Positions 1 through 64,000 of a stretch of DNA of 64,000 nucleotides are shown here, piece after piece. Both the position numbers and the translations under genes were made by a program. Every line of letters starts with the position of its first letter. The first letter of the stretch is position 1. The DNA comes from Asticcacaulis benevestitus DSM 16100 = ATCC BAA-896 (lineage in GTDB: Bacteria; Pseudomonadota; Alphaproteobacteria; Caulobacterales; Caulobacteraceae): NCBI RefSeq assembly GCF_000376105.1, contig NZ_AQWM01000012.1, positions 1 to 64,000 on the forward strand. Direction: 5' to 3'. The notes under the pieces are model-generated. The model saw nothing but the letters and a program-made list of their open reading frames with translations, was not told the origin of the DNA and ran no database searches.

Positions 1-268
1 CATGGCTGGCCAAACATCCTCGCTTCCACATGCATTTCACCCCCACTTCGGCGTCCTGGCTCAATCAGGTCGAACGCTTTTTCGGCTTGATAACAGGCGA
101 TCGCATCCGCTGCGGCGTGTTCAAGAGTGTCGCCGAACTCGAAGGCGCAATTCAAGACTATCTCGATCATCACAACGCCGATCCAAAGCCCTTCGTTTGG
201 ACCAAATCCGCTACAGACATTCTTGAAAAGGTCGCCAGGGGGCGACAGGCGTTAGAGTCACAACACTA
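1..268 (+). mobile_element. Right end of an IS630-family insertion sequence (left end outside window)
   Basis: The stretch encodes the C-terminal part of an IS630-type DDE transposase and stops abruptly where response-regulator coding sequence begins. The junction carries the dinucleotide TA at 267-268, the expected target duplication of the IS630/Tc1-mariner group. The left end and left inverted repeat are outside the window, so the TA duplication and inverted repeats cannot be confirmed here. The last ~15 bases before the TA (GTTAGAGTCACAACAC) are the likely right terminal repeat. Boundary is inference; transposase identity is firm. Confidence 0.75.
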
Positions 269-269
269 G
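3..269 (+). CDS. IS630-family transposase, C-terminal fragment (5' end beyond window)
   Basis: The frame is open from the window edge and reads WLAKHPRFHMHFTPTSASWL, then NQVERFFG, the hallmark C-terminal block of IS630-family DDE transposases; the final catalytic Glu is in the NQVERFF segment. About 88 codons are visible; the catalytic Asp residues lie upstream of the window. The protein ends in ALESQH, and its stop codon TAG (267-269) appears to be built from the target-site TA plus the first base of the disrupted gene, so the element seems to borrow its stop from the host sequence. The enzyme would cut and paste DNA at TA sites. Whether the full copy is intact cannot be judged. Confidence 0.85.
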   Translation, partial: WLAKHPRFHMHFTPTSASWLNQVERFFGLITGDRIRCGVFKSVAELEGAIQDYLDHHNADPKPFVWTKSATDILEKVARGRQALESQH

Positions 270-337
270 ATCTCATCCGGCGGTGGCTGTCGAAGCTTGA
301 CTACACGGTAACATGCGCGAACTCTGGCCCCAGAGCG

Positions 338-952
338 ATGGAAATTGCCCGCCAGCAAAGACCGGATATCATTATCCTTGATATCTATATGCCGGGTCAG
401 TCGGGCTACGAAGTCTTGGCGGAAATCAGGGCGGACGATGACCTGTGCTCGACACCCGTGATTCTCGCCTCCAGCGACGATAATCGACTACTCGGGCTGG
501 AGGCTGGTGCCAGTGAGGTTCTGGTGAAGCCTCTGCAACGCGATCATCTGCGCCGAATTCTTGAGGTTTTCTCCGCGACCGTCGAAAGTGACATTCTGCT
601 CGTTGACGACGACCCGGTTGCGGGAGACATCGTTCAGCGTTTTGCCGCTCGCGCTGGTCTTCGCGTGCAGCAGGCTTTGGACGCAACCGAGGCGCTTTCG
701 CTGGCGCGCGCGCGTCGCCCAAAAGCCATCATACTTGATCTGTGCATGCCCGGCACGGATGGTTTTGAAATGATGGAGACCTTGTCGAAAGACGCAGCGC
801 TGAAGCTGGTTCCCATCATGGTGCTGTCCGCGCGTGATCTCAATCCTCAAGAATATCTGAAAATTCGAGAGGCCGGCCATGTCTATTGCGCCAAGGGCAG
901 ATCCTCGCCACGAGAAATAATACAGAATTTAAAAGCCATGGTATCCCAATGA
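338..952 (+). CDS. Dual-receiver (REC-REC) response regulator, 5'-truncated by IS630 insertion
   Basis: Two CheY-like receiver domains are visible. The first holds the phospho-acceptor Asp in IIILDIYMPG and the switch Lys in VLVKPL; the second has the full set (LLVDDDP, IILDLCMPG, CAKG). The first lacks its beta-1 strand and acidic pair. In-frame homologous sequence (LDLIRRWLSKLDYTVTCANS) continues upstream of the ATG at 338 back to position ~266, exactly where the insertion sequence ends, so the native 5' end was displaced. It could originally have been a stand-alone REC-REC protein or the tail of a hybrid kinase. The ATG used here is the first available start and lies inside the domain, so the gene is probably non-functional or yields only receiver 2. 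It overlaps the next gene by ATGA (949-952). Confidence 0.7.
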   Translation: MEIARQQRPDIIILDIYMPGQSGYEVLAEIRADDDLCSTPVILASSDDNRLLGLEAGASEVLVKPLQRDHLRRILEVFSATVESDILLVDDDPVAGDIVQRFAARAGLRVQQALDATEALSLARARRPKAIILDLCMPGTDGFEMMETLSKDAALKLVPIMVLSARDLNPQEYLKIREAGHVYCAKGRSSPREIIQNLKAMVSQ

Positions 953-1446
953 GCAAAGTTGTCGAAATGCCCGCCCCGAGTTCTCAGCGCCGAATCCTGA
1001 TCGTCGATGACGTTGAGGACAATCGCATCGTTCTTGACCGGTTCCTGCGTCGCTCCGGTTATGCCACGGACATGAGCGTCGATGGTATCTCCGCGCTCAA
1101 TGCGGTAAGCGCCTCCCCACCCGATCTTATTTTGCTCGACTGGATGATGCCCGGGCTGTCGGGCCTCGATACGCTCAAGGCCATACGCGAGCGTTATGAC
1201 GAAAACCAGATGCCCGTTATCATGTGTACGGCCATAGGCGAGGAAACCTCGGTCGTCGTGGCGCTGAAGGCGGGGGCCAACGATTTTGTCATGAAGCCGA
1301 TCAGCTATCCGGTCTTGCTCGCGCGCTTAAAAGCTCAATTGGTGCGCAAGGAAACTGTCATCCTGTTGCAGAAAGAGAAGGAAGATCTGGAAAGCATGCT
1401 CTTACAACGTACACGGGATCTGCTGAACCGGAAACAAAATCCTTAG
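949..1446 (+). CDS. Single-domain response regulator with C-terminal coiled-coil tail
   Basis: A 165-residue protein: a short lead (MSKVVEMPAPSSQRR), then one receiver domain with ILIVDDVEDN (acidic pair), LILLDWMMPG (phospho-acceptor Asp) and FVMKPI (switch Lys), then a charged helical tail of about 35 residues (ETVILLQKEKEDLESMLLQR) that may form a coiled coil. There is no output domain. The ATG at 949 was preferred over the upstream TTG/ATG-like options because it overlaps the stop of the preceding gene in the common ATGA arrangement, indicating translational coupling. Such stand-alone receivers relay phosphate or bind partner enzymes. The GGDEF-EAL protein 50 bases downstream is an obvious candidate partner, but that link is inferred only from position. 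Confidence 0.85.
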   Translation: MSKVVEMPAPSSQRRILIVDDVEDNRIVLDRFLRRSGYATDMSVDGISALNAVSASPPDLILLDWMMPGLSGLDTLKAIRERYDENQMPVIMCTAIGEETSVVVALKAGANDFVMKPISYPVLLARLKAQLVRKETVILLQKEKEDLESMLLQRTRDLLNRKQNP

Positions 1447-1454
1447 TTTAATAT

Positions 1455-1476
1455 GGGTTTAGGCGTATTTAAACCC
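1455..1476 (+). other. Short inverted repeat between response regulator and GGDEF-EAL gene
   Basis: GGGTTTA (1455-1461) is repeated inverted as TAAACCC (1470-1476) around an 8-base loop. There is no following T-tract, so it is a weak hairpin at best, perhaps an RNA-processing or weak pausing site in the 50-base gap. Confidence 0.25.
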
Positions 1477-1496
1477 AGCCAGGTAGTATTGATCCT

Positions 1497-3086
1497 ATGA
1501 AACTCTCTTTCAAGACACAAGAAAGCAATATAGCACGCAAGTTTTTGCCAATACTTGCCGGCTACGGAACTGTGTTCGCGACGAGCTCCGTTCTGATTTT
1601 GCGACATCAGGGCGGCTCTTACGTTTCGCCCTTTGATATCGTCGTGGCCTCAGTTCTACTTGCAGGTATAGCTTTTCTGGGCTTCAACCAAATTAAACTG
1701 CTTGTTGACAACGGCAATCTGTCAAAAGCCGGGCTCAGTCTGGATGCCAAGGCGCACAGCGATACGCTTACTGGTCTCATGAATCGCGTCGCTTTCAACC
1801 GGGTTCTGGAAGACCAAGGTCGCGTCCTTGAGAACAGCGAAATGGCGATTTTGTTTTTCGATCTTAATCGTTTTAAGGAAGTCAATGACGGCCTGGGCCA
1901 TAAGGTCGGCGATCTATTGCTTGCCGAGGTTGCACATCGCCTGACCGCTGCGTTGCCCGATGCAATCGCTCTCGCGCGGATGGGGGGCGATGAATTTGCG
2001 GCCATCATGCCCGTGACCGCAGATATTCAGCCTGAAGTCTTTGCCGATGCTGTGGTGCAGGCCTTGCGTCCTCCGTTCCGCCTGGAGGGGCATCTGGTGC
2101 ATACGTGCGCATCCATCGGTATCTCCTATGGCAATCTGGCCTATGACGATGGCGATGAACTGCTCAAACGCGCCGACCTTGCCATGTATGAAGCCAAGAG
2201 CGCCAATCTGAACAGTTACCGTGTGTTCGATGATGGCATGGAAGAGAGGCTGTCCTTTAAAACACTGGTCCGTGCAGAACTCAGCAACGCCATTACTGCT
2301 GACGAATTGCAGATGCACTATCAGCCGATCATCTGCGCCAGAACAGGCGAACTGAAAAGCGTCGAGTCTTTGCTGCGATGGAAATCGGCGCGCCTGGGGG
2401 ATGTGTCTCCGGGCATACTTATACCCATCGCCGAAGAAAGCGGGCAAATTCTAGAACTGAGTAACTGGGTGATCGATCAGGCCTTGATTGCCATAAAGAC
2501 GCTGGGGAACGTCCCGGTTGGCGTTAACATATCGCCCGTGCAATTTCGGCAAAGTCGCTTTGTGACGATGCTTACCGATAAACTCCTTGCCTTTGGCGTC
2601 GATCCCGCATTGCTCTATGTCGAAATCACCGAAGGAGTGCTGATTTCGGATATGGCCGCCGCCAAACGCACAATTTCGCAGCTGCGTAACCTGGGCATCC
2701 GCGTCTATCTTGACGACTTTGGTACCGGATATTCCAGTCTGAACTATCTGCAAAGCTTTGAGATCGACGGCATGAAGATCGACAAATCCTTCCTGCGCAA
2801 TATCGGCGAGCAATCACAGGCCACGCAAATTGTACGCGCGGTCATCGACATGGGGCACAGCCTAAACCTGAAGGTTGTCGCCGAAGGCATTGAGACGGAC
2901 TGGCAGGCGAACCTTTTGCGGCTGCTAAATTGCGATCTGCTGCAAGGTTTCTATTTCGCGACCCCGATGTCAATGGAAGCTCTGATACAATACAGGCTCA
3001 CGTCGAATGCCAATATCGCGGCTTTCCTTTCGAACGAAGACCCTCACTCCCGCCACGTTGACCTTCGCCTTATGCCAAGAAACTGA
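1497..3086 (+). CDS. Membrane-anchored GGDEF-EAL protein (c-di-GMP synthesis/degradation)
   Basis: A 529-residue protein. Two hydrophobic segments (about residues 17-36 and 44-67) anchor it in the inner membrane. The diguanylate cyclase domain follows, with an intact GGDEF motif at about residue 163 (ARMGGDEFAAI) and no obvious RxxD inhibitory site just before it. The phosphodiesterase domain comes next: its signature is ESL rather than EAL (VESLLRW, ~289), but the other metal and catalytic residues are present (GVNISPVQF, VEITEG, LDDFGTGYSSLNYL, IDKSFL, VVAEGIE). It could therefore act as cyclase, phosphodiesterase, or both. It follows two receiver genes, suggesting phospho-dependent control of c-di-GMP, a signal governing motility and attachment in this group. 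ATG 1497 is the only start that preserves the first membrane helix. Confidence 0.9.
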   Translation: MKLSFKTQESNIARKFLPILAGYGTVFATSSVLILRHQGGSYVSPFDIVVASVLLAGIAFLGFNQIKLLVDNGNLSKAGLSLDAKAHSDTLTGLMNRVAFNRVLEDQGRVLENSEMAILFFDLNRFKEVNDGLGHKVGDLLLAEVAHRLTAALPDAIALARMGGDEFAAIMPVTADIQPEVFADAVVQALRPPFRLEGHLVHTCASIGISYGNLAYDDGDELLKRADLAMYEAKSANLNSYRVFDDGMEERLSFKTLVRAELSNAITADELQMHYQPIICARTGELKSVESLLRWKSARLGDVSPGILIPIAEESGQILELSNWVIDQALIAIKTLGNVPVGVNISPVQFRQSRFVTMLTDKLLAFGVDPALLYVEITEGVLISDMAAAKRTISQLRNLGIRVYLDDFGTGYSSLNYLQSFEIDGMKIDKSFLRNIGEQSQATQIVRAVIDMGHSLNLKVVAEGIETDWQANLLRLLNCDLLQGFYFATPMSMEALIQYRLTSNANIAAFLSNEDPHSRHVDLRLMPRN

Positions 3087-3417
3087 AACGCCAGTTTTCC
3101 ATGCATAATAATACCAAAATTTATCGGAAAACAATTCCCTGTTAACAACGGGAACAGTCCGCGTCTTAATTTGGCGGCACATTTGGGCGCTTCACCTAAA
3201 TTGGCAATTTCTTATCAAATAGAAGACAAACAGCTATCGGCGATAGCCAATGCCATTGTCATATTCACATCGCAAAAACGTGTTCGCGGCCGCTGGCTAT
3301 GATGCAACCTGATAGGAACCTGCTCCGGCAGGGTGTTGAAGAATTGGCCCGGGGACGCCCATGAAGTTTCGTCGTTTCAAGGGAGACGTCATGTGCGAGC
3401 CCTTTCATTTTATTCCT
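3087..3417. other. Convergent intergenic region, 331 bp
   Basis: This lies between the ends of the GGDEF-EAL gene (plus) and a TonB-dependent receptor gene (minus). No convincing gene is present. The only structure I see is a near-perfect dyad GCTATC-GGC-GATAGC at 3233-3247. No clear T-tract terminator could be identified. Confidence 0.5.
3233..3247. repeat. Short perfect dyad (7-bp arms, 1-base centre)
   Basis: GCTATCG and CGATAGC face each other around a single G. Lying between two convergent genes, it may be part of a transcription end or chance; there is no adjoining T-run. Confidence 0.25.
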
Positions 3418-5532
3418 TTAGCCAACCTTGTACACGAAACCAATGAAGACGCGGCGCACGTCAAAATGATCATAGCCGCGCTGATAGTAGGTCGAGGTTC
3501 GGTTGGTATAACTTTGCTTTGAGCCGTTTAGCAGGTCCCGGATGTTCATGTTGAGGTCCAGGCGTTTTGTCAGGTGGTGCTTCCAGGTCAGGTTCAGCGT
3601 GTTGGTGGCCGAATAAGTGCCCTGCGGCGTCAGGCCTGGGCCTTGCAGGTGGGCATCGAAGGTCAACACGTCCTTACCCTTGCTGTAGTTGAGGTTGAGA
3701 TTGGCAGAATAGGACGTGCCGCTCTGGCGGTTAAGGCCATCCAGATCCAGCGCCTCCAGTCTCACAAAATAGGCACTGCCGTCCGCGCTCAAGTGAAAGG
3801 CATCCGACACGTCCCAGGCCAAGGACGCATCCACGCCGGCCGATAGCCCGCTGCCGCTGTTCGCCTTGCTGTTCAGGAAAGCGCCGTCCGCCGTAACGCT
3901 GCGGACATCGATCACCGTGTCGCGGCTCGTACGGTAGAACAGGCCGAGGTTGCGGCTCAGGCGATCGCGATCCGTCTCATAGACGAGTTCGAGGGCTTTC
4001 AGGTTCTGTGGCTTCAGGTTGGGATTGCCGATGAAGACGTTCTGCGCGTCCCAGTAGGTAGCATAGGGGCTCATGTCGCGCGGATCGGGCCGTTGCTGGC
4101 TCTGGCTGTAGCTCAGTTTCAGGTATTTTTTGGAGCTGAAGGTGTATTTCAGGTGCAGGCTCGGATTGACGGCCAGGAAATCGCCGTCCGGGATTGGTGA
4201 CTGGTGTTCGGCATCAAGGCGCGTGTTGGTGGATTCCAGCCGCACGCCGAACAGGGCTTCCCACTTCTCCGCCCAAGTCATCTGACCGGTGACGTAACCC
4301 GCCTTCAGGGTTTCGATCACGCGATAGCGATGGGTGATATTGCCATCCACGGTCTCGGCGCTTGTGACCGGATCGATGCCGGCGAAGTAGTTATCAATAT
4401 CGTTGCGGGTCTTCTCGTAGAAGAGGCCGAAACTGACCTGGCCTGTGGCGCCAAAGGGACGGGCATAGTCGAAATTGGCCTGGTCCATGTGCAGGCCATT
4501 GCGGTTGGCGATCCGGTTATAGGCGGTGGGCTGTACTGGATATATGTAGACATTGCCGGCGGACTTATCGACCAGGATGTCGGTGTCGCTGTGCTGCGCG
4601 CCGGCCTTGAGGACGATGTCGTCCTTCTGGTGGCTGTAGCTCAGGCCGAAACTGTTGTCGGATTGCTGGTTGGGGCCGTTGGAGATACGGTGATAGGTGT
4701 CGGTTGGGGTACCAGCATAGTAATCTGCGTGGAATTCATCGAAATAAGGCCGCGACCTGCGGAAATTATAACTGGCCGAGGCGCTCAAAGTATCCGTTTC
4801 ACTTAGGTCATAGTCGGTGCTGATCGAGGCGTTCCACGTCGTGCGACGGATGAAGACTTCAGATGACTGGCTGTTTTCCCCGAAGCCACCGGTCAAAGGA
4901 TCGGTCCAGTGGACATCGGACTGGCGGAACTTCAGCGAGCCGTCGCGACGTATCCCGGCCGTGGCATGCAGGGACAGTTTGTTGCGCGTGTAATCGCCGG
5001 CCGCGGTGATATTCCACAGGCCCTGATCGCTCATATTGCCGCGGACGGAGCCATGCGCGCCTGGCTTGCGGTCCTTCTTTAGCACTATGTTGACGATGGC
5101 GCCGCCATTGGCGCTGTAGGCGGCCGACGGGTTGGTAATGACCTCGACGCTGGCAATATCCGAGCCGGACATGGTCTGCAGAGTCACCGCGCGGCTTTCG
5201 CCCATCATGGCAGTGGACGGCTTGCCATTAACCAGGACGGTGACATTCTTATTGCCCTGGACCGAGATATCACCGCCGGCCGAGACTGACACGGTCGGAG
5301 TCGATTGCAGCACGTCTTGTGCGGTGCCGCTGTCGGCCGTGGGATTATTGGCTGTGCTGTAGACAGTCTTGTCGAGTTTCTTGACGACGTCCTTTTTCTT
5401 ACCCTTGACGATAATGGTTGTCGGGTCGGGCGTGTCGGCGGCCGGCTCTGACAGAGGTCCCTCCTGGGCCAGCGCCGCGTTCGTTCCGCAGATCAGGGTG
5501 GTCGTCACGAGCAACGCCGTCTTCAATCGCAT
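3418..5532 (-). CDS. TonB-dependent outer-membrane receptor (704 aa)
   Basis: A Sec signal peptide (MRLKTALLVTTTLICGTNAALAQ) is followed by a TonB-box-like segment (TTIIVKG), a plug domain (DVLQSTPTVSV, VLVNGKPST, IASVEVITNPSAAYSANGGAIVNIVLKKD) and a long beta-barrel ending in an aromatic-rich strand (VFIGFVYKVG). The plug/barrel spacing and the NGGAIVNIVLKK block resemble the smaller outer-membrane beta-barrel receptors (OMP_b-brl_3 type) rather than SusC. It should import a scarce ligand across the outer membrane using TonB energy; the substrate is unknown. It is transcribed divergently from an AmpR-like LysR regulator across 197 bp, which makes that regulator its likely controller. Start ATG 5532 gives a canonical signal peptide. 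Confidence 0.9.
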   Translation of the reverse strand: MRLKTALLVTTTLICGTNAALAQEGPLSEPAADTPDPTTIIVKGKKKDVVKKLDKTVYSTANNPTADSGTAQDVLQSTPTVSVSAGGDISVQGNKNVTVLVNGKPSTAMMGESRAVTLQTMSGSDIASVEVITNPSAAYSANGGAIVNIVLKKDRKPGAHGSVRGNMSDQGLWNITAAGDYTRNKLSLHATAGIRRDGSLKFRQSDVHWTDPLTGGFGENSQSSEVFIRRTTWNASISTDYDLSETDTLSASASYNFRRSRPYFDEFHADYYAGTPTDTYHRISNGPNQQSDNSFGLSYSHQKDDIVLKAGAQHSDTDILVDKSAGNVYIYPVQPTAYNRIANRNGLHMDQANFDYARPFGATGQVSFGLFYEKTRNDIDNYFAGIDPVTSAETVDGNITHRYRVIETLKAGYVTGQMTWAEKWEALFGVRLESTNTRLDAEHQSPIPDGDFLAVNPSLHLKYTFSSKKYLKLSYSQSQQRPDPRDMSPYATYWDAQNVFIGNPNLKPQNLKALELVYETDRDRLSRNLGLFYRTSRDTVIDVRSVTADGAFLNSKANSGSGLSAGVDASLAWDVSDAFHLSADGSAYFVRLEALDLDGLNRQSGTSYSANLNLNYSKGKDVLTFDAHLQGPGLTPQGTYSATNTLNLTWKHHLTKRLDLNMNIRDLLNGSKQSYTNRTSTYYQRGYDHFDVRRVFIGFVYKVG

Positions 5533-5598
5533 GAATATCCTCCGATATGCTTGCCAGGGGCGCAGGCATGAGAGACGGCCGCGTCAGGCAAGTTGAAT

Positions 5599-5611
5599 TA
5601 ACTTTTTGTTA
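5599..5611. promoter_or_regulatory. Candidate LysR-type box (T-N11-A) in divergent promoter region
   Basis: TAAC-TTTTT-GTTA forms a 13-bp dyad fitting the general T-N11-A pattern of LysR-family operators, in the gap between the TonB receptor and the AmpR-like regulator. AT-rich sequence makes chance occurrence possible. Confidence 0.3.
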
Positions 5612-5729
5612 GGGATTGGCGTTCGGCCACATTCTGTTCGGAAACGTGAATGCTCATAAATTACAAGCCTTTTTGCCAAGTGCAAACGATGATAATTGGG
5701 GATAGGTATTAGAAAAATTTGGGTATGAT

Positions 5730-6650
5730 ATGCCACGTTCGCCCTTGCCTCTGAATGCTCTTCGCGCTTTTGAAGCCGCTGCGCGCCACCTGAGTTTCAC
5801 CAGGGCGGCCATCGAGCTGTGCGTGACGCAGGCGGCCGTCAGTCATCAGGTCAAGCTGTTGGAGGAGCGTCTGGGCGCGCCCCTTTTCATGCGCGTGCCG
5901 CGCGGTCTGCGGATGACGGCCGAGGGCGAGGCACTGCTGCCGGCCGTAACGGAATCTTTCGACCGTATGGCTGACCTACTGGAACGATTTGATGGCGGCT
6001 ATATTCGCGAAGTTTTGAATCTCGGCGCTGTCGGTACGTTCGCTGTCGGCTGGCTCCTGCCGCGTCTGCCGCATCTGCGAGAACTGCACCCGCATATCGA
6101 GGTCCGTTTGTCGACCAACAATAACCGCGTCGATATTGCCTCTGAGGGGCTGGACTACGCCATTCGCTTTGGCAATGGCGCTTGGCACGACACCCTGGCC
6201 GAGCGGCTGTTTGAGGCACCGCTGTCAGTCCTGTGCCTGCCACAGATCGCCGAGACCTTGCGCGGCCCGCAAGACCTTTTCTCCCATACCCTGCTGCGCT
6301 CCTACCGAGCGGATGAATGGTCGGGTTGGTTCGAAGCCGCCGGGCTTGGCGTTGGGCCCGCCCTAACACGGGCCATGATGTTTGATTCTTCGCTAGCCAT
6401 GATGGAGGCCGCCTTGCAGGGGGTGGGCATCGCTCTGGCGCCGCCCTTGATGTTCGAGCGGCTGCTGTCGTCCGGCCTGATGGTTCAGCCGTTCGACATC
6501 TATGTGTCGCGCGGCAGCTACTGGTTGACGCGCCTGAAATCGCGAACGGAAACTCCAGCCATGGCTCAATTCAGGAATTGGCTTGTGGAGACTTTGCGTC
6601 ATACAAGGATGAATTCCAAGACTACGAGTACCGGCAGTGGCAGCGCTTAG
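5730..6650 (+). CDS. LysR-family transcriptional regulator, AmpR/GcvA-like
   Basis: A 306-residue LysR protein whose N-terminal helix-turn-helix (LNALRAFEAAARHLSFTRAA) and effector domain match the AmpR subgroup block by block: VGTFAVGWLLPRL, STNNNRVDIASEGLDYAIRF, GNGAWHDT, MFDSSLAMMEAALQGVGIAL, GSYWLTRLKSRTETPAM. These blocks include positions known in AmpR to contact UDP-muramyl peptides (Gly-Thr-Phe region, the Ser of FDSS, the Tyr of SYW). AmpR classically activates a divergent beta-lactamase gene; none is present here. Instead the divergent neighbour is a TonB-dependent receptor, so it may have been recruited to control uptake. The ATG at 5730 begins the helix-turn-helix at the usual distance. 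Family assignment is strong; effector and target are inference. Confidence 0.88.
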   Translation: MPRSPLPLNALRAFEAAARHLSFTRAAIELCVTQAAVSHQVKLLEERLGAPLFMRVPRGLRMTAEGEALLPAVTESFDRMADLLERFDGGYIREVLNLGAVGTFAVGWLLPRLPHLRELHPHIEVRLSTNNNRVDIASEGLDYAIRFGNGAWHDTLAERLFEAPLSVLCLPQIAETLRGPQDLFSHTLLRSYRADEWSGWFEAAGLGVGPALTRAMMFDSSLAMMEAALQGVGIALAPPLMFERLLSSGLMVQPFDIYVSRGSYWLTRLKSRTETPAMAQFRNWLVETLRHTRMNSKTTSTGSGSA

Positions 6651-6832
6651 CCAAGATTCGCTCGTGATTTAACACCTAGACTAGCCTGCTCGTTCCTGTA
6701 CACTTCACGCAAATAGCACCTGGTTTACATTGTGTTGATCTATGGCCTGGCTGTGCCAATATTCACAGGTTTCAACGCGCTGCTTGGCAGCTGTCTCCTG
6801 AAACGGTAAAGTCGTTTGGACGCCTGCAGATT

Positions 6833-7558
6833 TCAGTAAATGCCGCAGATGAGGCCGCCGGATATCCATTGCCCCAGCCACTGTGAGGCGGTGAGGGTGG
6901 TCTCCATTTCGGGGTGGCGGCGTTCCAGATCGGCGCAGATGCCGGCGAATGACGCACCGCCTTGCAGCGCCACGATCGCCGCATATTCATCCGCTTCCAG
7001 GGTGCGAAACACGGGCTCAAGTCCATGCCGCCAGACTGTGAGCCCGGCCGCCCCGCTCAAGGTTTGAACCGGCGGTGGCGCCTCGTCACGAGACAAGGCC
7101 TGCCATATGGAAGCGGCGTTGGTGAATAGGGGCGTGTGGCGAAAGCCTGACGCAAGGCTGAGGCGGGCCACTGACCAGTCGGCCTGCGCCAGGGCGTTTT
7201 GATCGAGGGCTGGCGTATCCGCGGCGGAAAAGGCTTGTCTGAGGGCCCAGTCGAGCCAGGCGAGTTCCGGTACTTCAGCATCGTCAGGATAGAGGGCCGC
7301 CAGGGTCTCATCGAAACCCTGGCCAAACGCATCGAGCGTCCAGGACGTGGGGGGATGGGTGGTGATGTGTGCCAGTCCTGCGGCGTCAAAGGCCTCATCG
7401 CCGAGCCAGGACCAGACACGGCCGTAGGTGTCACGCAGAGCCTCCATCAGGCGACTGCGATAAGCGAAATGATAAACGGCCTCGCCGGCTGTAAGCGGCG
7501 ACGGCGCGTCATCGAGAATGCGCTTAAAGAACCGGGCTTGCGTTGCGGCTAGAGTCAT
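6833..7558 (-). CDS. bufC: HvfC/BufC-family peptide modification chaperone (DUF2063)
   Basis: A 241-residue protein of the DUF2063 type, once called a putative DNA-binding domain and now recognised as the partner of MNIO (DUF692) enzymes in peptide maturation. The N-terminal half is helical with the family pattern of short helix, aromatic-Arg pair and Gly-Asp turn (YHFAYRSRLMEALRDTYG, WLGDEAF). It overlaps the upstream DUF692 gene by 4 bases (7555-7558), so the two are translationally coupled and probably form a complex that modifies the precursor encoded first in this operon (8474-8758). Expected to be cytoplasmic. The partner gene in the divergent operon (10161-10967) is a paralogue. Function follows from characterised bufferin systems of Caulobacter, not from direct evidence here. 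Confidence 0.82.
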   Translation of the reverse strand: MTLAATQARFFKRILDDAPSPLTAGEAVYHFAYRSRLMEALRDTYGRVWSWLGDEAFDAAGLAHITTHPPTSWTLDAFGQGFDETLAALYPDDAEVPELAWLDWALRQAFSAADTPALDQNALAQADWSVARLSLASGFRHTPLFTNAASIWQALSRDEAPPPVQTLSGAAGLTVWRHGLEPVFRTLEADEYAAIVALQGGASFAGICADLERRHPEMETTLTASQWLGQWISGGLICGIY

Positions 7559-8418
7559 TCGGCGGGCTCTGCTTGAGGTGTCACAGAGACGGTACGGCTG
7601 GCGATGTCACGCGCGTGTGCGACTTCGGCCAGCAGATCGGCAAGGGGCGGAATATTGTCATCGCGCTCGATCATAACGGCCACCTGATCCAGGCGCGGGT
7701 AAAGGCGCTCCAGCAGATCCCACACCCCATCGGGAACGGGTTGGTCGTGTGTATCGATCAGCAGGGCTTCATGTGTCGAGTGACCGGCCAGATGGATCTG
7801 GCGCACGCGAGCTGCCGGGATGCCATCGATATAATCGGATGCTTTAAATCCGTGATTATGAGCGCTGACATAGATATTATTGATGTCGAGCAGAAGCTCG
7901 CATCCGCTGCGTTTGCAAACTTCCGACAGGAAGTCCCATTCCGTATAGCTGTCCTCGGGAAAGGTCACATAGGTGGAAGGGTTCTCGATGAGCAGGTTTC
8001 GGCCCAGCGCGGTCTGTGCCTGGTCGATATTGCGGCAGACGCGCTCAAGCGCTTCGCCGGTCAAAGGCAAGGGCAGCAGGTCATGGCTGTTGGTCCCGCC
8101 GATGCCTGTCCAGCACAGATGGTCGGATACCCACAAGGGCTCGATGCGGTTAGCCAGGGCGCGCAATCGGGACAGATACGCCGGATTGAGGCCGTCACTG
8201 GCGCCCAGCGACATGGATACCCCGTGCATGCAAACCGGATAGGCCTGGCAAATCTGATCCAACACCCATAGAGGCCGGCCGCCCTCGATCATGAAGTTTT
8301 CAGAAATGATCTCAACGAAGTCGACAGGCTGTCGCGCCTGCAAAAAATCCGCATAGTGCGGCGTTCGCAGGCCAAGGCCGAAGCCGGAAAAAGGGTGTAT
8401 GGGCGTGATGGCGGACAT
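7555..8418 (-). CDS. bufB: MNIO-family (DUF692) bufferin maturase, BufB-type
   Basis: A 287-residue DUF692 TIM-barrel protein with the family blocks VDFVEIISENFM, CMHGVSMSLG, WVSDHLCW, LLIENPSTYV, LLLDINNIYVSAHNHG, IHLAGH and MIERDDNIP. The conserved His, Asp, Glu and Asn residues in these blocks ligate the two or three iron ions of multinuclear non-heme iron oxidative enzymes. In bufferin operons the enzyme converts precursor cysteines into thiooxazole-type rings that bind copper. It lies 55 bp downstream of its presumed substrate gene and overlaps the DUF2063 partner by ATGA. A GGAAG ribosome site stands just before ATG 8418. A paralogue occurs in the divergent operon at 9314-10168, so two maturase/precursor pairs coexist. 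Confidence 0.88.
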   Translation of the reverse strand: MSAITPIHPFSGFGLGLRTPHYADFLQARQPVDFVEIISENFMIEGGRPLWVLDQICQAYPVCMHGVSMSLGASDGLNPAYLSRLRALANRIEPLWVSDHLCWTGIGGTNSHDLLPLPLTGEALERVCRNIDQAQTALGRNLLIENPSTYVTFPEDSYTEWDFLSEVCKRSGCELLLDINNIYVSAHNHGFKASDYIDGIPAARVRQIHLAGHSTHEALLIDTHDQPVPDGVWDLLERLYPRLDQVAVMIERDDNIPPLADLLAEVAHARDIASRTVSVTPQAEPAE

Positions 8419-8437
8419 AAGGCTTCCAGAAAAGAAC

Positions 8438-8466
8438 GGCGCCTGACGAAGAGGCGGTCAGGCGCC
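8438..8466 (-). terminator. Intercistronic hairpin between bufferin precursor and maturase genes
   Basis: GGCGCCTGA (8438-8446) and TCAGGCGCC (8458-8466) form a perfect 9-bp GC-rich stem with an 11-base loop. Read in the transcription direction (minus) it is followed by GTTCTTTTC, a weak T-rich tract. It probably acts as a partial terminator or a 3' end stabiliser, giving more precursor than maturase mRNA, as is common in peptide-modification operons. Confidence 0.6.
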
Positions 8467-8473
8467 TGGGGTA

Positions 8474-8758
8474 TTACTTGATGTCGCCGATTGTGCCCTT
8501 TTTGGCCAGGCAGGTCTTGGCCGTGAGTTCCTTGAAGCCCTGGCCCTTGCAGTCGTTCATACCCCGGCAGTCATGAGCCGTGGTCTTGCAGTCGGATGTG
8601 CCCTTGCAGCTATTGATGCCGTAGCAATGAACCGTGTCCGCGGCCGAGATTGCAGCTCCGGAAGCGCCGGCGGGCGGCGTGGCGGCGGTCGCGAAGGTCG
8701 ACATGGCCAGGAAGGCAGCGGCGGATGCAATGGCGGCGCCGGATTTTAACGTGATCAT
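8474..8758 (-). CDS. bufA2: BufA2-type periplasmic bufferin (metal-binding peptide) precursor
   Basis: A 94-residue precursor. Residues 1-25 are a Sec signal peptide (MITLKSGAAIASAAAF then LAMSTFATA). The mature part holds six cysteines in a repeated Cys-Lys/Arg-Gly pattern: HCYGINSCKGTSDCK, DCRGMNDCKGQGF, then TAKTC near the end. This pattern and the adjoining DUF692/DUF2063 pair identify a BufA2-family bufferin: cysteines are modified in the cytoplasm and the product is exported to sequester excess copper in the periplasm. ATG 8758 is preceded by GAGAGGAC at a proper distance, and by an ECF-type promoter at 8806-8831. The gene heads the operon bufA2-bufB-bufC and is divergent from the BufA1 operon. 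Confidence 0.85.
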   Translation of the reverse strand: MITLKSGAAIASAAAFLAMSTFATAATPPAGASGAAISAADTVHCYGINSCKGTSDCKTTAHDCRGMNDCKGQGFKELTAKTCLAKKGTIGDIK

Positions 8759-8805
8759 AGGGCAGTCCTCTCAGATGTGTGTAGTGCCGGAATGGCAATG
8801 AGGAT

Positions 8806-8831
8806 TACGCCGGTCTGCCGGTGAAAGTTAC
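8806..8831 (-). promoter_or_regulatory. ECF-sigma-type promoter of the bufA2 operon
   Basis: On the minus strand GTAACT is followed after exactly 16 bases by CGTA(AT). The -10 element lies about 48 bp before the bufA2 start. The same arrangement occurs upstream of bufA1 (8932) and of the small gene at 11723. The elements resemble the GTAACC -35 reported for the Caulobacter ECF factor SigF; no sigma gene lies in this window. Confidence 0.7.
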
Positions 8832-8931
8832 ACGCCTCTGGAAAAGTTTTTGTAACCGTCGATGCGGGCAGGGGCTGCGTCATCAGGGCCGTACTTTCAT
8901 TCCCGAAAGCTCGAATTTTTTTCCTCGACCT

Positions 8932-8957
8932 GTAACCGGATGGCTCATCGCGGCGTA
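8932..8957 (+). promoter_or_regulatory. ECF-sigma-type promoter of the bufA1 operon
   Basis: GTAACC (8932-8937), a 16-base spacer, then CGTA(AT) (8954-8957), about 61 bp before the bufA1 ATG. Element sequence and spacing equal those of the divergent bufA2 promoter, with roughly 100 bp between the two -35 boxes. Confidence 0.75.
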
Positions 8958-9018
8958 ATTCTGACCATGGCCGCCTGAGGGGCGTGACCATTTTCAACCT
9001 GCTGAATGGAGATTGCGC

Positions 9019-9291
9019 ATGACGTATTTAAAGACAGGCCTTACGGCGGCGGCCGTCCTTGCCCTTGTATCGGGTGCTGCCCTTGCGGCTGACAAGAAGC
9101 CGGTGGAAACCGAAAAGTGCTACGGGGTCGCTAAGGCCGGTCAGAACGACTGCAAGGCGGGCGCTGGCACCACCTGCGCCGGCACCTCCAGGATCAACTA
9201 TGACGGCAAGGCGTTCAAGGAAGTGCCGAAGGGCACCTGTGTCACGATCAAAACACCCAAGGGCTACGGCTCTCTGACACCGAAGCCTTAA
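9019..9291 (+). CDS. bufA1: BufA1-type (DUF2282) periplasmic bufferin precursor
   Basis: A 90-residue precursor of the DUF2282 family. The signal peptide ([20 protein letters not shown], cut near ALAAD) is followed by the family core: [26 protein letters not shown], then a KGTC near the end, four cysteines in all. The start ATG at 9019 was preferred to the TTG at 9013 because TGGAG (9006-9010) lies 8 bases before it and the signal peptide then begins directly. The product should be modified at cysteines by the adjoining DUF692/DUF2063 pair and bind copper or related metals in the periplasm. It heads the operon bufA1-bufB-bufC-doxX and has its own ECF-like promoter. Confidence 0.88.
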
Positions 9292-9313
9292 AGTCAGGCC
9301 GGAGACGTTCGCC

Positions 9314-10168
9314 ATGATCCATAGCCCGACCGCTGGTGTTGGTTTGAAGCCGGAGCATTATGCCGAGGCAGCAGAAGACCTGCGCGAGGGGCTATGGTTC
9401 GAGGTCCATCCGGAAAACTACATGGCCGAAGGCGGTCCCAGACTGGCCTGGCTGGAGACAATCGCTTTACGTCACCCGTTGTCGCTGCATGGCGTCGGCA
9501 TGTCGCTGGCCGCCGATGAGCTGCCGGACGACAATCACTTACGGGCCTTGAAACGGTTGATTGACCGCTTCCAGCCGTTTGCCGTATCGGAGCATCTGGC
9601 CTGGTCGACGCGACGTGGCGCCTATGCGCCTGACTTGCTGCCCTTTCCAAGAACCTCTCGCGCCCTCGATCGTATCGCTCACACTATCGACCACGCCCAG
9701 TCGATTTTGGGTGTCAGGCTTCTGATCGAAAATCCGTCGCTTTATATGCCATTGCGCGGCCACGATATGGACGAACCTGACTTCCTGCGTGAGCTCGTCC
9801 AAAGAACCGGCTGCGGACTATTGGTGGATATCAATAATGTCCACATCAGTGCCCATAATCTCGGCTACGACGCCGAACTGTATCTGGCGAAGATTCCTGT
9901 CGAGGCCATCGGTGAAATTCATCTGGCTGGTCACGAGGTTGATCCCGGACCGCGCAGTCAGATGTTGATCGACACCCATGCGGCGCCAATTTCTGACAGG
10001 GTCTGGGAACTCTACGAGCGCTTAATTGCGAGAATTGGCCCCCGGCCGACCCTGATCGAACGCGACGACAATATCCCGCTCTATGACGTTCTGATGAGCG
10101 AGCGGGACCGCGCCCACGGCCTGCTGACGGCCGCAGCGACGGTGAACAAGGCGTTGGCACATGTTTGA
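9314..10168 (+). CDS. bufB: MNIO-family (DUF692) bufferin maturase, BufB-type
   Basis: A 284-residue DUF692 protein with GVGLKPEHY, WFEVHPENYM, SLHGVGMSLA, AVSEHLAWS, LLIENPSLYM, LLVDINNVHISAHNLG, IHLAGHE and LIERDDNIP. These blocks carry the iron-binding His, Glu, Asp and Asn residues of multinuclear non-heme iron enzymes. It lies 22 bp downstream of the BufA1 precursor gene and its 3' end overlaps the next gene by 8 bases (10161-10168), indicating a tightly coupled operon. It is clearly paralogous to the maturase at 7555-8418 but diverged enough that each probably serves its own precursor class. Predicted cytoplasmic. Confidence 0.88.
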   Translation: MIHSPTAGVGLKPEHYAEAAEDLREGLWFEVHPENYMAEGGPRLAWLETIALRHPLSLHGVGMSLAADELPDDNHLRALKRLIDRFQPFAVSEHLAWSTRRGAYAPDLLPFPRTSRALDRIAHTIDHAQSILGVRLLIENPSLYMPLRGHDMDEPDFLRELVQRTGCGLLVDINNVHISAHNLGYDAELYLAKIPVEAIGEIHLAGHEVDPGPRSQMLIDTHAAPISDRVWELYERLIARIGPRPTLIERDDNIPLYDVLMSERDRAHGLLTAAATVNKALAHV

Positions 10169-10967
10169 GCACAGGGCCGAGGCCTTTTATGACGCCTTCT
10201 CAAGTGCGCTGGCCGGTGACGATGCAGCGCTTTCTGCGTGGTGGCCGGACGCCGCGCAGGGCGTAGCCGGCCTGAGCATTTACCGGAATACGGTCTGCAA
10301 GGGTTTGTCAGATGCCATAGCCGCTTCTTTTCCCGCAGTATTGGCGGTCGTCGGCCCGGATTGGTTGCGTGAAGCCGCAGTGCTATTCGCGCATTCACAT
10401 CCGCCAGCGCAGGCGTCTCTGATCCATTACGGCGACGCGTTCCCAGACTGGCTGGCCGAATTCGAGCCGGCGCGGCAATTGCCTTATCTGCCGGACCTTG
10501 CGCGGCTTGATCGGTTGTGGACCGAGGCGCATTTGGCGGCAGACAGAGTCTGCCTGGCGCCCGAGGCCCTAGGGGCGATGTCGCCGGATGGTTTTCACTA
10601 TGTGTCTCTGCAACCGGTTCCGTCTGTTCGACTGGTCATGTTCGATACGTCCATACCTGACCTATGGGTAGCTTTGCGTGGACCAAAAGCACCTGACGAG
10701 CTTGAGCTCCTGGACGAAGCCCAGGCCCTATTGATCTGGCGGCCCCTAAGCGACGTCCAGACGAAATGCCTCAAGCCGGCGGCCTTCGCCTTTCTGGAGG
10801 CTTGCCGGCGTGGTGAGTCCGTTGCGGCCGCGGTCGCGATGGCCGCCACGCATATGCCCCTGGCGGAGATGCCTGAGATGTTCGCCGATCTTTTCTCAAG
10901 CGGCGTCTTTGCCGCCGTGATCCCACTTCCAATTGAAGGAGCCTGCCATGACCCCGCCAACCCATGA
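10161..10967 (+). CDS. bufC: HvfC/BufC-family peptide modification chaperone (DUF2063)
   Basis: A 268-residue protein with the DUF2063 N-terminal domain (SIYRNTVCKGLSDAIAASFP, VVGPDWLREAA, HSHPP) and a longer C-terminal part than typical DNA-binding proteins. The SIYRNN/T-type block followed by an Ala-Phe-Pro turn is the usual signature of the MNIO partner, which presents the precursor to the DUF692 enzyme. It starts inside the end of the bufB gene and ends within the first codons of the DoxX gene (20-base overlap), consistent with one four-gene operon. Paralogue at 6833-7558 in the divergent locus. Confidence 0.82.
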   Translation: MFEHRAEAFYDAFSSALAGDDAALSAWWPDAAQGVAGLSIYRNTVCKGLSDAIAASFPAVLAVVGPDWLREAAVLFAHSHPPAQASLIHYGDAFPDWLAEFEPARQLPYLPDLARLDRLWTEAHLAADRVCLAPEALGAMSPDGFHYVSLQPVPSVRLVMFDTSIPDLWVALRGPKAPDELELLDEAQALLIWRPLSDVQTKCLKPAAFAFLEACRRGESVAAAVAMAATHMPLAEMPEMFADLFSSGVFAAVIPLPIEGACHDPANP

Positions 10968-11409
10968 AAGCCCAGCCCTCTTAAGGCCAATCAATGCCAT
11001 GGGGGAGGCCTTGCAGCGTTTCATACCTGATGACCTCATCCTGCTTGTGACCCGCTTTGGTGTTGCGGGCATATTCTTCCTGTCGGGTCGTAGCAAGGTC
11101 GATGGCGTCCTGCATATCACAGATGGCACCTACACCCTGTTCCGTGAGGACTATCATGTGCCTCTGATCCCGCCGGAGATCGCGGCCCATATGGCCACCT
11201 ACGCCGAGCACGCCTTTTCGATCCTGCTGGTGCTCGGATTATTTACCCGGTTTTCGGCGCTGGCCTTCTTCGGCATGACGGCGGTGATCGAAATCTTCGT
11301 CTATCCCGACGCCTGGCCAACCCACCTCAGCTGGGTCGCGCTACTGATCCTGCTGATCGCCCGGGGCGGCGGTGCCTGGAGTCTCGACCGCTTGATGAAG
11401 ATACGCTGA
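10948..11409 (+). CDS. DoxX-family inner-membrane protein (BufD-type)
   Basis: A 153-residue protein with four hydrophobic segments (around ILLVTRFGVAGIFFLSG, FSILLVLGLFTRFSAL, FFGMTAVIEIFVYP, LSWVALLILLIARGGGAW), as in DoxX proteins. DoxX members commonly form the fourth gene of bufferin operons. Their exact role there is unsettled; a quinone-linked redox partner or help in handling oxidised thiols is possible. ATG 10948 is chosen because AAGGAG (10935-10940) precedes it by 7 bases; the TTG at 10933 has no such site. The gene overlaps the end of bufC, so it should be co-translated. It is absent from the divergent bufA2 operon. Confidence 0.85.
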   Translation: MTPPTHESPALLRPINAMGEALQRFIPDDLILLVTRFGVAGIFFLSGRSKVDGVLHITDGTYTLFREDYHVPLIPPEIAAHMATYAEHAFSILLVLGLFTRFSALAFFGMTAVIEIFVYPDAWPTHLSWVALLILLIARGGGAWSLDRLMKIR

Positions 11410-11415
11410 CCCTGA

Positions 11416-11535
11416 AGGCCGCTCAAAGGCCAGTCGGAGTGCAAGACTAAAGGACTGAACCAATGCAAGGGGCATGGTTTCGAGGTGGCCAGCGCCAAGG
11501 CGTGTCTGGTCGCTGGTGGAAAAATCCCGCTTTAG
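11416..11535 (+). pseudogene. Leaderless BufA2-like bufferin core fragment
   Basis: Immediately after doxX, one frame encodes a short segment with the BufA2 core pattern: GQSECKTKGLNQCKGHGF, then ASAKACLVAGGKI and a stop at 11533-11535. This aligns well with the end of the intact BufA2 precursor (CKGTSDCKT...NDCKGQGFKEL-TAKTCL). No start codon or signal peptide exists in this frame: a stop lies at 11413-11415, and upstream sequence belongs to doxX. It therefore looks like the 3' remnant of a third precursor gene, probably lost by deletion joining it to the end of doxX. A basic 61-codon reading frame in another phase (11463-11648) overlaps it and I regard that as chance. Confidence 0.55.
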
Positions 11536-11666
11536 GCACTGTGTGGCGTGATCTCCTCGGTTGGATCAAGGGATCGCGCCGCGCCAGCGCAAAAAGGCGA
11601 TTTGGTTGTTATTCGGCTTTCGTTCGAAGCCGCGAACAATGGCTATGATTTTTTTGACGTGCCGAT

Positions 11667-11692
11667 GTAACCGTTTTGTTCATCACAGCGTA
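11667..11692 (+). promoter_or_regulatory. ECF-sigma-type promoter upstream of the small CxxC gene
   Basis: GTAACC (11667-11672), 16 bases, CGTA (11689-11692), ending 30 bp before the ATG at 11723. It is identical in elements and spacing to the bufA1 promoter, so the downstream gene likely belongs to the same stress regulon. Confidence 0.65.
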
Positions 11693-11722
11693 CTAAATTG
11701 AGGCACAACACAGGTGGACAGA

Positions 11723-11992
11723 ATGTCAATCAGCGGCGATTACCCTCATCCCGTGACCGTCAACGGTTTTAGCTGCAAAAACTGCACCGACGTTGACTAT
11801 GCGAAGAAGCATATAGACCCGTCTCATCCAAAATCAGGGCCTTACGACGTAAGTGCAAAGAGCGATCCCTCACGCACCCAGGCTGTCACCTTCGGCGGCA
11901 GTTTAAGCGGGACACTGGCATCCCCCTCTGCTTCACCCGTGACCTCAGCCCAGGCAACATCGCCCGGCCAAACGCTCAATATTTTGGCATAG
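11723..11992 (+). CDS. Small hypothetical protein with CxxC motif, same regulon as the bufferins
   Basis: An 89-residue protein with no signal peptide. The N-terminal half has a compact motif, VNGFSCKNCTDVDYAKKHID, followed by DPSHPKSGPY; the C-terminal half is Ser/Thr/Ala-rich and probably disordered. I do not recognise a named family, though I have an impression that similar small proteins occur in Caulobacteraceae. The ATG at 11723 is preferred to the GTG at 11714 because AGGTGG (11712-11717) sits 5 bases before it. Its promoter matches the two bufferin promoters, so it may be a cytoplasmic metal- or redox-related accessory. The CxxC pair could bind a metal or undergo disulfide exchange. 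Function is unknown. Confidence 0.6.
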   Translation: MSISGDYPHPVTVNGFSCKNCTDVDYAKKHIDPSHPKSGPYDVSAKSDPSRTQAVTFGGSLSGTLASPSASPVTSAQATSPGQTLNILA

Positions 11993-12034
11993 AAGGCCTT
12001 AGCGGGTCGCAGGTCGTGTTGGAAAGTGATTGGG

Positions 12035-12934
12035 TCAAGCGCAGTTGAGGCGCGCCTTCAATTCCGGTGCAGCCCAGTCGAGGAAGGCACGGACCTTGAG
12101 CGCGATCGGGCCCTGCGCCATATGGACCAGATGGATCGGCCAGGGTTCGGGCTCGAACTTTTCCAGTACGATCTGCAGGTCACCGCTGCGGCAGGCGTCC
12201 GCCACCTGATACGACAGAACGCGGGTAAGGCCCAGGCCTGAAGTGGCGGCGTCGATGGCGGCAGGCGGGCTGTTGACCTTCACTCGTGAATGGATCGCCG
12301 CCGTGACGTCGCGTTTGCCGTTGCGGAACTGCCAGCCCGCCGCCGAAGCCAGGCTGTCGAGTGTTATACCGTCGTGATCGGCAAGCTCGGCAAGGGTCTG
12401 CGGACGACCACGCGCCGCCAGATAGGCCGGGCTACCGCAGACAACGCGCCGAGTGGTGCCCACCAGGCGGGCACGCATCTGGCTGTCGGACAACGGGCCG
12501 ATGCGCAGCGCCAAGTCGATGTGGTCCTCGCCGAGGTTCAGGGCCTGATCGGTCAGTATAAGGCGGAGGTCGATATCGGGGTGGGCCTTGAGGAACGCCG
12601 TGGCGACCGGCAGGACGTGCATTCGCCCGAAGACGACCGGCGCCGTGACGACCAGTTCGCCGCTGGGTGTGCGGAACTCGCCGGCGATGGTGCGTTCGGC
12701 CTCCGAGATGTCGTCAAGAATCCTCCTGACGGCGGTCATATACGCCTCACCGGAATCCGTCAGAGCCAGCTTGCGGCTGTTCCTTGTGAAAATCTGCGCG
12801 CCAAGATGGGTCTCTAACTCCGATACCTTGCGGCTGAGGCTCGCCAGCGGCATGTGCAGTTTGCGAGCGGCCGCGGACAGGCTACCCGTTTGCGCAACCT
12901 CAAGGACGATCGCCATCGACTGCAGTCGGTCCAT
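12035..12934 (-). CDS. LysR-family transcriptional regulator
   Basis: A 299-residue LysR regulator: N-terminal helix-turn-helix (MDRLQSMAIVLEVAQTGSLS, AAARKLHMPLASLSRKVSEL) followed by the periplasmic-binding-like effector domain (PSGELVVTAPVVFGRMHVLP, DIDLRLILTDQALNLGEDHI, DLALRIG). It belongs to the common one-gene/one-operon type (PBP2 CrgA-like). It is divergent from the AhpD-like operon at 13053, with a TTCCA-N5-TGGAA dyad in the 118-bp gap, so it most likely controls that operon and itself. Effector unknown, probably an electrophile or oxidant given the neighbours. Confidence 0.9.
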   Translation of the reverse strand: MDRLQSMAIVLEVAQTGSLSAAARKLHMPLASLSRKVSELETHLGAQIFTRNSRKLALTDSGEAYMTAVRRILDDISEAERTIAGEFRTPSGELVVTAPVVFGRMHVLPVATAFLKAHPDIDLRLILTDQALNLGEDHIDLALRIGPLSDSQMRARLVGTTRRVVCGSPAYLAARGRPQTLAELADHDGITLDSLASAAGWQFRNGKRDVTAAIHSRVKVNSPPAAIDAATSGLGLTRVLSYQVADACRSGDLQIVLEKFEPEPWPIHLVHMAQGPIALKVRAFLDWAAPELKARLNCA

Positions 12935-12940
12935 TTATAT

Positions 12941-12955
12941 TTCCATATATTGGAA
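12941..12955. promoter_or_regulatory. Candidate LysR operator (T-N11-A dyad)
   Basis: TTCCA-TATAT-TGGAA is an inverted repeat containing T-N11-A, just upstream of the lysR start and in the gap shared with the AhpD-like operon. AT-rich repeats around ATTGCAAT follow at 12970-12990. Confidence 0.5.
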
Positions 12956-13052
12956 GGATTGTTCCCAATATTGCCATCTATTGCAATAAATTGGAAGTGA
13001 TAACTTCTGGGTCTGCCGGACAGACGGCATGATCATTTTAAGGACATATCCC

Positions 13053-13604
13053 ATGACCCGCCTTTCGACCCCCGCCACCGTCAATGAGGCCCCCGCCGCC
13101 TCGCAACCGCTTCTGAACGCGGTCAACAAGCAATTGGGCGTCGTGCCCAACCTGTTCCGTCTGGTCGCCAACAGCCCGGCCGCGCTCGAAGGTTATCTCG
13201 GCATGTCGGGTGCTCTCGCCAAGGGCGCGCTGCCGGCCCAGACGCGCGAACGGATTGCCCTGGCCGTCGCGCAGATCAATGGCTGCGACTACTGCCTGTC
13301 AGCGCATACCTATCTCGGCGCCAACCTGGCCCATCTCGATGAGGCCGAGATGCTGGCCAATCGCCGCGGGGGCTCGACCGATCCGAAGGCTGACGCTGCT
13401 GTGCGCTTTGCCGTCAAGGTCGCCGATAGCCGTGGTCATGTGGCTGATGACGACGTCCGCGCCGTCAAGCTGGCCGGTTATGACGACGCGCAGGTCATCG
13501 AAATCGTTCAGCACGTCGCGCTCAATACCTGGACCAACTACATCAATAACGTTGCCGGGACCGAGATCGACTTCCCGGTCGTGACTGCCAAGAACGTCGC
13601 TTAG
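13053..13604 (+). CDS. AhpD-like carboxymuconolactone decarboxylase family protein
   Basis: A 183-residue alkylhydroperoxidase-D-like protein. The redox-active motif CDYCLSAH is preceded by the family block TRERIALAVAQINGCDYC, and the N-terminal part (LGVVPNLFRLVANSPAALEG) matches the peroxidase-related subgroup. The two Cys and nearby His would catalyse thiol-dependent reduction of peroxides. ATG 13053 was chosen because AGGA (13041-13044) precedes it by 8 bases. It heads a probable operon with DUF1348 and PPOX-like genes, under the divergent LysR regulator. Cytoplasmic. Confidence 0.88.
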   Translation: MTRLSTPATVNEAPAASQPLLNAVNKQLGVVPNLFRLVANSPAALEGYLGMSGALAKGALPAQTRERIALAVAQINGCDYCLSAHTYLGANLAHLDEAEMLANRRGGSTDPKADAAVRFAVKVADSRGHVADDDVRAVKLAGYDDAQVIEIVQHVALNTWTNYINNVAGTEIDFPVVTAKNVA

Positions 13605-13661
13605 GTCTGTGTCTTGCCGGCGGCATCGTGCCGCCGGCCCTTCCTGTTTTGGAGTTGCGCC

Positions 13662-14135
13662 ATGAGCCGACCACCCCTGCCACCCTACAGCCGTCAGAGC
13701 GCCATTGCCAAGGTGCGGCTTGCCGAGGACGCCTGGAACAGCCGCGATCCGGCGCGCGTCGCTCTGGCCTATACGCCCGACAGCCGGTGGCGCAACCGGT
13801 CAGACTTCCTGCAGGGGCGGGGGGCCATCGAAGCCTTCCTGACGCGTAAATGGCAGAATGAGCGCGACTATCGTCTGGTTAAGGAACTCTGGGCTTTCAG
13901 CGGTCATCGCATCGCCGTGCGTTTTGCTTATGAGTGGCGCGACGCGGACGGCCAGTGGTTCCGCAGCTATGGCATTGAAAACTGGCAGTTCAACGCCAAC
14001 GGGCTAATGGAGGTGCGCATTGCCAGTATCAACGACCTGATGATAGCGGAAAACGAGCGCAAGTTTCACTGGGCGCGCGGCGACAATGGGCGCCGGCCGG
14101 ACGATCACGCGGGCCTCACCGAGCTGGGCCTTTAG
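13662..14135 (+). CDS. DUF1348 family protein (SnoaL/NTF2-like fold)
   Basis: A 157-residue protein with the DUF1348 pattern: [76 protein letters not shown] and [19 protein letters not shown]. The fold is a small alpha+beta cone seen in SnoaL-like proteins, usually with a hydrophobic pocket. The biochemical role is not established. GGAG (13651-13654) stands 7 bases before ATG 13662. It commonly accompanies LysR/AhpD genes, consistent with detoxification of small electrophiles. Confidence 0.85.
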
Positions 14136-14153
14136 TGTGGGAGACGCAGAACC

Positions 14154-14771
14154 ATGTACACCAGCGATATCGCCTTCTCGCCTGCGGTTAAGGCGGTACA
14201 GACACGCAAGGGTTCCAGGCGCGGCTATGCGCACATGGAGGCGATGAGCGGCTGGCAGAGCGAGATTCCACCCGATCTGGCTGCTTTTATTGCCGCCCAG
14301 ACGAGTGTCTTTTTGGGGACAGCCAGCGCCGATGGTCAACCCTATATCCAGCATCGTGGCGGGCCGCCGGGATTTCTGCATATACTGGATGCGCGCACCA
14401 TCGCCTTTGTCGATTTCACCGGCAACAGGCAATATATTTCGCAAGGTAATTTGAGTGAAAATGCGAAGGCGCATCTGTTTTTGATCGACTACGCCCATGC
14501 CCGTCGAATCAAGATCTGGGGCACGGCCAGGATCATCGAAGACGATGCCGATTTGGTGGCCGGGCTGATGCCTGAGGGCTATCGCGTACGGCCCGAGCAG
14601 GTCATCCTGTTTACGGTCGAGGCGTGGGATGCCAACTGTCCGCAGCATATCCCGCAGCGGTTTGAGGCCGCGGATGTGGCGGCAGCCATCGAGGCGCGTG
14701 ACCAGCGCATAGCAGAACTCGAAGAGCAGTTACGGTGCTATGCAGATGTGTCAACCCGGGCGAACCGGTGA
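14154..14771 (+). CDS. Pyridoxamine 5'-phosphate oxidase-like flavin-binding protein
   Basis: A 205-residue PPOX-fold protein. The split beta-barrel region shows FLGTASADGQPYIQHRGGPP, FVDFTGNRQYISQGNLSEN and AHLFLIDYAHARRIKIWGTA, which fits the large subgroup of PPOX-like FMN proteins. The C-terminal ~35 residues (ADVAAAIEARDQRIAELEEQ) form a probable helix or short coiled coil. The likely role is flavin-dependent reduction or oxidation of small molecules; it is not expected to make vitamin B6. It is the last gene of the operon starting at 13053. Confidence 0.85.
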   Translation: MYTSDIAFSPAVKAVQTRKGSRRGYAHMEAMSGWQSEIPPDLAAFIAAQTSVFLGTASADGQPYIQHRGGPPGFLHILDARTIAFVDFTGNRQYISQGNLSENAKAHLFLIDYAHARRIKIWGTARIIEDDADLVAGLMPEGYRVRPEQVILFTVEAWDANCPQHIPQRFEAADVAAAIEARDQRIAELEEQLRCYADVSTRANR

Positions 14772-14880
14772 TTGGAACAACGGAATTGGTCGTTCGCAAC
14801 CTTCCTTATGTAATTGCGTAGCGGGTCTCTGACGGCGTAGTCCGTACACCCTTTTTGCCTCCACCGTGAATAAGGTCGGT

Positions 14881-16386
14881 CTAAGGCGTTTGAGCTTTCT
14901 TTAACGCGACCGTATGGGCAGGCATTTCGCTCAATGTCTGCAGACATGTTTGATGAATTTGTTTCAAGGCTGCCAGCATACCCGCATCTGGGACCGCACC
15001 GACCAGTGGATCAAAGGTTTGCGGCACGAGGCCTTGGCCCAGCATGACGGACATCCAGTTCTCCTCCTGAAATACGGTTTGATTTGGAAAAGAGGTCAGG
15101 CCGCGCTCACAAAACAAGTCTATTTTTTCGGCCAATGATGAGGGAATGCTCATATGACGCAGATAATCCCACATCGGTTCGCCTTGGCGACCATTGACGT
15201 GATAATGAAAAATCAGAAAATCGCGGATCGTTTCAAACTCCTCGCTCATGACGCGATTGTAGAGCCTCGCTGACACGCCATCTATCCGGCGCGTCGGAAA
15301 TACCGAGGATAATCGCGTGAGTGCGTTCTGAATCAGGTGAATACTGGTCGATTCAAGGGGTTCGAGAAATCCTCCCGACAGACCTATCGCTAGGCAGTTT
15401 TTAACCCAGAAGGCTTTACGATGCCCTGTCGTAAATTTCAGGACGCGAGGGTCTGCCATAGGGGGCGCATCAAGGGCTTGAAGCAAACTTGCTGCAGCAG
15501 CTTCGTCGCTGATGAAGTCGCTGGCGTAGACGTAACCGTTCCCCGTGCGATGCTGTAGAGGGATACGCCAGTGCCAGCCGGCACTTTGCGCGGTCGCTTG
15601 GGTATAAGGCAAAATGTCCTGACTCACCCCAGAGGGTATGGCCACGGCGCGATTGGCGGGCAGGTGGTTGGACCAGTCCTCAAAGGGGACGTTCATCGCC
15701 TCGCCAATGAGTAGAGCGCGAAAGCCTGAGCAATCGAAAAAGAAATCGCCCGCCACCTCGCGGCCATCGCTGAGACACAAGGTATCGATGCCACCGTCTT
15801 CAGCACTTCTTTTGGCATGGGTAATTGTCGCTTCAAGGCGTTGCACGCCGCGTGTTTCCGACAGACGGCGCATATAGGCGGCATAAAGGGCCGCATCGAA
15901 ATGATAGGCATAGGCCAGGGTGGATTTGGGTGAGCTAGGATCCGCAGAGGGCCAATCGAATTTACCGGCATAGGCAGCCAGGGTGTTGAGGCTGTATTCG
16001 GCAAAGGCATGCCCCTGACCCATTTGCCGTGCCCTGATCCAGAAGGGGTGAAATGACTGGCCATTAATTTTGGCACCCGTGTATCCGAACGGATGCATAT
16101 AGGTATGGCCGGGTTCACGCCAGCCGCGAAACTCGATGCCGAGCTTGAACGTGGCCTGTGTCGCGCGCATAAACTCGGCCTCATTTATGCCGAGGCTGTG
16201 GTTGAAAGCGCGTATGGGAGGGATGGTGGCCTCGCCCACACCAACTGTGCCGATTTCGGTGGATTCAATAAGGGTAATGGACATCTGAAGGGGTGAAAAA
16301 AAACGCGTCAGGAACGCGGCCGTCATCCATCCTGCCGTGCCCCCGCCAACGATAACCAGCCTTTTTATCTCGGAATGATCAGGCAT
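14881..16386 (-). CDS. Tryptophan 7-halogenase-family flavoprotein
   Basis: A 501-residue flavin-dependent halogenase-type protein. The FAD-binding GGGTAGWM is at residues 14-21. The conserved lysine thought to form or guide the haloamine is Lys81 (ATFKLGIEF). The W-x-W-x-I-P signature is present (GWHWRIPLQHRTGNGYVYAS), as is the C-terminal LEPLESTSIHLIQ block carrying the conserved Glu. By sequence it should be active, but such genes in Caulobacterales and Sphingomonadales often sit beside TonB receptors and glycoside hydrolases with no antibiotic pathway, and their substrate is unresolved. It follows the GH2 gene in the same direction with a 193-bp gap. Paralogue at 42823-44337. It would need a flavin reductase encoded elsewhere. 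Confidence 0.88.
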   Translation of the reverse strand: MPDHSEIKRLVIVGGGTAGWMTAAFLTRFFSPLQMSITLIESTEIGTVGVGEATIPPIRAFNHSLGINEAEFMRATQATFKLGIEFRGWREPGHTYMHPFGYTGAKINGQSFHPFWIRARQMGQGHAFAEYSLNTLAAYAGKFDWPSADPSSPKSTLAYAYHFDAALYAAYMRRLSETRGVQRLEATITHAKRSAEDGGIDTLCLSDGREVAGDFFFDCSGFRALLIGEAMNVPFEDWSNHLPANRAVAIPSGVSQDILPYTQATAQSAGWHWRIPLQHRTGNGYVYASDFISDEAAAASLLQALDAPPMADPRVLKFTTGHRKAFWVKNCLAIGLSGGFLEPLESTSIHLIQNALTRLSSVFPTRRIDGVSARLYNRVMSEEFETIRDFLIFHYHVNGRQGEPMWDYLRHMSIPSSLAEKIDLFCERGLTSFPNQTVFQEENWMSVMLGQGLVPQTFDPLVGAVPDAGMLAALKQIHQTCLQTLSEMPAHTVALKKAQTP

Positions 16387-16408
16387 CTTATGATCCTATT
16401 GCAAAGCG

Positions 16409-16576
16409 TTAAACAGACCCGGAGCGGCTGTGCTGCCGGCCGGCGCACCTGATATCAAAGGGGCCGGCCCAAGGCTGACCATAGGCGCTGGTGCCGTCGT
16501 TATTTTGTCGAATGACGCTTTGTGCCTGGGTGATAAGGTACGGTTGATAAGGACGATGGCCGATTACCCGTTTCAT
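16409..16576 (-). CDS. Possible small ORF between GH2 and halogenase genes (55 aa)
   Basis: The frame begins with ATG 3 bases after the GH2 stop codon and runs 55 codons (MKRVIGHRPYQPYLITQAQS..., ending SRSGSV) to a stop 22 bases before the halogenase gene. I recognise no family. The position right after the GH2 stop could allow translational coupling, and the coding fills an otherwise unexplained 193-bp gap. It could equally be chance or a decayed 3' extension of the GH2 gene. Confidence 0.25.
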   Translation of the reverse strand: MKRVIGHRPYQPYLITQAQSVIRQNNDGTSAYGQPWAGPFDIRCAGRQHSRSGSV

Positions 16577-16579
16577 GAC

Positions 16580-19429
16580 TCAAAACGCTTGGAATCGCTG
16601 ACGGACGATCACGTTTTGCTGAAAGGCATAGGGCGTGTCCGCCAAGGTTCTGAATAGCAGGTTTACGCGCCGTTCGCCTTTGCCTGGTGGTAAGGCTACG
16701 CTTAGGAAACCTTCGGCAGGATCGGTTTTGGTGCCGATCAGTTTCGTTCCGTCATAGACCTCTACGGCGCCCGTGAGGCGAGGGAAGTCAAGACTTCCGC
16801 CCTCTGCTTGCACCTTGGCAAAAGGCGTGTAACGAGCGGAAACGAGTGTATAACCATCTCGGGTTTGGCCGGCTTGCAACTCACGTGGCCCGAAATCGTG
16901 CCACAACGTCATATTGACAAGCCTGTTTTTGAGCGCGTCTTCTCGCGTGATCTCTGGCGGTGCGTCATACCAATAATCAAGGACTTGAACGGATGTCGTC
17001 GTGGCCTGGCGCGACGGCGCTTGCGTCGGCTCGATCTTGACACGAGCTGTTGCGGTTTTTAGTCCTTCGGCTTGCGCCATTAAGATCAAATCACCTGCAC
17101 GTGTCTGCGTCTGCACGATCACCTGAGCGAGGCCATTGAAAAGGGCGCGTTGGTTGCCCTTTTCCGGTGCCGCGCTATTGGGATCGCCATTACCAAGACC
17201 AATAATATCGCCGTTCGTGACGGAAAAATGCACCGTGTTCTGCGCGGTCGGCAGGGTGCGGCCACGGGCGTCAACCGCCTCTATGCGAAAGGCGACTGCG
17301 TCAAGTCCATCGCCCTTTGCCGTTTCCCGGTCTGGCGTGATCTTAAGCCCTACAGCGACGCCGGTCGTCTCCACGCTCGCTCTGGCGATGACTTTGCCGG
17401 CCTTATAGGCCAGCGCTTCGAGGCGTCCCGGTGCGTAGGGAACCTGCCAAAAATTCATCTCATACTTATCGACCACCTGTCTTCCGAGCGAGTGTCCATT
17501 CAGAAAGAGTTCAACATCATCGCTGTTGGCGCATGCCATGACCTTGATCGGCTGGCCCTCACGACCCTCCCAGTTCCAGTGCGGTACGATATGAAGAACT
17601 GGCTGTGTCTTTATCCATTGCGCCTGGTGAATATAGAAGGCGTCCTTTTCAAAGCCGCACAGGTCCATAATGCCGTACATCGAAGAGTTGGTCGGCCATC
17701 CCCATGGTGAGGGTTCGCCATGGTAATCGAAACCCGTCCATACGAAGCCACCGGCGATGAAATCACGTTCTGCGATCATCTTCCAGGATCCTCGGTGGGT
17801 GGCCCAGCCTTTCGGAGGATCGTCATAGCCAGACGTCAGACGTTTGTCCTGATCCGTAACATACGCACCGCGGACACTGTAGTTGCTGGTATCCTCTGAC
17901 GACGTCAGAGCTATATCGGGATGCGCCTTGTGGAAAGCGTCATACTTGTCCTGCTGGTAGTTGAAACCGACGACATCGACGGCCTGAGATACATTGATTG
18001 CGGAGAACATACCGCTGTTCATGGCGGCGGTCACAGGGCGTGAGGTGTCGAGCAACTTCACCTCGTGCGCCATGCGCCGCACCATTTCATACCCGGCAGC
18101 CGAGCCTTGCATTGGTTCTTCATTGAACACCGACCACAGGATAATGCTCGGATGGTTGCGATCCCGTCGCACCATCCAGCGCACATGATCGATGTACTCC
18201 GGAGAGGGATTAAAGAGGCGGTTCTCGTCCATGACCAGCAAACCATACCGGTCGCAGAGATCAAGAACGATGCTGGAGGGTGCGTTATGTGTGCAACGCA
18301 CGGCATTGCAACCCAGCTCTTTAAGACGCCGAATACGATAATCCCAAAGCGCATCTGGTATGGCGGTGCCTACACCGGCATGATCCTGGTGGATGCACAC
18401 GCCTTGAATTTTGAGTGGCTTGTCATTCAGATAAAAGCCCGTTTTTGCATCGAACCGCGTCGTGCGAAAGCCGCAGGTCGTTACGAGCCCATCCACGCAC
18501 AGGTCACCGTCCATGACGCAGGTTTCGACAGTATAGAGTGTGGGGCAATCTACACTCCACAATTCTGGGCTATCGTGTGTGAGGTTTAGCCGAGCCAGCC
18601 TTTGGTCGAGGGCCGTCACCGTAACGGATAGGGTCTCGGTGTCGATGACCGTGCCCTCTTTGTCTTTCAAGCTGACCTTTACAGATACAACTCTATTGCT
18701 TTTTGCCGTGCTATAAAGCGTGACCTCCACAGGCAATGTCCAGCCGGACGCCAGTTTCACAGGATGGGCAAGGACCCCATCGGTGACAATATGAACCGGA
18801 TGGCGCTTGACGATTCGCACAGTGCGATACAGGCCACCGCCTTCGTACCACCATCCCTCCATAGACTCAGCATCAACGCGTATGGCTAAGGTGTTGAGCT
18901 CGCTGCCGTAAGTTGTAAAGGGCGTCAGGTCGATGTAGAGGCTGTTATACCCACTCCAGTTATGGGCGATAACGTTACCATTGTACCAGACGGTGGCATG
19001 GGTGGCCACGCCTTCAATCTGAAGCTCAATGTGCTTAGCCGTATCATCGGGCTCAAAACGTAAAACGTTGCGATACCAGGCTATGCCGCGCTTTCGATAG
19101 CCCTGTGCGCGGTTGTAATGTTCTTCGATGGGTTGAAAACTGACAAAATCATGTGGCAGGCGTACAATGGGCCACTCTGAATCGTCAAATGTCGGCGCCG
19201 CGGCGCCCCAGGCCTTGCCTGCCTTGGCATTATCGTAGGAATCGTCCTGAGATAAAATGGCGGGGAAGGGCACATCGCCTTCATGAAAGCGCCAGCCACT
19301 ATCGAGCAGGAGGCTTTCACGCTGCGAAGGCGCATGGGCTTCGACAGCCGTTGCCGGATGACCAAAGGCCAGACCTGCCACAGCAAGACTACTGCCGCCT
19401 ATCAAAAGGTCTCGTCGGTTTAGGGACAT
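16580..19429 (-). CDS. Glycoside hydrolase family 2, beta-galactosidase-like, Tat-type signal
   Basis: A 949-residue GH2 enzyme. The N-terminus MSLNRRDLLIGGSSLAVAGL is a twin-arginine-like signal, implying export of the folded enzyme. The GH2 sugar-binding jelly roll (LLDSGWRFHEGD, VRLPHDF) and Ig-like domain follow. The TIM barrel carries the acid/base Glu in WSVFNEEPMQG and the nucleophile Glu in LTSSEDTSN. C-terminal beta domains (DUF4982-like and beyond) extend it to the length of Bacteroidetes-type exo-beta-galactosidases. The start was moved from an upstream TTG to the ATG at 19429, preceded by GAGG and directly opening the signal. It is expected to remove terminal beta-galactose in the periplasm. 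Specificity beyond GH2 is inference. Confidence 0.85.
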   Translation of the reverse strand: MSLNRRDLLIGGSSLAVAGLAFGHPATAVEAHAPSQRESLLLDSGWRFHEGDVPFPAILSQDDSYDNAKAGKAWGAAAPTFDDSEWPIVRLPHDFVSFQPIEEHYNRAQGYRKRGIAWYRNVLRFEPDDTAKHIELQIEGVATHATVWYNGNVIAHNWSGYNSLYIDLTPFTTYGSELNTLAIRVDAESMEGWWYEGGGLYRTVRIVKRHPVHIVTDGVLAHPVKLASGWTLPVEVTLYSTAKSNRVVSVKVSLKDKEGTVIDTETLSVTVTALDQRLARLNLTHDSPELWSVDCPTLYTVETCVMDGDLCVDGLVTTCGFRTTRFDAKTGFYLNDKPLKIQGVCIHQDHAGVGTAIPDALWDYRIRRLKELGCNAVRCTHNAPSSIVLDLCDRYGLLVMDENRLFNPSPEYIDHVRWMVRRDRNHPSIILWSVFNEEPMQGSAAGYEMVRRMAHEVKLLDTSRPVTAAMNSGMFSAINVSQAVDVVGFNYQQDKYDAFHKAHPDIALTSSEDTSNYSVRGAYVTDQDKRLTSGYDDPPKGWATHRGSWKMIAERDFIAGGFVWTGFDYHGEPSPWGWPTNSSMYGIMDLCGFEKDAFYIHQAQWIKTQPVLHIVPHWNWEGREGQPIKVMACANSDDVELFLNGHSLGRQVVDKYEMNFWQVPYAPGRLEALAYKAGKVIARASVETTGVAVGLKITPDRETAKGDGLDAVAFRIEAVDARGRTLPTAQNTVHFSVTNGDIIGLGNGDPNSAAPEKGNQRALFNGLAQVIVQTQTRAGDLILMAQAEGLKTATARVKIEPTQAPSRQATTTSVQVLDYWYDAPPEITREDALKNRLVNMTLWHDFGPRELQAGQTRDGYTLVSARYTPFAKVQAEGGSLDFPRLTGAVEVYDGTKLIGTKTDPAEGFLSVALPPGKGERRVNLLFRTLADTPYAFQQNVIVRQRFQAF

Positions 19430-19833
19430 ATGCGCCTCGAGCTTCCGCATGATAGTTGCCACAAGATAAGGAAGTCCGGGTAGCCAACCCTATGTGGTGT
19501 TGGGCCATAGAGTTTCATCGACGCTTTCTAACAAAGAGGGATAATGGGTGCAATAAATATTCCAATTTAATAATTCATAGAATACCGATTGCGAAGTGAG
19601 CCTATGTGCCATAATGTATAGACAGCCCAACGCAATGGATTTGTTAGCCCCTGGCTCCAGGGCTTTTGACCATGTGACGACGTTCGTTTTCTTTGCCGCC
19701 GATACGGTTGCAACCAGCCCCACGTGATCTCTCCCGACACCATGTTTAGTCTCTCTCGCATACCTTCACTTAACAGCATCTTTGACCTGAGGTTCGATAG
19801 GGCTCGGCATATAAGCCCTGTCTCGACCGTGTC
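19430..19833. other. Divergent intergenic region, 404 bp
   Basis: This lies between the GH2 gene (minus) and the DMT transporter (plus). No gene is convincing. A GC-rich dyad CCCTGG-CT-CCAGGG followed by CTTTT lies near 19649-19666 but its loop is too short for a good terminator. AT-rich sequence around 19540-19600 is a plausible place for the GH2 promoter. Confidence 0.4.
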
Positions 19834-20730
19834 ATGAAGCGAGCAAGATCAATCTTAGGCTCAGGCATAGCCATTGCGCTTTTGGCCTACGCCGCATTCG
19901 CGTTGAGTGATGCCTGCGTCAAGGTGCTGAAGGGGCATGTTGTCGCCTGGCAGCTTGGCTTTTATGGCAGCGCCTTGTCTTTTCTGATTTTACCGTTGAT
20001 GTGGCGGCCAGGAGACAGGCTCAGCGATCTCATACGTCCGCAGCGCCCGGCGACCTGGTGGTTACGAGGAGGCCTTGCGACCGTCAACATGTTCGCCAGC
20101 ATCATAGCCTTCAGCCATTTGCCCATGGCTGAGGCCTTTGCTTTGATTTTCCTGATGCCGCTCCTTATCACCATTCTGTCCGTAATATTTTTACGAGAGC
20201 GAGTGAATGTGAAGGCGTGGTTCGCCGTTATCCTAGGCTTCGCCGGCGTATTGACAGTTTTGCGGCCTGGGTTCCGTGACATTGGGATTGGCCATATAGC
20301 CGCTATGCTATGCGGCTTGTCGGGGGCGGGGTTGTTCGTGCTTTTGCGCCACACGCGGGACAGAGAAAAGCGTATCACCTTGTTTGGCGCCGGTGTGCTG
20401 TGCCCAATGATCGTAAGCTTCTTGCTCATGCTGCCTGGCTACACCCCGCCTGATCTTTGGGAATGGCTGATTATTAGCGGATATGCCGTGCTGGCTGCCC
20501 TTGCTAACATGTTGATGATGTACGCCTCGCGGCTCTCGCCGGCCAGTCATCTTGCGCCGACACAATATTCCCAGATGCTGTGGGGGGTTGGCCTCGGCTA
20601 TGTGCTTTTTGGCGATCATGTCGATGGCTGGACATATGTCGGTATCGGCTTGATATGCTTCGCCGGGCTGTGGCGTTTTGTGCCCAAGCAGTGGCTACGC
20701 GCGCTATTGCCCGTAGCCACTGGGCGATGA
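19834..20730 (+). CDS. EamA/DMT-family transporter
   Basis: A 298-residue inner-membrane protein with about ten hydrophobic helices in two homologous halves, as in the drug/metabolite transporter superfamily. The first half shows YAAFALSDACVKVLKGHVVA and LRGGLATVNMFASIIAFSHLPMAEA (the usual Pro-x-Ala-Glu-Ala helix), the second ALANMLMMYASRLSPASHLA followed by WGVGLGYVLFGDHVDG. Substrate cannot be assigned; family members export amino acids, nucleotides or sugars. It stands alone on the plus strand between two minus-strand glycan units, with its end 15 bp from the end of the GH92 gene. Confidence 0.88.
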   Translation: MKRARSILGSGIAIALLAYAAFALSDACVKVLKGHVVAWQLGFYGSALSFLILPLMWRPGDRLSDLIRPQRPATWWLRGGLATVNMFASIIAFSHLPMAEAFALIFLMPLLITILSVIFLRERVNVKAWFAVILGFAGVLTVLRPGFRDIGIGHIAAMLCGLSGAGLFVLLRHTRDREKRITLFGAGVLCPMIVSFLLMLPGYTPPDLWEWLIISGYAVLAALANMLMMYASRLSPASHLAPTQYSQMLWGVGLGYVLFGDHVDGWTYVGIGLICFAGLWRFVPKQWLRALLPVATGR

Positions 20731-20745
20731 AAGCGTCCTGATATC

Positions 20746-23049
20746 CTAAACCACCGTGAACGAGGGTGGCCTTTCCGCCTTGTCGGCACCAAACTTAGGA
20801 TTGGGTTTCGGTCCCATTTCGAACATCAGCACGCCGCCAGACATGAGTTCGGCATGGCTGATCCAGGAACGTGTGTGCGGTTTGCCATTCCATTTAACGC
20901 TTTGAATGTAGATATTGGACTCACTGGTTTTTGGTGCCAGAATACGCAGCGTCTTACCATTGACGAGCGGAATTTCGACGCTCGTGAAGAGTGGCGATCC
21001 GAAGACATAGACACAACTGACCGGATCGACGGGATAAAAGCCCATGGCGCTGAGAATATACCAGGCGCTCATCTGACCACAGTCTTCATTGCCGGCCAGA
21101 CCGTCGGGCTGCGCGCGGTATTGTGATTTTAACAACATGCGAACCCGCGCCTGGGTTTTATAATGTGAACCGGTATAGGCGTAGAGATAGGCGATATGGT
21201 GGCTGGGCTCATTGCCGTGAATATATTGACCGATCAGACCCGTCATATCCGGCGGCGCGTCAGATGGCAGGTCGGAGGATGCATTGAACAGGGCGTCGAT
21301 CTTGGCTTCATAGCCGGCTTCGCCGCCGAAGAGCGCCATATAGCTATAGATATCATGCTGGACGCCAAAGGTGGCTTGCCAGCTGTTGCTTTCCGTATAA
21401 TCCCACCAGACCTTAGGGTCATGACCCATGCCGCGAGGGTCAAAAGGCTCGGCCCAGGCGCCTGTTTTTAAGCGGGGTCTGGCGAACTGCTTGCTCGTGT
21501 CAAATACGTTCGAATAGCTTTTGGAACGCAGGCGAAGCGTGGAGGCCGCCGCCTTATCGCCCGCTGCGTCGGCGATCTGTGCCATCGACCAGTCATCGTG
21601 GCAGTATTCGATGGTTTTTGAAACCGACTGATCTTCCTGATCCGCAGGGATGTAGCCCTGGGTACGATAGGCATCCAGACCCGAGGTTGAGGTCTTGAAG
21701 GCAAGCTCTTTATAAAGTCCCCAAGCTTTTTGCACGTCGATACCCGGCAAGCCTTTAACGATAGCTTCGGCGACTACCGAGTCAGAGTGCCAGCCGATCA
21801 TGCAGTGGGTTTCCCTTCCCTGCAGTGGCCATATGACCGGACCGTAGGGGCTCTCCGCGCCCTGATCTATCAGGTTTTGCGCGAAAATCGCCGCCCGTTC
21901 CGGGGCTATGAGGGTCATCAGAGGATGCCAGGCGCGATAGGTATCCCACAGGGAATAGGTCGAATAGTTATCGCGCCCTTTCTGGAGCTTGTGGACTGCC
22001 GAATCCATACCTTGGTAACGCCCATCGGCATCGGAAAAGAGGGTCGGCGCCATGTGGGCATGGTAAAGGGCTGTGTAGAAGATCTTGCGGTCTTGATCAT
22101 GGGGCGTTTCGACCCGGATGCGTGACAATTCAGTTTCCCAGGCCCTGTCTGCGGCCTGTCGCAAGCCTTCGAAATCCCAGTCTGGAATATCGTTTGTCAG
22201 ATTGTTCAGGGCGCCGGCGATATCGACTGCCGATACCGCTACCTTGACCATCAGGGGGGCCTTAAGGCCTTCGCCGTATTTAAGGACGGCCTTAAGGCTA
22301 TCACCATCGACGCGTTCGCCATCCACCGGCTTGTCTTTGCTAAAGAACTCCAAAGTCTCAAAGGGTTGAGATACCTTAAGGGCAAAGTGGAGAATCCGGC
22401 CCCCAGCCCACTGATCGACGCAACGTGTGCCCACAATCGTGTCACTGGCGACGCGTTCCATATGCGCGAGATAAACGACCGGACGCTTGTATACATCTTC
22501 ACGTGCCCCATGTTGCCAATCCAGCAGCAAATAGGCAGGTTGTCCGGCCGGAAAGGTATAGCGGTGCAGACCGGCCCGGGCGGACGCCGTCAGTTCGGCG
22601 TGAATGCCGCTATCGGGGAGAGTAAGGCTGTAATAACCTGGTGCGGCGGTTTCCTGATCGTGGCTCATGCGCGTGCGATAACTGGCTTCCGGCGCCTCAA
22701 GCGTACCTGGCTTGAGGGTGACCTCACCTATACGCGGCACCACGAGCAGATCCATCATATCACCGACACCTGTACCGGAGAGGTGGGTATGGGAAAAGCC
22801 AAGGAGGCTTTTGTCCTCAATATAGTAGCCCGAAGAGGCGTCCCATCTGGCGTTATCCGTATCGGGCGAGAGCTGTACCATGCCGAAGGGCAGGCTGGCC
22901 CCTGGATAGACGTGCCCGTGCCCGCCTGTGCCGATCATCGGGTCGACGAAGGTCGTATAGCGTAGAGGCTTTGCGCCGGCGATCGCCCGAAATGGCAGGC
23001 TGGCGGCCACGCCTGTTGCGGTGGCTAGGAGTTGGCGGCGTGAGATCAT
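20746..23049 (-). CDS. GH92 family alpha-mannosidase, exported
   Basis: A 767-residue GH92 protein. MISRRQLLATATGVAASLPF is a twin-arginine-like signal. The mature part opens with the hallmark FVDPMIGTGGHGHVYPGASL then PFGMVQLSPD. Later blocks include LWDTYRAWHPLMTL, QGYIPADQEDQSVSKTIEYC, GNEPSHHIAYLYAYTG and EDCGQMSAWYILSAMGFYPV, which hold the acidic residues and calcium ligands. GH92 enzymes are calcium-dependent exo-alpha-mannosidases (1,2-, 1,3-, 1,4- or 1,6-linked). It lies downstream of a TonB receptor gene in the same orientation, separated by a strong terminator, so expression is probably partly uncoupled. Two further GH92 genes occur at 59641 and 62105. Confidence 0.92.
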   Translation of the reverse strand: MISRRQLLATATGVAASLPFRAIAGAKPLRYTTFVDPMIGTGGHGHVYPGASLPFGMVQLSPDTDNARWDASSGYYIEDKSLLGFSHTHLSGTGVGDMMDLLVVPRIGEVTLKPGTLEAPEASYRTRMSHDQETAAPGYYSLTLPDSGIHAELTASARAGLHRYTFPAGQPAYLLLDWQHGAREDVYKRPVVYLAHMERVASDTIVGTRCVDQWAGGRILHFALKVSQPFETLEFFSKDKPVDGERVDGDSLKAVLKYGEGLKAPLMVKVAVSAVDIAGALNNLTNDIPDWDFEGLRQAADRAWETELSRIRVETPHDQDRKIFYTALYHAHMAPTLFSDADGRYQGMDSAVHKLQKGRDNYSTYSLWDTYRAWHPLMTLIAPERAAIFAQNLIDQGAESPYGPVIWPLQGRETHCMIGWHSDSVVAEAIVKGLPGIDVQKAWGLYKELAFKTSTSGLDAYRTQGYIPADQEDQSVSKTIEYCHDDWSMAQIADAAGDKAAASTLRLRSKSYSNVFDTSKQFARPRLKTGAWAEPFDPRGMGHDPKVWWDYTESNSWQATFGVQHDIYSYMALFGGEAGYEAKIDALFNASSDLPSDAPPDMTGLIGQYIHGNEPSHHIAYLYAYTGSHYKTQARVRMLLKSQYRAQPDGLAGNEDCGQMSAWYILSAMGFYPVDPVSCVYVFGSPLFTSVEIPLVNGKTLRILAPKTSESNIYIQSVKWNGKPHTRSWISHAELMSGGVLMFEMGPKPNPKFGADKAERPPSFTVV

Positions 23050-23078
23050 GGTGGCGCTCTTGAACTCTGTTTGTGGCT

Positions 23079-23112
23079 AAAAAAACTCCGGACAGCCTTG
23101 CTGCCCGGAGTT
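23079..23112 (-). terminator. Rho-independent terminator after the TonB receptor gene
   Basis: AACTCCGG (23084-23091) and CCGGAGTT (23105-23112) form an 8-bp stem; the loop itself can pair CAG with CTG. On the minus strand the stem is followed directly by a T-run (A-run 23079-23085 on the plus strand). It lies between the receptor (23159-26077) and GH92 (start 23049). Confidence 0.85.
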
Positions 23113-23158
23113 CCGGTTACCTGGCCTGGCTGATCAGGCCCTGGGAGACGGTGCCGGT

Positions 23159-26077
23159 TTAGTAGGCGTACTTCAATGTCAGCAGAGCTGTACGCCCCGA
23201 TTGGATGACATCGGCAATGGCTTTGGAGTTTTCACCGATATGGGAATAGTAGGTGTAGTTCTTGAACAGGTTGGCGATGGACAGATCAAGCTGAACGACG
23301 CCAAAATCATAACCTGCGTGCACGTCGAGATGCTGTACCGGCTCGACCCACAGATTATCCCACGAGCCGCCCTTGCCCAGTATGTCGTAGTTGGCGACAT
23401 AGGCGCCGGAGTAATGGTAGGTGATGTCAACCGTGACCTTTTCGCGGGCGTAGTAAAGACCCAGATTGGCCGTCACGTCCGGAGCGTTCTGCATGCGCTC
23501 CTCGTGGCCCCAACTCGTGCCAATGTCGGCTTTAGAGGTTTGTAAGGCGAGATTGCCGCCGATAGACAGGCCATCGAAAGGCGCGGGCATGCCGTCAAAT
23601 TTCTGCTGACCTTCAAACTCAATACCCAGGACCGAGGCATTGCCGCCATTCTTTGGCTGACTGATCAAAACCGCGCCGCTCCCCGAGGTCGCGCCGTTGA
23701 TGTAGCCGGTGCCGCTGTCATAAATATAGTTGCTCAAGTCTTTGTAGAAAACACCAACGCCGTAATAGCCGCCGGTGCTGGTGCGCCATGTGCCGTTGGC
23801 ATCGACATTGACCGCACCGATCGCTTTCAGGTCCGGATTGCCTTTTGTGATGGTTGTGGTGCCGGTGGACGGATCGTACTTGCTGCTGGAGCTACCCCCA
23901 AGCTGAAACATCGGCGGACGCGTGTAGCTCGTCCAGATCGAGGCACGATAGACCGTTTTGGCATCGGGGCGATAGTTCAGGAATACGCTTGGCAGAACCT
24001 TGGAGAAGCTGGCCGTATTGGACTGGTATGCACCGGGTACTTCAATCACGTCCGGTACTTCAATCACTTTGGTCGGATCCGCAGGATCCGGCACGGTCGT
24101 CATTTTCGTGGGATCCGGCTCGAACTTACGCACCCAGTAGGTATTCTTGACGTCGGTTGACTCGTATCGGATGCCGGGGATGATTTCGAGCGTATCCGTT
24201 GCAAACTTGGCCATCACATAGGCCGCGCTGACGGTCTCGGTGCCTGACAGTGTGTTACAGTTATAATTGGTAAGCACGCCCAGCGCGTTACCTCCGCCGG
24301 TACAGATGTCGCTAGCGGCATCCAGCTTTGCCTGTGTATCCGTTAGTGCATTGTAGCGTGCGGCGACGACCTGATGGTCGACGATAGGTACCAGATAATC
24401 ATATTTACCGGGGAAGCCGGGATAGTAACCGACGATGGCCGCAGTATCGGCGCCGAGGCTGGAGGCTGGATTGGGATCTGTGACCGTATAGTCGCGATTG
24501 CTGACATCGCGGTTGCTCGTTACGTATTTCGCGCCAAAGGAGATCGATTGCAGCAGGCTTTGGTCGAAGTCGTAGCCGCCATCAAAGCGCGCTCCGTATT
24601 TTTCCTGCTGGCTGAGTCCGGATGTCACTTCATAACAGCAAGGCGCTGGCATGGTGCCCGGATTGAGGGCTGTATACTCCATGCCGGGTGTCAGGTGCGC
24701 GATCGGGAAATTATCCGCGCCATAGGTGACCAGCGTCGCAGCGCCGTAAGGTGCTGCACCACGGCTCGAGGAACCGGCCGGAATAGAGGTTGTCCACATT
24801 TCCAGATGGTTGGGACGGTCATTGCGGCCGAAGGAGTAGAAGACGTTCGGTTCAAAGTGCCACTTGCCGACGCGCTTCTTTACACCGAAGTCGAGCGTGC
24901 TGAGATTGGAGTGCAGAGGGTTGGTTTCATACCACAGGCGGTTGGACACCGCCGGGATGGTTGTCTGATAGAGGCCGTTGCCGGCGGCGATATAGCCATC
25001 CTTCAGACTACCGTTAGCATCCAGTGGGCTGGTGCCCTCATCGCGCACCGAGCCTTCACCCACGATTTGATTGAGGCTCGAATTTTGGGTCGTCCAGTCA
25101 TGGGCGTAGGTCAGGTGCATATAATAGCTGGTATCGACGTCTGGTCGCCAATCGAGGGATACCGTACCTCCCCAGAGTTCGGTGTGGCCGCTGGAAACGC
25201 CGACATTGAAGCCTGTCAGGATAAGATCCTGAAGGGGATCCATGCCGGACGGGATATTGCCATTGCCGTCCACATAGGACAGGGCGTAGGCTCGGTCACC
25301 GCCGGATGCTTCCATGACGCCGCCGAGTTCCGAATTGGCGTAATGGCGCAGGTTGTAATAGGCGCTGACATAGACGCCGAAATTGTCATCGGCGCCGAAT
25401 TTGCGCGAAAAGTCGGCCGCGGCGCCGAAACCGGTGCTGTCCGCACCCAGATCATCCGCCTGGCTTTCAAAATTGCCGCTTACCGAGAGTGAGCCCCTTT
25501 GCTTACCCTTGAAGTCGAAGGCCGTTGGCGTGCGGAAATCAATCGTTCCACCGATGGCGTCACCATCCATATTGGCGGTCGATGTCTTATTGAGAACAAT
25601 TGTTTGCAGGCCGGAGGGCGGAATGAGGTTGAGTTGAACTCCGCGCGAATAGGGCTGGGCCTGAGCCACGGCCACGCCGTTGATCAGATTGACATTGTAC
25701 TCCGAATTCATGCTGCGGATCGAGACATACTGGCCTTCGCCACGCGACGCGCCATCAATACCGCCGATGAACGAGTTGCCCGTCATCATGACGTTTACAC
25801 CCGGCATGAGCCCGAGAATTTCTGCCGCATTGTGCACGGCTGTGCGTTGAAGGTCGGTTGCTGAAAGGACGGAAATTGAATTGTCCGACTTCAACTGCAT
25901 TGTTTTCGCCGTGAAACGGTTGCTGACGATCACGACTTCCGTGCTGCCTGTTTCTGGTGTCTTAGCTTCAGGTGCAGCCTCCTGCGCCCATGCTGAACCG
26001 CACAGCAGGCCCAGGGTCAGTACGCCCGAGCCGAGCGCTGTGGCTCCCAAAAGCTTGGTGGTAAATGTCTTTCGCAT
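23159..26077 (-). CDS. TonB-dependent outer-membrane receptor (972 aa)
   Basis: A signal peptide (MRKTFTTKLLGATALGSGVL then TLGLLCGSAWAQ) is followed by a TonB-box-like STEVVIVS, a plug domain (NAAEILGLMPGVNVMM, YVSIRSMNSEYNVNLINGVA, TIVLNKTSTANMDGDAIGGT) and a long beta-barrel ending RTALLTLKYAY with the aromatic C-terminus needed for outer-membrane insertion. This is the large type used for oligosaccharide uptake in Caulobacterales and Xanthomonads. A GH92 mannosidase follows, so a mannose-rich oligosaccharide is a reasonable ligand guess. Upstream, a 9-bp inverted repeat (26218-26257) and AT-rich sequence mark the control region. Confidence 0.92.
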   Translation of the reverse strand: MRKTFTTKLLGATALGSGVLTLGLLCGSAWAQEAAPEAKTPETGSTEVVIVSNRFTAKTMQLKSDNSISVLSATDLQRTAVHNAAEILGLMPGVNVMMTGNSFIGGIDGASRGEGQYVSIRSMNSEYNVNLINGVAVAQAQPYSRGVQLNLIPPSGLQTIVLNKTSTANMDGDAIGGTIDFRTPTAFDFKGKQRGSLSVSGNFESQADDLGADSTGFGAAADFSRKFGADDNFGVYVSAYYNLRHYANSELGGVMEASGGDRAYALSYVDGNGNIPSGMDPLQDLILTGFNVGVSSGHTELWGGTVSLDWRPDVDTSYYMHLTYAHDWTTQNSSLNQIVGEGSVRDEGTSPLDANGSLKDGYIAAGNGLYQTTIPAVSNRLWYETNPLHSNLSTLDFGVKKRVGKWHFEPNVFYSFGRNDRPNHLEMWTTSIPAGSSSRGAAPYGAATLVTYGADNFPIAHLTPGMEYTALNPGTMPAPCCYEVTSGLSQQEKYGARFDGGYDFDQSLLQSISFGAKYVTSNRDVSNRDYTVTDPNPASSLGADTAAIVGYYPGFPGKYDYLVPIVDHQVVAARYNALTDTQAKLDAASDICTGGGNALGVLTNYNCNTLSGTETVSAAYVMAKFATDTLEIIPGIRYESTDVKNTYWVRKFEPDPTKMTTVPDPADPTKVIEVPDVIEVPGAYQSNTASFSKVLPSVFLNYRPDAKTVYRASIWTSYTRPPMFQLGGSSSSKYDPSTGTTTITKGNPDLKAIGAVNVDANGTWRTSTGGYYGVGVFYKDLSNYIYDSGTGYINGATSGSGAVLISQPKNGGNASVLGIEFEGQQKFDGMPAPFDGLSIGGNLALQTSKADIGTSWGHEERMQNAPDVTANLGLYYAREKVTVDITYHYSGAYVANYDILGKGGSWDNLWVEPVQHLDVHAGYDFGVVQLDLSIANLFKNYTYYSHIGENSKAIADVIQSGRTALLTLKYAY

Positions 26078-26217
26078 GATCGTTTCCTGGGGCTAGAATT
26101 TCGTTATGGCATGTCCAGACGGGTGCTGGACGCAAGGTGAAACAAAGGATTACGGCGCTGACTTAACGGAGAGAGGTTCCGTATGCGGCAACGCCCGCAG
26201 AGGGTGTGTATGTCTTG

Positions 26218-26257
26218 CCACCTAGCCGAGGCGTCCAAGTTTCTCTGTGCTAGGTGG
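26218..26257. repeat. 9-bp inverted repeat upstream of TonB receptor
   Basis: CCACCTAGC (26218-26226) and GCTAGGTGG (26249-26257) are perfect complements separated by 22 bases, about 140 bp before the receptor start. It could be a 5'-leader stem or a pair of operator half-sites. Confidence 0.5.
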
Positions 26258-26446
26258 AAAAATCCGGGCGAAACGAGAGGCCGTTTCGTTGAGGTGGCAC
26301 CTTGGAATGTTGGGTGTATTTGGCAGGCTTAGAGTCAAGAATGTGCCTGGAAGTTGGAATAAAAATTTCATAAAGTCAAAATAATTTATTTTTATTTCAA
26401 AAAAGTTGGGTCGCGCGAAGTGAGGTTAAGTAGTTGATTTGCAAGT

Positions 26447-26486
26447 AAAAAATAATATAGCCCTGAGCACATTTGCGCAGGGCTAT
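26447..26486 (-). terminator. Rho-independent terminator of the iolG-APC-pfkB-GH4 operon
   Basis: ATAGCCCTG and CAGGGCTAT (26457-26465 / 26478-26486) form a perfect 9-bp stem with a 12-base loop; on the minus strand it is followed by ATTATTTTTT. It lies 58 bp after the GH4 stop. Confidence 0.85.
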
Positions 26487-26544
26487 CTGATATTCTTAGA
26501 AATGATGCAGAAAGGACACAAACATGTGTCGTGTGTCGTGCCCA

Positions 26545-27969
26545 CTAACAGTGGATGCAGGTCGGATCCAAAAGGTCGTGCAGAAGGGGGTCAGACGCTT
26601 CCCAATCGCCGATCGCCGGGTGCAACAGGAAAGCTTTGCGAGCGATCAGTCGGGCCAGAGGATGAGAAAGGGCGTTGCCTTGATCGGCTGCCGCCGTCAT
26701 CGCAGATTTAATGGCTGCCCGCTCGTAGGATTTTACGGCGTGAACCAAGCCTTTGACTTCGTCAGGCAAACGACCGAGCGGCTCCGGTATGATAGAGTTG
26801 CGGCTGATCTGGCAAGGTGTTTCGATAATGTCAGCGGCATCAAGATCGCTCAACGTGCCGTTATTGCGTGTGTTGACTATGATGCGAGAAGGGGACTCAG
26901 AACTCAGGGCGGTGATCACATCCATGGCTATCTTATGGTATCCGCTGGCGACACGGAAGGGGTCTTCATCAAAGGTTGCCTCAGCGTCGAAGGCCGAGCC
27001 CCCCTTCGCTTCGAGGCGCATGTAAGAGCCTGAGCGTCGATTGAGATAGGCGGCATAGGTAGCGATGGCGTCCTGATTGGATCCGGCACGCAGTTCGGCA
27101 TCTAGGGTTTTCAGCAGCGCTTCATTGAGTTTTTCCACCTCGGCGCCGCGGCTTCCTCCATGCATCTTCTGTTTTTCCAGTGCCTTGCGACGATTATAAT
27201 AGAAATACAGATACTCTGTCGGGATGAGGCCCAACTGGCGTATCATGTCGCCGTCAAATAAGGGCACATGATAAAAACTGGCCAGAAGCGCATCATCTGC
27301 CAGAACCTTCTCGGTGATGTCCTCGCCGCGAAGGTGAATTTTGCGAATCCAGCCCAGATGATTGAGGCCTATATACTCGCAATGTACCTCATCGTGGCGG
27401 GCGCCCAATGCCCTGGCAATGTGATGCATCAGCTCTGTCGGTGTGTCGCATATGCCAACGACCTTGGCATTCGTATGTGTGGACAAAGCCTGAGTGATGA
27501 GTCCGGCGGGGTTGGTGAAGGAGACAATCCAGCCTTCAGGGGCATATTTCTCAACGATACGCGCCTGTTCGAGTACAACGGGTACGGTCCGCAGCGCCAT
27601 CGCCGCGCCAGCCGGGCCGGTCGTCTCCTGGCCTGGATAGTTGTTTTTAATCGCCGCCAGTTCGTCCGCCGCCCGTGAGGTGATGCCACCCACGCGGATG
27701 GAATTCATAATGTAGTCGCAGCCTTCGACAGCGGACTCTATCTTGTCGGCGACGGTGATCTTGAGTGAGCCACCTTCGCGGGCGACGATAGCCCGTCCCA
27801 AAGCCGCCATGAGCTGAACCCGGTTTTCGTCTGGATCATAAAGCGCCATTTCCTTGATGCCCAGGTTTTGGGCAATGTCATTGATGCCGAAAATGACGAG
27901 GGGTGTTCGGATGCCGCCTCCACCAATCAAGGATACCTTGCCGTTAAGCCCGTTCGTAGGTTTGGTCAT
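26545..27969 (-). CDS. GH4 family glycosidase (6-phospho-beta-glucosidase-like)
   Basis: A 474-residue GH4 enzyme. The NAD-binding start [12 protein letters not shown], the [12 protein letters not shown] block, the GICDTPTE motif (metal-ligand Cys) and GLNHLGW (metal-ligand His) are all present. GH4 enzymes use NAD and a divalent metal in a redox-elimination mechanism and act on 6-phospho-glycosides or on unphosphorylated galactosides or glucuronides. AGGAG lies 5 bases before ATG 27969 inside the end of the kinase gene (26-bp overlap), so they are coupled. A GH4 enzyme paired with a PfkB kinase inside an inositol locus is unusual: the pair may process an inositol glycoside or similar sugar. 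It is cytoplasmic and last in its operon. Confidence 0.85.
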
Positions 27970-28876
27970 AAAAACTCCTGTACATAGAGACTGGCGGCAA
28001 CCCGTTCAGGGCGCCTGCGAATTGAGTGGATAGAGCACCGCTGACGCATGCCCGTTGCAGGCGAACGAGGGGCGAGGAACCGTCCAGAAGTCCGTCAATA
28101 AAACCGACATTGAACGCGTCGCCTGCGCCCGTGGTGTCGATGGCCTTAACGACGGGCGGGTGCGCATGATAGCGTTGGCCTGCGCTTTCTGTCATAGCGC
28201 CGCGTGCCCCCAGTTTTAACGTGGCTGCCGTAAATCCTAAGGCTTTCGTACGGCTGAAGTAGCCGTCTTCGTTCGCTTGGCCACACAAAAGCTCGGCTTC
28301 TTTTTCATTGGGCAGGAAATGATCTATATCACGCAAGGTGGCAGCGTTTACAGGATCGCCCAGCCAGTCAGGTTGATAGCCCACGTCCAGTGACGTGGTG
28401 CAGTTCGCCGATTTTAGGCGCGGGAGCACGTGTTCAGCCACCTCACGGCTAAGTGGCATGGAAAAATGAACATGACGCGCACGTGTGAGATTCGCCACGG
28501 CCTGATCAGACATCAAGTGTGCCCCGAGGTCTCGGTTCAGGCCTGTGTGGGTAAAGAAACTGCGATCCTGAAGAGTCGACACACTGACGGTCACGCCCGT
28601 GGCGCCGTCCATCGCACGTAAGCTGTCATGTAGAACGCCAAATGTATTGAGGCGGTTGTAAATCCACTGTGTGTCGCTGGTACCAATCAGTCCCATCAGA
28701 GTTACGGAGCGTCCGATCCGTGCCAGACCGCAAGCGGTCGTGGCTGCGCCGCCACCGAGCTCCTTGGTATAGTTGTCGGTCAGTACCTCTTCACCCGGGC
28801 GGGGCCAGCGGTCGAAACCGCTGAACACATGGTCGAGATAGATTTCGCCTACAACCGTTACATCCAGCGTTTTCAT
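27944..28876 (-). CDS. PfkB-family carbohydrate kinase
   Basis: A 310-residue ribokinase-fold protein. The N-terminal signature region reads GGGAATTACGLARIGRSVTL and the C-terminal ATP/anion-hole motif reads DTTGAGDAFNVGFIDGLL, with the catalytic Asp in GAGDA. Substrate is not evident; it is distinct from the IolC kinase across the promoter. It overlaps the APC permease gene by 4 bases upstream and the GH4 gene by 26 bases downstream, so the three are translationally linked. A role in phosphorylating the sugar or glycoside imported by the permease, ready for the GH4 enzyme, is a reasonable inference. Confidence 0.85.
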   Translation of the reverse strand: MKTLDVTVVGEIYLDHVFSGFDRWPRPGEEVLTDNYTKELGGGAATTACGLARIGRSVTLMGLIGTSDTQWIYNRLNTFGVLHDSLRAMDGATGVTVSVSTLQDRSFFTHTGLNRDLGAHLMSDQAVANLTRARHVHFSMPLSREVAEHVLPRLKSANCTTSLDVGYQPDWLGDPVNAATLRDIDHFLPNEKEAELLCGQANEDGYFSRTKALGFTAATLKLGARGAMTESAGQRYHAHPPVVKAIDTTGAGDAFNVGFIDGLLDGSSPLVRLQRACVSGALSTQFAGALNGLPPVSMYRSFYDQTYERA

Positions 28877-30297
28877 GACTTTACCTCAAAAGGCCAGTCT
28901 TTCTGATGAAAGGCCAAACCGAGGAAAATCGCTGCGCCCACGGCAAACAAACCCATCCCCATCACAATATAGATCAGCTTGGAGGTCGTGACGATATAGA
29001 TCCAGCCTGCCAGCGAGATCAGCGCCGGTATCGGAAAGAGTGGCATCTTGTAGGGTTTGGCGCCTGGATCGGTGCCACTCAGGTGGTAATCCTGTTGGAA
29101 TTGCTCTTGTAGCTGTTTTCGGCGAAATATTACCGCCAGGCACTGGAAACTATACTGAAAGAGGGTCTGGACCACGATAAGAACTGAAATGAGGGCATTC
29201 AGAGAGAGAAAACAGGCGATCGCTGAGGCAACACCCATGACAATCAAAGAGACCGTTGGGAAGTGGCCCTTGGGATGAACGGCGGCAAAAATTTTGAAAA
29301 ATTTTCCCTCCAGCGCTGCGGCATACGGAATGCGTGAATATCCCAGCAAAACGACATAGGCCGAGCCCCATCCCGCGATCATGATCAGGATGGCGACAAT
29401 AATGCCGCCCGTGCGTCCGTAAAGGTGGGCCATGAAGTCCGCCACGACAGCCTTCGATACCATGGCTTCGCGCCAGGGTACGACACCCAGGATGGACAGG
29501 TTCAGGCCACAATACAGCAAGGCGATCAGGACGATGGCCCAGAGGATTGATCGCGGAATAACCTTTCGCGGCTGTTTGACTTCACCTGCCAGCATGCACA
29601 CATTGCTATATCCGCCGTAATCATAGACCGCAATCAAGGTTGTCGAGCCCAGCCCCATCAGGAACCCGGTGGTCATGTTGAAGGCGCCCGGCGGAAAATC
29701 AAAGGCGATGCGGGCATCAAAATGAGTCATGCCGGCGAAGATGATCCATAGCAATGAAGCAACCACTATGCCGGTTGTGATGAGAGATATGATCTGTATC
29801 TTACGGATGTTGCGATACAGGAGCCAGGTGTTTAGAAGGCAGAGAGCGGCCGCGGACAGCGTCAGCGTCGTGGCCTTAAGTTGTGGGAAAAGATAACTTA
29901 GATAGCTCACAAAGCCTACGGCGCCAGCGGCAACATTGAGCGGGCCATTCATGAGAGATTGCCACAAAAACAAAAAGCCAAACATGTTGCCAAGCTTTTT
30001 TTCGTCAAATAGGCGGCGCAAGTATTGATAGGAGCCGCCTGAATGCGGCATGGCGGCTCCAAGCTCGGCCCATACAAAGCCATCGCTAAGGGATATGATA
30101 GCCCCTAGTATCCAGCCGATCAGCGCTTGCGGTCCACCCATTGCTCCCAAGGCGAGCGGGATCGTAATGAAGGGACCAATACCCACCATGTTGAGCATAT
30201 TGGCCGACAGGGCGCCCCAGAATCCCAGTTCGCGGCGTGGATTTAACGTAGCCGCGACCGTGATGTCGGCGGGGAGCACAGGGGGGACGCCTGCCAT
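28873..30297 (-). CDS. APC-superfamily permease
   Basis: A 474-residue inner-membrane transporter with about twelve hydrophobic helices. The first helices carry GFWGALSANMLNMVGIGPFI and GWILGAIISLSDGFVWAELG, followed by AAMPHSGGSYQYLRRLF, all classic for amino acid-polyamine-organocation permeases (LeuT fold). Most family members carry amino acids, but its placement inside an inositol/sugar operon, 14 bp after an iolG-like gene and overlapping a sugar kinase, suggests the cargo is connected with inositol or its derivatives. No other inositol transporter lies in the window. Substrate is inference. Confidence 0.85.
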   Translation of the reverse strand: MAGVPPVLPADITVAATLNPRRELGFWGALSANMLNMVGIGPFITIPLALGAMGGPQALIGWILGAIISLSDGFVWAELGAAMPHSGGSYQYLRRLFDEKKLGNMFGFLFLWQSLMNGPLNVAAGAVGFVSYLSYLFPQLKATTLTLSAAALCLLNTWLLYRNIRKIQIISLITTGIVVASLLWIIFAGMTHFDARIAFDFPPGAFNMTTGFLMGLGSTTLIAVYDYGGYSNVCMLAGEVKQPRKVIPRSILWAIVLIALLYCGLNLSILGVVPWREAMVSKAVVADFMAHLYGRTGGIIVAILIMIAGWGSAYVVLLGYSRIPYAAALEGKFFKIFAAVHPKGHFPTVSLIVMGVASAIACFLSLNALISVLIVVQTLFQYSFQCLAVIFRRKQLQEQFQQDYHLSGTDPGAKPYKMPLFPIPALISLAGWIYIVTTSKLIYIVMGMGLFAVGAAIFLGLAFHQKDWPFEVKS

Positions 30298-30311
30298 ATC
30301 AGTTTGTCCTT

Positions 30312-31298
30312 TTAAAGATGTACAACCTGACCGGTTGTCGCGGAACGGGCAGCAGCCTCAGCCAAGGCGAGGGCGCGAATCGCGTCCCGATACCCGACGC
30401 ACGGTTTTGAGGCACCGGTGATAATGTCAGAAAAATGATCGGCTTCGGCGCGATAGGCGTCTGCATACCGCGACAGAAAAAAGTTCTGGAAGGTGTCTGC
30501 CTGAGCGCCATCCTGGCCCCAGTGTGACACAGTGGTTTCCGTCAGATTGTCAGCTTTAAGCAGACCTTTTGATCCATAGGCTTCGATACGTTGGTCATAG
30601 CCATAACCAGAGCGACGTGAGTTGCTTATGACACAAATCTTGCCCGAAGCCGTTTTGAGTACGGTTCGCGCCGTATCGAAATCGCCGGCCTCCCTTATAG
30701 CCGGATCGACCAAACAGGCGGTGGTTGCGAAAACTTCGACGGGTTCTTCATCCAGCAGGAAACGCGCCATATCAAAATCGTGGATCGCCATATCCTTAAA
30801 CAGCCCCCCCGACACCTTGATATAGGCGACGGGTGGGGGGGACGGGTCGTGGCTGACGATCAGCAAGGACTCCAGGCTACCGATACGCCCGGCGATAATC
30901 TGTTGCTTAAGCGTAGAGAAATGCCGATCAAAGCGACGGTTAAAACCCAGTAGAAGGGGGACGTTGTCGCCGCTCATGACGTCGGCAGCGCCAAGCGCTG
31001 TGGTCAGATCGAGATCGAGAGGCTTTTCACACATCACAGCCTTGCCAGCGGCAAGCGCCCGGCGTGTATGGTCCAGATGCTGATCCGTGGGACTGGCCAC
31101 CACCACACCTGCTATTCCAGGGTCACTCAGAACGGCTTCTAAATTTAGAACATCTGCCCCGACCTGAGAGGCAAGAGTCCTGGCAGCGTCTGGCACAGGA
31201 TCGACAATCGCCGTCACACGCATTTTGGCGTGGGCAGCAATATTTGTAGCATGTATACGGCCAATCCGGCCGGCTCCCAAAATGGCGACGTTTAACAT
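30312..31298 (-). CDS. iolG: Gfo/Idh/MocA-family oxidoreductase, probable inositol 2-dehydrogenase
   Basis: A 328-residue protein with the NAD(P)-binding Rossmann start MLNVAILGAGRIGRIHATNI, the conserved EKP of VMCEKPLDLD (catalytic Lys) and GGLFKDMAIHDFDMARFLL, with the catalytic Asp-x-x-x-His type arrangement. Together with GFNRRFDRHF these blocks fit the inositol 2-dehydrogenase subgroup (myo-inositol to 2-keto-myo-inositol), the first step for IolE, IolD, IolB and IolC encoded divergently. ATG 31298 is preferred to the GTG at 31337, which would add a non-homologous lead. A terminator-like leader precedes it. The IolG assignment relies partly on neighbours; other polyols or scyllo-inositol are possible. 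Confidence 0.78.
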   Translation of the reverse strand: MLNVAILGAGRIGRIHATNIAAHAKMRVTAIVDPVPDAARTLASQVGADVLNLEAVLSDPGIAGVVVASPTDQHLDHTRRALAAGKAVMCEKPLDLDLTTALGAADVMSGDNVPLLLGFNRRFDRHFSTLKQQIIAGRIGSLESLLIVSHDPSPPPVAYIKVSGGLFKDMAIHDFDMARFLLDEEPVEVFATTACLVDPAIREAGDFDTARTVLKTASGKICVISNSRRSGYGYDQRIEAYGSKGLLKADNLTETTVSHWGQDGAQADTFQNFFLSRYADAYRAEADHFSDIITGASKPCVGYRDAIRALALAEAAARSATTGQVVHL

Positions 31299-31345
31299 GA
31301 TCAGCAGCTCTGAGGTTAAAGGGTGGGCGTAAACCACAGATTTAA

Positions 31346-31395
31346 ACGAAAAAGCCCGCCTGCCTAACCCTCAAAACGGCAGGGCAGGCACGGGC
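31346..31395 (-). terminator. Terminator-like stem in the leader of the iolG operon (possible attenuator)
   Basis: GCCCG+CCTGCC (31354-31364) pairs with GGCAGG+CGGGC (31383-31395, with a 2-base bulge). In the iolG direction (minus) the stem is followed by TTTTTCGTTT. No gene ends here: iolR is divergent, and iolG starts about 50 bp further on, so the terminator must lie in the iolG 5' leader if transcription starts upstream of it. Confidence 0.65.
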
Positions 31396-31412
31396 ACAAA
31401 ACAATTGCATTA

Positions 31413-31432
31413 TTTGGAACAAATATTCCAAA
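31413..31432. promoter_or_regulatory. Probable IolR operator (GGAA-N6-TTCC)
   Basis: TTTGGAA-CAAATA-TTCCAAA is a perfect 7-bp dyad with a 6-base centre, in the divergent iolR/iolG promoter region. It fits the GGAA-N6-TTCC operator described for the RpiR-type inositol regulator IolR of Sinorhizobium meliloti (recalled, not looked up). Confidence 0.75.
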
Positions 31433-31546
31433 ACAAGTCAACATAGAAAATTATTTCACCAGGCAACTTATGCCAATGTTCAATCTATTATTGTATGGTA
31501 TGCCAGAGGAAATTACCTCTAAGCAGGACCATTTTAAGGAGTAGCC

Positions 31547-32434
31547 ATGAAGTCAGGCACGGCTGGAACAGCCAAGATCGCCCCTAAAAAAATGTCGCCC
31601 CCCCAGACCAGCGCGGATCTCAAGGCGCAGGTGATGGCTATGCACGACTCCTTCAGCAAACGTATGAAACAGATTGCAAGTTACGTTTTGGATCGCCCGG
31701 AAGAATTGGCCTTCGAAACACTGGCTGTCTTTTCAGAGCGCTCAGGCGTCCAGCCGTCCGCTATTGTCCGCTTTGCGAAAGCGCTTGGCTATTCTGGCGC
31801 CAGTCAGATGCAAAAAATTATCCGTGATGGGCTTCTTGCCAGTAACATGACGCTAGGCTACGGCGAGCGGGTCCGTCAGTTCAATAAAAAAGTCGGACAG
31901 ACTCGTTCCACAGGAGGGGCCGAAATACTGGCTGAATATGTCGATGCGGACAGCCTTTCCCTGCAGAACCTGAAAGAAACCACGAGCGCGGATGACGTAT
32001 CTGCGGCCGTCGCGCGGATAATTGAGGCCGATACCCTTTATATCGTAGGGTTTCGCCGGGCGTTTCCTGTCGCGGCATACCTGGCCTATTCCTTCCAGAA
32101 AATGGGCAAGCCCACCATATTTATTGAAGGTGTTGGTGGCTTTTCTCAGTCGCAGGCCCGTACCATTCGGCCTGTCGATATCATGCTGGCCGTAAGTTAC
32201 CAACCCAGCGCCGAAGAGACCCTGGCTTGCGCCGAAATTGCTCATCAGAATGGCGCACCGATTATTTCCATCACGGATTCTATCGTCAATCCTATTGCGC
32301 GTATGTCTGTTCAGGCCTTCCAGGTGCGTGAATCTGAAGTGCGTGCTTTTCGTTCCTTGACCGCCTCTTTATGTCTTGGGCAAACCTTGGTTGTTGGCTA
32401 CGCCTTCGCCTCAGCGGAAGCTGACAGCTTGTGA
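31547..32434 (+). CDS. iolR: MurR/RpiR-family regulator, IolR-type
   Basis: A 295-residue regulator: an N-terminal RpiR helix-turn-helix (residues ~25-100: KRMKQIASYVLDRPEELAFE, ETLAVFSERSGVQPSAIVRFAKALGYSG) and a C-terminal SIS sugar-phosphate-binding domain (DTLYIVGFRRAFPVAAYLAY, LAVSYQPSAEETLACAEIAH, APIISITDS). Its position between the iolG-type operon and iolCDEB, with an adjacent GGAA-N6-TTCC dyad, identifies it as the repressor of inositol catabolism, presumably released by a phosphorylated intermediate made by IolC. AAGGAG precedes ATG 31547 by 6 bases. A short AGAGG/CCTCT stem lies in its leader at 31505-31520. Confidence 0.88.
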   Translation: MKSGTAGTAKIAPKKMSPPQTSADLKAQVMAMHDSFSKRMKQIASYVLDRPEELAFETLAVFSERSGVQPSAIVRFAKALGYSGASQMQKIIRDGLLASNMTLGYGERVRQFNKKVGQTRSTGGAEILAEYVDADSLSLQNLKETTSADDVSAAVARIIEADTLYIVGFRRAFPVAAYLAYSFQKMGKPTIFIEGVGGFSQSQARTIRPVDIMLAVSYQPSAEETLACAEIAHQNGAPIISITDSIVNPIARMSVQAFQVRESEVRAFRSLTASLCLGQTLVVGYAFASAEADSL

Positions 32435-32631
32435 TTATATTATAAATATGATCGCAAGAATGAAATGATAATTGCAAAATGAAAAAAAATAGAAAATATA
32501 GTTCTTAGTGGCGATGGGCATGATGCCCGAGACCGCCACCTTTATTGCGACCCTAACAACACCGGCCTTCGATGGTCACGGTGAGGAACAGGTCAGGGCA
32601 ATAGGGCGGATTGAGGGAACGAGGAAGCCAA

Positions 32632-34572
32632 ATGGACATTACAGAGCGGTCATCTGCCAACTACCTGCCTAACAAGGACCTCGACCTTATTACGCTGGGG
32701 CGTTCCAGTGTTGATCTCTATGGTCAACAGATCGGTGGTCGTTTGGAGGATATGTCCTCGTTCGCAAAATATGTCGGGGGCAGCCCCACCAATACGGCTA
32801 TTGGCGCCTCACGCCTCGGCCTAAGGTCTGGCCTCATCACCCGGGTTGGTGCAGATCACATGGGGCGCTTCATTCTTGAACAACTCGTTCAAGAAAACAT
32901 CGATACCCGAGGCGTGACAACAGATCAGGAACGCCTGACGGCACTTGTTCTCTTAGGCATCGTCAACAAAGACACTTTCCCACTGATATTCTACCGGGAA
33001 AACTGCGCGGACATGGCGCTCCAATCTGATCATCTCGACGCTGCCTGGATTGGTTCTGCACGCGCGCTTCTGATAAATGGCACACATCTGTCGTGTGATC
33101 CGCCACGTCAAGCCAGTCTGGAGGCGGCACGCCTGATACGCGAAGCGGGTGGCAAGCTGATTTTTGACATTGATTACCGGCCGGTTCTTTGGAACCTTCT
33201 GCCGAAAGACAATGGTGAACTCCGGTATATCGAGGAAGTGTCTGTCACCCAAACCCTGCAGAGTGTTGCTGCGCTTTGCGATGTCATTATTGGCACCGAA
33301 GACGAGATTCGTATTCTGGGCGGCCACGAAGATATGGGCCTGGCTCTCGACGCCGTACGCGCGCTGACACAGGCCCTGATCGTTGTGAAGACTGGCGCCA
33401 AGGGATGCACAATCTTGTCCGGCGAGCCGGCGAGCCGCATAGATGTGCCGGGGTTTGCTGTTGATGTGCTCAATGTCTTGGGGGCAGGGGATGCTTTTGC
33501 TGCCGGTTTTCTGAAGGCGTGGCTTACGGGGCAAGACCTGTACACCTGTGGTCTATGGGGGAATGCGTGCGGGGCCATCGTTGTCTCCCGTCACGGCTGC
33601 TCTCCTGCCATGCCGACGGACAACGAACTGACGTATTTTATGTCAGCCGCGCGTCATCCCTTGCCACCTGAGGCGCAGGCGCAACTCGACCACATACACT
33701 GGGCGAGCACCCGACGATCAAAATATGACGAATTGACCGTTCTGGCTATCGATCACCGCGATCAGTTTGAGGAAGTCGCTGCAGAACTCGCTGTGGGGAC
33801 TGAGCGCATCTCGGACTTCAAGCAACTCGCCGTGAAAGCCCTGCATGCTACGGCAAAGGGTGCTCCGGGCTTCGGTGTTTTACTGGATAGCCGATATGGT
33901 TCGGTGGCCCTGGATGAGGCTGCCAAGCTGGGCTACTGGATCGGCAGGCCGATTGAGACCCCGAAATCTCGCCCGCTGACATTTGAGTCTTCAGCCGATG
34001 TTGGCATGGAAATCTTGCGCTGGCCACGCAACCAGGTCGTCAAATGCTTGATCTATTATCATCCTGATGACGATCAGGTTCTGCAGACTGCACAAGAGGC
34101 GCAGGTTTTACGGCTGTTTGACGCCTGTCGGCAGACTGATCACGAGTTGATCCTTGAGGTGATTCTGCCGCCGGATATCGAGGCCGGAGATGATACAGTG
34201 GCGCGTGCCATGCGACGTCTTTATGAGATCGGCATAAAGCCCGATTGGTGGAAACTTGAGCCAGCCACCAGCAAGGTCGCATGGGATAATATCTCTGCCG
34301 TTATTCAAGACTGCGATCCTCTCTGCCATGGGGTTGTTCTGCTTGGCTTGTCGGCCCCCTCCGAGAGTCTGGTTGAGGCGTTTCGGGTGGCTGCGGCCTA
34401 TCCGTGTATCAAGGGCTTCGCCATCGGTCGCACCATTTTCCACGAGGTCGCGGTTGAGTGGTTCCGTGATCGCTTAAGTGACGAACAAGCGATTGCAGCC
34501 ATGGCACAAAAGCTGTCTAATCTGGTCCATGCTTGGCGTACAGCGCGCCAGGTGTTGGAGCCAGCAGCGTGA
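32632..34572 (+). CDS. iolC: 5-dehydro-2-deoxygluconokinase fused to DUF2090 (aldolase-like) domain
   Basis: A 646-residue two-domain protein. Residues ~20-330 are a PfkB kinase (LDLITLGRSSVDLYGQQIGG, YVGGSPTNTAIGASRLGLRS, NVLGAGDAFAAGF with the catalytic Asp), phosphorylating 5-dehydro-2-deoxygluconate. Residues ~345-640 form the DUF2090 domain (LTVLAIDHRDQFEEVA, CLIYYHPDDD, FAIGRTIFHE), a class I/II-aldolase-like barrel thought to cleave the phosphorylated product, supplying an IolJ-like step. This fusion is common in proteobacterial inositol loci. ATG 32632 was preferred to the upstream 32611 start because GAGGAAG (32621-32627) precedes it closely. It is the first gene of iolC-iolD-iolE-iolB; its end overlaps iolD by GTGA. 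Confidence 0.92.
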   Translation: MDITERSSANYLPNKDLDLITLGRSSVDLYGQQIGGRLEDMSSFAKYVGGSPTNTAIGASRLGLRSGLITRVGADHMGRFILEQLVQENIDTRGVTTDQERLTALVLLGIVNKDTFPLIFYRENCADMALQSDHLDAAWIGSARALLINGTHLSCDPPRQASLEAARLIREAGGKLIFDIDYRPVLWNLLPKDNGELRYIEEVSVTQTLQSVAALCDVIIGTEDEIRILGGHEDMGLALDAVRALTQALIVVKTGAKGCTILSGEPASRIDVPGFAVDVLNVLGAGDAFAAGFLKAWLTGQDLYTCGLWGNACGAIVVSRHGCSPAMPTDNELTYFMSAARHPLPPEAQAQLDHIHWASTRRSKYDELTVLAIDHRDQFEEVAAELAVGTERISDFKQLAVKALHATAKGAPGFGVLLDSRYGSVALDEAAKLGYWIGRPIETPKSRPLTFESSADVGMEILRWPRNQVVKCLIYYHPDDDQVLQTAQEAQVLRLFDACRQTDHELILEVILPPDIEAGDDTVARAMRRLYEIGIKPDWWKLEPATSKVAWDNISAVIQDCDPLCHGVVLLGLSAPSESLVEAFRVAAAYPCIKGFAIGRTIFHEVAVEWFRDRLSDEQAIAAMAQKLSNLVHAWRTARQVLEPAA

Positions 34573-36413
34573 CATCAACCCGACAAACGGCGGCGCAGGC
34601 GGTTGTCCGCTTTCTTTCCAATCAATTCATTGACGTAGACGGCCTGGTGCTGCCCTATTTTGCGGGCGTGTGGGCAATCTTCGGTCATGGCAATGTGGCA
34701 GGGCTTGGCGAGGCGCTTTATGACGTGCGCGAAACCTTGCCAACCTACCGCGCGCATAATGAGCAGGCGATGGCCCATGCAGCCATCGCCTTCGCCAAAC
34801 AAAAAGCCCGCAGGCAGGCCTTCGTCTGCACGACGTCCATAGGCCCTGGTGCGACAAACATGGTGACGGCGGCGGCGCTGGCCCATATCAATCGTCTGCC
34901 CGTCCTTTTTCTTCCCGGCGATGTCTACGCCAATCGCCGGCCTGATCCGGTGCTGCAGCAGATCGAAGACTTTGGCGACGCAACCGTTTCCGCCAATACC
35001 TGTTTCCGGCCTGTGTCTGCCTATTTTGATCAGATCACCCGGCCAGAGCAAATTCTCTCGGCCCTGCCGCGCGCGATGTCCACCCTGACCGATCCTGCCC
35101 GTTGCGGGCCGGTTACGCTTTGTCTCTGTCAGGACGTCCAGTCCGAAGCCTATGAGTATCCGGACAGCTTTTTTGACAAGCGGGTATGGACCATCCGCCG
35201 CCCTGCGCCCGACGCTGCTGAACTGGCAAATCTGGTGTCCCGTCTTAAGGCGGCGAAGTTGCCGGTCTTGATCGCAGGCGGGGGTGTAAAATACGCCCTG
35301 GCGGAGACAACCCTATCGGATCTGGCGCTTCGTCATGGACTGCTATTTGCAGAAACTCAAGCCGGGAAGGGGGCTGTACCCTGGGATCACCCGTGCAACC
35401 TGGGCGGCTTAGGCGTGACAGGATCACAAGCGGCAAACCTGGCGGTACAAAATGCGGATCTGATCGTCGGCATCGGCACGCGGTTGCAGGATTTCACGAC
35501 GGGGTCGGCCGGTCTTTTCGGGGCGAAGGCCCAACTTGTTCAGGTGAATATAGCCGCGTATGACGCGCACAAGTTTGCGGCCGAGACGGTGGTTGGGGAC
35601 GCAAAGGTAGTTCTGGAGGGCTTATCCGCCGCCCTGGACGGTTGGATGACAACCTCCTCGGAGAGCTTGCAGGCGGCTCGCAGTGCATGGACGACGACTG
35701 TAGACGCCGCCTTGCTGCCCCCCGTCTCGGGGCCGCCCAATGAAACACAGGTTCTGGGGGCGCTGTGGCGTCAGGCCGGCGATGATGCGATTGTTGTCGG
35801 GGCAGCCGGGGGCCTTCCTGGTGATATGCAAAAGGTCTGGAGAACAAAAACGTCGGGTGGATACCATATGGAATATGGATATTCCTGCATGGGGTATGAA
35901 ATTGCCGGAGGTGTGGGCGTCAAAATGGCTTCGCCCGAACGCGAGGTTTATGTGCTGGTGGGCGATGGAAGCTACCTGATGATGAATGCCGAGATTGCCA
36001 CGGCTGTGATGATGGGCATCAAAATCATCATCATTCTGATCGATAACGGAGGATACGGTTGTATACACAGGCTGCAAAAGTCTACGGGCAGCCAGCCCTT
36101 CAACAATCGATTTACAGAGTCTTATCACCGCACACTGCCGGCGATTGATTTCGTGGCCCATGCCCGCAGCCTTGGCGCCTATGCCGAAAAAGCCGCCACG
36201 ATCGCTGAATTTGAGGCCGCCCTTGTCCAGGCACAGGGCCGCGACCTAACCTCTGTCCTTGTTATCGAATCGGATCCGGATTTATCCTCATCCCTGGGCG
36301 GTGCGTGGTGGGATGTGGCCATTTCGGAAGTGTCGCAAACAGCGGCTGTCCGTGAAGCACGTGGGCGCTACGATAAGAAACTTAATGATATCAGGAGGAG
36401 ACAGCGCAAATGA
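34569..36413 (+). CDS. iolD: 3D-(3,5/4)-trihydroxycyclohexane-1,2-dione acylhydrolase
   Basis: A 614-residue thiamine-diphosphate enzyme. The N-terminal PYR domain has the activating Glu in RAHNEQAMAHAAIAFAK; the C-terminal PP domain carries the metal/ThDP motif GDGSYLMMNAEIATAVMMGI then LIDNGGYGCI. It opens the cyclic diketone made from inosose to 5-deoxyglucuronate. GTG 34569, overlapping the iolC stop and preceded by GGAG, is the likely start; the in-frame ATG at 34533 would lie inside iolC and add 12 residues without homology. The end overlaps iolE by ATGA. Cytoplasmic. Confidence 0.92.
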   Translation: MTSTRQTAAQAVVRFLSNQFIDVDGLVLPYFAGVWAIFGHGNVAGLGEALYDVRETLPTYRAHNEQAMAHAAIAFAKQKARRQAFVCTTSIGPGATNMVTAAALAHINRLPVLFLPGDVYANRRPDPVLQQIEDFGDATVSANTCFRPVSAYFDQITRPEQILSALPRAMSTLTDPARCGPVTLCLCQDVQSEAYEYPDSFFDKRVWTIRRPAPDAAELANLVSRLKAAKLPVLIAGGGVKYALAETTLSDLALRHGLLFAETQAGKGAVPWDHPCNLGGLGVTGSQAANLAVQNADLIVGIGTRLQDFTTGSAGLFGAKAQLVQVNIAAYDAHKFAAETVVGDAKVVLEGLSAALDGWMTTSSESLQAARSAWTTTVDAALLPPVSGPPNETQVLGALWRQAGDDAIVVGAAGGLPGDMQKVWRTKTSGGYHMEYGYSCMGYEIAGGVGVKMASPEREVYVLVGDGSYLMMNAEIATAVMMGIKIIIILIDNGGYGCIHRLQKSTGSQPFNNRFTESYHRTLPAIDFVAHARSLGAYAEKAATIAEFEAALVQAQGRDLTSVLVIESDPDLSSSLGGAWWDVAISEVSQTAAVREARGRYDKKLNDIRRRQRK

Positions 36414-37318
36414 CGATTCGCTTTGGGGTCAGCCCTATCGCTTGGATTAACGACGACATGCCTGAACTTGGAGCAGAGACATCTTTGCAGCAGGTTCTGC
36501 AAGACGCCCAGGCGATTGGCTTTGTTGGCATCGAACTCGGAGGGCGCTTCCCTAAGGCGCCCGAAAGCCTGAAACCTCTTTTGGATACGTACAGTCTGGA
36601 TCTCGTGGGGGGCTGGTATAGCGCTTCGCTCCTGACGCGCACCGCGCAAGAAGAGATCGAGGCCCTGAAACCCCATCTGGCCCTTCTTAAGGCTATGAAC
36701 TGTTCTGTGTTTATCATTGCGGAAACAAGCAATGCGATTCATGGTCAGCGTGAGACACCTTTGCAGGTGCGGCCGCATTTAACTGAGGCGGAATGGCGTA
36801 TTTTCGGTCAACGGCTTACGGAAGTGGCTGACTATATTTATGCGCAGGGACTGAAATTCGCTTACCACTATCATCTCGGGACTGTCGTTCAGGATAATCA
36901 AGATCTGGCAGCTTTTTTTGCCTTTACAGGCCCACGGGTTGGCATAACACTCGATACTGGCCACGCAGTCCTGGGAGGCATTGATCCTTTTGATGTCATC
37001 GATCACCATGCTGATCGCATACAACACGTCCATGCCAAGGATATTCGCCAGAGCATCTTTGATGAGACGGCGGGGCAGTCCGACAGCTTTCTGAATGGGG
37101 TGTTGGCAGGTATGTTTACCGTGCCCGGAGACGGCAGTATCGATTTCGCCCGCCTCTTTAGCGCCCTTGCAAACATAGGTTACGACGGATGGATTATTGT
37201 TGAAGCGGAGCAGGATCCGAAAAGGGCAGATCCGCGACTATATGCGCAAAGGGGATTGGATACCCTTAAGCACCTGTCACAAGTCGCGGGCCTTTCGGAA
37301 GTGGTGCTAAATCCATGA
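36410..37318 (+). CDS. iolE: Myo-inosose-2 dehydratase
   Basis: A 302-residue TIM-barrel protein of the xylose isomerase/AP-endonuclease type. IRFGVSPIAWINDDMPELG is the typical IolE beginning; metal-binding residues are in YHYHLGTVVQ, ITLDTGHAVLGG, QHVHAKDI and IIVEAEQDP. It dehydrates 2-keto-myo-inositol to the diketone used by IolD. AGGAGG (36394-36399) precedes the start, and ATGA overlaps join it to iolD before and iolB after. The length is usual for the family. Confidence 0.93.
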   Translation: MTIRFGVSPIAWINDDMPELGAETSLQQVLQDAQAIGFVGIELGGRFPKAPESLKPLLDTYSLDLVGGWYSASLLTRTAQEEIEALKPHLALLKAMNCSVFIIAETSNAIHGQRETPLQVRPHLTEAEWRIFGQRLTEVADYIYAQGLKFAYHYHLGTVVQDNQDLAAFFAFTGPRVGITLDTGHAVLGGIDPFDVIDHHADRIQHVHAKDIRQSIFDETAGQSDSFLNGVLAGMFTVPGDGSIDFARLFSALANIGYDGWIIVEAEQDPKRADPRLYAQRGLDTLKHLSQVAGLSEVVLNP

Positions 37319-38139
37319 GCCATCTGCGGGTTAAATCGGCGCCTTGCGACGACTTTGGCGTTGTGATTGATATCACGCCCGAATCCGCAGGTTGGAAACA
37401 CGTCGGTTTTCGTATGGTGAAGTTGCTGGCTGGCCAGCCTTACCGCGGACAGGAAGCCGGCCGTGAAGCTTGTCTGGTGGTCTTGAGCGGCGATACGCAC
37501 ATCACCGTGGGGGAAACAGACTTTGGTCACGTGGGGGGACGCAAGAGCGTATTCGAGGATGTCGCCCCCGGTGCTGTCTATGTGCCGCCGGATGAGCCGT
37601 ATGTGGTGGTTGCTGAGAGTGCTGTTGAACTCGCCGTCTGCACAGCCCCTGGGAGTACGGGCATTTCAGCGCGAACGATTTCGCCGCACGAGATGGTGCG
37701 CAAGGTACGCGGCATGGGTACCAATACCCGATATGTCCGTAATATCTTGCCCGAAGATCAGCCCGCTTTTAGTTTGCTGGTGGTTGAGGTTGTCACACCA
37801 GGTGGCCATTGGTCGAGTTATCCTCCTCACAAACACGATAGTGCGAGACCGGGCGAGGAAACGGCGCTGGAGGAGACCTATTACCATCGTATCAACCCCC
37901 GACAGGGGTTTGCCTGTCAGCGCGTATATACCGATGACCGGCGCTTGGATGAGATGATTTTGGTTGAGGATGAGGACGTGGTGATGGTGCCGGAAGGCTA
38001 TCATCCCGTTAGCGCGGCCCACGGCTACGATCTTTATTATCTGAATGTCATGGCAGGGCCAACGAGGTCGTGGCTTTTCCATAATGACAGCGATCATGCC
38101 TGGATGCTCTCAGATACGCCTCAATCGACGTCACGTTGA
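37315..38139 (+). CDS. iolB: 5-deoxy-glucuronate isomerase
   Basis: A 274-residue bicupin. The KduI/IolB pattern is clear: FRMVKLLAGQPYRGQEAGRE in the first cupin, and the metal-binding SYPPHKHD with GEETALEETYYHRINPRQGF in the second. It converts 5-deoxy-glucuronate to 5-dehydro-2-deoxygluconate, the substrate of IolC. It is the last gene of the operon. No strong terminator was seen after it; a 679-bp gene-poor region follows. An iolA (malonate/methylmalonate semialdehyde dehydrogenase) gene is absent from the window. Confidence 0.93.
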   Translation: MSHLRVKSAPCDDFGVVIDITPESAGWKHVGFRMVKLLAGQPYRGQEAGREACLVVLSGDTHITVGETDFGHVGGRKSVFEDVAPGAVYVPPDEPYVVVAESAVELAVCTAPGSTGISARTISPHEMVRKVRGMGTNTRYVRNILPEDQPAFSLLVVEVVTPGGHWSSYPPHKHDSARPGEETALEETYYHRINPRQGFACQRVYTDDRRLDEMILVEDEDVVMVPEGYHPVSAAHGYDLYYLNVMAGPTRSWLFHNDSDHAWMLSDTPQSTSR

Positions 38140-38818
38140 CGCACCAGAGTCGACTAAAGTGCCCCCAATCTGCCCCCCAAATCACCAGGATACAGGCGAG
38201 TTTCATTGGAATTTCGAGGGCATCACACGGCGGAACATGCATATTTTAAGGGATTTTTCAACGTTAACGGACGTTATAGCAAGAGGCGCTGGTGCCGGCT
38301 GGCGGCACCCGTTTAATGGCGGCGATTTCATACCTAGCCATGCGTTATATTTCTTTCGTCTGGTTCGACAATCCAGCGCATCAGGATCAGGACGCTGGGA
38401 CTTTCAAGGTGGTCTCACTCTACAGGTGTAGTTGAGTTGAAGGTTGAGTTGGGCGTAGTGCGGGCTTTTTTTTCCTACGAAATCTTTTAGCGCTCTAATT
38501 CTCAATTCGCGGATTGCAAAATATGCCACGACAGCGATGTAGACTGGTACAGCGCCAAGGCGGCAATGGTCTGTTTTACGGTCCGGTGCGTTTGTATACT
38601 ATAAGGGGGCATATCGGCACGTCTCCTGTTTTCAAACAGTATGTTGGCAAATTATACGCCGGGACGCTGATCAAAAGGGCGTCGGTATAGATATCCGAAG
38701 CTTGATTGCCGACAGCGCGGTATACTTCATCGTTTGCTAGGCGGTCGCCAGCGGAAGATGGCTCCGTATCGTTGGTTCGCATCTTGACGGAGCCCCTATT
38801 GCAAGGACTGATCCACTT
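38140..38818. other. Gene-poor region of 679 bp between iolB and gntR1
   Basis: I find no supported gene. A 68-codon frame on the minus strand (38576-38782) has a moderately plausible start but no recognisable family; a faint resemblance of its DEVYRAVGNQ segment to GntR N-termini could mean a decayed remnant. There are a small dyad CTACA-GG-TGTAG (38420-38431), an AGCGCT-centred half-operator (38489-38494), and a T8 run at 38465-38472 without a good stem. Confidence 0.4.
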
Positions 38819-39619
38819 TTACCCCTTATCATCAAACGCGGCATTTGGTCCTGCCAGGAAGGTTTTGACATTTTCGATATGCTGCCACATGGCCACATAG
38901 GCGGCGTTGCCGTTGCGACTCTTCAGCGCTTTCAGGATCACTTCGTGATCGATGATCCAGTTGTCGCGATAATTGGCGTCCTTGACGCGCTTGTGCAGGG
39001 TTAGCCACATTGGGCTGTTGTCACGCCTGCGCCACAATTGATTGACCAGCAGGGCCAGTTCCTTATTCTGCGTCGCCTGGGCGATGGCCATGTGGAAAAG
39101 AATGTCGAAGGTCTCCTTAGGCTCGCCATATCGCGCATTTCGGTGATTGGCCAGGGCCTCTTCAATGACGGCAAGATCAGCGTCGGTGGCGTTCTCGGCG
39201 GCTATTTTAGCGATAAGACTTTCGATAATCTGCCGGGCTTCGAGCAGTTCGAATGGGGCCGCGGCGGGTTTCGATTCCAGCTCAGCCAGGGTTTCATAAG
39301 GTGTGTCTTCCGAAAGCGCGGATTGATAGGCCTTGCGTGTAATGTAGATGCCGGATCCCTGACGCGGCTCGACAAGTCCTTTGACATCGAGCATGACCAG
39401 GGCGTCCCTGATCACCGTGCGACCGACATCGTACCACAGGGCCAGGTCCCTTTCGGGCGGCAAACGGCCGGTGGAGCGAAACTCTCCGGCCCTTATCCTT
39501 TGAACAAGGTGATCGCCGATATCCTGATAGGCCCGGCGCTCTTTCGGGGTCTTCTTCCCTCCTGAAGAGTCAGGGTCATTCACAGGCGGTGCGATCGTAT
39601 CCATAGTGATTTTCTGCAT
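38819..39619 (-). CDS. GntR-family (FadR/FCD subtype) transcriptional regulator
   Basis: A 266-residue regulator (start chosen at the ATG after the upstream gene's stop; the ATG at 39604 is an alternative, and neither has a clear ribosome site). The winged helix spans roughly residues 25-95: YQDIGDHLVQRIRAGEF, LPPERDLALWYDVGRTVIRD, ALVMLDVKGLVEPRQGSGIY. The C-terminal FCD helical domain has ARQIIESLIAKIAAENATDA, LFHMAIAQATQNKEL and WLTLHKRV. Its DNA-reading helix is nearly identical to that of the GntR protein at 48515-49297, so both should see the same operator, most likely the TTGG-N4-CCAA palindromes of this region. A UxuR/ExuR-like response to uronates is plausible, given the adjoining GH115 alpha-glucuronidase. 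Confidence 0.88.
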   Translation of the reverse strand: MQKITMDTIAPPVNDPDSSGGKKTPKERRAYQDIGDHLVQRIRAGEFRSTGRLPPERDLALWYDVGRTVIRDALVMLDVKGLVEPRQGSGIYITRKAYQSALSEDTPYETLAELESKPAAAPFELLEARQIIESLIAKIAAENATDADLAVIEEALANHRNARYGEPKETFDILFHMAIAQATQNKELALLVNQLWRRRDNSPMWLTLHKRVKDANYRDNWIIDHEVILKALKSRNGNAAYVAMWQHIENVKTFLAGPNAAFDDKG

Positions 39620-39659
39620 GAAGGTGGAAGACAAGGGAAACGCGGGTGGGACTCCGTGT

Positions 39660-42488
39660 TCACGGACCTGAGGGATCGGTCCGGATCGCGCCGTAGTGGG
39701 GGCGGGCACCGTCAAGATCGATCTCTATGCGGTCAATCATCAGGCCCGGGTCGACGGCATAAACGCTCAAAGTGTGTTCGCCAGCCGGCAAGGGTCTGAA
39801 ATCAAATGTCTTGATCGCCGCGTTCGACAGCACATTGGCCCGCCATGGGTCGCTGCGCCCGATGGTCGAAACGTCAAGCAGTTGTAGGGGACCGTCATCT
39901 AACCTGACAAGCACCCTTAGGCCTTGATCGGGTGTCGTCGGATGCGTGGGCAGGGCGATGAGTTTAACCGTCCCGCCTGATTCCGAAGAGGTTGCGAAAC
40001 GATAGGTGAGGGGCGCGCGTTTCGCAGCGTCGTCGAGTGAGGCTGACGTCAGGTTTTGCCGGGCGCGCAGCACGCTGCCCAGACTGCCCAGTTCACCGAT
40101 GCGCTCCCAGTCGGCGCTAAGGGTGGCCAGATCCGGTCGCAGGGTGACACGCCGGTTATCTTCCGCCGTCAGGCTCATCGGCATTGCCGGCAATATGCGC
40201 ACATAGACTGTGTGTTCAGCACCGCCGCACATAAGCTTCAGTGCTTTGTCGCCGGGGGGCGATGCGCCGTCATAGCTCAGACTAAGTTGTGTCTGATAAT
40301 GGTTTTGCCCGTTCAGGGCGCCGTTTTGGTTGGAAAGGGTCAGGCCGGCCACGGGTGTCTGAAGCGACCAGTCCTGTGATACGGGCTGATGCGAGAACAG
40401 GGTCACAGGTCGGGTTTGAGGGCGTCCCGCGACAAAGGTCAGGGTGTTGTGATCATTGATCCACTGGCCTGAAAGCAACAGGTCGCAGCCCGTCTTGGGT
40501 GAGACGGTCCAGCTGGGCCACACGGGCTCGTCAAAAACCGGAAGGCGCCGCGGCGCCATATCCATGATGCCGCGCCATTTGCCGCCCAAAAGCGCATTGT
40601 AGCGCTCAGTGTCTTCGACGAGTTCTGCGTGGGCCGCCCGGGCGGTATCGACGTAGCTGTTCACAGAGGCGCGTTGCTCGCGGGCATAAAGGTCGGCCAG
40701 GTCGAGGTTAAGGATGCGCGCGTTCAGGTTTGCGCTCGCCCTGACGGGATAAAGGACGAGCTCATAAAAGGCCGCCTGCCGATCCGCAGGTAGGGTGGCG
40801 CCGATCGCTTCGGCCTCTACGGTCAGATCGCGATACGCCTTCAGGCGAGCTTCAGCTTCCTGCCCATCGAAGCTGACATAGTCCGTATGGCGGTTCGGCG
40901 TGACCCACTCGGCCTGACCGAAACCCATGAACTCCGGCTTGCGCTCGAACGCCAGATCATAATAGCGCCTCATCAGGCCGGCCAGAGCCTCGGCCTGTGT
41001 GTCGCCAAACTGTTCGCGCATAAAGTCGCGCAAATGCGCATCCGCTGGCTGGGTGAGTAGGTTGGCATCAAAGGCCAGGTCCAGGAAATACTGCGACAGA
41101 TACTCGATCGGCTTGATATCGCCGACATTGACAATCCACATCCTGCGGGCGTTGGTATCGAAAGCGCGCTCCATTTCCTCGCGGATCAGGCCGGGCTGCG
41201 TAGTGCCGAGCCAGAGATAGTCATGCGGGCGGCCCCAATAGGAGAGATGATAATATACGCCGGCACCACCTGATCTTGCCTGTTCGGCCGGACCGGACAG
41301 GCGTCTCAGGTAGCCATAATTGTCATCGGCCCACATCAGGGTAACGTCGTCCGGAACTTTGAGACCGGAATCGTAAGCTTCCTGAAGCTCATGATAGGCC
41401 ACATAGACTTGGGGCGTTGTCGCGGCCGGACGCTTGAGCGTTTGGGTCAGGAGGTCGCGCTGGATGTCGATGACATGTTCAAGGACCTGACTGCGTTCCT
41501 GTGTGGTGGTGGCGCCCTGCATGGGGCCATCGTGAATGCCGCGCAGCCCCACGGTGTAGATGCTCTCATAAGGCGCGCTCTGCTTGATCCGGTCTTTCCA
41601 GTAGGTGGCAATTTTTTTGCCATTGCGCGTGAAATCAAAAGCGCCGCTTTTGGATTCATCCCACTCGCGCAAATTATTGCGCATCATCGGTTCGGCGTGC
41701 GATGTACCCATGACGATGGCGTAGTCATGGGCCAGTTTCGGATTGGCGAGGTCGCTGTAAAAAGGCGTCGAGACGGTGTGCATGGCCGGCCACAGCGTAT
41801 TGGCCTTCAGCCGCCACATCAGTTCGAAAACGCGCCTGTAGGTGTTTGGACCGATGTTGCCCTTGGCGGGGTCTTGCGTGGCGGCGGCCCAGGGTTCCAG
41901 GCCCCAGTCTTCATCGTTGAGGAAGATGCCCCGATATTGAACCGAGGGCGGTTTCGAAGTGAAGGCCGCCTCGGATACCGACAGGTGCGACTGTTGCCGG
42001 GGCGTTACGTCAGCCCACCACGACCACGGTGAAATACCCAGGCTTCTGGAAAGATCGACCGCGCCGTATATGGCGCCACGAAGATCGGAACCGGCGATCA
42101 CCACATAGGTCGCCGCGCCATCACGCACAACAAAGCGACGGTAGACTTCCCATTGCCCGGACAGGTCATCGAGCGAGATATTGGCCCGCCGGGCGAGGGC
42201 CTGTACGCGCGGCGCGTTAGAAAGGCCCAGCAAAACGCAGGTGGTCCGGCACAGTGCCCGATCCCTTGCGGCCACGGGTGTCTTGCCTGTCAGATCGTGC
42301 AGGTCCCCCACCAGCATCTGTGCTGCCAAGGGCAGGGCGGCGTCGCCTTGATGGGCGTCATACAGGACCTCAGCCACGCGCTGTCCGTCATACAGTGTGA
42401 CGTCAGCCTGAGCTTGAGCGAGAGGGCTAAGAGCGGCCCAGAGCAACGGGAGGAGAGCTGTAAAAAGACGAGGTTTGACGGATATCAT
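39660..42488 (-). CDS. GH115 family alpha-glucuronidase, exported
   Basis: A 942-residue protein. The signal peptide MISVKPRLFTALLPLLWAAL (cleaved near AQAQA) starts at ATG 42488, preceded by AAGGAA; an upstream start at 42578 would overlap the operator and add an unlikely lead. Family blocks include YRGIFLNDEDWGLEPWA, FELMWRLKANTLWPAMH, GTSHAEPMMRNNLREWD, VGLRGIHDGPM, TLMWADDNYGYLRR and YHLSYWGRPHDYLWL. GH115 enzymes remove 4-O-methyl-glucuronate or glucuronate from the xylose units of glucuronoxylan, including internal positions. The C-terminal part carries the extra beta domain usual for the family. It is followed by gntR1, and a TTGG-N4-CCA palindrome lies 82 bp before its start. Confidence 0.9.
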   Translation of the reverse strand: MISVKPRLFTALLPLLWAALSPLAQAQADVTLYDGQRVAEVLYDAHQGDAALPLAAQMLVGDLHDLTGKTPVAARDRALCRTTCVLLGLSNAPRVQALARRANISLDDLSGQWEVYRRFVVRDGAATYVVIAGSDLRGAIYGAVDLSRSLGISPWSWWADVTPRQQSHLSVSEAAFTSKPPSVQYRGIFLNDEDWGLEPWAAATQDPAKGNIGPNTYRRVFELMWRLKANTLWPAMHTVSTPFYSDLANPKLAHDYAIVMGTSHAEPMMRNNLREWDESKSGAFDFTRNGKKIATYWKDRIKQSAPYESIYTVGLRGIHDGPMQGATTTQERSQVLEHVIDIQRDLLTQTLKRPAATTPQVYVAYHELQEAYDSGLKVPDDVTLMWADDNYGYLRRLSGPAEQARSGGAGVYYHLSYWGRPHDYLWLGTTQPGLIREEMERAFDTNARRMWIVNVGDIKPIEYLSQYFLDLAFDANLLTQPADAHLRDFMREQFGDTQAEALAGLMRRYYDLAFERKPEFMGFGQAEWVTPNRHTDYVSFDGQEAEARLKAYRDLTVEAEAIGATLPADRQAAFYELVLYPVRASANLNARILNLDLADLYAREQRASVNSYVDTARAAHAELVEDTERYNALLGGKWRGIMDMAPRRLPVFDEPVWPSWTVSPKTGCDLLLSGQWINDHNTLTFVAGRPQTRPVTLFSHQPVSQDWSLQTPVAGLTLSNQNGALNGQNHYQTQLSLSYDGASPPGDKALKLMCGGAEHTVYVRILPAMPMSLTAEDNRRVTLRPDLATLSADWERIGELGSLGSVLRARQNLTSASLDDAAKRAPLTYRFATSSESGGTVKLIALPTHPTTPDQGLRVLVRLDDGPLQLLDVSTIGRSDPWRANVLSNAAIKTFDFRPLPAGEHTLSVYAVDPGLMIDRIEIDLDGARPHYGAIRTDPSGP

Positions 42489-42569
42489 GCGCTGTATTCC
42501 TTCCGTATTCCTCAGAGATGACATGATCGTCGCGAGCGCGACAGCGACCTGCGTTATCAGGCCATATTT

Positions 42570-42583
42570 TTTGGTCAACCATT
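42570..42583. promoter_or_regulatory. GntR-type palindrome upstream of GH115
   Basis: TTTGG-TCAA-CCATT contains the core TGGTCAACCA, a perfect 10-bp palindrome, 82 bp before the GH115 start. It is a member of the TTGG-N4-CCAA set of this region. Confidence 0.6.
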
Positions 42584-42649
42584 TGTGGATTTAAAGACAA
42601 TGTTGCGAACAAATACAACAAGAAATCTCAATGGGTTACGCCGATGCCC

Positions 42650-42663
42650 CGGCCTTAAGGCCG
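42650..42663. repeat. Perfect 14-bp palindrome upstream of halogenase gene
   Basis: CGGCCTTAAGGCCG reads the same on both strands, 160 bp before the halogenase start. It could be an operator of another regulator; no second copy was noticed. Confidence 0.35.
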
Positions 42664-42822
42664 ACAGGCTGCCTCCGGGGCGCCTGCCCCAAAGGTTACA
42701 AAGCCCTCGATCGCGTTGAAAATTATAGACAAATTTTTGATTCCCAGTATCATTCCGCATGATCTGGAGGGGCTGTTCTCCGGTGAGAAAAGAGCGCGCC
42801 GCGAGGGGCAGGGAGCGGAACA

Positions 42823-44337
42823 ATGTCGCAAGGCACCATCAAAAAAGTCGTCATCGCGGGCGGAGGCACCGCCGGATGGATGACCGCGGCCTGGTTCTCC
42901 AGGATTTTGCGCGACGACTTTGAAGAGATTGTGCTGGTTGAGAGCGAGGAAATCGGCACGGTCGGTGTCGGTGAGGCGACGACGCCCTATATCCATGTTT
43001 TTAACCGCCACCTGGGGATAAGCGAAGATGAATTTGTCCGCTTCACAAAGGGCACGTTCAAACTGGGTATTGAGTTCGTCAACTGGGGACGTCAGGGCCA
43101 CGCCTACCATCACTCCTTTGGCCCCTATGGCCGCGACTACGGCGCCTTGCCGTTTCATGCCGTCTGGCTGAGGCACTATCTCGAAAACGGCGCGGATCGG
43201 CTTGAAAATTACAGCCTTCAATCTCTGGCCTCGATCAACGGGCGCTTCATGCGACCGACCGGGGCCAATTCTCCGCTGGCCGAGATTGCCTATGCCTACC
43301 AGTTCGACGCCTCCCTATATGCGCGTTTTCTGCGCTCAATCTCCGAGGCGGCGGGCGTGGTGCGGCTGGAAGGCAAAATCGGCCGCGTCAATCTGGGAGA
43401 TTCGGGCGCCATTGAGAGCCTCTCTCTGGAAGATGGCCGCTGTATCGATGGCGATCTGTTTATTGACTGCACGGGTTTCCGCGCCCTCTTGCTGGGTGAG
43501 GCCCTGGGGGTTGGCTATATCGACTGGTCGCGCTACCTGCCGTGCGATCGCGCCCTGGCTGTGCCGACTGCCCGTAAGGGGCCGCCGGCGCCCTACACGC
43601 GCTCCACAGCCCTGAGCGCCGGCTGGCAATGGCGTATTCCGCTGCAACACAGGGATGGCAACGGCCATGTCTTTTCAAGCGCCTTCATAGATGACACGCA
43701 GGCGATGGATGCGCTTCTGGCCAATCTGGACTCGCCGCCCCTGGCGGATCCACGGCCGATCCGCTTTACGACAGGCCGCCGTGAGACCTTCTGGAAAAAG
43801 AACTGTATCGCGGTTGGTTTATCAGCCGGCTTTCTGGAGCCCCTGGAATCCACGTCGATCATGCTCATTCAGAACGCCATTCTGCGCCTGCAATATCTCT
43901 TCCCAGACAAGGATTTCTCAAAGGCGGACACGGCCGCCTACAACGCGGCCATGGCGCGTGAGTACGAAGATATTCGCGACTTCCTCATACTGCACTATAA
44001 GGTGGGCACGCGCGATGACTCGGAGTTCTGGCGTTATTGCCGCCATATGGACATCCCCGAGGGGCTGCAAAACCGCATTGACCTGTTTTCAAGCCGCGGG
44101 CGTATCCCTGAGGAGCGTGGCGAGCAGTTCCGTACGCCGAGCTGGTTAGCGGTCATGATCGGGCAGGGCCTGATGCCGGCGGCGCCGGAACCGCTCAGCC
44201 TGAGCATACCTTCCGACGCCATGAAAACGTGGCTATCCGATTTGCGCAGTGTCATCGGGAACTGCCTTACCCGTATGCCCACGCATGAAGACTTTATTGC
44301 GCAACATTGTCAGGCCCGCCTATCTGAAAGCGCCTGA
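42823..44337 (+). CDS. Tryptophan 7-halogenase-family flavoprotein
   Basis: A 504-residue flavin-dependent halogenase-type protein. AGGGTAGWMTAAWF binds FAD near the N-terminus; the conserved Lys is residue 80 (GTFKLGIEFVNW). The W-x-W-x-I-P motif is present (GWQWRIPLQHRDGNGHVFSS), as are LEPLESTSIMLIQNAI and its conserved Glu. It is a paralogue of the protein at 14881-16386. It is divergent from GH115 and convergent with the large TonB receptor, again inside a glycan locus without an antibiotic pathway. Substrate unknown; some relatives halogenate free tryptophan or indoles, others accept bulky molecules. The expected flavin reductase is not in the window. Confidence 0.88.
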   Translation: MSQGTIKKVVIAGGGTAGWMTAAWFSRILRDDFEEIVLVESEEIGTVGVGEATTPYIHVFNRHLGISEDEFVRFTKGTFKLGIEFVNWGRQGHAYHHSFGPYGRDYGALPFHAVWLRHYLENGADRLENYSLQSLASINGRFMRPTGANSPLAEIAYAYQFDASLYARFLRSISEAAGVVRLEGKIGRVNLGDSGAIESLSLEDGRCIDGDLFIDCTGFRALLLGEALGVGYIDWSRYLPCDRALAVPTARKGPPAPYTRSTALSAGWQWRIPLQHRDGNGHVFSSAFIDDTQAMDALLANLDSPPLADPRPIRFTTGRRETFWKKNCIAVGLSAGFLEPLESTSIMLIQNAILRLQYLFPDKDFSKADTAAYNAAMAREYEDIRDFLILHYKVGTRDDSEFWRYCRHMDIPEGLQNRIDLFSSRGRIPEERGEQFRTPSWLAVMIGQGLMPAAPEPLSLSIPSDAMKTWLSDLRSVIGNCLTRMPTHEDFIAQHCQARLSESA

Positions 44338-44376
44338 TGCTCTGAAAGCACCTGAAAAGGGCAGAGCGGCATTCCT

Positions 44377-44412
44377 ATAAAAAAAGGGCCTGGCAGATGA
44401 AACTGCCAGGCC
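44377..44412 (-). terminator. Rho-independent terminator of the large TonB receptor gene
   Basis: GGCCTGGCAG (44387-44396) and CTGCCAGGCC (44403-44412) give a perfect 10-bp stem with a 6-base loop; on the minus strand CTTTTTTTAT follows. It lies about 150 bp after the receptor stop. Confidence 0.88.
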
Positions 44413-44562
44413 AGTAAGGCGCGGGGGCGGGAGACCGGATCCGCGTCTGAGGGAGGATTCGCAAAGGTTACTTTGACGATTAGCCGTTACCGGCACGGCT
44501 AAAAGGAGGAGGCGTAACCAAAGGGAAAGGGTCACGCCTCCAAGTCAAGGAAACCTCCGGAG

Positions 44563-47500
44563 TTAGAAGATCGCCTTAAGCGTAACGGTGTAGGTGCTGC
44601 CGTCGTAGTCGATCCAACGAACCAGCTTGCTGTCATTTTCGTATTCAAAACGCTTCGAATTGGTCATGTTGTAAGCGTCCAGGGACACCGTATACTGATC
44701 ATTGATGTTGTACGAAGCTGACAGATCGAGCTGACCACGCGCCTTGACGGAGCGTGCTTTGCCGCTGTAGGTGCCGTTAGCGTTGAGCGGATAATCCGAG
44801 CGCCAGTTATAGGTGGCGCGGACGCCCCATTTGGTGGTCTCGTAATAACCGATGGCGTTATAGGTGAACTTCGAGATGCCAGCGAAGGGCGCCAGCGCTG
44901 GGCTCTTCGCTTGGGTGAAGGCATAGTTGAAGTTACCGCCGAAGTTCTTCCAGAAGCCGGGCAGGAAGTCCAGATTCTGTTGAATGTTGAACTCAAGGCC
45001 ATGCACGTAGGTCGGCTTGTCGAGGTTATAGCTGCCGGAGGCTTCGACGAAGACGATCTTCGAGCTGGTGCTTAAAGTCGTGGCGATACAGTTCGTACCG
45101 TTCCAGTTCAGAGCGCCATAACCCCAGTTCGAGCCATCAGCCGGGCAGAGAAGCGCCGGGTCGCTGGTGTCGGCAATGCGTCCCGTGATCTTCTTGTCGA
45201 AATATGCAAGAGAGATCAGGCTGTTGGGGCGGTTATACCATTCCAGTGACAGATCGTAGGAGTCGGCCAGATACGGGCGTAGATTGTTGTTTCCAATCCT
45301 GACCGTCGCTTTGTCGATTTCCAACGACGGTGTCGATGAGCTGCCGTTACGTAAGGGTTGCCCGAACTGAGAGACCGGCGAATACTGACGCGCCTGAGGA
45401 CGAACGTAGGTCTTGTAGTAGGCACCACGCAGAACGAGATCGTCACGGATATCGGCCGCAAAAATAGCCGATGGCAACCAGTAATGATACTTGTTCTTGA
45501 TCTCGTGCTGGCTGAAGTTTGCCAAGGCGCCTACGCTGTCGGCGAAGGCAGAGGTTTGATCCAGAGTCTGGATCGAGTTGTCGGTCGTCTCATAGCGCGC
45601 GCCAAAGTTACCACGGACACGATGACCGATGATCTGGGTATCGTATTTCGCCTGGATATAGGCCTGGGTAAGGTTGTTGGTGTTGGTAAAGTTGTATTTG
45701 CCAAAGGCGCTGTCGGCATAAAGGATATTCAAGCCGACGCTTGTCAGTCCGCCGCCATTGTAAGCCGTGACCGGTGTTACAGCGGACAGGAACTTCTCGG
45801 CGTCGATAACCTGCCAGTTCTTGGAGATCGCCGCGTCACCGCCCATGAAATCATTGATCGATGGTGCCGCGATCAGCATGTCCTGAGTGATTTTGGTCGT
45901 GTCGATGCCGTAAGCCATGTTACGGAAGCCCTTGGACTTGAAGCGGTTCTGCTCCAGACGGACGCCACCTTGGATGCTGGTGATCGGGCCAAAATCAATA
46001 TAGCGCTCCAGATCAAACTGAGCCGAGTTTACCTGATTATAGGCGTAGCTCTCGGACCCGGAGACATTGAGGTTGTAGACGCCACCGGCCGTATAAAGGT
46101 TTTCAGGATCGCACGACGTCCAGTTCCACGCATTTGCTGCATAGGTGGGGGGGGTGTCCCCGTCACAAACTTTGCCATTCTTCACAGTGGAGGCCGTCAC
46201 ATCATTGAACGCGTAGTTGAAGATTGCGTTCTGAGGGCTCGGCGTCACATTGTAGGAGAAGTCGCCCAGCTTGCCGAGACCGGTGTTGAAATTGGCCGTA
46301 ATGCCATTCGTTCCACCCGAATAGTTGGGATTGGTCTGCAAGTCGAGTTCCGTTTCGAGCGAGGAGCTCAAACTGTTCGAGATCGACAGGACGGCTGCAG
46401 CGCGCCACTTGTCATCACGCCAGTCGGCATTGGCAACCAGTCCCTTGGACTGTTGATGCTGTGAGTACAGGCGGGTCGATGACTTGGCCGGGAAGTTGGT
46501 CATCGTGATGTCGGAATAGAGATAACGGCCATCGGAGGTCGAGACCGGATCGCCATGGGTCGCCACGGTGCCCGCGCCATCCCACATCGAGTTGATCAGG
46601 AAATATTGTGTGGTCTTGGGCAGGTCGCGGTCCGTATAGAAGCCGACCACACCGAGCTTGGTGCTGTCGTTCGGCTTCCACTCTATGCCTGCCGATCCGG
46701 TCCACAGGTTGCCTTCGTTGGTGCGGGTGTACTGGCGCAGGGCGCTGTCATACCAGGCGCCGGCCTTGCCTTTGGAGCCCGTCGAGCTGTTGACGTACTG
46801 AGCTGCGTCAGCATCGGTCATGTTCAGAGCGCTGGCCAGGGAGCTACAGAAGGCTGCTGCTGAACTGGTGCAGGCCGTGGGGGAATAATAGGCGCCATAT
46901 TGCGATGCGAAATCCGCGGCGGATTGCCCCGTGCCTTGAGCGCTGAGGGCGCTGTAGGTGTTGAAGCGCAGCGTATCACGACGGAAGTTTTCGTGCTTGT
47001 AGGCGAGCGTGCCGAAAACGGCGAGCGTCGGGCTGATATGCTTGTTATAGCCAACGGTAAAGGCTGGCGCCGCCAATTTGCCCAGCGCGTTATATTCGTA
47101 AGACGCCTTGGCGAATCCGCCATCCTTACGCGACAGGGCGGGAGCGATCTGCACGTCGATATTACCCGAAAGCCCACCCGATTGGGCGTTGGCCATAGGC
47201 GACTTTTCGATCATGAAAGCGCTGAAAATGTCAGAATTGAAGGCGCCCAGAGGGGTGGACGAATCGTCGCTCAGGGAAGGCGGATCCGCAAAGGCCTGAC
47301 CATTCAGGGTCGTGCGGGCATACGAGCCTGGCATGCCGCGCAGGTTGATCGTGGCGTTGCGACCTTCGGCTTCGCGGTTGATCTGGACGCCCGGAATGCG
47401 TTGCAGAGCTTCGCCGACGTTCAGGTCGGGGAAACGGCCGAGGCCATCCGAGGAAATGCCGTCAGTGATTTCGATGTTGTTCTTCTTGGAACGCACGGCA

Positions 47501-47667
47501 TCAGCGTAGCTCTTCTTGAAGCCGGTAACGACGACTTCTGTAGCTGCGGAAGTATCGGCTGGTGCAGCGTCCTGAGCGAAGGCGATTCCCGCTGTGCCGC
47601 TCATGAGTATGGTGGCGCAAAGCAAGACTTTTTTAAGCTCGCGGCGCCCGTTTATAGGCATCGTCAT
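44563..47667 (-). CDS. TonB-dependent outer-membrane receptor (1034 aa)
   Basis: A large receptor. Signal region MTMPINGRRELKKVLLCATI then LMSGTAGIAFAQ; TonB box ATEVVVTGFKKS; plug domain with GLGRFPDLNVGEALQRIPGV, REAEGRNATINLRGMPGS and TTLNGQAFADP; barrel ending YTVTLKAIF. The start at 47667 is chosen because GAGGAG stands 8 bases before it; the longer form (to 47715) lacks a signal sequence at its N-terminus. This TonB-receptor type, with an AEGRNATINLRG-like plug, is typical of polysaccharide/oligosaccharide uptake in Caulobacterales. A TTGG-N4-CCAA palindrome lies 118 bp upstream, tying it to the GH genes of the region. Confidence 0.92.
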   Translation of the reverse strand: MTMPINGRRELKKVLLCATILMSGTAGIAFAQDAAPADTSAATEVVVTGFKKSYADAVRSKKNNIEITDGISSDGLGRFPDLNVGEALQRIPGVQINREAEGRNATINLRGMPGSYARTTLNGQAFADPPSLSDDSSTPLGAFNSDIFSAFMIEKSPMANAQSGGLSGNIDVQIAPALSRKDGGFAKASYEYNALGKLAAPAFTVGYNKHISPTLAVFGTLAYKHENFRRDTLRFNTYSALSAQGTGQSAADFASQYGAYYSPTACTSSAAAFCSSLASALNMTDADAAQYVNSSTGSKGKAGAWYDSALRQYTRTNEGNLWTGSAGIEWKPNDSTKLGVVGFYTDRDLPKTTQYFLINSMWDGAGTVATHGDPVSTSDGRYLYSDITMTNFPAKSSTRLYSQHQQSKGLVANADWRDDKWRAAAVLSISNSLSSSLETELDLQTNPNYSGGTNGITANFNTGLGKLGDFSYNVTPSPQNAIFNYAFNDVTASTVKNGKVCDGDTPPTYAANAWNWTSCDPENLYTAGGVYNLNVSGSESYAYNQVNSAQFDLERYIDFGPITSIQGGVRLEQNRFKSKGFRNMAYGIDTTKITQDMLIAAPSINDFMGGDAAISKNWQVIDAEKFLSAVTPVTAYNGGGLTSVGLNILYADSAFGKYNFTNTNNLTQAYIQAKYDTQIIGHRVRGNFGARYETTDNSIQTLDQTSAFADSVGALANFSQHEIKNKYHYWLPSAIFAADIRDDLVLRGAYYKTYVRPQARQYSPVSQFGQPLRNGSSSTPSLEIDKATVRIGNNNLRPYLADSYDLSLEWYNRPNSLISLAYFDKKITGRIADTSDPALLCPADGSNWGYGALNWNGTNCIATTLSTSSKIVFVEASGSYNLDKPTYVHGLEFNIQQNLDFLPGFWKNFGGNFNYAFTQAKSPALAPFAGISKFTYNAIGYYETTKWGVRATYNWRSDYPLNANGTYSGKARSVKARGQLDLSASYNINDQYTVSLDAYNMTNSKRFEYENDSKLVRWIDYDGSTYTVTLKAIF

Positions 47668-47784
47668 TATAGTTTCTCCTCTGATACCTCCGGCAGACTG
47701 AGCTGCTGGGGCCATGTCTTTCCCACTTATATCGACGTGGAACCTGTTTATTGAGCGCTTGACCTATTCGGCACTGAGAGTTTG

Positions 47785-47798
47785 ATTGGCCAACCAAT
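47785..47798. promoter_or_regulatory. GntR-type palindrome upstream of TonB receptor
   Basis: ATTGG-CCAA-CCAAT, a perfect five-base dyad with a 4-base centre, 118 bp before the receptor start. Confidence 0.65.
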
Positions 47799-48199
47799 TA
47801 CCTCAAAAAAAAGACACCATTGTTTTGGTGCGTTAAATCCATCTTTAAGAGCAACCTACACTGTCTTTTTACAGTTTAAAGTTATTCTCAAGCAGGGTTT
47901 GTTGAATGAATTCTTAAGGCCCCTGACACAATTCTAGCAGATACCGCGTCTCTAGTTAAGAAAGCTTGATCGCAAAGTTGCGGATTGCGGCCAAATTTTG
48001 CTCAACTGTGGCCACACTATGAAACCTTGCTGAAGGAAGTCAACGGGAATCGGACAGTTTTGTGATGTTTCCATTTCATATCAGTTGCAAGGGTTTTTCG
48101 CGCGTCAGGCTTTTTGCGTGGGTGAAACTAAAAGTCATATAAAAAACCCACATTATTTCAACGCACTAATTATCATACAAATTTGTGGCGTGGGGGCGA

Positions 48200-48213
48200 A
48201 GTGGTAAACCATT
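48200..48213. promoter_or_regulatory. GntR-type palindrome upstream of gntR2
   Basis: AGTGG-TAAA-CCATT contains the core TGGTAAACCA; outer bases deviate. It is far (about 300 bp) from the gntR2 start, so a role in autoregulation is tentative. Confidence 0.4.
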
Positions 48214-48349
48214 CCTGTGGAGGCTGTTGTATTTGAAACACACTTGCCTTGGGCTTCAGGGGCTTGCTGTCCGGCAAACGGACAAGTTTTGACGCGCCCG
48301 ACTCAACACTTAGACGGCAGTTCTTTCTTGTTTTGCCCTAGTATATTTA

Positions 48350-48363
48350 TGTGAGCGCTAACA
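48350..48363. promoter_or_regulatory. LacI-type operator-like near-palindrome upstream of gntR2
   Basis: TGTGAGCGCTAACA differs by one base pair from the perfect palindrome TGTTAGCGCTAACA, the shape bound by LacI/GalR-family repressors. It lies 152 bp before the gntR2 start. No LacI-family gene is in the window. Confidence 0.45.
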
Positions 48364-48514
48364 AAAGCCCCGCTTGCGTGTCGCCAGGTCAAGCGTTAGT
48401 CTTGAACACTATACTTGTGAGGGCGGGTGCGTGGCGTCGTGGTTATCACCTTGACGGACGACGTATTAATTGTGACCGTATCTGCCCGGGAACAGAGACA
48501 GGAAAACCAACCCT

Positions 48515-49297
48515 ATGGCACCTCATTCACCCGCTCTTTCGGCGCGTGTTGATTCGGACAAGGACGTTCGCGCTTACCGCACGGTAGGCGAATCGCTGCT
48601 TGAGCGTATTCGGAACGGAGAGTTCCGCATGCTGGGCAAGCTGCCCACCGAACGTGAATTGGCCGAGATGTATAATGTCGGACGGGCCGTGGTGCGCGAT
48701 GCGCTGGTCATGCTGGAGGTCAAGGGGCTTATTCAGTCGCGCCAGGGCTCGGGTATCTACATAACGCGTCGCGCTTATGAATTGGACGCAAGTGACGCGG
48801 ATGAAGCGGTCAAGGAGCGTCCCTTTGACACGTTACCGCCGTCCGGCCCGGCCGAATTTTTGCAATCGCAGCAGTGGTTTGAAAGTCATTTGTCGCGGTT
48901 GGCCGCCCTTTCGGCGACGGAAGACGACTTAATCGAGCTGGAACGTTTAAGCGAGGAATGCCGCGTCGCGCCGCACGCCGGCTCGCGCGCCTATACCGAA
49001 ATGCGCTTCCACCTGAGCATAGCCCGCGCCACCCAAAATCCCGAACTGATCAGCCTTGCCCACCATCTTTGGCAACGGCGCGACAACAGCCCGCTGTGGC
49101 ACAATTTCTATGCACCGGCGACGGAGCTTAAGAGTGACCGCTGGACCGCCGCACGTGAAAAGCTTGTGGCCGCGCTCAGGCGTCACGATGGCGACGCCGC
49201 CTTTGTCGCCATGTGGCAGTATGTTGACGAGATCAAAGACTTTCTGACCGAGGCCAACGCCATCCCGCCGGAAATCGCTGAGTCGGTGCGGTCTTGA
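48515..49297 (+). CDS. GntR-family (FadR/FCD subtype) transcriptional regulator
   Basis: A 260-residue regulator closely related to the one at 38819-39619. Winged helix: YRTVGESLLERIRNGEFRML, LPTERELAEMYNVGRAVVRD, ALVMLEVKGLIQSRQGSGIY. The FCD domain includes QQWFESHLSRLAALSATEDD, MRFHLSIARATQNPELISLA and WQRRDNSPLWHNF. It is the first plus-strand gene after the receptor control region and lies 198 bp before the GH89 operon, whose upstream gap has two TTGG-N4-CCAA palindromes. It is probably a repressor responding to a sugar acid or sugar released by these enzymes. The ATG at 48515 is the first start compatible with the domain. Confidence 0.88.
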   Translation: MAPHSPALSARVDSDKDVRAYRTVGESLLERIRNGEFRMLGKLPTERELAEMYNVGRAVVRDALVMLEVKGLIQSRQGSGIYITRRAYELDASDADEAVKERPFDTLPPSGPAEFLQSQQWFESHLSRLAALSATEDDLIELERLSEECRVAPHAGSRAYTEMRFHLSIARATQNPELISLAHHLWQRRDNSPLWHNFYAPATELKSDRWTAAREKLVAALRRHDGDAAFVAMWQYVDEIKDFLTEANAIPPEIAESVRS

Positions 49298-49321
49298 GCG
49301 TACAATTGACGGCAGCCGGAA

Positions 49322-49335
49322 ATTGACAGGCCAAT
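49322..49335. promoter_or_regulatory. GntR-type palindrome (imperfect) upstream of GH89
   Basis: ATTGA-CAGG-CCAAT, one mismatch from the shared dyad, 41 bp before a perfect copy; the pair could bind two dimers upstream of the GH89 operon. Confidence 0.5.
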
Positions 49336-49362
49336 TTTAGTTGATATAGTCAAGATCGCGTA

Positions 49363-49376
49363 ATTGGTATGCCAAT
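49363..49376. promoter_or_regulatory. GntR-type palindrome upstream of GH89
   Basis: ATTGG-TATG-CCAAT, a perfect copy of the shared dyad and very close to the UxuR/ExuR-type AATTGGTATACCAATT, 120 bp before the GH89 start. Confidence 0.7.
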
Positions 49377-49495
49377 ACGTCATCTTTAAAAGGATCCACA
49401 GAGTGCGGATGTGGATTGTCAGAACAAACATGCGTGTTAATTCAAGGTGGACTCTTGAGCGAGCTTTCATCTTTTATTGAACGGGGAGTCCCATC

Positions 49496-51787
49496 TTGCC
49501 GCACCTTAATCGCCGTCACATTCTTGTATCCGGTCTCTCGCTGGCAGCTGTCGGCATGGCCGCGGGCGCCGCGGGGGCTACAGAGACCACACCGGCCAGC
49601 GCCGGCGTTCTGAAGCGCCTGATCGGTTCGCGCGCGAAATCCATCACCTTCAAACTGACGCCGTCTGGGTCCGCAAAGCCGTGGTATGCGGTCTCGGCGC
49701 ACGGCGGAAAACTGACCGTCGAAGGCTCTGACCCGGTGGCCCTGACCAAGGGCGCCTACAGCTATCTTAAATCCACCGGCGCAGCGCAAGTAAGCTGGGA
49801 AGGTGATCGCGTCGACCTGCCGTGGCGTCTGCCCGATGCCGCCCTGACGCGCACCGAAACGCCTTTCCGCCATCGCGCCTATATGAACACCTGCACCTTT
49901 GGCTACACAACGCCGTGGTGGACCTGGTCGCGCTGGGAGCGCGAAATCGACTGGATGGCGCTGCACGGCATCGATATGCCGCTGGCCATGGAAGGTCAGG
50001 AATATGTCTGGCAGGCGCTGTGGCGCGAAAATGGCCTGAGCGACGCCGAACTGGCCGCCTATTTCTCAGGACCGGCCTTCACGCCGTGGCAGCGCATGGG
50101 CAATATCGAGGGCTATGATGCGCCGGTGCCGCAGGCCTGGATCCGCAAGAAGCAGGTTCTGCAAAAGCAGATCCTGGGGCGGATGCGTGAGCTGGGCATG
50201 ACGCCGATCCTGCCGGCGTTTGGCGGCTATGTACCGAAAGCCTTCGCTGAAAAGCACCCCGAGGCCCGAATCTACAAGATGCGTGCCTGGGAAGGCTTCC
50301 ACGAAACCTACTGGCTCGATCCGGCCGATCCTTTGTTTGCCAAGCTGGCCGGTCGTTTCATCGCGCTCTATACCGAAACCTATGGCGAGGGGCAGTATTA
50401 CCTGGCTGACTCGTTCAACGAGATGCTGCCGCCGATCGCCGCCGATGGTTCCGACGCCGCCAAGGCGATCTATGGCGATGCCACCGCCAACACCAAGGCC
50501 GTAGCCGAGGTCGATCCGGCGGTGAAGGCCAAGCGTCTGGCCGCCTATGGTGAGGCAATTTACGATTCGATCCGCCAGGCGCGCCCCGACGCCGTCTGGG
50601 TCATGCAGGGCTGGCTGTTCGGCGCCGACAAGGAATTCTGGTCGAGCGACGCCATCGGTGCCTTCCTGAGCCTGGTGCCGGACGACAAGCTGATGGTGCT
50701 TGATATCGGCAATGACCGCTATCCCGATGTCTGGACCCGCGCCGACGCCTTCAAGGGCAAGACCTGGATCTATGGGTATGTCCATAATTACGGGGGTTCG
50801 AACCCGGTCTATGGCGATCTCGACTTCTATCGCAGCGACCTCAAGGCGATCACCACGAGCGACAAAACGGGTAACCTGGCCGGCTTCGGGGTCTTCCCCG
50901 AGGGCCTCCACAACAACAGCGTCGTCTACGAATATCTCTACGATCTGGCGTGGGGCGATGTGCCGGTGGCGGATTGGCTTCAGACCTATACGCGCGCCCG
51001 TTATGGCCACACCTCGCCGGCCCTGATGCAGGCGTGGAACGATCTGCAAAAGGCGGTCTACCAGACGCGCTACTGGACGCCGCGCTGGTGGAAAAGCCGC
51101 GCCGGCGCCTATCTCTTCTTTAAGCGTCCGACGATCGAGGGCGCCGATTTCCCGGCTCTGCCCGGCGACTGGACTTTGCTGAAACTGGCGCTCACGGAGT
51201 TCCTGGCGCTCGGCAAGAGCTACGGTCATTCGCCGCTGTTCTGCAACGATGTGATCGACGCCACGCGCCATCTTGTCAGTGGTGACATGGATCGCCTGGT
51301 TCAGGTGGCCATTAAGGCCTATCAGGCCGGCGATCTTCAGGCGGGTGACAAGGCCGTGGCGGATCTGAGCGATCTCGCCATCCGGCTTGACGCCTTGCTC
51401 GGATATCAGCAGGAAACCTTGAGTAGCTGGATCGACGACGCCCGCGCCTATGGCGATACGCCGGCGGAATCGGCCTATTATGTCGAGAACGCCAAGGCGC
51501 AGGTGTCGGTCTGGGGCGGCAAGGGCAATCTCAACGACTATGCCTCGAAGGCCTGGCAAGGCATGTACAAGAGCTTCTATCTGCCGCGCTGGCTGAAGCT
51601 GTTCAGCGCCCTGCGTGCCGGCGGTTTCGATCAGGCGGCCTTCACCGTCAGCATCACGAAGTGGGAGCATGACTGGGTGAACGACGCTCAGGTCTATACC
51701 CGCAGTAAGCCATCCGATCCGATCGCTGCGGCGCGCGTCTTGCTTGGCCGCCTGGAAGGGCTTGAAAGTCTGGAAGGTAAGGCATGA
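49496..51787 (+). CDS. GH89 family alpha-N-acetylglucosaminidase, exported
   Basis: A 763-residue relative of human NAGLU. A TTG start preceded by GGGGAG opens a twin-arginine-like signal (LNRRHILVSGLSLAAVGMAA). The catalytic domain shows FRHRAYMNTCTFGYTTPWW, DWMALHGIDMPLAMEGQEYV, YLADSFNEMLPP (acid/base Glu region) and GFGVFPEGLHNNSVVYEYLY (nucleophile Glu region). It removes alpha-linked terminal GlcNAc. The gene overlaps a HGSNAT/NagX-like membrane acetyltransferase by ATGA, and a GlcNAc kinase follows, so they form a GlcNAc-recovery unit. A long antisense reading frame exists within it and is a composition artefact. Confidence 0.92.
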   Translation: MPHLNRRHILVSGLSLAAVGMAAGAAGATETTPASAGVLKRLIGSRAKSITFKLTPSGSAKPWYAVSAHGGKLTVEGSDPVALTKGAYSYLKSTGAAQVSWEGDRVDLPWRLPDAALTRTETPFRHRAYMNTCTFGYTTPWWTWSRWEREIDWMALHGIDMPLAMEGQEYVWQALWRENGLSDAELAAYFSGPAFTPWQRMGNIEGYDAPVPQAWIRKKQVLQKQILGRMRELGMTPILPAFGGYVPKAFAEKHPEARIYKMRAWEGFHETYWLDPADPLFAKLAGRFIALYTETYGEGQYYLADSFNEMLPPIAADGSDAAKAIYGDATANTKAVAEVDPAVKAKRLAAYGEAIYDSIRQARPDAVWVMQGWLFGADKEFWSSDAIGAFLSLVPDDKLMVLDIGNDRYPDVWTRADAFKGKTWIYGYVHNYGGSNPVYGDLDFYRSDLKAITTSDKTGNLAGFGVFPEGLHNNSVVYEYLYDLAWGDVPVADWLQTYTRARYGHTSPALMQAWNDLQKAVYQTRYWTPRWWKSRAGAYLFFKRPTIEGADFPALPGDWTLLKLALTEFLALGKSYGHSPLFCNDVIDATRHLVSGDMDRLVQVAIKAYQAGDLQAGDKAVADLSDLAIRLDALLGYQQETLSSWIDDARAYGDTPAESAYYVENAKAQVSVWGGKGNLNDYASKAWQGMYKSFYLPRWLKLFSALRAGGFDQAAFTVSITKWEHDWVNDAQVYTRSKPSDPIAAARVLLGRLEGLESLEGKA

Positions 51788-52896
51788 AACCGGCGCGCTT
51801 CAAATCACTCGATGTTTTTCGTGGCCTGACCGTATGTGTCATGATCATTGTCAACACGGCCGGCGCCGGGGCGGAGCCTTTCGCCACCCTGCAACACGCT
51901 AAATGGTTTGGCTTCACCCTGGCCGACGCGGTCTTCCCGTCGTTCCTGTTTGCGGTCGGCAACGCCATGAGCTTCGCGATGAAGCCCGGTGTTTCCAATA
52001 AAGACTACTTGCTGAAGGTGCTGAAACGCACCGTGCTGATCTTCCTGCTCGGCTATTTAATGTACTGGTATCCCTTCGTTCATCAGCAGGTCGATGGCAC
52101 CTGGGCGCTCAATCCGATCGGTGAAACGCGCATTATGGGCGTGCTGCAACGCATCGCCCTGTGCTTCGGCATCGCCGCCGTGGTCTGCCGCTATCTGCCG
52201 GTCAAATACCTGATTTTCCTCTGCGTGATCCTGCTGGTCGGCTACTGGTCGATCCTGATGGCCTTTGGCCTGCCGGGACAGCAGTTGACCCCGCTTGGCA
52301 ATGCCGGCGCCCTGTTCGATCAGGCGGTGATAGGCATCCAGCACATGTATAAAAAGGGGCACGGCTACGATCCGGAGGGCTTGCTCAGCACCCTGCCGGC
52401 CATCGTCAATGTGATCGCGGGCTATCTCGCTGGTCTCTACATCATGCGTACAGGCGACAAGCCCAAGCTGGTGCGTAACCTCTTGATCGGCGGTGCACTC
52501 ATCGTTGCGGCCGGCCTGCTGTGGAGCCTTGGCTTCCCATTGGCCAAACGCCTGTGGACCAGCCCGTTCGTGCTCCTGACCGTGGGCATCGACCTGTTGA
52601 TCCTTGGCGTCCTGATCACCTATGTCGAGATCGCCGGCCAGACGCGCGGTACGAAGTTCTTCGAGATCTTCGGTAAGAACCCACTCGTCATCTACCTGTT
52701 CTCCGAGCTTCTTGTCACCACGATGCAACTGATCAAGATCAATGAAGAAGGGCTTTATGACTGGATCGGCATCCATCTCTTCCAGGCGGTGCTGCCCGGC
52801 GCCATCGGTTCCTTGGTCTGCGCCATCACCTATATGCTGGTATGCTGGCTACTCGGCTTTGCCATGGACAAGAAGAATATCATCATCAAACTCTAA
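51784..52896 (+). CDS. nagX: NagX/HGSNAT-like membrane acyltransferase (DUF5009/COG4299)
   Basis: A 370-residue inner-membrane protein with about ten hydrophobic helices. The N-terminal block FKSLDVFRGLTVCVMIIVNT and LQHAKWFGFTLADAVFPSFL align with the human lysosomal heparan-alpha-glucosaminide N-acetyltransferase, including the His (residue 38) that is catalytic there. Bacterial members are called NagX and occur in GlcNAc/chitin loci. The gene overlaps GH89 by 4 bases. It may transfer acetyl from cytoplasmic acetyl-CoA to amino sugars in the periplasm, or act in GlcNAc transport; neither is proven. A small GATCGT/ACGATC stem lies after it (52931-52947). Confidence 0.85.
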   Translation: MKPARFKSLDVFRGLTVCVMIIVNTAGAGAEPFATLQHAKWFGFTLADAVFPSFLFAVGNAMSFAMKPGVSNKDYLLKVLKRTVLIFLLGYLMYWYPFVHQQVDGTWALNPIGETRIMGVLQRIALCFGIAAVVCRYLPVKYLIFLCVILLVGYWSILMAFGLPGQQLTPLGNAGALFDQAVIGIQHMYKKGHGYDPEGLLSTLPAIVNVIAGYLAGLYIMRTGDKPKLVRNLLIGGALIVAAGLLWSLGFPLAKRLWTSPFVLLTVGIDLLILGVLITYVEIAGQTRGTKFFEIFGKNPLVIYLFSELLVTTMQLIKINEEGLYDWIGIHLFQAVLPGAIGSLVCAITYMLVCWLLGFAMDKKNIIIKL

Positions 52897-53028
52897 ACGG
52901 CTTACACTTCACGCGCGTTTCCATATCCACGATCGTTACGGACGATCACACCTGTTCCTTTATCTAAGCTATCATTTCTCACCGGTCGCAAGACCATGAC
53001 GACAGCCTGAACTTCAAAGTTGATACCC

Positions 53029-53937
53029 ATGTCACAGACCCAAAAGCCCCTCTACTATATCGGCATTGACGGCGGAGGCACACGGTGTCGCGCGCGCCTT
53101 ACGACCTATGCCGGCCAGGTTCTGGGCGAGGGCAGCGGTGGTCCGTCCAATATTCGTCTCGGACTGGGCGCGGTCTGGCGCAATATCATGGTGGCGGTGG
53201 ACGAAGCCTTGGTGGCTGCGGGCCTTACCCATGCGGATCTTCAGGACATTCATCTTGGTCTGGGGCTGGCCGGTATCACCTCGCCGACCAGCGCCCAGGT
53301 GACGATTGATTCCGGACCGGCTTTTGGCGCGATCTACGCTTCGAGTGACGCGCACGCGGCTTGTCTGGGCGCATTCTCCGGCCATGATGGCGCCATTCTG
53401 ATTGCCGGTACAGGCAGTGCGGGCTATATCTTCAGCGACGGGATCGGCCAGTCGATCGGGGGCTGGGGCTTCGAGGTGGGTGATGATGGCTCGGCCGCCG
53501 GACTGGGGCGTGCGGCGCTGCGTGCGGCCTTGCGCAGTCACGATCAGGTTGCGCCGGTCTCCGACATGACCCGTGAGATCATCGCGGAACTCGGTGGTCA
53601 CACCGCCGATGTCATTGCCTTTGTCACCACGGCGACACCGAGTGATTTTGGTGCCATGGCGCCAATGATCATGCGCCACGCCATGAACAGAGACGCCGTC
53701 GCCTTACGCCTTGTGCAGGACGTGGCCGACGAAGTGGGGCGCTACATTGCGCGGCTCCATGATCTGGGTGCGTCCAAAATCGCCCTGGTGGGCGGCATGG
53801 CCGAGCCGATCACGCCGTGGCTCAATCCTGCCGCCAGACGCCTGCTGACCGAAGCGGAACAGGACCCGATGGAAGGCGCTATTTTTCTGGCCAAGGGCAT
53901 CGGCAACGGCTTTGCCTCGGTGGATATGTCTCAGTAG
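53029..53937 (+). CDS. BadF/BadG-type N-acetylglucosamine kinase
   Basis: A 302-residue ASKHA-fold kinase: the phosphate-1 loop YIGIDGGGTRCRARL, the SGGPSNIRLG block, SDAHAACLGAF, the phosphate-2 motif ILIAGTGSAGYIF and GGWGFEVGDDGSAAGLGRAA identify the BadF/BadG/BcrA/BcrD family, sub-type N-acetylglucosamine kinase (as NAGK). ATG 53029 is preferred to the TTG at 53020. It phosphorylates GlcNAc (or GlcN) in the cytoplasm after import. It lies 132 bp after nagX in the same direction and ends before a stable stem-loop. nagA and nagB are not in the window. Confidence 0.85.
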   Translation: MSQTQKPLYYIGIDGGGTRCRARLTTYAGQVLGEGSGGPSNIRLGLGAVWRNIMVAVDEALVAAGLTHADLQDIHLGLGLAGITSPTSAQVTIDSGPAFGAIYASSDAHAACLGAFSGHDGAILIAGTGSAGYIFSDGIGQSIGGWGFEVGDDGSAAGLGRAALRAALRSHDQVAPVSDMTREIIAELGGHTADVIAFVTTATPSDFGAMAPMIMRHAMNRDAVALRLVQDVADEVGRYIARLHDLGASKIALVGGMAEPITPWLNPAARRLLTEAEQDPMEGAIFLAKGIGNGFASVDMSQ

Positions 53938-53959
53938 GGCTTGTCTGAGACAGATATCG

Positions 53960-53989
53960 GCACGGGCGCTCGTCTTGCGATGCCCGTGC
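53960..53989. terminator. Stem-loop between convergent kinase and GH29 genes
   Basis: GCACGGGC and GCCCGTGC form a perfect 8-bp GC-rich stem with a 14-base loop, in the 75-bp gap between convergent gene ends. There is no T-run on either side, so it is a hairpin end or Rho-assisted site usable from both strands. Confidence 0.5.
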
Positions 53990-54012
53990 GCGATTGACCT
54001 TCTGAAAGCGCT

Positions 54013-55644
54013 CTAGGCGGTCAGTCCTGTGCCCATGATCTTCAGGACGGGCGTGAAAGAGGGCCGGCTGTCGGGTAGCTTGACCGTCAGGCCGCCCAGC
54101 CCCAGTTCGAAATCGAGTGCCTGGCCGTGGCCCAAAAGCTCGACGCGTTCGATCCAGCCTTTGCGCTGAGACTGGCCTGCCGCCATGCAGGTCAGGACGA
54201 CAAAACCGCTGTCAGGCCAGGCCTGCGAGATGGCGTAAAGAACGCCAGCCTTGGTGGTGAAACGTATATCTTCGTGGGTGAAGGGCTTAGCGTCGCCTTC
54301 GTTCATCATGCCTTCTACCGGCTTGAAGGGCCCCTCACCGTAGATGTCCCACGGCCGGGTGGCAAAGATGGCGTCACCGTTGACGCTGAGCCATGACCCC
54401 ACGCCGCCTACGATTTTTTCTTCTTTTTCATCGATCGAGCCGTCGGCGCGTACCGGAATATTGAGCAGCAGGTTGCCGTTTTTCGAGACCACATCGCACA
54501 GGCGCTGAATGACCTGTAGGGCGCTCTTGTAGCCGTCACGTTCATACAGCGGCCGATCGTAATGCCAGTTGCCGATGCAGGTGTCGGTTTGCCAGGGCAG
54601 GGGGCGCAGATGGTCGGAAAAGCCGCGCTCGACGTCCTCCACAATGGCGCGGCGTTGCAGATCGTCGAGCTTCTTGCCATTGACGACGACGTCTAACTTA
54701 CCATGCCAGTCGAGACTGCGATTGTAAAAATAGGCCGTCGCATCTAGGCCGGCCTGTTCCAGCGGCAAGGCGTAATCATCAAAATAAAGCAGGTCGGGCT
54801 TGTAGGTGTCGACCATGTCCTTGGTGCGGGCCAGCCATTTTTTGACAAAATAGGGGTCTTGCGGCGGCACGGTTTCCAGCCACTGACCGGAATGCGCGTC
54901 ATGGTAGGCGTTCATCGCCTTGATCGTATCGAGGCCATCGGGTGGTGTCATATCGCCCTGACGCCCCGTGTAGAGTTCCTGGGGGTCGAGGCCCTCCCAC
55001 CACAAACCCTTGCCGTCTTCCTTCTTCAGGCGATAGGCGTCATAGCGCAGGCCGTGCGCAGCGCCTTCCGGATCGTAACCGTAGGCGGTCTGTCCCCAGT
55101 GCCAGGCGTGAGAGAGGTGGTTCGATAGCCCGAAGCGCAGGCCGTGGTCCCTCGCCGCCTTGGCCCAGCCCGCCATGGTATCACGCTTGGGCCCGACCTT
55201 CGTTATGTTCCAGTCCTGATATTTCGAGTTGAACATATCGAAATTGTCGTGGTGGCCCGCCATGGCGACGAAGTATTTCGCGCCGGCCTTCTTATAGAGC
55301 CCAACCAGATGATCAGGGTCCCAGGCGTCAATTTTCCAATTCCTGAGAAATTCCATGAACCCGAACTGCGCCGGATGGCCGTAGGTCTTGACATGGTGAT
55401 CGTAGGCTTTGTCGCCTTGCATATACATGCTGCGGGCATACCAGTCGCCGAATTCCGGGATGCACTGAGGCCCCCAGTGCGCCCAAAAGCCAAGCTTGGC
55501 GTCACGGAACCACTCCGGCGTTTGATAGCCGGAGGCGAGGGTTTGCCAACTGGCCGCCAATCGCTGGGGCTTGGCCTGGCTATGGGGCGCCATGAAACCA
55601 CTCGCTGTCGCTGCCGCGATAATCGATCGTCTTGAAACGCGCAT
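54013..55644 (-). CDS. GH29 family alpha-L-fucosidase, exported
   Basis: A 543-residue GH29 enzyme. The start at 55644 follows GGAGG and opens a twin-arginine-like signal (MRVSRRSIIAAATASGFMAP). Catalytic barrel blocks: WFRDAKLGFWAHWGPQCIPE, YFVAMAGHHDNFDMFNSKYQ, GLSNHLSHAWHWG, LLYFDDYALP (the nucleophile Asp), then NGNLLLNIPVRADGSI near the end of the barrel. It removes alpha-linked L-fucose from glycans. It follows the GH2 gene in the same direction; the short gap carries an unusual ATCAACCAA/TTGGTTGAT inverted repeat (55684-55719), so it may have its own promoter. Linkage preference cannot be read from sequence alone. Confidence 0.9.
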   Translation of the reverse strand: MRVSRRSIIAAATASGFMAPHSQAKPQRLAASWQTLASGYQTPEWFRDAKLGFWAHWGPQCIPEFGDWYARSMYMQGDKAYDHHVKTYGHPAQFGFMEFLRNWKIDAWDPDHLVGLYKKAGAKYFVAMAGHHDNFDMFNSKYQDWNITKVGPKRDTMAGWAKAARDHGLRFGLSNHLSHAWHWGQTAYGYDPEGAAHGLRYDAYRLKKEDGKGLWWEGLDPQELYTGRQGDMTPPDGLDTIKAMNAYHDAHSGQWLETVPPQDPYFVKKWLARTKDMVDTYKPDLLYFDDYALPLEQAGLDATAYFYNRSLDWHGKLDVVVNGKKLDDLQRRAIVEDVERGFSDHLRPLPWQTDTCIGNWHYDRPLYERDGYKSALQVIQRLCDVVSKNGNLLLNIPVRADGSIDEKEEKIVGGVGSWLSVNGDAIFATRPWDIYGEGPFKPVEGMMNEGDAKPFTHEDIRFTTKAGVLYAISQAWPDSGFVVLTCMAAGQSQRKGWIERVELLGHGQALDFELGLGGLTVKLPDSRPSFTPVLKIMGTGLTA

Positions 55645-55683
55645 CCTTAGCCTCCGCACTTTGGGTCGGCGCATCTAATGATC

Positions 55684-55719
55684 ATCAACCAATTTTGTAA
55701 ACGTTCTAATTTGGTTGAT
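55684..55719. repeat. Everted TTGGT half-sites upstream of GH29
   Basis: ATCAACCAA (55684-55692) and TTGGTTGAT (55711-55719) are perfect complements 18 bases apart. They contain the same TTGGT/ACCAA half-sites as the GntR-type palindromes but in the everted order. Confidence 0.5.
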
Positions 55720-55749
55720 CACAATAAAGTATGACAATTTAAAATTATG

Positions 55750-58254
55750 TCACCCTGGCAAGGATGTCAGGGTCAGACGGGCGGCGGGAACGCCGTCCGT
55801 CGTCGCGGTGACGATCACGGGCGCACCCACAGAGCCGCGCCTTGCGCGCACAACGGCTTGGGCCAGACCGTTGAAGAGATGACGTGATGACGCCTTGTCC
55901 GCCTCAAGACTGGTCGGATTTCCGTTGCCGACGCCGGCGATGCGGGCAGGCCCGGACAGGCTGAAATGGATGAGGTTGTCGGCGGTCGGCAAGGCTGTGC
56001 CCTGGGCGTCGAAAAGCTCGGCGCGAATGAGCGCGACATCCTGGCCGTCGGTGCGCAGGCCGGCCCTGTCCGAGGTGATCGACAATCGGGTGGCCGGGCC
56101 TGCGGTACGGCGCGCCGTCTTCATGACCACCTTATCGCCCTTGAAACCGTAAGCGACCAGTTCGCCCGGGGTAAAGGGTACGGACCATTGCACATGACCG
56201 TCTTTCGGCACGCTCTGAACACCCAGGGAGCGCTTGTTGAGGAACAGCTCGACCTTGTCGAGGTTGCTGTAGGCCCAGACGTCAATCGTCTTGCCTTCCG
56301 ATCCCGTCCAGTTCCAGTGCGGCAGCAGATGCAGCACCGGCGCCGATTGCCACCAGGATTTGTAGTAATAGTAAATATCCTTGGGAAAGCCGCAGGTGTC
56401 CAGAATGCCGAAATGGGAGGAGATCTCGGGCCAGCGGTTGAAGGGCGTCGGTTCGCCGCGATAATCGAAGCCGGTCCAGACGAGTCCCCCAGCCAGATAA
56501 GGTTTGGCGTCGTAAAGTGACCACCAGGCGCTGGCCGTCAGGGCATAGGAGGGGGCATCCAGATCATAGGCCCTCACATAGCCTTTCACCTCATCGCGGA
56601 CATACTCGCCACGTGTCGATACGGCGCTGGCGGTTTCGGTGCCGACAATCGGCATGTCGGGGTAAAGCTTGCGGAAGGGTTCGATGCTCGACTCGTGATA
56701 ATTGAAGCCCATGACGTCCAGCGCGGGCGTGAGGCCCTGACCCTGATAGTGGTTCATGGCCGCCGTGATCGGCCGGGTCGGATCGAGAGACTTGATGAGG
56801 CGGCGCATATCCAGCGCGATCTTCAGGCCACGTTCCGTGCCCTGCTGAGCCGTTTCCTCATTTCCGATCGACCAAAGGATGACGCTTGGATGGTTGCGGT
56901 CACGGTGTATGAGGGTTGCGAGCTGGCTCAGGCCCTCAGGCGTCGCGGTCATCAGGCGTGTTTCGTCGATGACGAGCATGCCCAGTTCATCGCAGGCCTC
57001 CAAAATGGCTTCGTTGGGCATGTTGTGGGCGCAACGCCAGATGTTCGCGCCCATGTCTTTCAGTTGTTTGACACGCCAGTGATGCAGGGCGTCCGGCACG
57101 CCCGTGCCCACGCCGGCATGATCTTCATGGTTATTAGCGCCCCGAAGCTTCAGCCATTTTCCGTTGAGGAAAAAGCCTTCTTTTGCGTCAAAGCGGATGT
57201 CGCGCAGACCGAAGCGAACAGTACTGACATCCAGGGTCTTGCCTGCCTCGCGGATTTCACAGCGCGCCGTATAGAGGTGCGGATCGTCAAGAGACCACAG
57301 TTTCGGCGCTGCCAGATGCGAAGCCTGGGACACCTGGCTTTCACCATAGGCGTCAAGCTGCGCCGTTGATGTGACCGAGGCTACGGCGCGTCCCTCACGG
57401 TCGTAGATGTCGGTGACCAGATCGACCGCTCTTGGGCTGGCCGATGCGTTTTTGAGGGTCGCCTCCAGGCTGATGGCGCCGGACGTTTCGCCCCGAACGC
57501 ACAGGCCCCATTGGGGGACGTGCACCTTGTCGGTTTTGACAAGCCAGACATGGCGGTAAATGCCGGCGCCTTCGTAAAACCAGCCTTCGCCCAGGCTGGC
57601 GTCAACCCGAACCAGCAAGATATTCGGCCCTTGCGGGTTTATATAGTTGGTGATGTCGACACTGAAGGGTGTGTAACCACTTTCATGCCGCGTCAGCACG
57701 TAGCCATTGAGGATAACGAGGGAGTCTCTGAAGACGCCGTCAAATTCTAGGGTCAGAACGCGGTCGGCATCACCCGGCTGCAGTTCGAAACCCTTGCGAT
57801 ACCAGCCTATGCTGTTTTCCGGAAAGCGACGCCCGATGGCCTTGTAGCCATGACCCGCGCCGGGATCGCCATCTTCCGGGTTCTGCGGCGGAATGAAGTA
57901 ATCGTTACGTGCGAAAGGCAGGCCCACGGCCCAATCGTGCGGTAGATCGACCGGCTGCCAGAGATGATCGTCAAAATCGGCGGTTGACGGCTCCGCAACC
58001 TGACCGTTGCCCTGTTTGGCGTAGGTTTTCTGGTCGCGGCCAAAGCCGAAATCACGGTTGACGTCAGCGGCGTGTCCCAGGGCAAAGCGCCAGTCGAAGT
58101 CAAATAAGATGCGTTCGCGCGGCGCCAGAGAAGGCGCCGATGCCGTTGTCACGGGCTGGACGACCGGCTGTTTCGGCGCGGCAAGCGCTGACACAGGCAG
58201 GGCGCTCAGGGCGGCAGCCGCGGAGAGAACAGAGCGACGATCTGGCTTTTTCAT
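55750..58254 (-). CDS. Glycoside hydrolase family 2, beta-galactosidase-like, exported
   Basis: An 834-residue GH2 enzyme. The N-terminus MKKPDRRSVLSAAAALSALP is a twin-arginine-like signal; ATG 58254 has GGAAAC before it, whereas ATG 58266 lacks a site. Domains: jelly roll (RILFDFDWRFALGHAADV, VDLPHDWAVGLPF), Ig-like, TIM barrel with WSIGNEETAQQ (acid/base Glu) and IVGTETASAVS (nucleophile Glu), then C-terminal beta domains. It differs in length and detail from the GH2 at 16580-19429, so a different linkage is likely. It is divergent from GH43, with two perfect TTGG-N4-CCAA palindromes between them. It probably trims terminal beta-galactose before GH29, GH89 and GH92 act. Confidence 0.88.
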   Translation of the reverse strand: MKKPDRRSVLSAAAALSALPVSALAAPKQPVVQPVTTASAPSLAPRERILFDFDWRFALGHAADVNRDFGFGRDQKTYAKQGNGQVAEPSTADFDDHLWQPVDLPHDWAVGLPFARNDYFIPPQNPEDGDPGAGHGYKAIGRRFPENSIGWYRKGFELQPGDADRVLTLEFDGVFRDSLVILNGYVLTRHESGYTPFSVDITNYINPQGPNILLVRVDASLGEGWFYEGAGIYRHVWLVKTDKVHVPQWGLCVRGETSGAISLEATLKNASASPRAVDLVTDIYDREGRAVASVTSTAQLDAYGESQVSQASHLAAPKLWSLDDPHLYTARCEIREAGKTLDVSTVRFGLRDIRFDAKEGFFLNGKWLKLRGANNHEDHAGVGTGVPDALHHWRVKQLKDMGANIWRCAHNMPNEAILEACDELGMLVIDETRLMTATPEGLSQLATLIHRDRNHPSVILWSIGNEETAQQGTERGLKIALDMRRLIKSLDPTRPITAAMNHYQGQGLTPALDVMGFNYHESSIEPFRKLYPDMPIVGTETASAVSTRGEYVRDEVKGYVRAYDLDAPSYALTASAWWSLYDAKPYLAGGLVWTGFDYRGEPTPFNRWPEISSHFGILDTCGFPKDIYYYYKSWWQSAPVLHLLPHWNWTGSEGKTIDVWAYSNLDKVELFLNKRSLGVQSVPKDGHVQWSVPFTPGELVAYGFKGDKVVMKTARRTAGPATRLSITSDRAGLRTDGQDVALIRAELFDAQGTALPTADNLIHFSLSGPARIAGVGNGNPTSLEADKASSRHLFNGLAQAVVRARRGSVGAPVIVTATTDGVPAARLTLTSLPG

Positions 58255-58311
58255 AGGCGTTTCCATTTTTTAGACCTGAACCTGCGGTGGTTGTCCGCCG
58301 CTTTTTAGACA

Positions 58312-58325
58312 ATTGGTCTGCCAAT
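58312..58325. promoter_or_regulatory. GntR-type palindrome upstream of GH2
   Basis: ATTGG-TCTG-CCAAT, perfect dyad, 58 bp before the GH2 start, a position suited to blocking its promoter. Confidence 0.7.
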
Positions 58326-58437
58326 GAGGGGAGATTACATGGCTTTTTGCGAATGAATAGCGAAAAATTGCGCGAGGAAAGCACTTTTTGCCAGACTTTC
58401 GGCGACCTTAATCCTAAATTTGCAGCCGGCCGAACCT

Positions 58438-58451
58438 ATTGGCAGGCCAAT
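58438..58451. promoter_or_regulatory. GntR-type palindrome upstream of GH43
   Basis: ATTGG-CAGG-CCAAT, perfect dyad, 153 bp before the GH43 start and 112 bp from the GH2-side copy. Confidence 0.68.
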
Positions 58452-58603
58452 GCGTCACGAAAGATCGCACCTTCTACAGGACAGGCAAGCTCTAGGCCCT
58501 GGCTGCCGCCTGCGGGGACTGCGCTTGATGAAGCTTGAGAATTCATTTGCCAATTCATTTTGTGCCTATAAATTAGTCGGACAATTTAAGCGGAGACAAT
58601 GCG

Positions 58604-59575
58604 GTGGTAGTGAGAACGACAGGGATGACTTTGGCCAGGGCGGCATGCGCCGCTATCGTCGTAGGTATGATGATGGCCACTCCGGGTTCTGCGGGCCAGC
58701 CGATTTCTCCGCGCTTTAACGCAGATCCGTCGCCGCATTATTTCAAGGGGCGCTACTATCTGTACGCCACCAATGATCAGGACAATTCAGGCACCTACTG
58801 GGACTCGACCGACTGGCGTCTGTTCACGTCGAAGGATCTGGTCCATTGGAAGGATGCGGGCTCGTTCCTCTCTGTTTCGGTGTTTGCCTGGGCGCGACCA
58901 GACGCCAAGGCTTGGGCACCGGAAGCGGCGCATCGAAACGGAAAATACTATTACTATGCCCCCGTGGGTGGAGATAAGATCGGCGTGGCCGTCTCGAACG
59001 CGCCTGAGGGGCCCTTTGTCGATGCGCGTGGCGATGCCCTGATCGACAAGGCCCGTGATGGCAATGCCGGCGCAGAGCCTATTGATCCGGCGGTTTTGAT
59101 TGACGATGACGGGCAGGCCTATCTGCTGTTCGGCACGCGCGTGCCGAAAATCGTCAAGCTGAAAAGCGACATGATCCACACGGAGGGGCCGATCCTGGAC
59201 CTCATCGTGACCGGCTTTCCCTCGGATGATCCCAAGAAGGCCTATGGCGAGGCGCCCTTCCTGCACAAGCGCAACGGGCTCTACTATTTCAGTTTCTCGA
59301 CGGGCTGGCCGGGGCAGATCGTTTACGCGACGGCGAAATCGCCCATGGGGCCCTATGCCTATCGCGGCGTGATTCTGGACTATTTGCCCATATCGACCAA
59401 CCATCAGGCTATCATCGAGCGCAAGGGGCGATCCTGGCTGTTCTATCACGACAACCTCCTGCCCGGTGGCGGTGATCACAAACGCTCCATCGCCATAGAG
59501 CCCCTGACCTATAATCCGGACGGCACCATCCGGCAGGTTTATCCGACCAAACCGGCTGTTGCCCCTGCCCAATAG
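58604..59575 (+). CDS. GH43 family glycosidase, exported
   Basis: A 323-residue five-bladed propeller enzyme. A signal peptide (MTLARAACAAIVVGMMMATP, cut near GSAG) follows a GTG start at 58604; GTG 58610 or ATG 58625 are alternatives. The three catalytic acids are visible: Asp in FNADPSPHYFKGRYYLYAT, Asp in EPIDPAVLIDDDGQAYLLFG and Glu in AYGEAPFLHKRNGLYYFS. The family covers beta-xylosidases, alpha-L-arabinofuranosidases and galactan exo-enzymes, so xylose or arabinose release is expected. It is a minimal single-domain form without the extra C-terminal beta domain. It leads a plus-strand series with two GH92 genes. Confidence 0.88.
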   Translation: MVVRTTGMTLARAACAAIVVGMMMATPGSAGQPISPRFNADPSPHYFKGRYYLYATNDQDNSGTYWDSTDWRLFTSKDLVHWKDAGSFLSVSVFAWARPDAKAWAPEAAHRNGKYYYYAPVGGDKIGVAVSNAPEGPFVDARGDALIDKARDGNAGAEPIDPAVLIDDDGQAYLLFGTRVPKIVKLKSDMIHTEGPILDLIVTGFPSDDPKKAYGEAPFLHKRNGLYYFSFSTGWPGQIVYATAKSPMGPYAYRGVILDYLPISTNHQAIIERKGRSWLFYHDNLLPGGGDHKRSIAIEPLTYNPDGTIRQVYPTKPAVAPAQ

Positions 59576-59640
59576 GGGCACGTCCGTCAGACCATAAATC
59601 CGAAGCCTGACCAGGCGCGCCTTCCTTCCAGGAGATCCAC

Positions 59641-61827
59641 ATGAAGACCATCGGACTTTGGGCGCTAGGGTTTTGCGTCTTGCCGCTCTCCCTGTCGGCC
59701 GGCGCCCAAACGCCGCTTTATCCTTACGTCAACCCCATGGTCGGGGTCGGTAACGACAATGAAGGCGATACGGTGCCGGGGCCGGCCCTGCCATCCGGCT
59801 CTATCCACCCGAGCCCCGAAACCCTGACCGGAAGCAATGCGGGCTACGACCCGGCGGCGCCGATAAGTGGTTTCGCCCAACTGCACACGCAAGGCTCAGG
59901 TGGCGTTACCACCTATGGCACGTTTCTGGTGTCGCCACAGGTCGGTGCGCCGGTGTTTGACGAGACCGATCATCTGTCGGAAAAGCGGGATGAGCGCGCG
60001 GCCGCCGATATGTACGAGGTGACGCTCAAGCGTTACCAGACCCATGTCGAGGTGACGCCTTCCCACTACGCTGCGCTCTATCGGTTCACCTTCCCCCAGG
60101 GGGATGCATCGCAACTGGTCTTTGATATCACGCGCAAGATCAAGGGCGTGACCGCCTCCGATCAGTCCGACGTCACCCTCTATCCCCTGGAGGGCAAGAT
60201 CATCGGCCATGTCAAGGCGAAGGGCTACTGGAGTCCGGCTCTGGTCGATATCTGGTTCTGCGCCAAGGTCGACCAGACACCCACCAAATGGGGCGTATTC
60301 CGCGACGGCCAAACGGCTGTGGGCGAGACAACCGCCAGTGCGGGGGCGGATCAGCGCCTGGGCGCCTGGTGGACCTTCGATACGCACGCTGACACGCCGG
60401 TGATGATGAAAATCGCGGTGTCCTTTACCTCGGCCGCCACGGCTGAAGCCTTGCTCGCGCACGACATGCCCGGCTGGGATTTCGACGCCGTGCGCGGAAA
60501 GGCGCAAAATGCCTGGAACACATCGCTGGGCCAGATCGAGATTTCAGGCGTGCCCGAGCCCGACCTCAAACGCTTTTATACGGCGCTGTATCATACCGCC
60601 ATTCAGCCCCGCGATCGCTCGCTCGATCAGGCCGAAGCCGATCTTGGCACGCCGCACTGGGATGACTATTACACACTGTGGGATACCTATCGCACAGAGT
60701 TTCCGCTGTTGTCGCTGATCCGCCCCAAGGACTATGCCGGCAATATCGCCTCGATCGTCCGGGCCTTTGATCGTTACGGCGCCTTCGACACCGCCTTTAT
60801 CGCCGGCCACAACTATCATGTGGGTCAGGGCGGTGACGAGGTGGACAATGTGATCGGCGAAGGCCTGATCCGCGGGGTGCCCGGTGTCGACTGGGGCGAG
60901 GCCTATCGCGTCACGCATTTCAATGCGTTCCAGCGCCGCAGCCCGCGTTATCTGACGCAGTTGTATTTTGCCGTTGGTGATAAAAGCCCCGAACCGGATA
61001 ATCAGCGCGCCCGTTCCGGCTCATCCACGATTGGCTTCGCCCTCAATGACTTTTATGCCGCCAGACTGGCCACTGCTGCCGGCAAGCCGGAAGAGGCGCA
61101 GCTCCTGGCATCGCGCTCGAAGATGTGGCGCCAGGTCTGGAACCCGCAGGCGCAAAGCGACGGTTATAAGGGCTTTATCCTGCCGAAATATCCGGATGGA
61201 AGCTTCCAGCCCCTTGATCCCAAGCTGGGATGGGATGGCAAGACCTACAACAATGTCGGCTTCTATGAAGGGACGTCGTGGATCTATTCCTATGACATGC
61301 TTCACGATATTCCCGGCATGGTGAAGGCCATGGGCGGGCGTGACATGTTCATTCAGCGCCTGCAGCACGCCCTGTCATCCGGCCTCATTGATATTACCAA
61401 TGAACCGTCCTTCTCGACCCCCTGGCTGTTCAGCAATGTCGGGCGGCCCGATCTCAGCGCCTACTGGGCCAATGAGATCTTCAAGAAGTTCACCGTGGAT
61501 ACCTATCCGGGCGACGAAGACAACGGCGCCATGAGTTCGCATTATGTCTTTAATCGCATAGGTCTGTTCCCGAAGCTCGGCACCGACCAGTTTTATCTGC
61601 ACGGGCCGCACCAGCCACGCACCGACCTTCATCTGGAAAACGGCAGGACCTTCACGATCCTCGCGCACCATACCGGGGCGGAGGCCATCTATATTCAGAA
61701 GGCGCTCTTGAATGGCCGGCCCCTGAACACGCCGTGGCTATCTCAGGCCGACATCATGAAGGGTGGTGTGCTGGAATTGACGCTCGGCAACCGGCCCGGC
61801 CACTGGGCCACCCGGCCTGCCAACTGA
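59641..61827 (+). CDS. GH92 family glycosidase, exported
   Basis: A 728-residue GH92 protein. The signal peptide MKTIGLWALGFCVLPLSLSA (cut near GAQ) precedes YPYVNPMVGVGNDNEGDTVP and GPALPSGSIHPSPETL, which differ from the canonical GTGGHGHTYPGA-type opening of the GH92 at 20746. Later blocks: YTLWDTYRTEFPLLSL, NYHVGQGGDEVDNVIGEGLI, NEPSFSTPWLFSNVGRPDLS and YPGDEDNGAMSSHYVFNRIG with the acidic pair. The divergence suggests a sub-group with different linkage specificity. AGGAG precedes ATG 59641. It lies 65 bp after GH43, so co-transcription is likely. Confidence 0.88.
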   Translation: MKTIGLWALGFCVLPLSLSAGAQTPLYPYVNPMVGVGNDNEGDTVPGPALPSGSIHPSPETLTGSNAGYDPAAPISGFAQLHTQGSGGVTTYGTFLVSPQVGAPVFDETDHLSEKRDERAAADMYEVTLKRYQTHVEVTPSHYAALYRFTFPQGDASQLVFDITRKIKGVTASDQSDVTLYPLEGKIIGHVKAKGYWSPALVDIWFCAKVDQTPTKWGVFRDGQTAVGETTASAGADQRLGAWWTFDTHADTPVMMKIAVSFTSAATAEALLAHDMPGWDFDAVRGKAQNAWNTSLGQIEISGVPEPDLKRFYTALYHTAIQPRDRSLDQAEADLGTPHWDDYYTLWDTYRTEFPLLSLIRPKDYAGNIASIVRAFDRYGAFDTAFIAGHNYHVGQGGDEVDNVIGEGLIRGVPGVDWGEAYRVTHFNAFQRRSPRYLTQLYFAVGDKSPEPDNQRARSGSSTIGFALNDFYAARLATAAGKPEEAQLLASRSKMWRQVWNPQAQSDGYKGFILPKYPDGSFQPLDPKLGWDGKTYNNVGFYEGTSWIYSYDMLHDIPGMVKAMGGRDMFIQRLQHALSSGLIDITNEPSFSTPWLFSNVGRPDLSAYWANEIFKKFTVDTYPGDEDNGAMSSHYVFNRIGLFPKLGTDQFYLHGPHQPRTDLHLENGRTFTILAHHTGAEAIYIQKALLNGRPLNTPWLSQADIMKGGVLELTLGNRPGHWATRPAN

Positions 61828-61953
61828 TAGGCAGGGTTGCGGGCGTGTTGTAAATTTACCAACCAATCGTGAGGAAGGTGTCTAGGCGATTGACTCTGCG
61901 GGCTGTGGCTCAAAGCGGTCCATGGTCTTTATGGTTAAAAATATACGCTTAAA

Positions 61954-61973
61954 CAGCAGCTTGCTGAATTTTT
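61954..61973 (+). terminator. Weak terminator-like stem after GH92
   Basis: CAGCA-GCT-TGCTG followed by AATTTTT, 127 bp after the GH92 stop. The stem is short (5 bp) and the loop minimal, so termination would be weak. Confidence 0.3.
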
Positions 61974-62007
61974 GAGCCATCCTTCGCGATTTATAGTGGG
62001 CGGCTAG

Positions 62008-62021
62008 ATTGGGTGACCAAT
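62008..62021. promoter_or_regulatory. GntR-type palindrome upstream of the last GH92 gene
   Basis: ATTGG-GTGA-CCAAT, perfect dyad, 84 bp before the GTG start; a degenerate copy (ATTTA-CCAA-CCAAT) is at 61854-61867. Confidence 0.68.
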
Positions 62022-62104
62022 TGACGCTGGTGTTGAAACATGGTCCATTGAGGCCCAGCGGGTTCCGGTTTTAAGAGAGCCTTTTTACATAAGAGGATAC
62101 GCAC

Positions 62105-64000
62105 GTGCATCGGTCTCAGGTCTTGCCCCTCGTGGCGTTATTGACGGTCGCGCTCAACAGTACGGCGCTAGCGGATCCCGCCCTATCGTCCGCACCCCAA
62201 CCAGGGCTGTCCGCGGCGGTCGATCCTTTCATTGGCGTAGATGGTGGTTCAACCGTCGGCGGCAACACGGTGCCCGGCGCGCAAATACCTTTCGGCTTCG
62301 TCACCTTCAGCCCGGATACCACCCGGGGTGACACCCACGGATATGACTCCGCCAGCCCCATTATGGGCCTGAGCCTGACCCATGTCAGCGGCACCGGAGG
62401 CGATGGTCAGTATGGCAATTTCCGCCTGTCGCCGACCGTGGGGCCGCTGCGCGCCAATCATCTGGTCTTTGCCAAGAGCCAGGAGACGGCCAAGCCCGGC
62501 TATTACAGCGTTGTTTTGGGTAATGCGCCAGACGAAGCCATCAAGACCGAAGTGACGGCCACCCGCATGGTCGGCTTTATGCGCCTGACCTTTCCGCAGG
62601 CCGCCGGTGAGCGCGCGTCTATGCCGGGCAATGTCATTCTGAATGTCAGTTCCATTGTTGAAATGGGCGGCAAGGGCCAGCGAGCAACCGCCTCCCATGT
62701 CGATATTCTTGACGACCACACCCTGTCCGGTTGGGCCAGTTTCGAAGGCGCCTGGAATCCGACACCTTACAAGATTTATTTTTATGCCGTCTTTGATAGG
62801 CCGGCTCAGGAGGTAGGTGCGTGGCGCGCCAGTCAGGGGGCCTTCGAAGCGCATCCCGGCACCGGCAGCATGGACGGCCTTCCGCAAAGCCTGAGCCTGG
62901 CTCATAAGCAAAGCGTGATGGTCGATTACGATGTCGATCAGGCCTTTGCCCACAAGTTGGGGGGCTATGCGCGATTTGATATTGCCAAACAACCCGTCGT
63001 CCAGGTGAAGGTCGCGGTGTCTTTTATCAGCGCGGAAAAGGCGAAGGCGCATCTGGCCGCCGAGGCGCCGGGTTGGGATTTTGACGCCGTGCGCCTGCGC
63101 GGTCAGGGGCTTTGGGATCAGGCGCTGTCAAAAATCACCGTGGACGGCGGCACAGAGGCGCAAAGACGCATCTTCTATACGGCGATGTATCACAGCGAGA
63201 CTATGCCTCATGATGTGAGCGGCGACAACGCCTGGTGGGAGTCGGCAGAGCCGCATTACGAAGACTTCTACACGCTATGGGACACCTTCCGGACTCTGCA
63301 TCCCTTGCTGACTCTCATAGAACCCCAAAGGCAGCGTGACATGATACGCTCCTTGCTAGACACCTATAAGCATACCGGCTGGCTGCCGGATGCCCGCATA
63401 GCCGGCGCCAATGGCATGACCCAGGGCGGATCGAACGGCGATGTGGTTGTGGCGGATGCTATCGTCAAGGATCTGGGCGGCTTTGACTATGATCTGGCCT
63501 ATGCCGCGGTGAAGACCGATGGGGAGGTCGAATCCGATAAACCGCTGCTTCAGGGCCGGGTTCTAATGGACTATCTCAAGCTCGGTTATGTGTCCTTAAG
63601 CCAGCCGCGCTCGGCCTCGCGTACCCTTGAATATGTCTATAACGACTATGTCATAGCCGAGGTGGCGAGCAAGCTTGGCAAGCATGACGATGCTGCGCGT
63701 TATCTGGCGCGTTCGCAAGGATGGAAAAAACTATGGGACGACAAACTCGGCTGTATCCGCCCGCGTTATGCCAATGGAGAGGGCCTTGAGAACTATAGCT
63801 GCACCTACGACTATCCTGACAAGTCTACGCCCTGGTGGGAAGCGCCCTATTATGAGGGCAGCGGCCAGCAGTACTCAACCTATGTGCCGCATGATGTCTC
63901 CGGGCTGATCAGCAAGGTGGGTGGCGCTGAAGCCTTTACGGGCTGGCTTGATCGCCTGTTCGACACGGGCCACTATTCACAAGGTAACGAGCCGGATATT
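62105..64000 (+). CDS. GH92 family alpha-mannosidase, exported (3' end beyond window)
   Basis: 632 codons are visible and the frame is open to the window edge. A GTG start at 62105, with AGAGGA 8 bases before it, opens a signal peptide (MHRSQVLPLVALLTVALNST, cut near ALA). Then AVDPFIGVDGGSTVGGNTVP and GAQIPFGFVTFSPDTT match the GH92 opening, followed by LTHVSGTGGDGQYGNF, FYTLWDTFRTLHPLLTLIEP and GMTQGGSNGDVVVADAIVKD. The C-terminal acidic motif is not reached (the window ends at HYSQGNEPDI). It is expected to be a calcium-dependent exo-alpha-mannosidase or mannose-1-phosphate-linkage enzyme in the periplasm. It has its own upstream palindrome and probably its own promoter. Confidence 0.92.
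   Translation, partial: MHRSQVLPLVALLTVALNSTALADPALSSAPQPGLSAAVDPFIGVDGGSTVGGNTVPGAQIPFGFVTFSPDTTRGDTHGYDSASPIMGLSLTHVSGTGGDGQYGNFRLSPTVGPLRANHLVFAKSQETAKPGYYSVVLGNAPDEAIKTEVTATRMVGFMRLTFPQAAGERASMPGNVILNVSSIVEMGGKGQRATASHVDILDDHTLSGWASFEGAWNPTPYKIYFYAVFDRPAQEVGAWRASQGAFEAHPGTGSMDGLPQSLSLAHKQSVMVDYDVDQAFAHKLGGYARFDIAKQPVVQVKVAVSFISAEKAKAHLAAEAPGWDFDAVRLRGQGLWDQALSKITVDGGTEAQRRIFYTAMYHSETMPHDVSGDNAWWESAEPHYEDFYTLWDTFRTLHPLLTLIEPQRQRDMIRSLLDTYKHTGWLPDARIAGANGMTQGGSNGDVVVADAIVKDLGGFDYDLAYAAVKTDGEVESDKPLLQGRVLMDYLKLGYVSLSQPRSASRTLEYVYNDYVIAEVASKLGKHDDAARYLARSQGWKKLWDDKLGCIRPRYANGEGLENYSCTYDYPDKSTPWWEAPYYEGSGQQYSTYVPHDVSGLISKVGGAEAFTGWLDRLFDTGHYSQGNEPDI

Follow-up and report, generated by a model that had tools for sequence, protein, structure and literature searches.

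The genome of Asticcacaulis benevestitus harbors a gene for a GH89 alpha-N-acetylglucosaminidase, a homologue of NAGLU, that overlaps a gene for an HGSNAT-type transmembrane protein, and enzyme families for alpha-GlcNAc, alpha-GlcA and inositol were all found in this one locus of the window (the whole stretch of 64,000 nt that was analyzed; Table 1). The head of plant GIPC sphingolipids is built as GlcN(Ac)-GlcA-inositol. We tentatively put forward, as a possible reading, that the locus serves for eating plant GIPC sugar heads, with the HGSNAT homologue acetylating GlcN-ended heads so that the NAGLU homologue can open them.

Table 1. Features of the window, with the evidence for their assignment
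Feature	Position	Strand	Basis
GH2 family, beta-galactosidase-like	16580..19462	-	
GH92 alpha-mannosidase family	20746..23049	-	
IolG inositol 2-dehydrogenase	30312..31337	-	TIGR04380 421.6 bits, cut-off 355
RpiR-type regulator beside inositol operon	31547..32434	+	Pfam HTH_6 and SIS
IolC-DUF2090 fused kinase/aldolase	32611..34572	+	NF047869 725.9 bits, cut-off 600; sole PF09863 match in genome
IolD	34533..36413	+	TIGR04377 885.9 bits, cut-off 715
IolE myo-inosose-2 dehydratase	36410..37318	+	TIGR04379 386.8 bits, cut-off 290
IolB 5-deoxy-glucuronate isomerase	37315..38139	+	TIGR04378 331.7 bits, cut-off 205
GntR/FCD regulator	38819..39715	-	nearest NCBIfam models UxuR and ExuR, below cut-off
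GH115 alpha-glucuronidase family	39660..42578	-	Pfam; sole match in genome
Tryptophan-halogenase family protein, adjoins TonB receptor	42823..44337	+	
TonB-dependent receptor, TonB-Xanth-Caul subfamily	44563..47715	-	
GntR/FCD regulator	48515..49297	+	nearest NCBIfam models UxuR and ExuR, below cut-off
GH89 alpha-N-acetylglucosaminidase (NAGLU homologue)	49496..51787	+	Pfam NAGLU_N, NAGLU, NAGLU_C; TTG start
ATGA stop/start overlap of GH89 and membrane genes	51784..51787	+	sequence; 4-base overlap also in 46/79 relatives (best 80 of 588), a count that depends on the start codons chosen
HGSNAT-type transmembrane N-acetyltransferase (NagX-like; activity predicted)	51784..52896	+	
BadF-type kinase, probable GlcNAc kinase	53020..53937	+	Pfam BcrAD_BadFG 123.2 bits; likely start ATG 53029
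GH29 alpha-L-fucosidase family	54013..55674	-	
GH2 beta-galactosidase, GalA equivalog	55750..58266	-	NF041462 1050 bits, cut-off 900
GH43 family	58604..59575	+	
GH92 alpha-mannosidase family	59641..61827	+	
GH92 alpha-mannosidase family, runs off window end	62105..63998	+	

The GH89 enzyme and its membrane partner

The three NAGLU domains of the GH89 protein scored 422.9, 177.5 and 68.8 bits (Pfam cut-offs of 25.5, 25 and 28.3, respectively). As relatives we used the best 80 of 588, a set that therefore leans towards this family; 79 of them were evaluated, L032 being truncated at a contig end. The catalytic residues are Glu309 and Glu469 (numbered along the translation), and both columns hold E in 79/79 of these relatives as well as in hNAGLU and CpGH89. 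A twin-arginine-like signal, NRRHILVSG, was recognized by eye in the translation. By sequence, the closest solved structure is human NAGLU (4xwh), and the pocket is of the hNAGLU type, without the Trp685 loop of CpGH89. Since this loop is missing in 79/79 relatives (best 80 of 588), a mucin-type GH89 was rejected. An insertion with a Trp at the loop site was seen in the GH89 of L185, the only one lacking a NagX in its stretch, but this is a single case and too few for a rule. According to passages of PMC8225759, the human-type enzyme Bt3590, which is loop-less as is the window GH89, cleaves GlcNAc-alpha-1,4-GlcA; the term acetyltransferase is absent from the main text of that paper, which thus describes no NagX-type partner under this name. 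Loop-less Bt0438, in the same paper, is poor on heparosan disaccharide; the missing loop alone is therefore no predictor of GlcNAc-GlcA activity.

The HGSNAT_cat domain (PF07786) of the membrane protein scored 38.8 bits (cut-off of 22), human HGSNAT chains were matched with an E value of 7e-19 (phmmer), and the HGSNAT fold is shared; the match spans only residues 263 to 663 of HGSNAT and, in contrast to the human protein, the bacterial one has no luminal domain. Residues Asn24, His38, Asp48, Arg116 and Glu198 correspond to N286, H297, D307, R372 and E499 of HGSNAT. The catalytic set N286/H297/D307 and the GlcN contacts R372/E499 are kept here and in 78/78 GH89-linked proteins (among the best 80 of 588 GH89 relatives; the residue table omits L032, cut by the contig end, and L052 and L065, with split or over-extended ORFs). 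The sequence-only reading, which had described NAGLU and HGSNAT homologues overlapping by ATGA and a catalytic-type His kept in LQHAKWFG, was thus borne out by the domain matches, the overlap and the alignment of His38 with H297. By itself, an ATGA overlap carries little weight, such overlaps being widespread in bacteria.

That reading had also placed a GlcNAc kinase next. A BadF/BadG kinase does lie 3′ of the pair, but it scored 231.7 bits with NagK_SO3507 (NCBIfam NF046058), below the cut-off of 370, and because its likely start lies about 130 bp past the membrane gene, it is not coupled as the other two genes are. We assign it to the BadF family only, and the GlcNAc kinase role is predicted from sequence.

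Since the model of the NagX equivalog (NF046061) requires 480 bits and the membrane protein reached 157.8 bits, we filed this protein as a NagX relative and not as an equivalog. NagX of Shewanella and others is homologous, is predicted to acetylate glucosamine in the periplasm and has a GlcNAc-type kinase nearby. In contrast, the window protein belongs to the GH89-tied NagX proteins, which form a separate 100/100 clade in the tree (55/78 GH89-linked NagX left out), and its proposed acceptor is glycosidic. It also carries Glu308 (HGSNAT E615), present in 78/78 GH89-linked NagX (among the best 80 of 588 GH89 relatives) versus 5/36 other homologues; a periplasmic hairpin at 98-110 is the second mark of the clade. 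The NagX of L173, an independent GH89 partner, has neither Glu308 nor the hairpin; both are therefore dispensable for GH89 pairing, and the clade-specific pocket was dropped as proof of a glycosidic acceptor. A role in sugar transport instead of acetyl transfer is very improbable for the membrane protein. Passages of Price et al. 2022 (PMC9007349) make it distant kin of the putative MurNAc transporter TfMurT, but they also argue against transport, NagA and other transporters being needed; moreover, the fold and catalytic residues are those of HGSNAT, which is reported not to transport its substrate (passages of PMC11199644).

Conservation of the GH89-NagX pairing

PF05089 was found in 4/299 genomes drawn from the phylum, A. 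benevestitus included, and 22/119 Caulobacteraceae genomes carry GH89, one each. In 22/22 of the latter, a close NagX (at least 426 bits) lies on the same strand, 370 to 855 bp from the GH89 catalytic domain. Within the best 80 of 588, NagX stands directly downstream of GH89 in 76/79 and upstream in 3/79, on the same strand in all (a gap of -1657 in L065 is an ORF artefact). In the three other GH89 genomes of the 299-genome sample, NagX is adjacent in one only (L173); it lies 4.1 kb away on the opposite strand in L176, and no NagX was found in the 17-kb stretch around the GH89 of L185. The 149 genomes of family f7 hold one GH89, with NagX beside it. The collection scans and genome searches were capped and centered on this phylum; two neighbor censuses drew on 59/78 and 63/83 listed proteins and display the 25 families seen most often, out of 83 and 102, respectively. 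The two GH89 data sets share members (L017, L018, L021 and L026 versus G383, G369, G408 and G377; L018 and L198 carry identical GH115) and are therefore not independent counts. Collectively, the interpretation given by the sequence-only reading is partly supported, namely as regards how the genes are built, the retention of the catalytic machinery and the recurrent pairing with GH89.

A rather unlikely alternative is amino-sugar salvage, in which the membrane protein would acetylate free periplasmic glucosamine only, while GH89 would share the GlcNAc regulon and need no help. From mutant fitness in five bacteria, NagX was proposed to acetylate free glucosamine in the periplasm with cytoplasmic acetyl-CoA (passages of Price et al. 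2022, PMC9007349); periplasmic acetylation via cytoplasmic acetyl-CoA is therefore not new, and these data and this model fit free GlcN. In L012, L013 and L206, the pair lies inside full nag operons (TBDR-GH89-NagX-NagP-NagK-NagQ-NagB-NagA), and NagX homologues are also found with GH20 and nag genes. NagX relatives directly follow GH20 beta-hexosaminidase-like genes in L159 and, with a 4-base overlap, in L165, so NagX may be linked with exo-hexosaminidases in general; GH20 is near NagX relatives in 7/37 stretches around other NagX-like genes. However, salvage leaves the presence of NagX with GH89 in 79/79 near relatives (best 80 of 588) and 22/22 genomes unexplained, and GH89 should free GlcNAc, not GlcN. 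Furthermore, no enzyme releasing free alpha-GlcN was recognized among the window proteins scanned, and HGSNAT itself takes MU-beta-GlcN, i.e., accepts glycosides (passages of the HGSNAT structure paper).

Neighboring genes and the candidate substrate

The myo-inositol operon is complete in the window, with IolG, IolC(-DUF2090), IolD, IolE and IolB all over cut-off. GH115 is present in 21/22 GH89-positive Caulobacteraceae genomes and lies near GH89 in 14/22; IolC lies near GH89 in 5/22, and GH115 is linked in all five of these (distances refer to the same contig only, matches on other contigs being counted as not near). Around 80 GH89 loci (best 80 of 588; flanks of up to 10 kb), iol genes were found in 8, GH115 in 20, both in 0 and neither in 52. 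Chance figures overstate this linkage, given that the genomes share ancestry, that genes for sugar use tend to cluster in any case, and that GH10 was the one unrelated carbohydrate enzyme used as control.

The window GH115 shares its Pfam family with the alpha-glucuronidases of xylan loci, and literature passages give xylan as the GH115 substrate and alpha-1,2-GlcA as the linkage cut. Whereas a xylan utilization locus combines GH115 with GH10, the window locus does not, and the three GH10 genes of the A. benevestitus genome all lie off the GH89 contig. None of the 57 GH10 matches in the 22 GH89 genomes lies within 25 kb of GH89, and the 44 GH115 copies of these genomes comprise 14 near GH89, 9 near GH10, 0 near both and 21 near neither. 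In the GH115 tree (10/49 dropped as near-duplicates), a 100/100 branch splits GH89-linked from GH10-linked copies, and the window GH115 is not on the xylanase-linked side; long branches meeting were flagged, and branch depth is to be read with care. The GH10 control and the tree ruled out xylan as the reason for GH89-linked GH115.

The echo of the lysosomal heparan pathway that the sequence-only reading had perceived did not hold. Human HGSNAT and NAGLU resemble the window pair in enzyme families, fold, catalytic residues and proposed acetylate-then-cleave logic; however, the window genes are coupled and their neighbors indicate alpha-GlcA and inositol, not sulfated heparan. At an E value of 1e-10, no sulfatase (PF00884) match was obtained in the A. 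benevestitus genome, and none lies within 25 kb of GH89 in the 22 genomes; 25 matches occur in 11/22, two of them on the GH89 contig, the nearer 322 kb off, and the rest on other contigs. For A. benevestitus, heparan sulfate was rejected as substrate because of the missing sulfatase match and of neighbors suggestive of alpha-GlcA chemistry. We consider lysosome-like catabolism of heparan sulfate or heparosan highly unlikely, although both enzyme families are the same, human-type Bt3590 of B. thetaiotaomicron cleaves heparosan oligosaccharides (passages of PMC8225759), and the sulfatase result does not speak against unsulfated heparosan. The GlcA of heparosan is beta-linked (same passages), in contrast to the alpha-glucuronidase character of the GH115 family, and no polysaccharide lyase was recognized among the window proteins scanned.

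It is also decidedly unlikely, if less so, that the acceptor is GlcN placed directly on inositol, as in GPI-anchor glycans, GlcN-type GIPC or actinobacterial GlcN-inositol, the mycothiol precursor. GH92 would take mannose, NagX would acetylate GlcN, GH89 would cut GlcNAc-inositol, and the Iol enzymes would use the inositol. In its favor, GlcN is unacetylated in GPI glycans and mycothiol, and the window holds both GH92 and iol. A GlcN-first GIPC core is named as well (passages of PMC6151786). Nevertheless, this explanation accounts neither for GH115, with its presence in 21/22 GH89-positive genomes and its linkage in all five IolC-linked ones, nor for the UxuR/ExuR-like regulators.

A proposed route from GIPC heads to inositol

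The pathway that we favor, a periplasmic acetylate-then-cleave pair acting on GlcN-ended heads followed by GH115 and Iol steps, appears quite possible, just short of probable. Acetyl-CoA from the cytoplasm would be held in the pore of the membrane protein, and the His38-Asp48 dyad would, on the side facing the periplasm, acetylate terminal alpha-glucosamine. After export to the periplasm, GH89 would take off the resulting alpha-GlcNAc, to be trapped by the kinase after import. GH115 would remove the alpha-1,2-GlcA thus exposed, freeing inositol that would be burnt by the Iol enzymes, and Man, Gal, Ara and Fuc of other series would be trimmed by GH92, GH2, GH43 and GH29. Among the window proteins scanned (some small ORFs lay outside the scan), we recognized neither a phospholipase C or D gene nor a ceramide gene, and in a single relative, L078, GH89 has a phosphoesterase of PF04185 nearby. 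Enzymes of the plant or of other microbes may release the head group from ceramide.

GIPCs are described as Earth's major sphingolipids (passages of PMC7570276), and none of the papers listed in a limited literature search deals with bacterial breakdown of their head groups. If the proposal is true, the locus would represent the first prokaryotic acetylate-then-cleave pathway on glycosidic glucosamine, as far as this limited search goes, and a recycling route for a major plant membrane lipid class. It would name the enzymes, explain the joint travel of bacterial NAGLU and HGSNAT homologues and provide smaller bacterial models of two Sanfilippo-disease proteins. Finally, it would assign a specific diet of plant lipid to some members of Caulobacter, Asticcacaulis and Sphingomonas.

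A conserved pair of GH89 and NagX-like genes

The sequence-only reading held that homologues of human NAGLU and HGSNAT are coupled in the window, and our analysis confirmed that this pair is real and conserved over several families. By sequence, the nearest solved structures are human NAGLU for the GH89 protein (E 9e-113) and human HGSNAT for the membrane protein (E 7e-19). The ATGA overlap was likewise borne out, being common to the end of the GH89 gene and the start of the HGSNAT-type (NagX-like) gene, after which comes a BadF-family kinase gene with a NagK match under the curated cut-off.

Positions of features in the window and in other fetched loci
Feature	Locus	Positions	Strand	Match or content
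Two divergent RiPP operons	window	6833-10967		
RiPP precursor candidate	window	8474-8758	-	small, Cys-containing, secreted
RiPP precursor candidate	window	9013-9291	+	small, Cys-containing, secreted
Glycosidase block	window	26545-30297		GH4-family glycosidase, PfkB kinase, amino-acid-permease-type transporter
myo-Inositol operon	window	30312-38139		five models over cut-off
GH115	window	39660-42578		family match
GH89 gene	window	49496-51787	+	all three NAGLU domains (Pfam)
HGSNAT-type membrane gene	window	51784-52896	+	HGSNAT_cat (Pfam)
NagX-like gene	L150	6844-7938		also Acyl_transf_3
GH20-like and NagX-like genes	L159	5645-9140		directly adjacent
GH20-like and NagX-like genes	L165	5766-9256		4-base overlap
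GH89 gene	L185	7329-9560		CpGH89-like insertion carrying Trp
Phosphoesterase	L078	15035-16483		PF04185

GH89 is rare, occurring in 4 of 299 genomes of a phylum-wide sample (source genome included) and in 22 of 119 Caulobacteraceae genomes; all 22 carry a close NagX gene on the GH89 strand, downstream except for one upstream. Of 588 GH89 relatives from named genomes, the best 80 belonged mostly to Caulobacter, Asticcacaulis, Sphingomonas and kin, and Xanthomonas and kin, with two from Azospirillaceae (L040 and L045); in the 79 assessable loci NagX was downstream in 76 and upstream in 3, and a 4-base overlap occurred in 46. Among the other GH89 genomes of the phylum sample, NagX adjoins GH89 in L173, lies 4.1 kb away on the opposite strand in L176, and was not found within the 17 kb fetched around GH89 in L185, the insertion-bearing enzyme of which suggests that GH89 pocket type may predict NagX partnership. 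No paper with both GH89 and HGSNAT was among the literature matches listed.

Relatives of NagX and the glucosamine alternative

NCBIfam includes a model under the name NagX, and the kinship of NagX with HGSNAT was already remarked by Price et al. 2022 (PMC9007349), who proposed from fitness data that free periplasmic glucosamine is acetylated by NagX. Such free-glucosamine salvage is the main rival explanation of NagX: nag operons are visible in several of 37 other stretches bearing NagX-like genes, and NagA, NagB and NagP lie within operons of the relatives L012, L013 and L206. A GH20-like match was present in 7 of these 37 stretches, immediately upstream of NagX in L159 and L165, where the same type of pairing involves a beta-hexosaminidase-like enzyme for beta-linked GlcNAc.

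Sixty NagX-like proteins were placed in a tree, where the 23 GH89-linked sequences sampled from the window group shared one 100/100 clade with L150. L173 was placed outside it and is missing both marks of the clade, Glu308 and the 98-110 hairpin; because it lies elsewhere, the pairing label needs at least two changes on the tree. L150, the source genome's second close NagX-like gene (378 bits to the window copy), is preceded by a tryptophan-halogenase-like gene with a TonB receptor nearby, and its short contig (C66, 9,218 bases) holds no GH89.

Inositol and GH115 genes around the pair

The remainder of the window argues for one specific glycan. GH115, the fused IolC-DUF2090 and GH89 each have one match in the source genome, all within 20 kb. 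Across the 119 Caulobacteraceae genomes, GH115 is present in 21/22 with GH89 vs 7/97 without, and IolC-DUF2090 in 10/22 vs 8/97. Of the 22 GH89 genomes, 14 have GH115 no more than 25 kb from GH89 and 5 have IolC-DUF2090 no more than 20 kb away; random placement would give roughly 0.5 and 0.1, approximate values that take no account of relatedness or of the tendency of sugar genes to cluster. Gene order varies among the five triple loci, of which the window is one: three of genus g4 read GH92, GH115, GH92, iol, GH89, NagX (with a TonB receptor between iol and GH89 in G374), and in G377 NagX is upstream of GH89, with iol, GH92 and GH115 farther out. Inositol genes are close to GH89 in a minority of genomes only. 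Counting against the linkage, 52 of the 80 named loci, for which flanks were shorter, have neither iol nor GH115, iol being present in 8, GH115 in 20 and the two together in none.

As a control, GH10 xylanase was located in 21 of the 22 GH89 genomes, with 57 hits that include one gene split in two; the nearest on a contig shared with GH89 is 204 kb from it. Of the 44 GH115 copies in these genomes, 9 have GH10 and 14 have GH89 within 25 kb, and none has both so near; a 100/100 branch of the GH115 tree (n=39) separates 19 GH89-linked from 9 GH10-linked rows. The heparan framing of the pair was not supported, the source genome having no sulfatase match at E 1e-10; 25 hits occurred in 11 of the 22 genomes, two of them on GH89's contig, the nearer 322 kb off.

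Besides the glycosidase block adjoining the inositol operon, the window holds the two RiPP operons, which resemble copper-buffering peptide clusters: both encode an iron enzyme of MbnB/TglH/ChrH type and its DUF2063 partner along with a precursor candidate.

Plant sphingolipid heads as candidate substrate

Fucose occurs in larger heads of plant GIPCs (GlcN(Ac)-GlcA-inositol sphingolipids). GH92 would suit an alpha-mannose variant; for larger heads, GH2, GH43 and GH29 would be suited to Gal, Ara and Fuc. Ara, Gal and Man are described in GIPC heads, GlcN and GlcNAc forms are both reported, and the former is predicted to arise by deacetylation of the assembled lipid (PMC9113257); infected tomato leaves contain both, as inositol phosphate glycans (PMC11496612). 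Unacetylated GlcN is not a substrate for lysosomal glycosidases (PMC11199644), so that, if bacterial GH89 behaves likewise, breakdown of a GlcN-ended head would stall in the absence of a NagX.

The Trp685 loop of CpGH89 is missing in all 79 GH89s assessed among the best 80 of 588 relatives, as it is in human NAGLU and Bt3590; Bt0438, also loop-less, is poor on GlcNAc-GlcA (PMC8225759). The scanned window proteins included none that was recognisable as a lipid-cleaving enzyme. At L078, another GH89-NagX locus, a phosphoesterase of PF04185, a family including phospholipases C, lies about 2 kb past NagX and is a candidate for freeing lipid head groups.

Other possible substrates are glycans, GPI among them, in which GlcN is attached to inositol. 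Acetylation followed by cleavage of GlcN(Ac)-GlcA-inositol ranks above the heparan framing. We tentatively propose, at slightly less than even confidence, that the locus provides a periplasmic acetylate-then-cleave step for such heads of plant sphingolipids, with the head as putative acceptor of the membrane enzyme.
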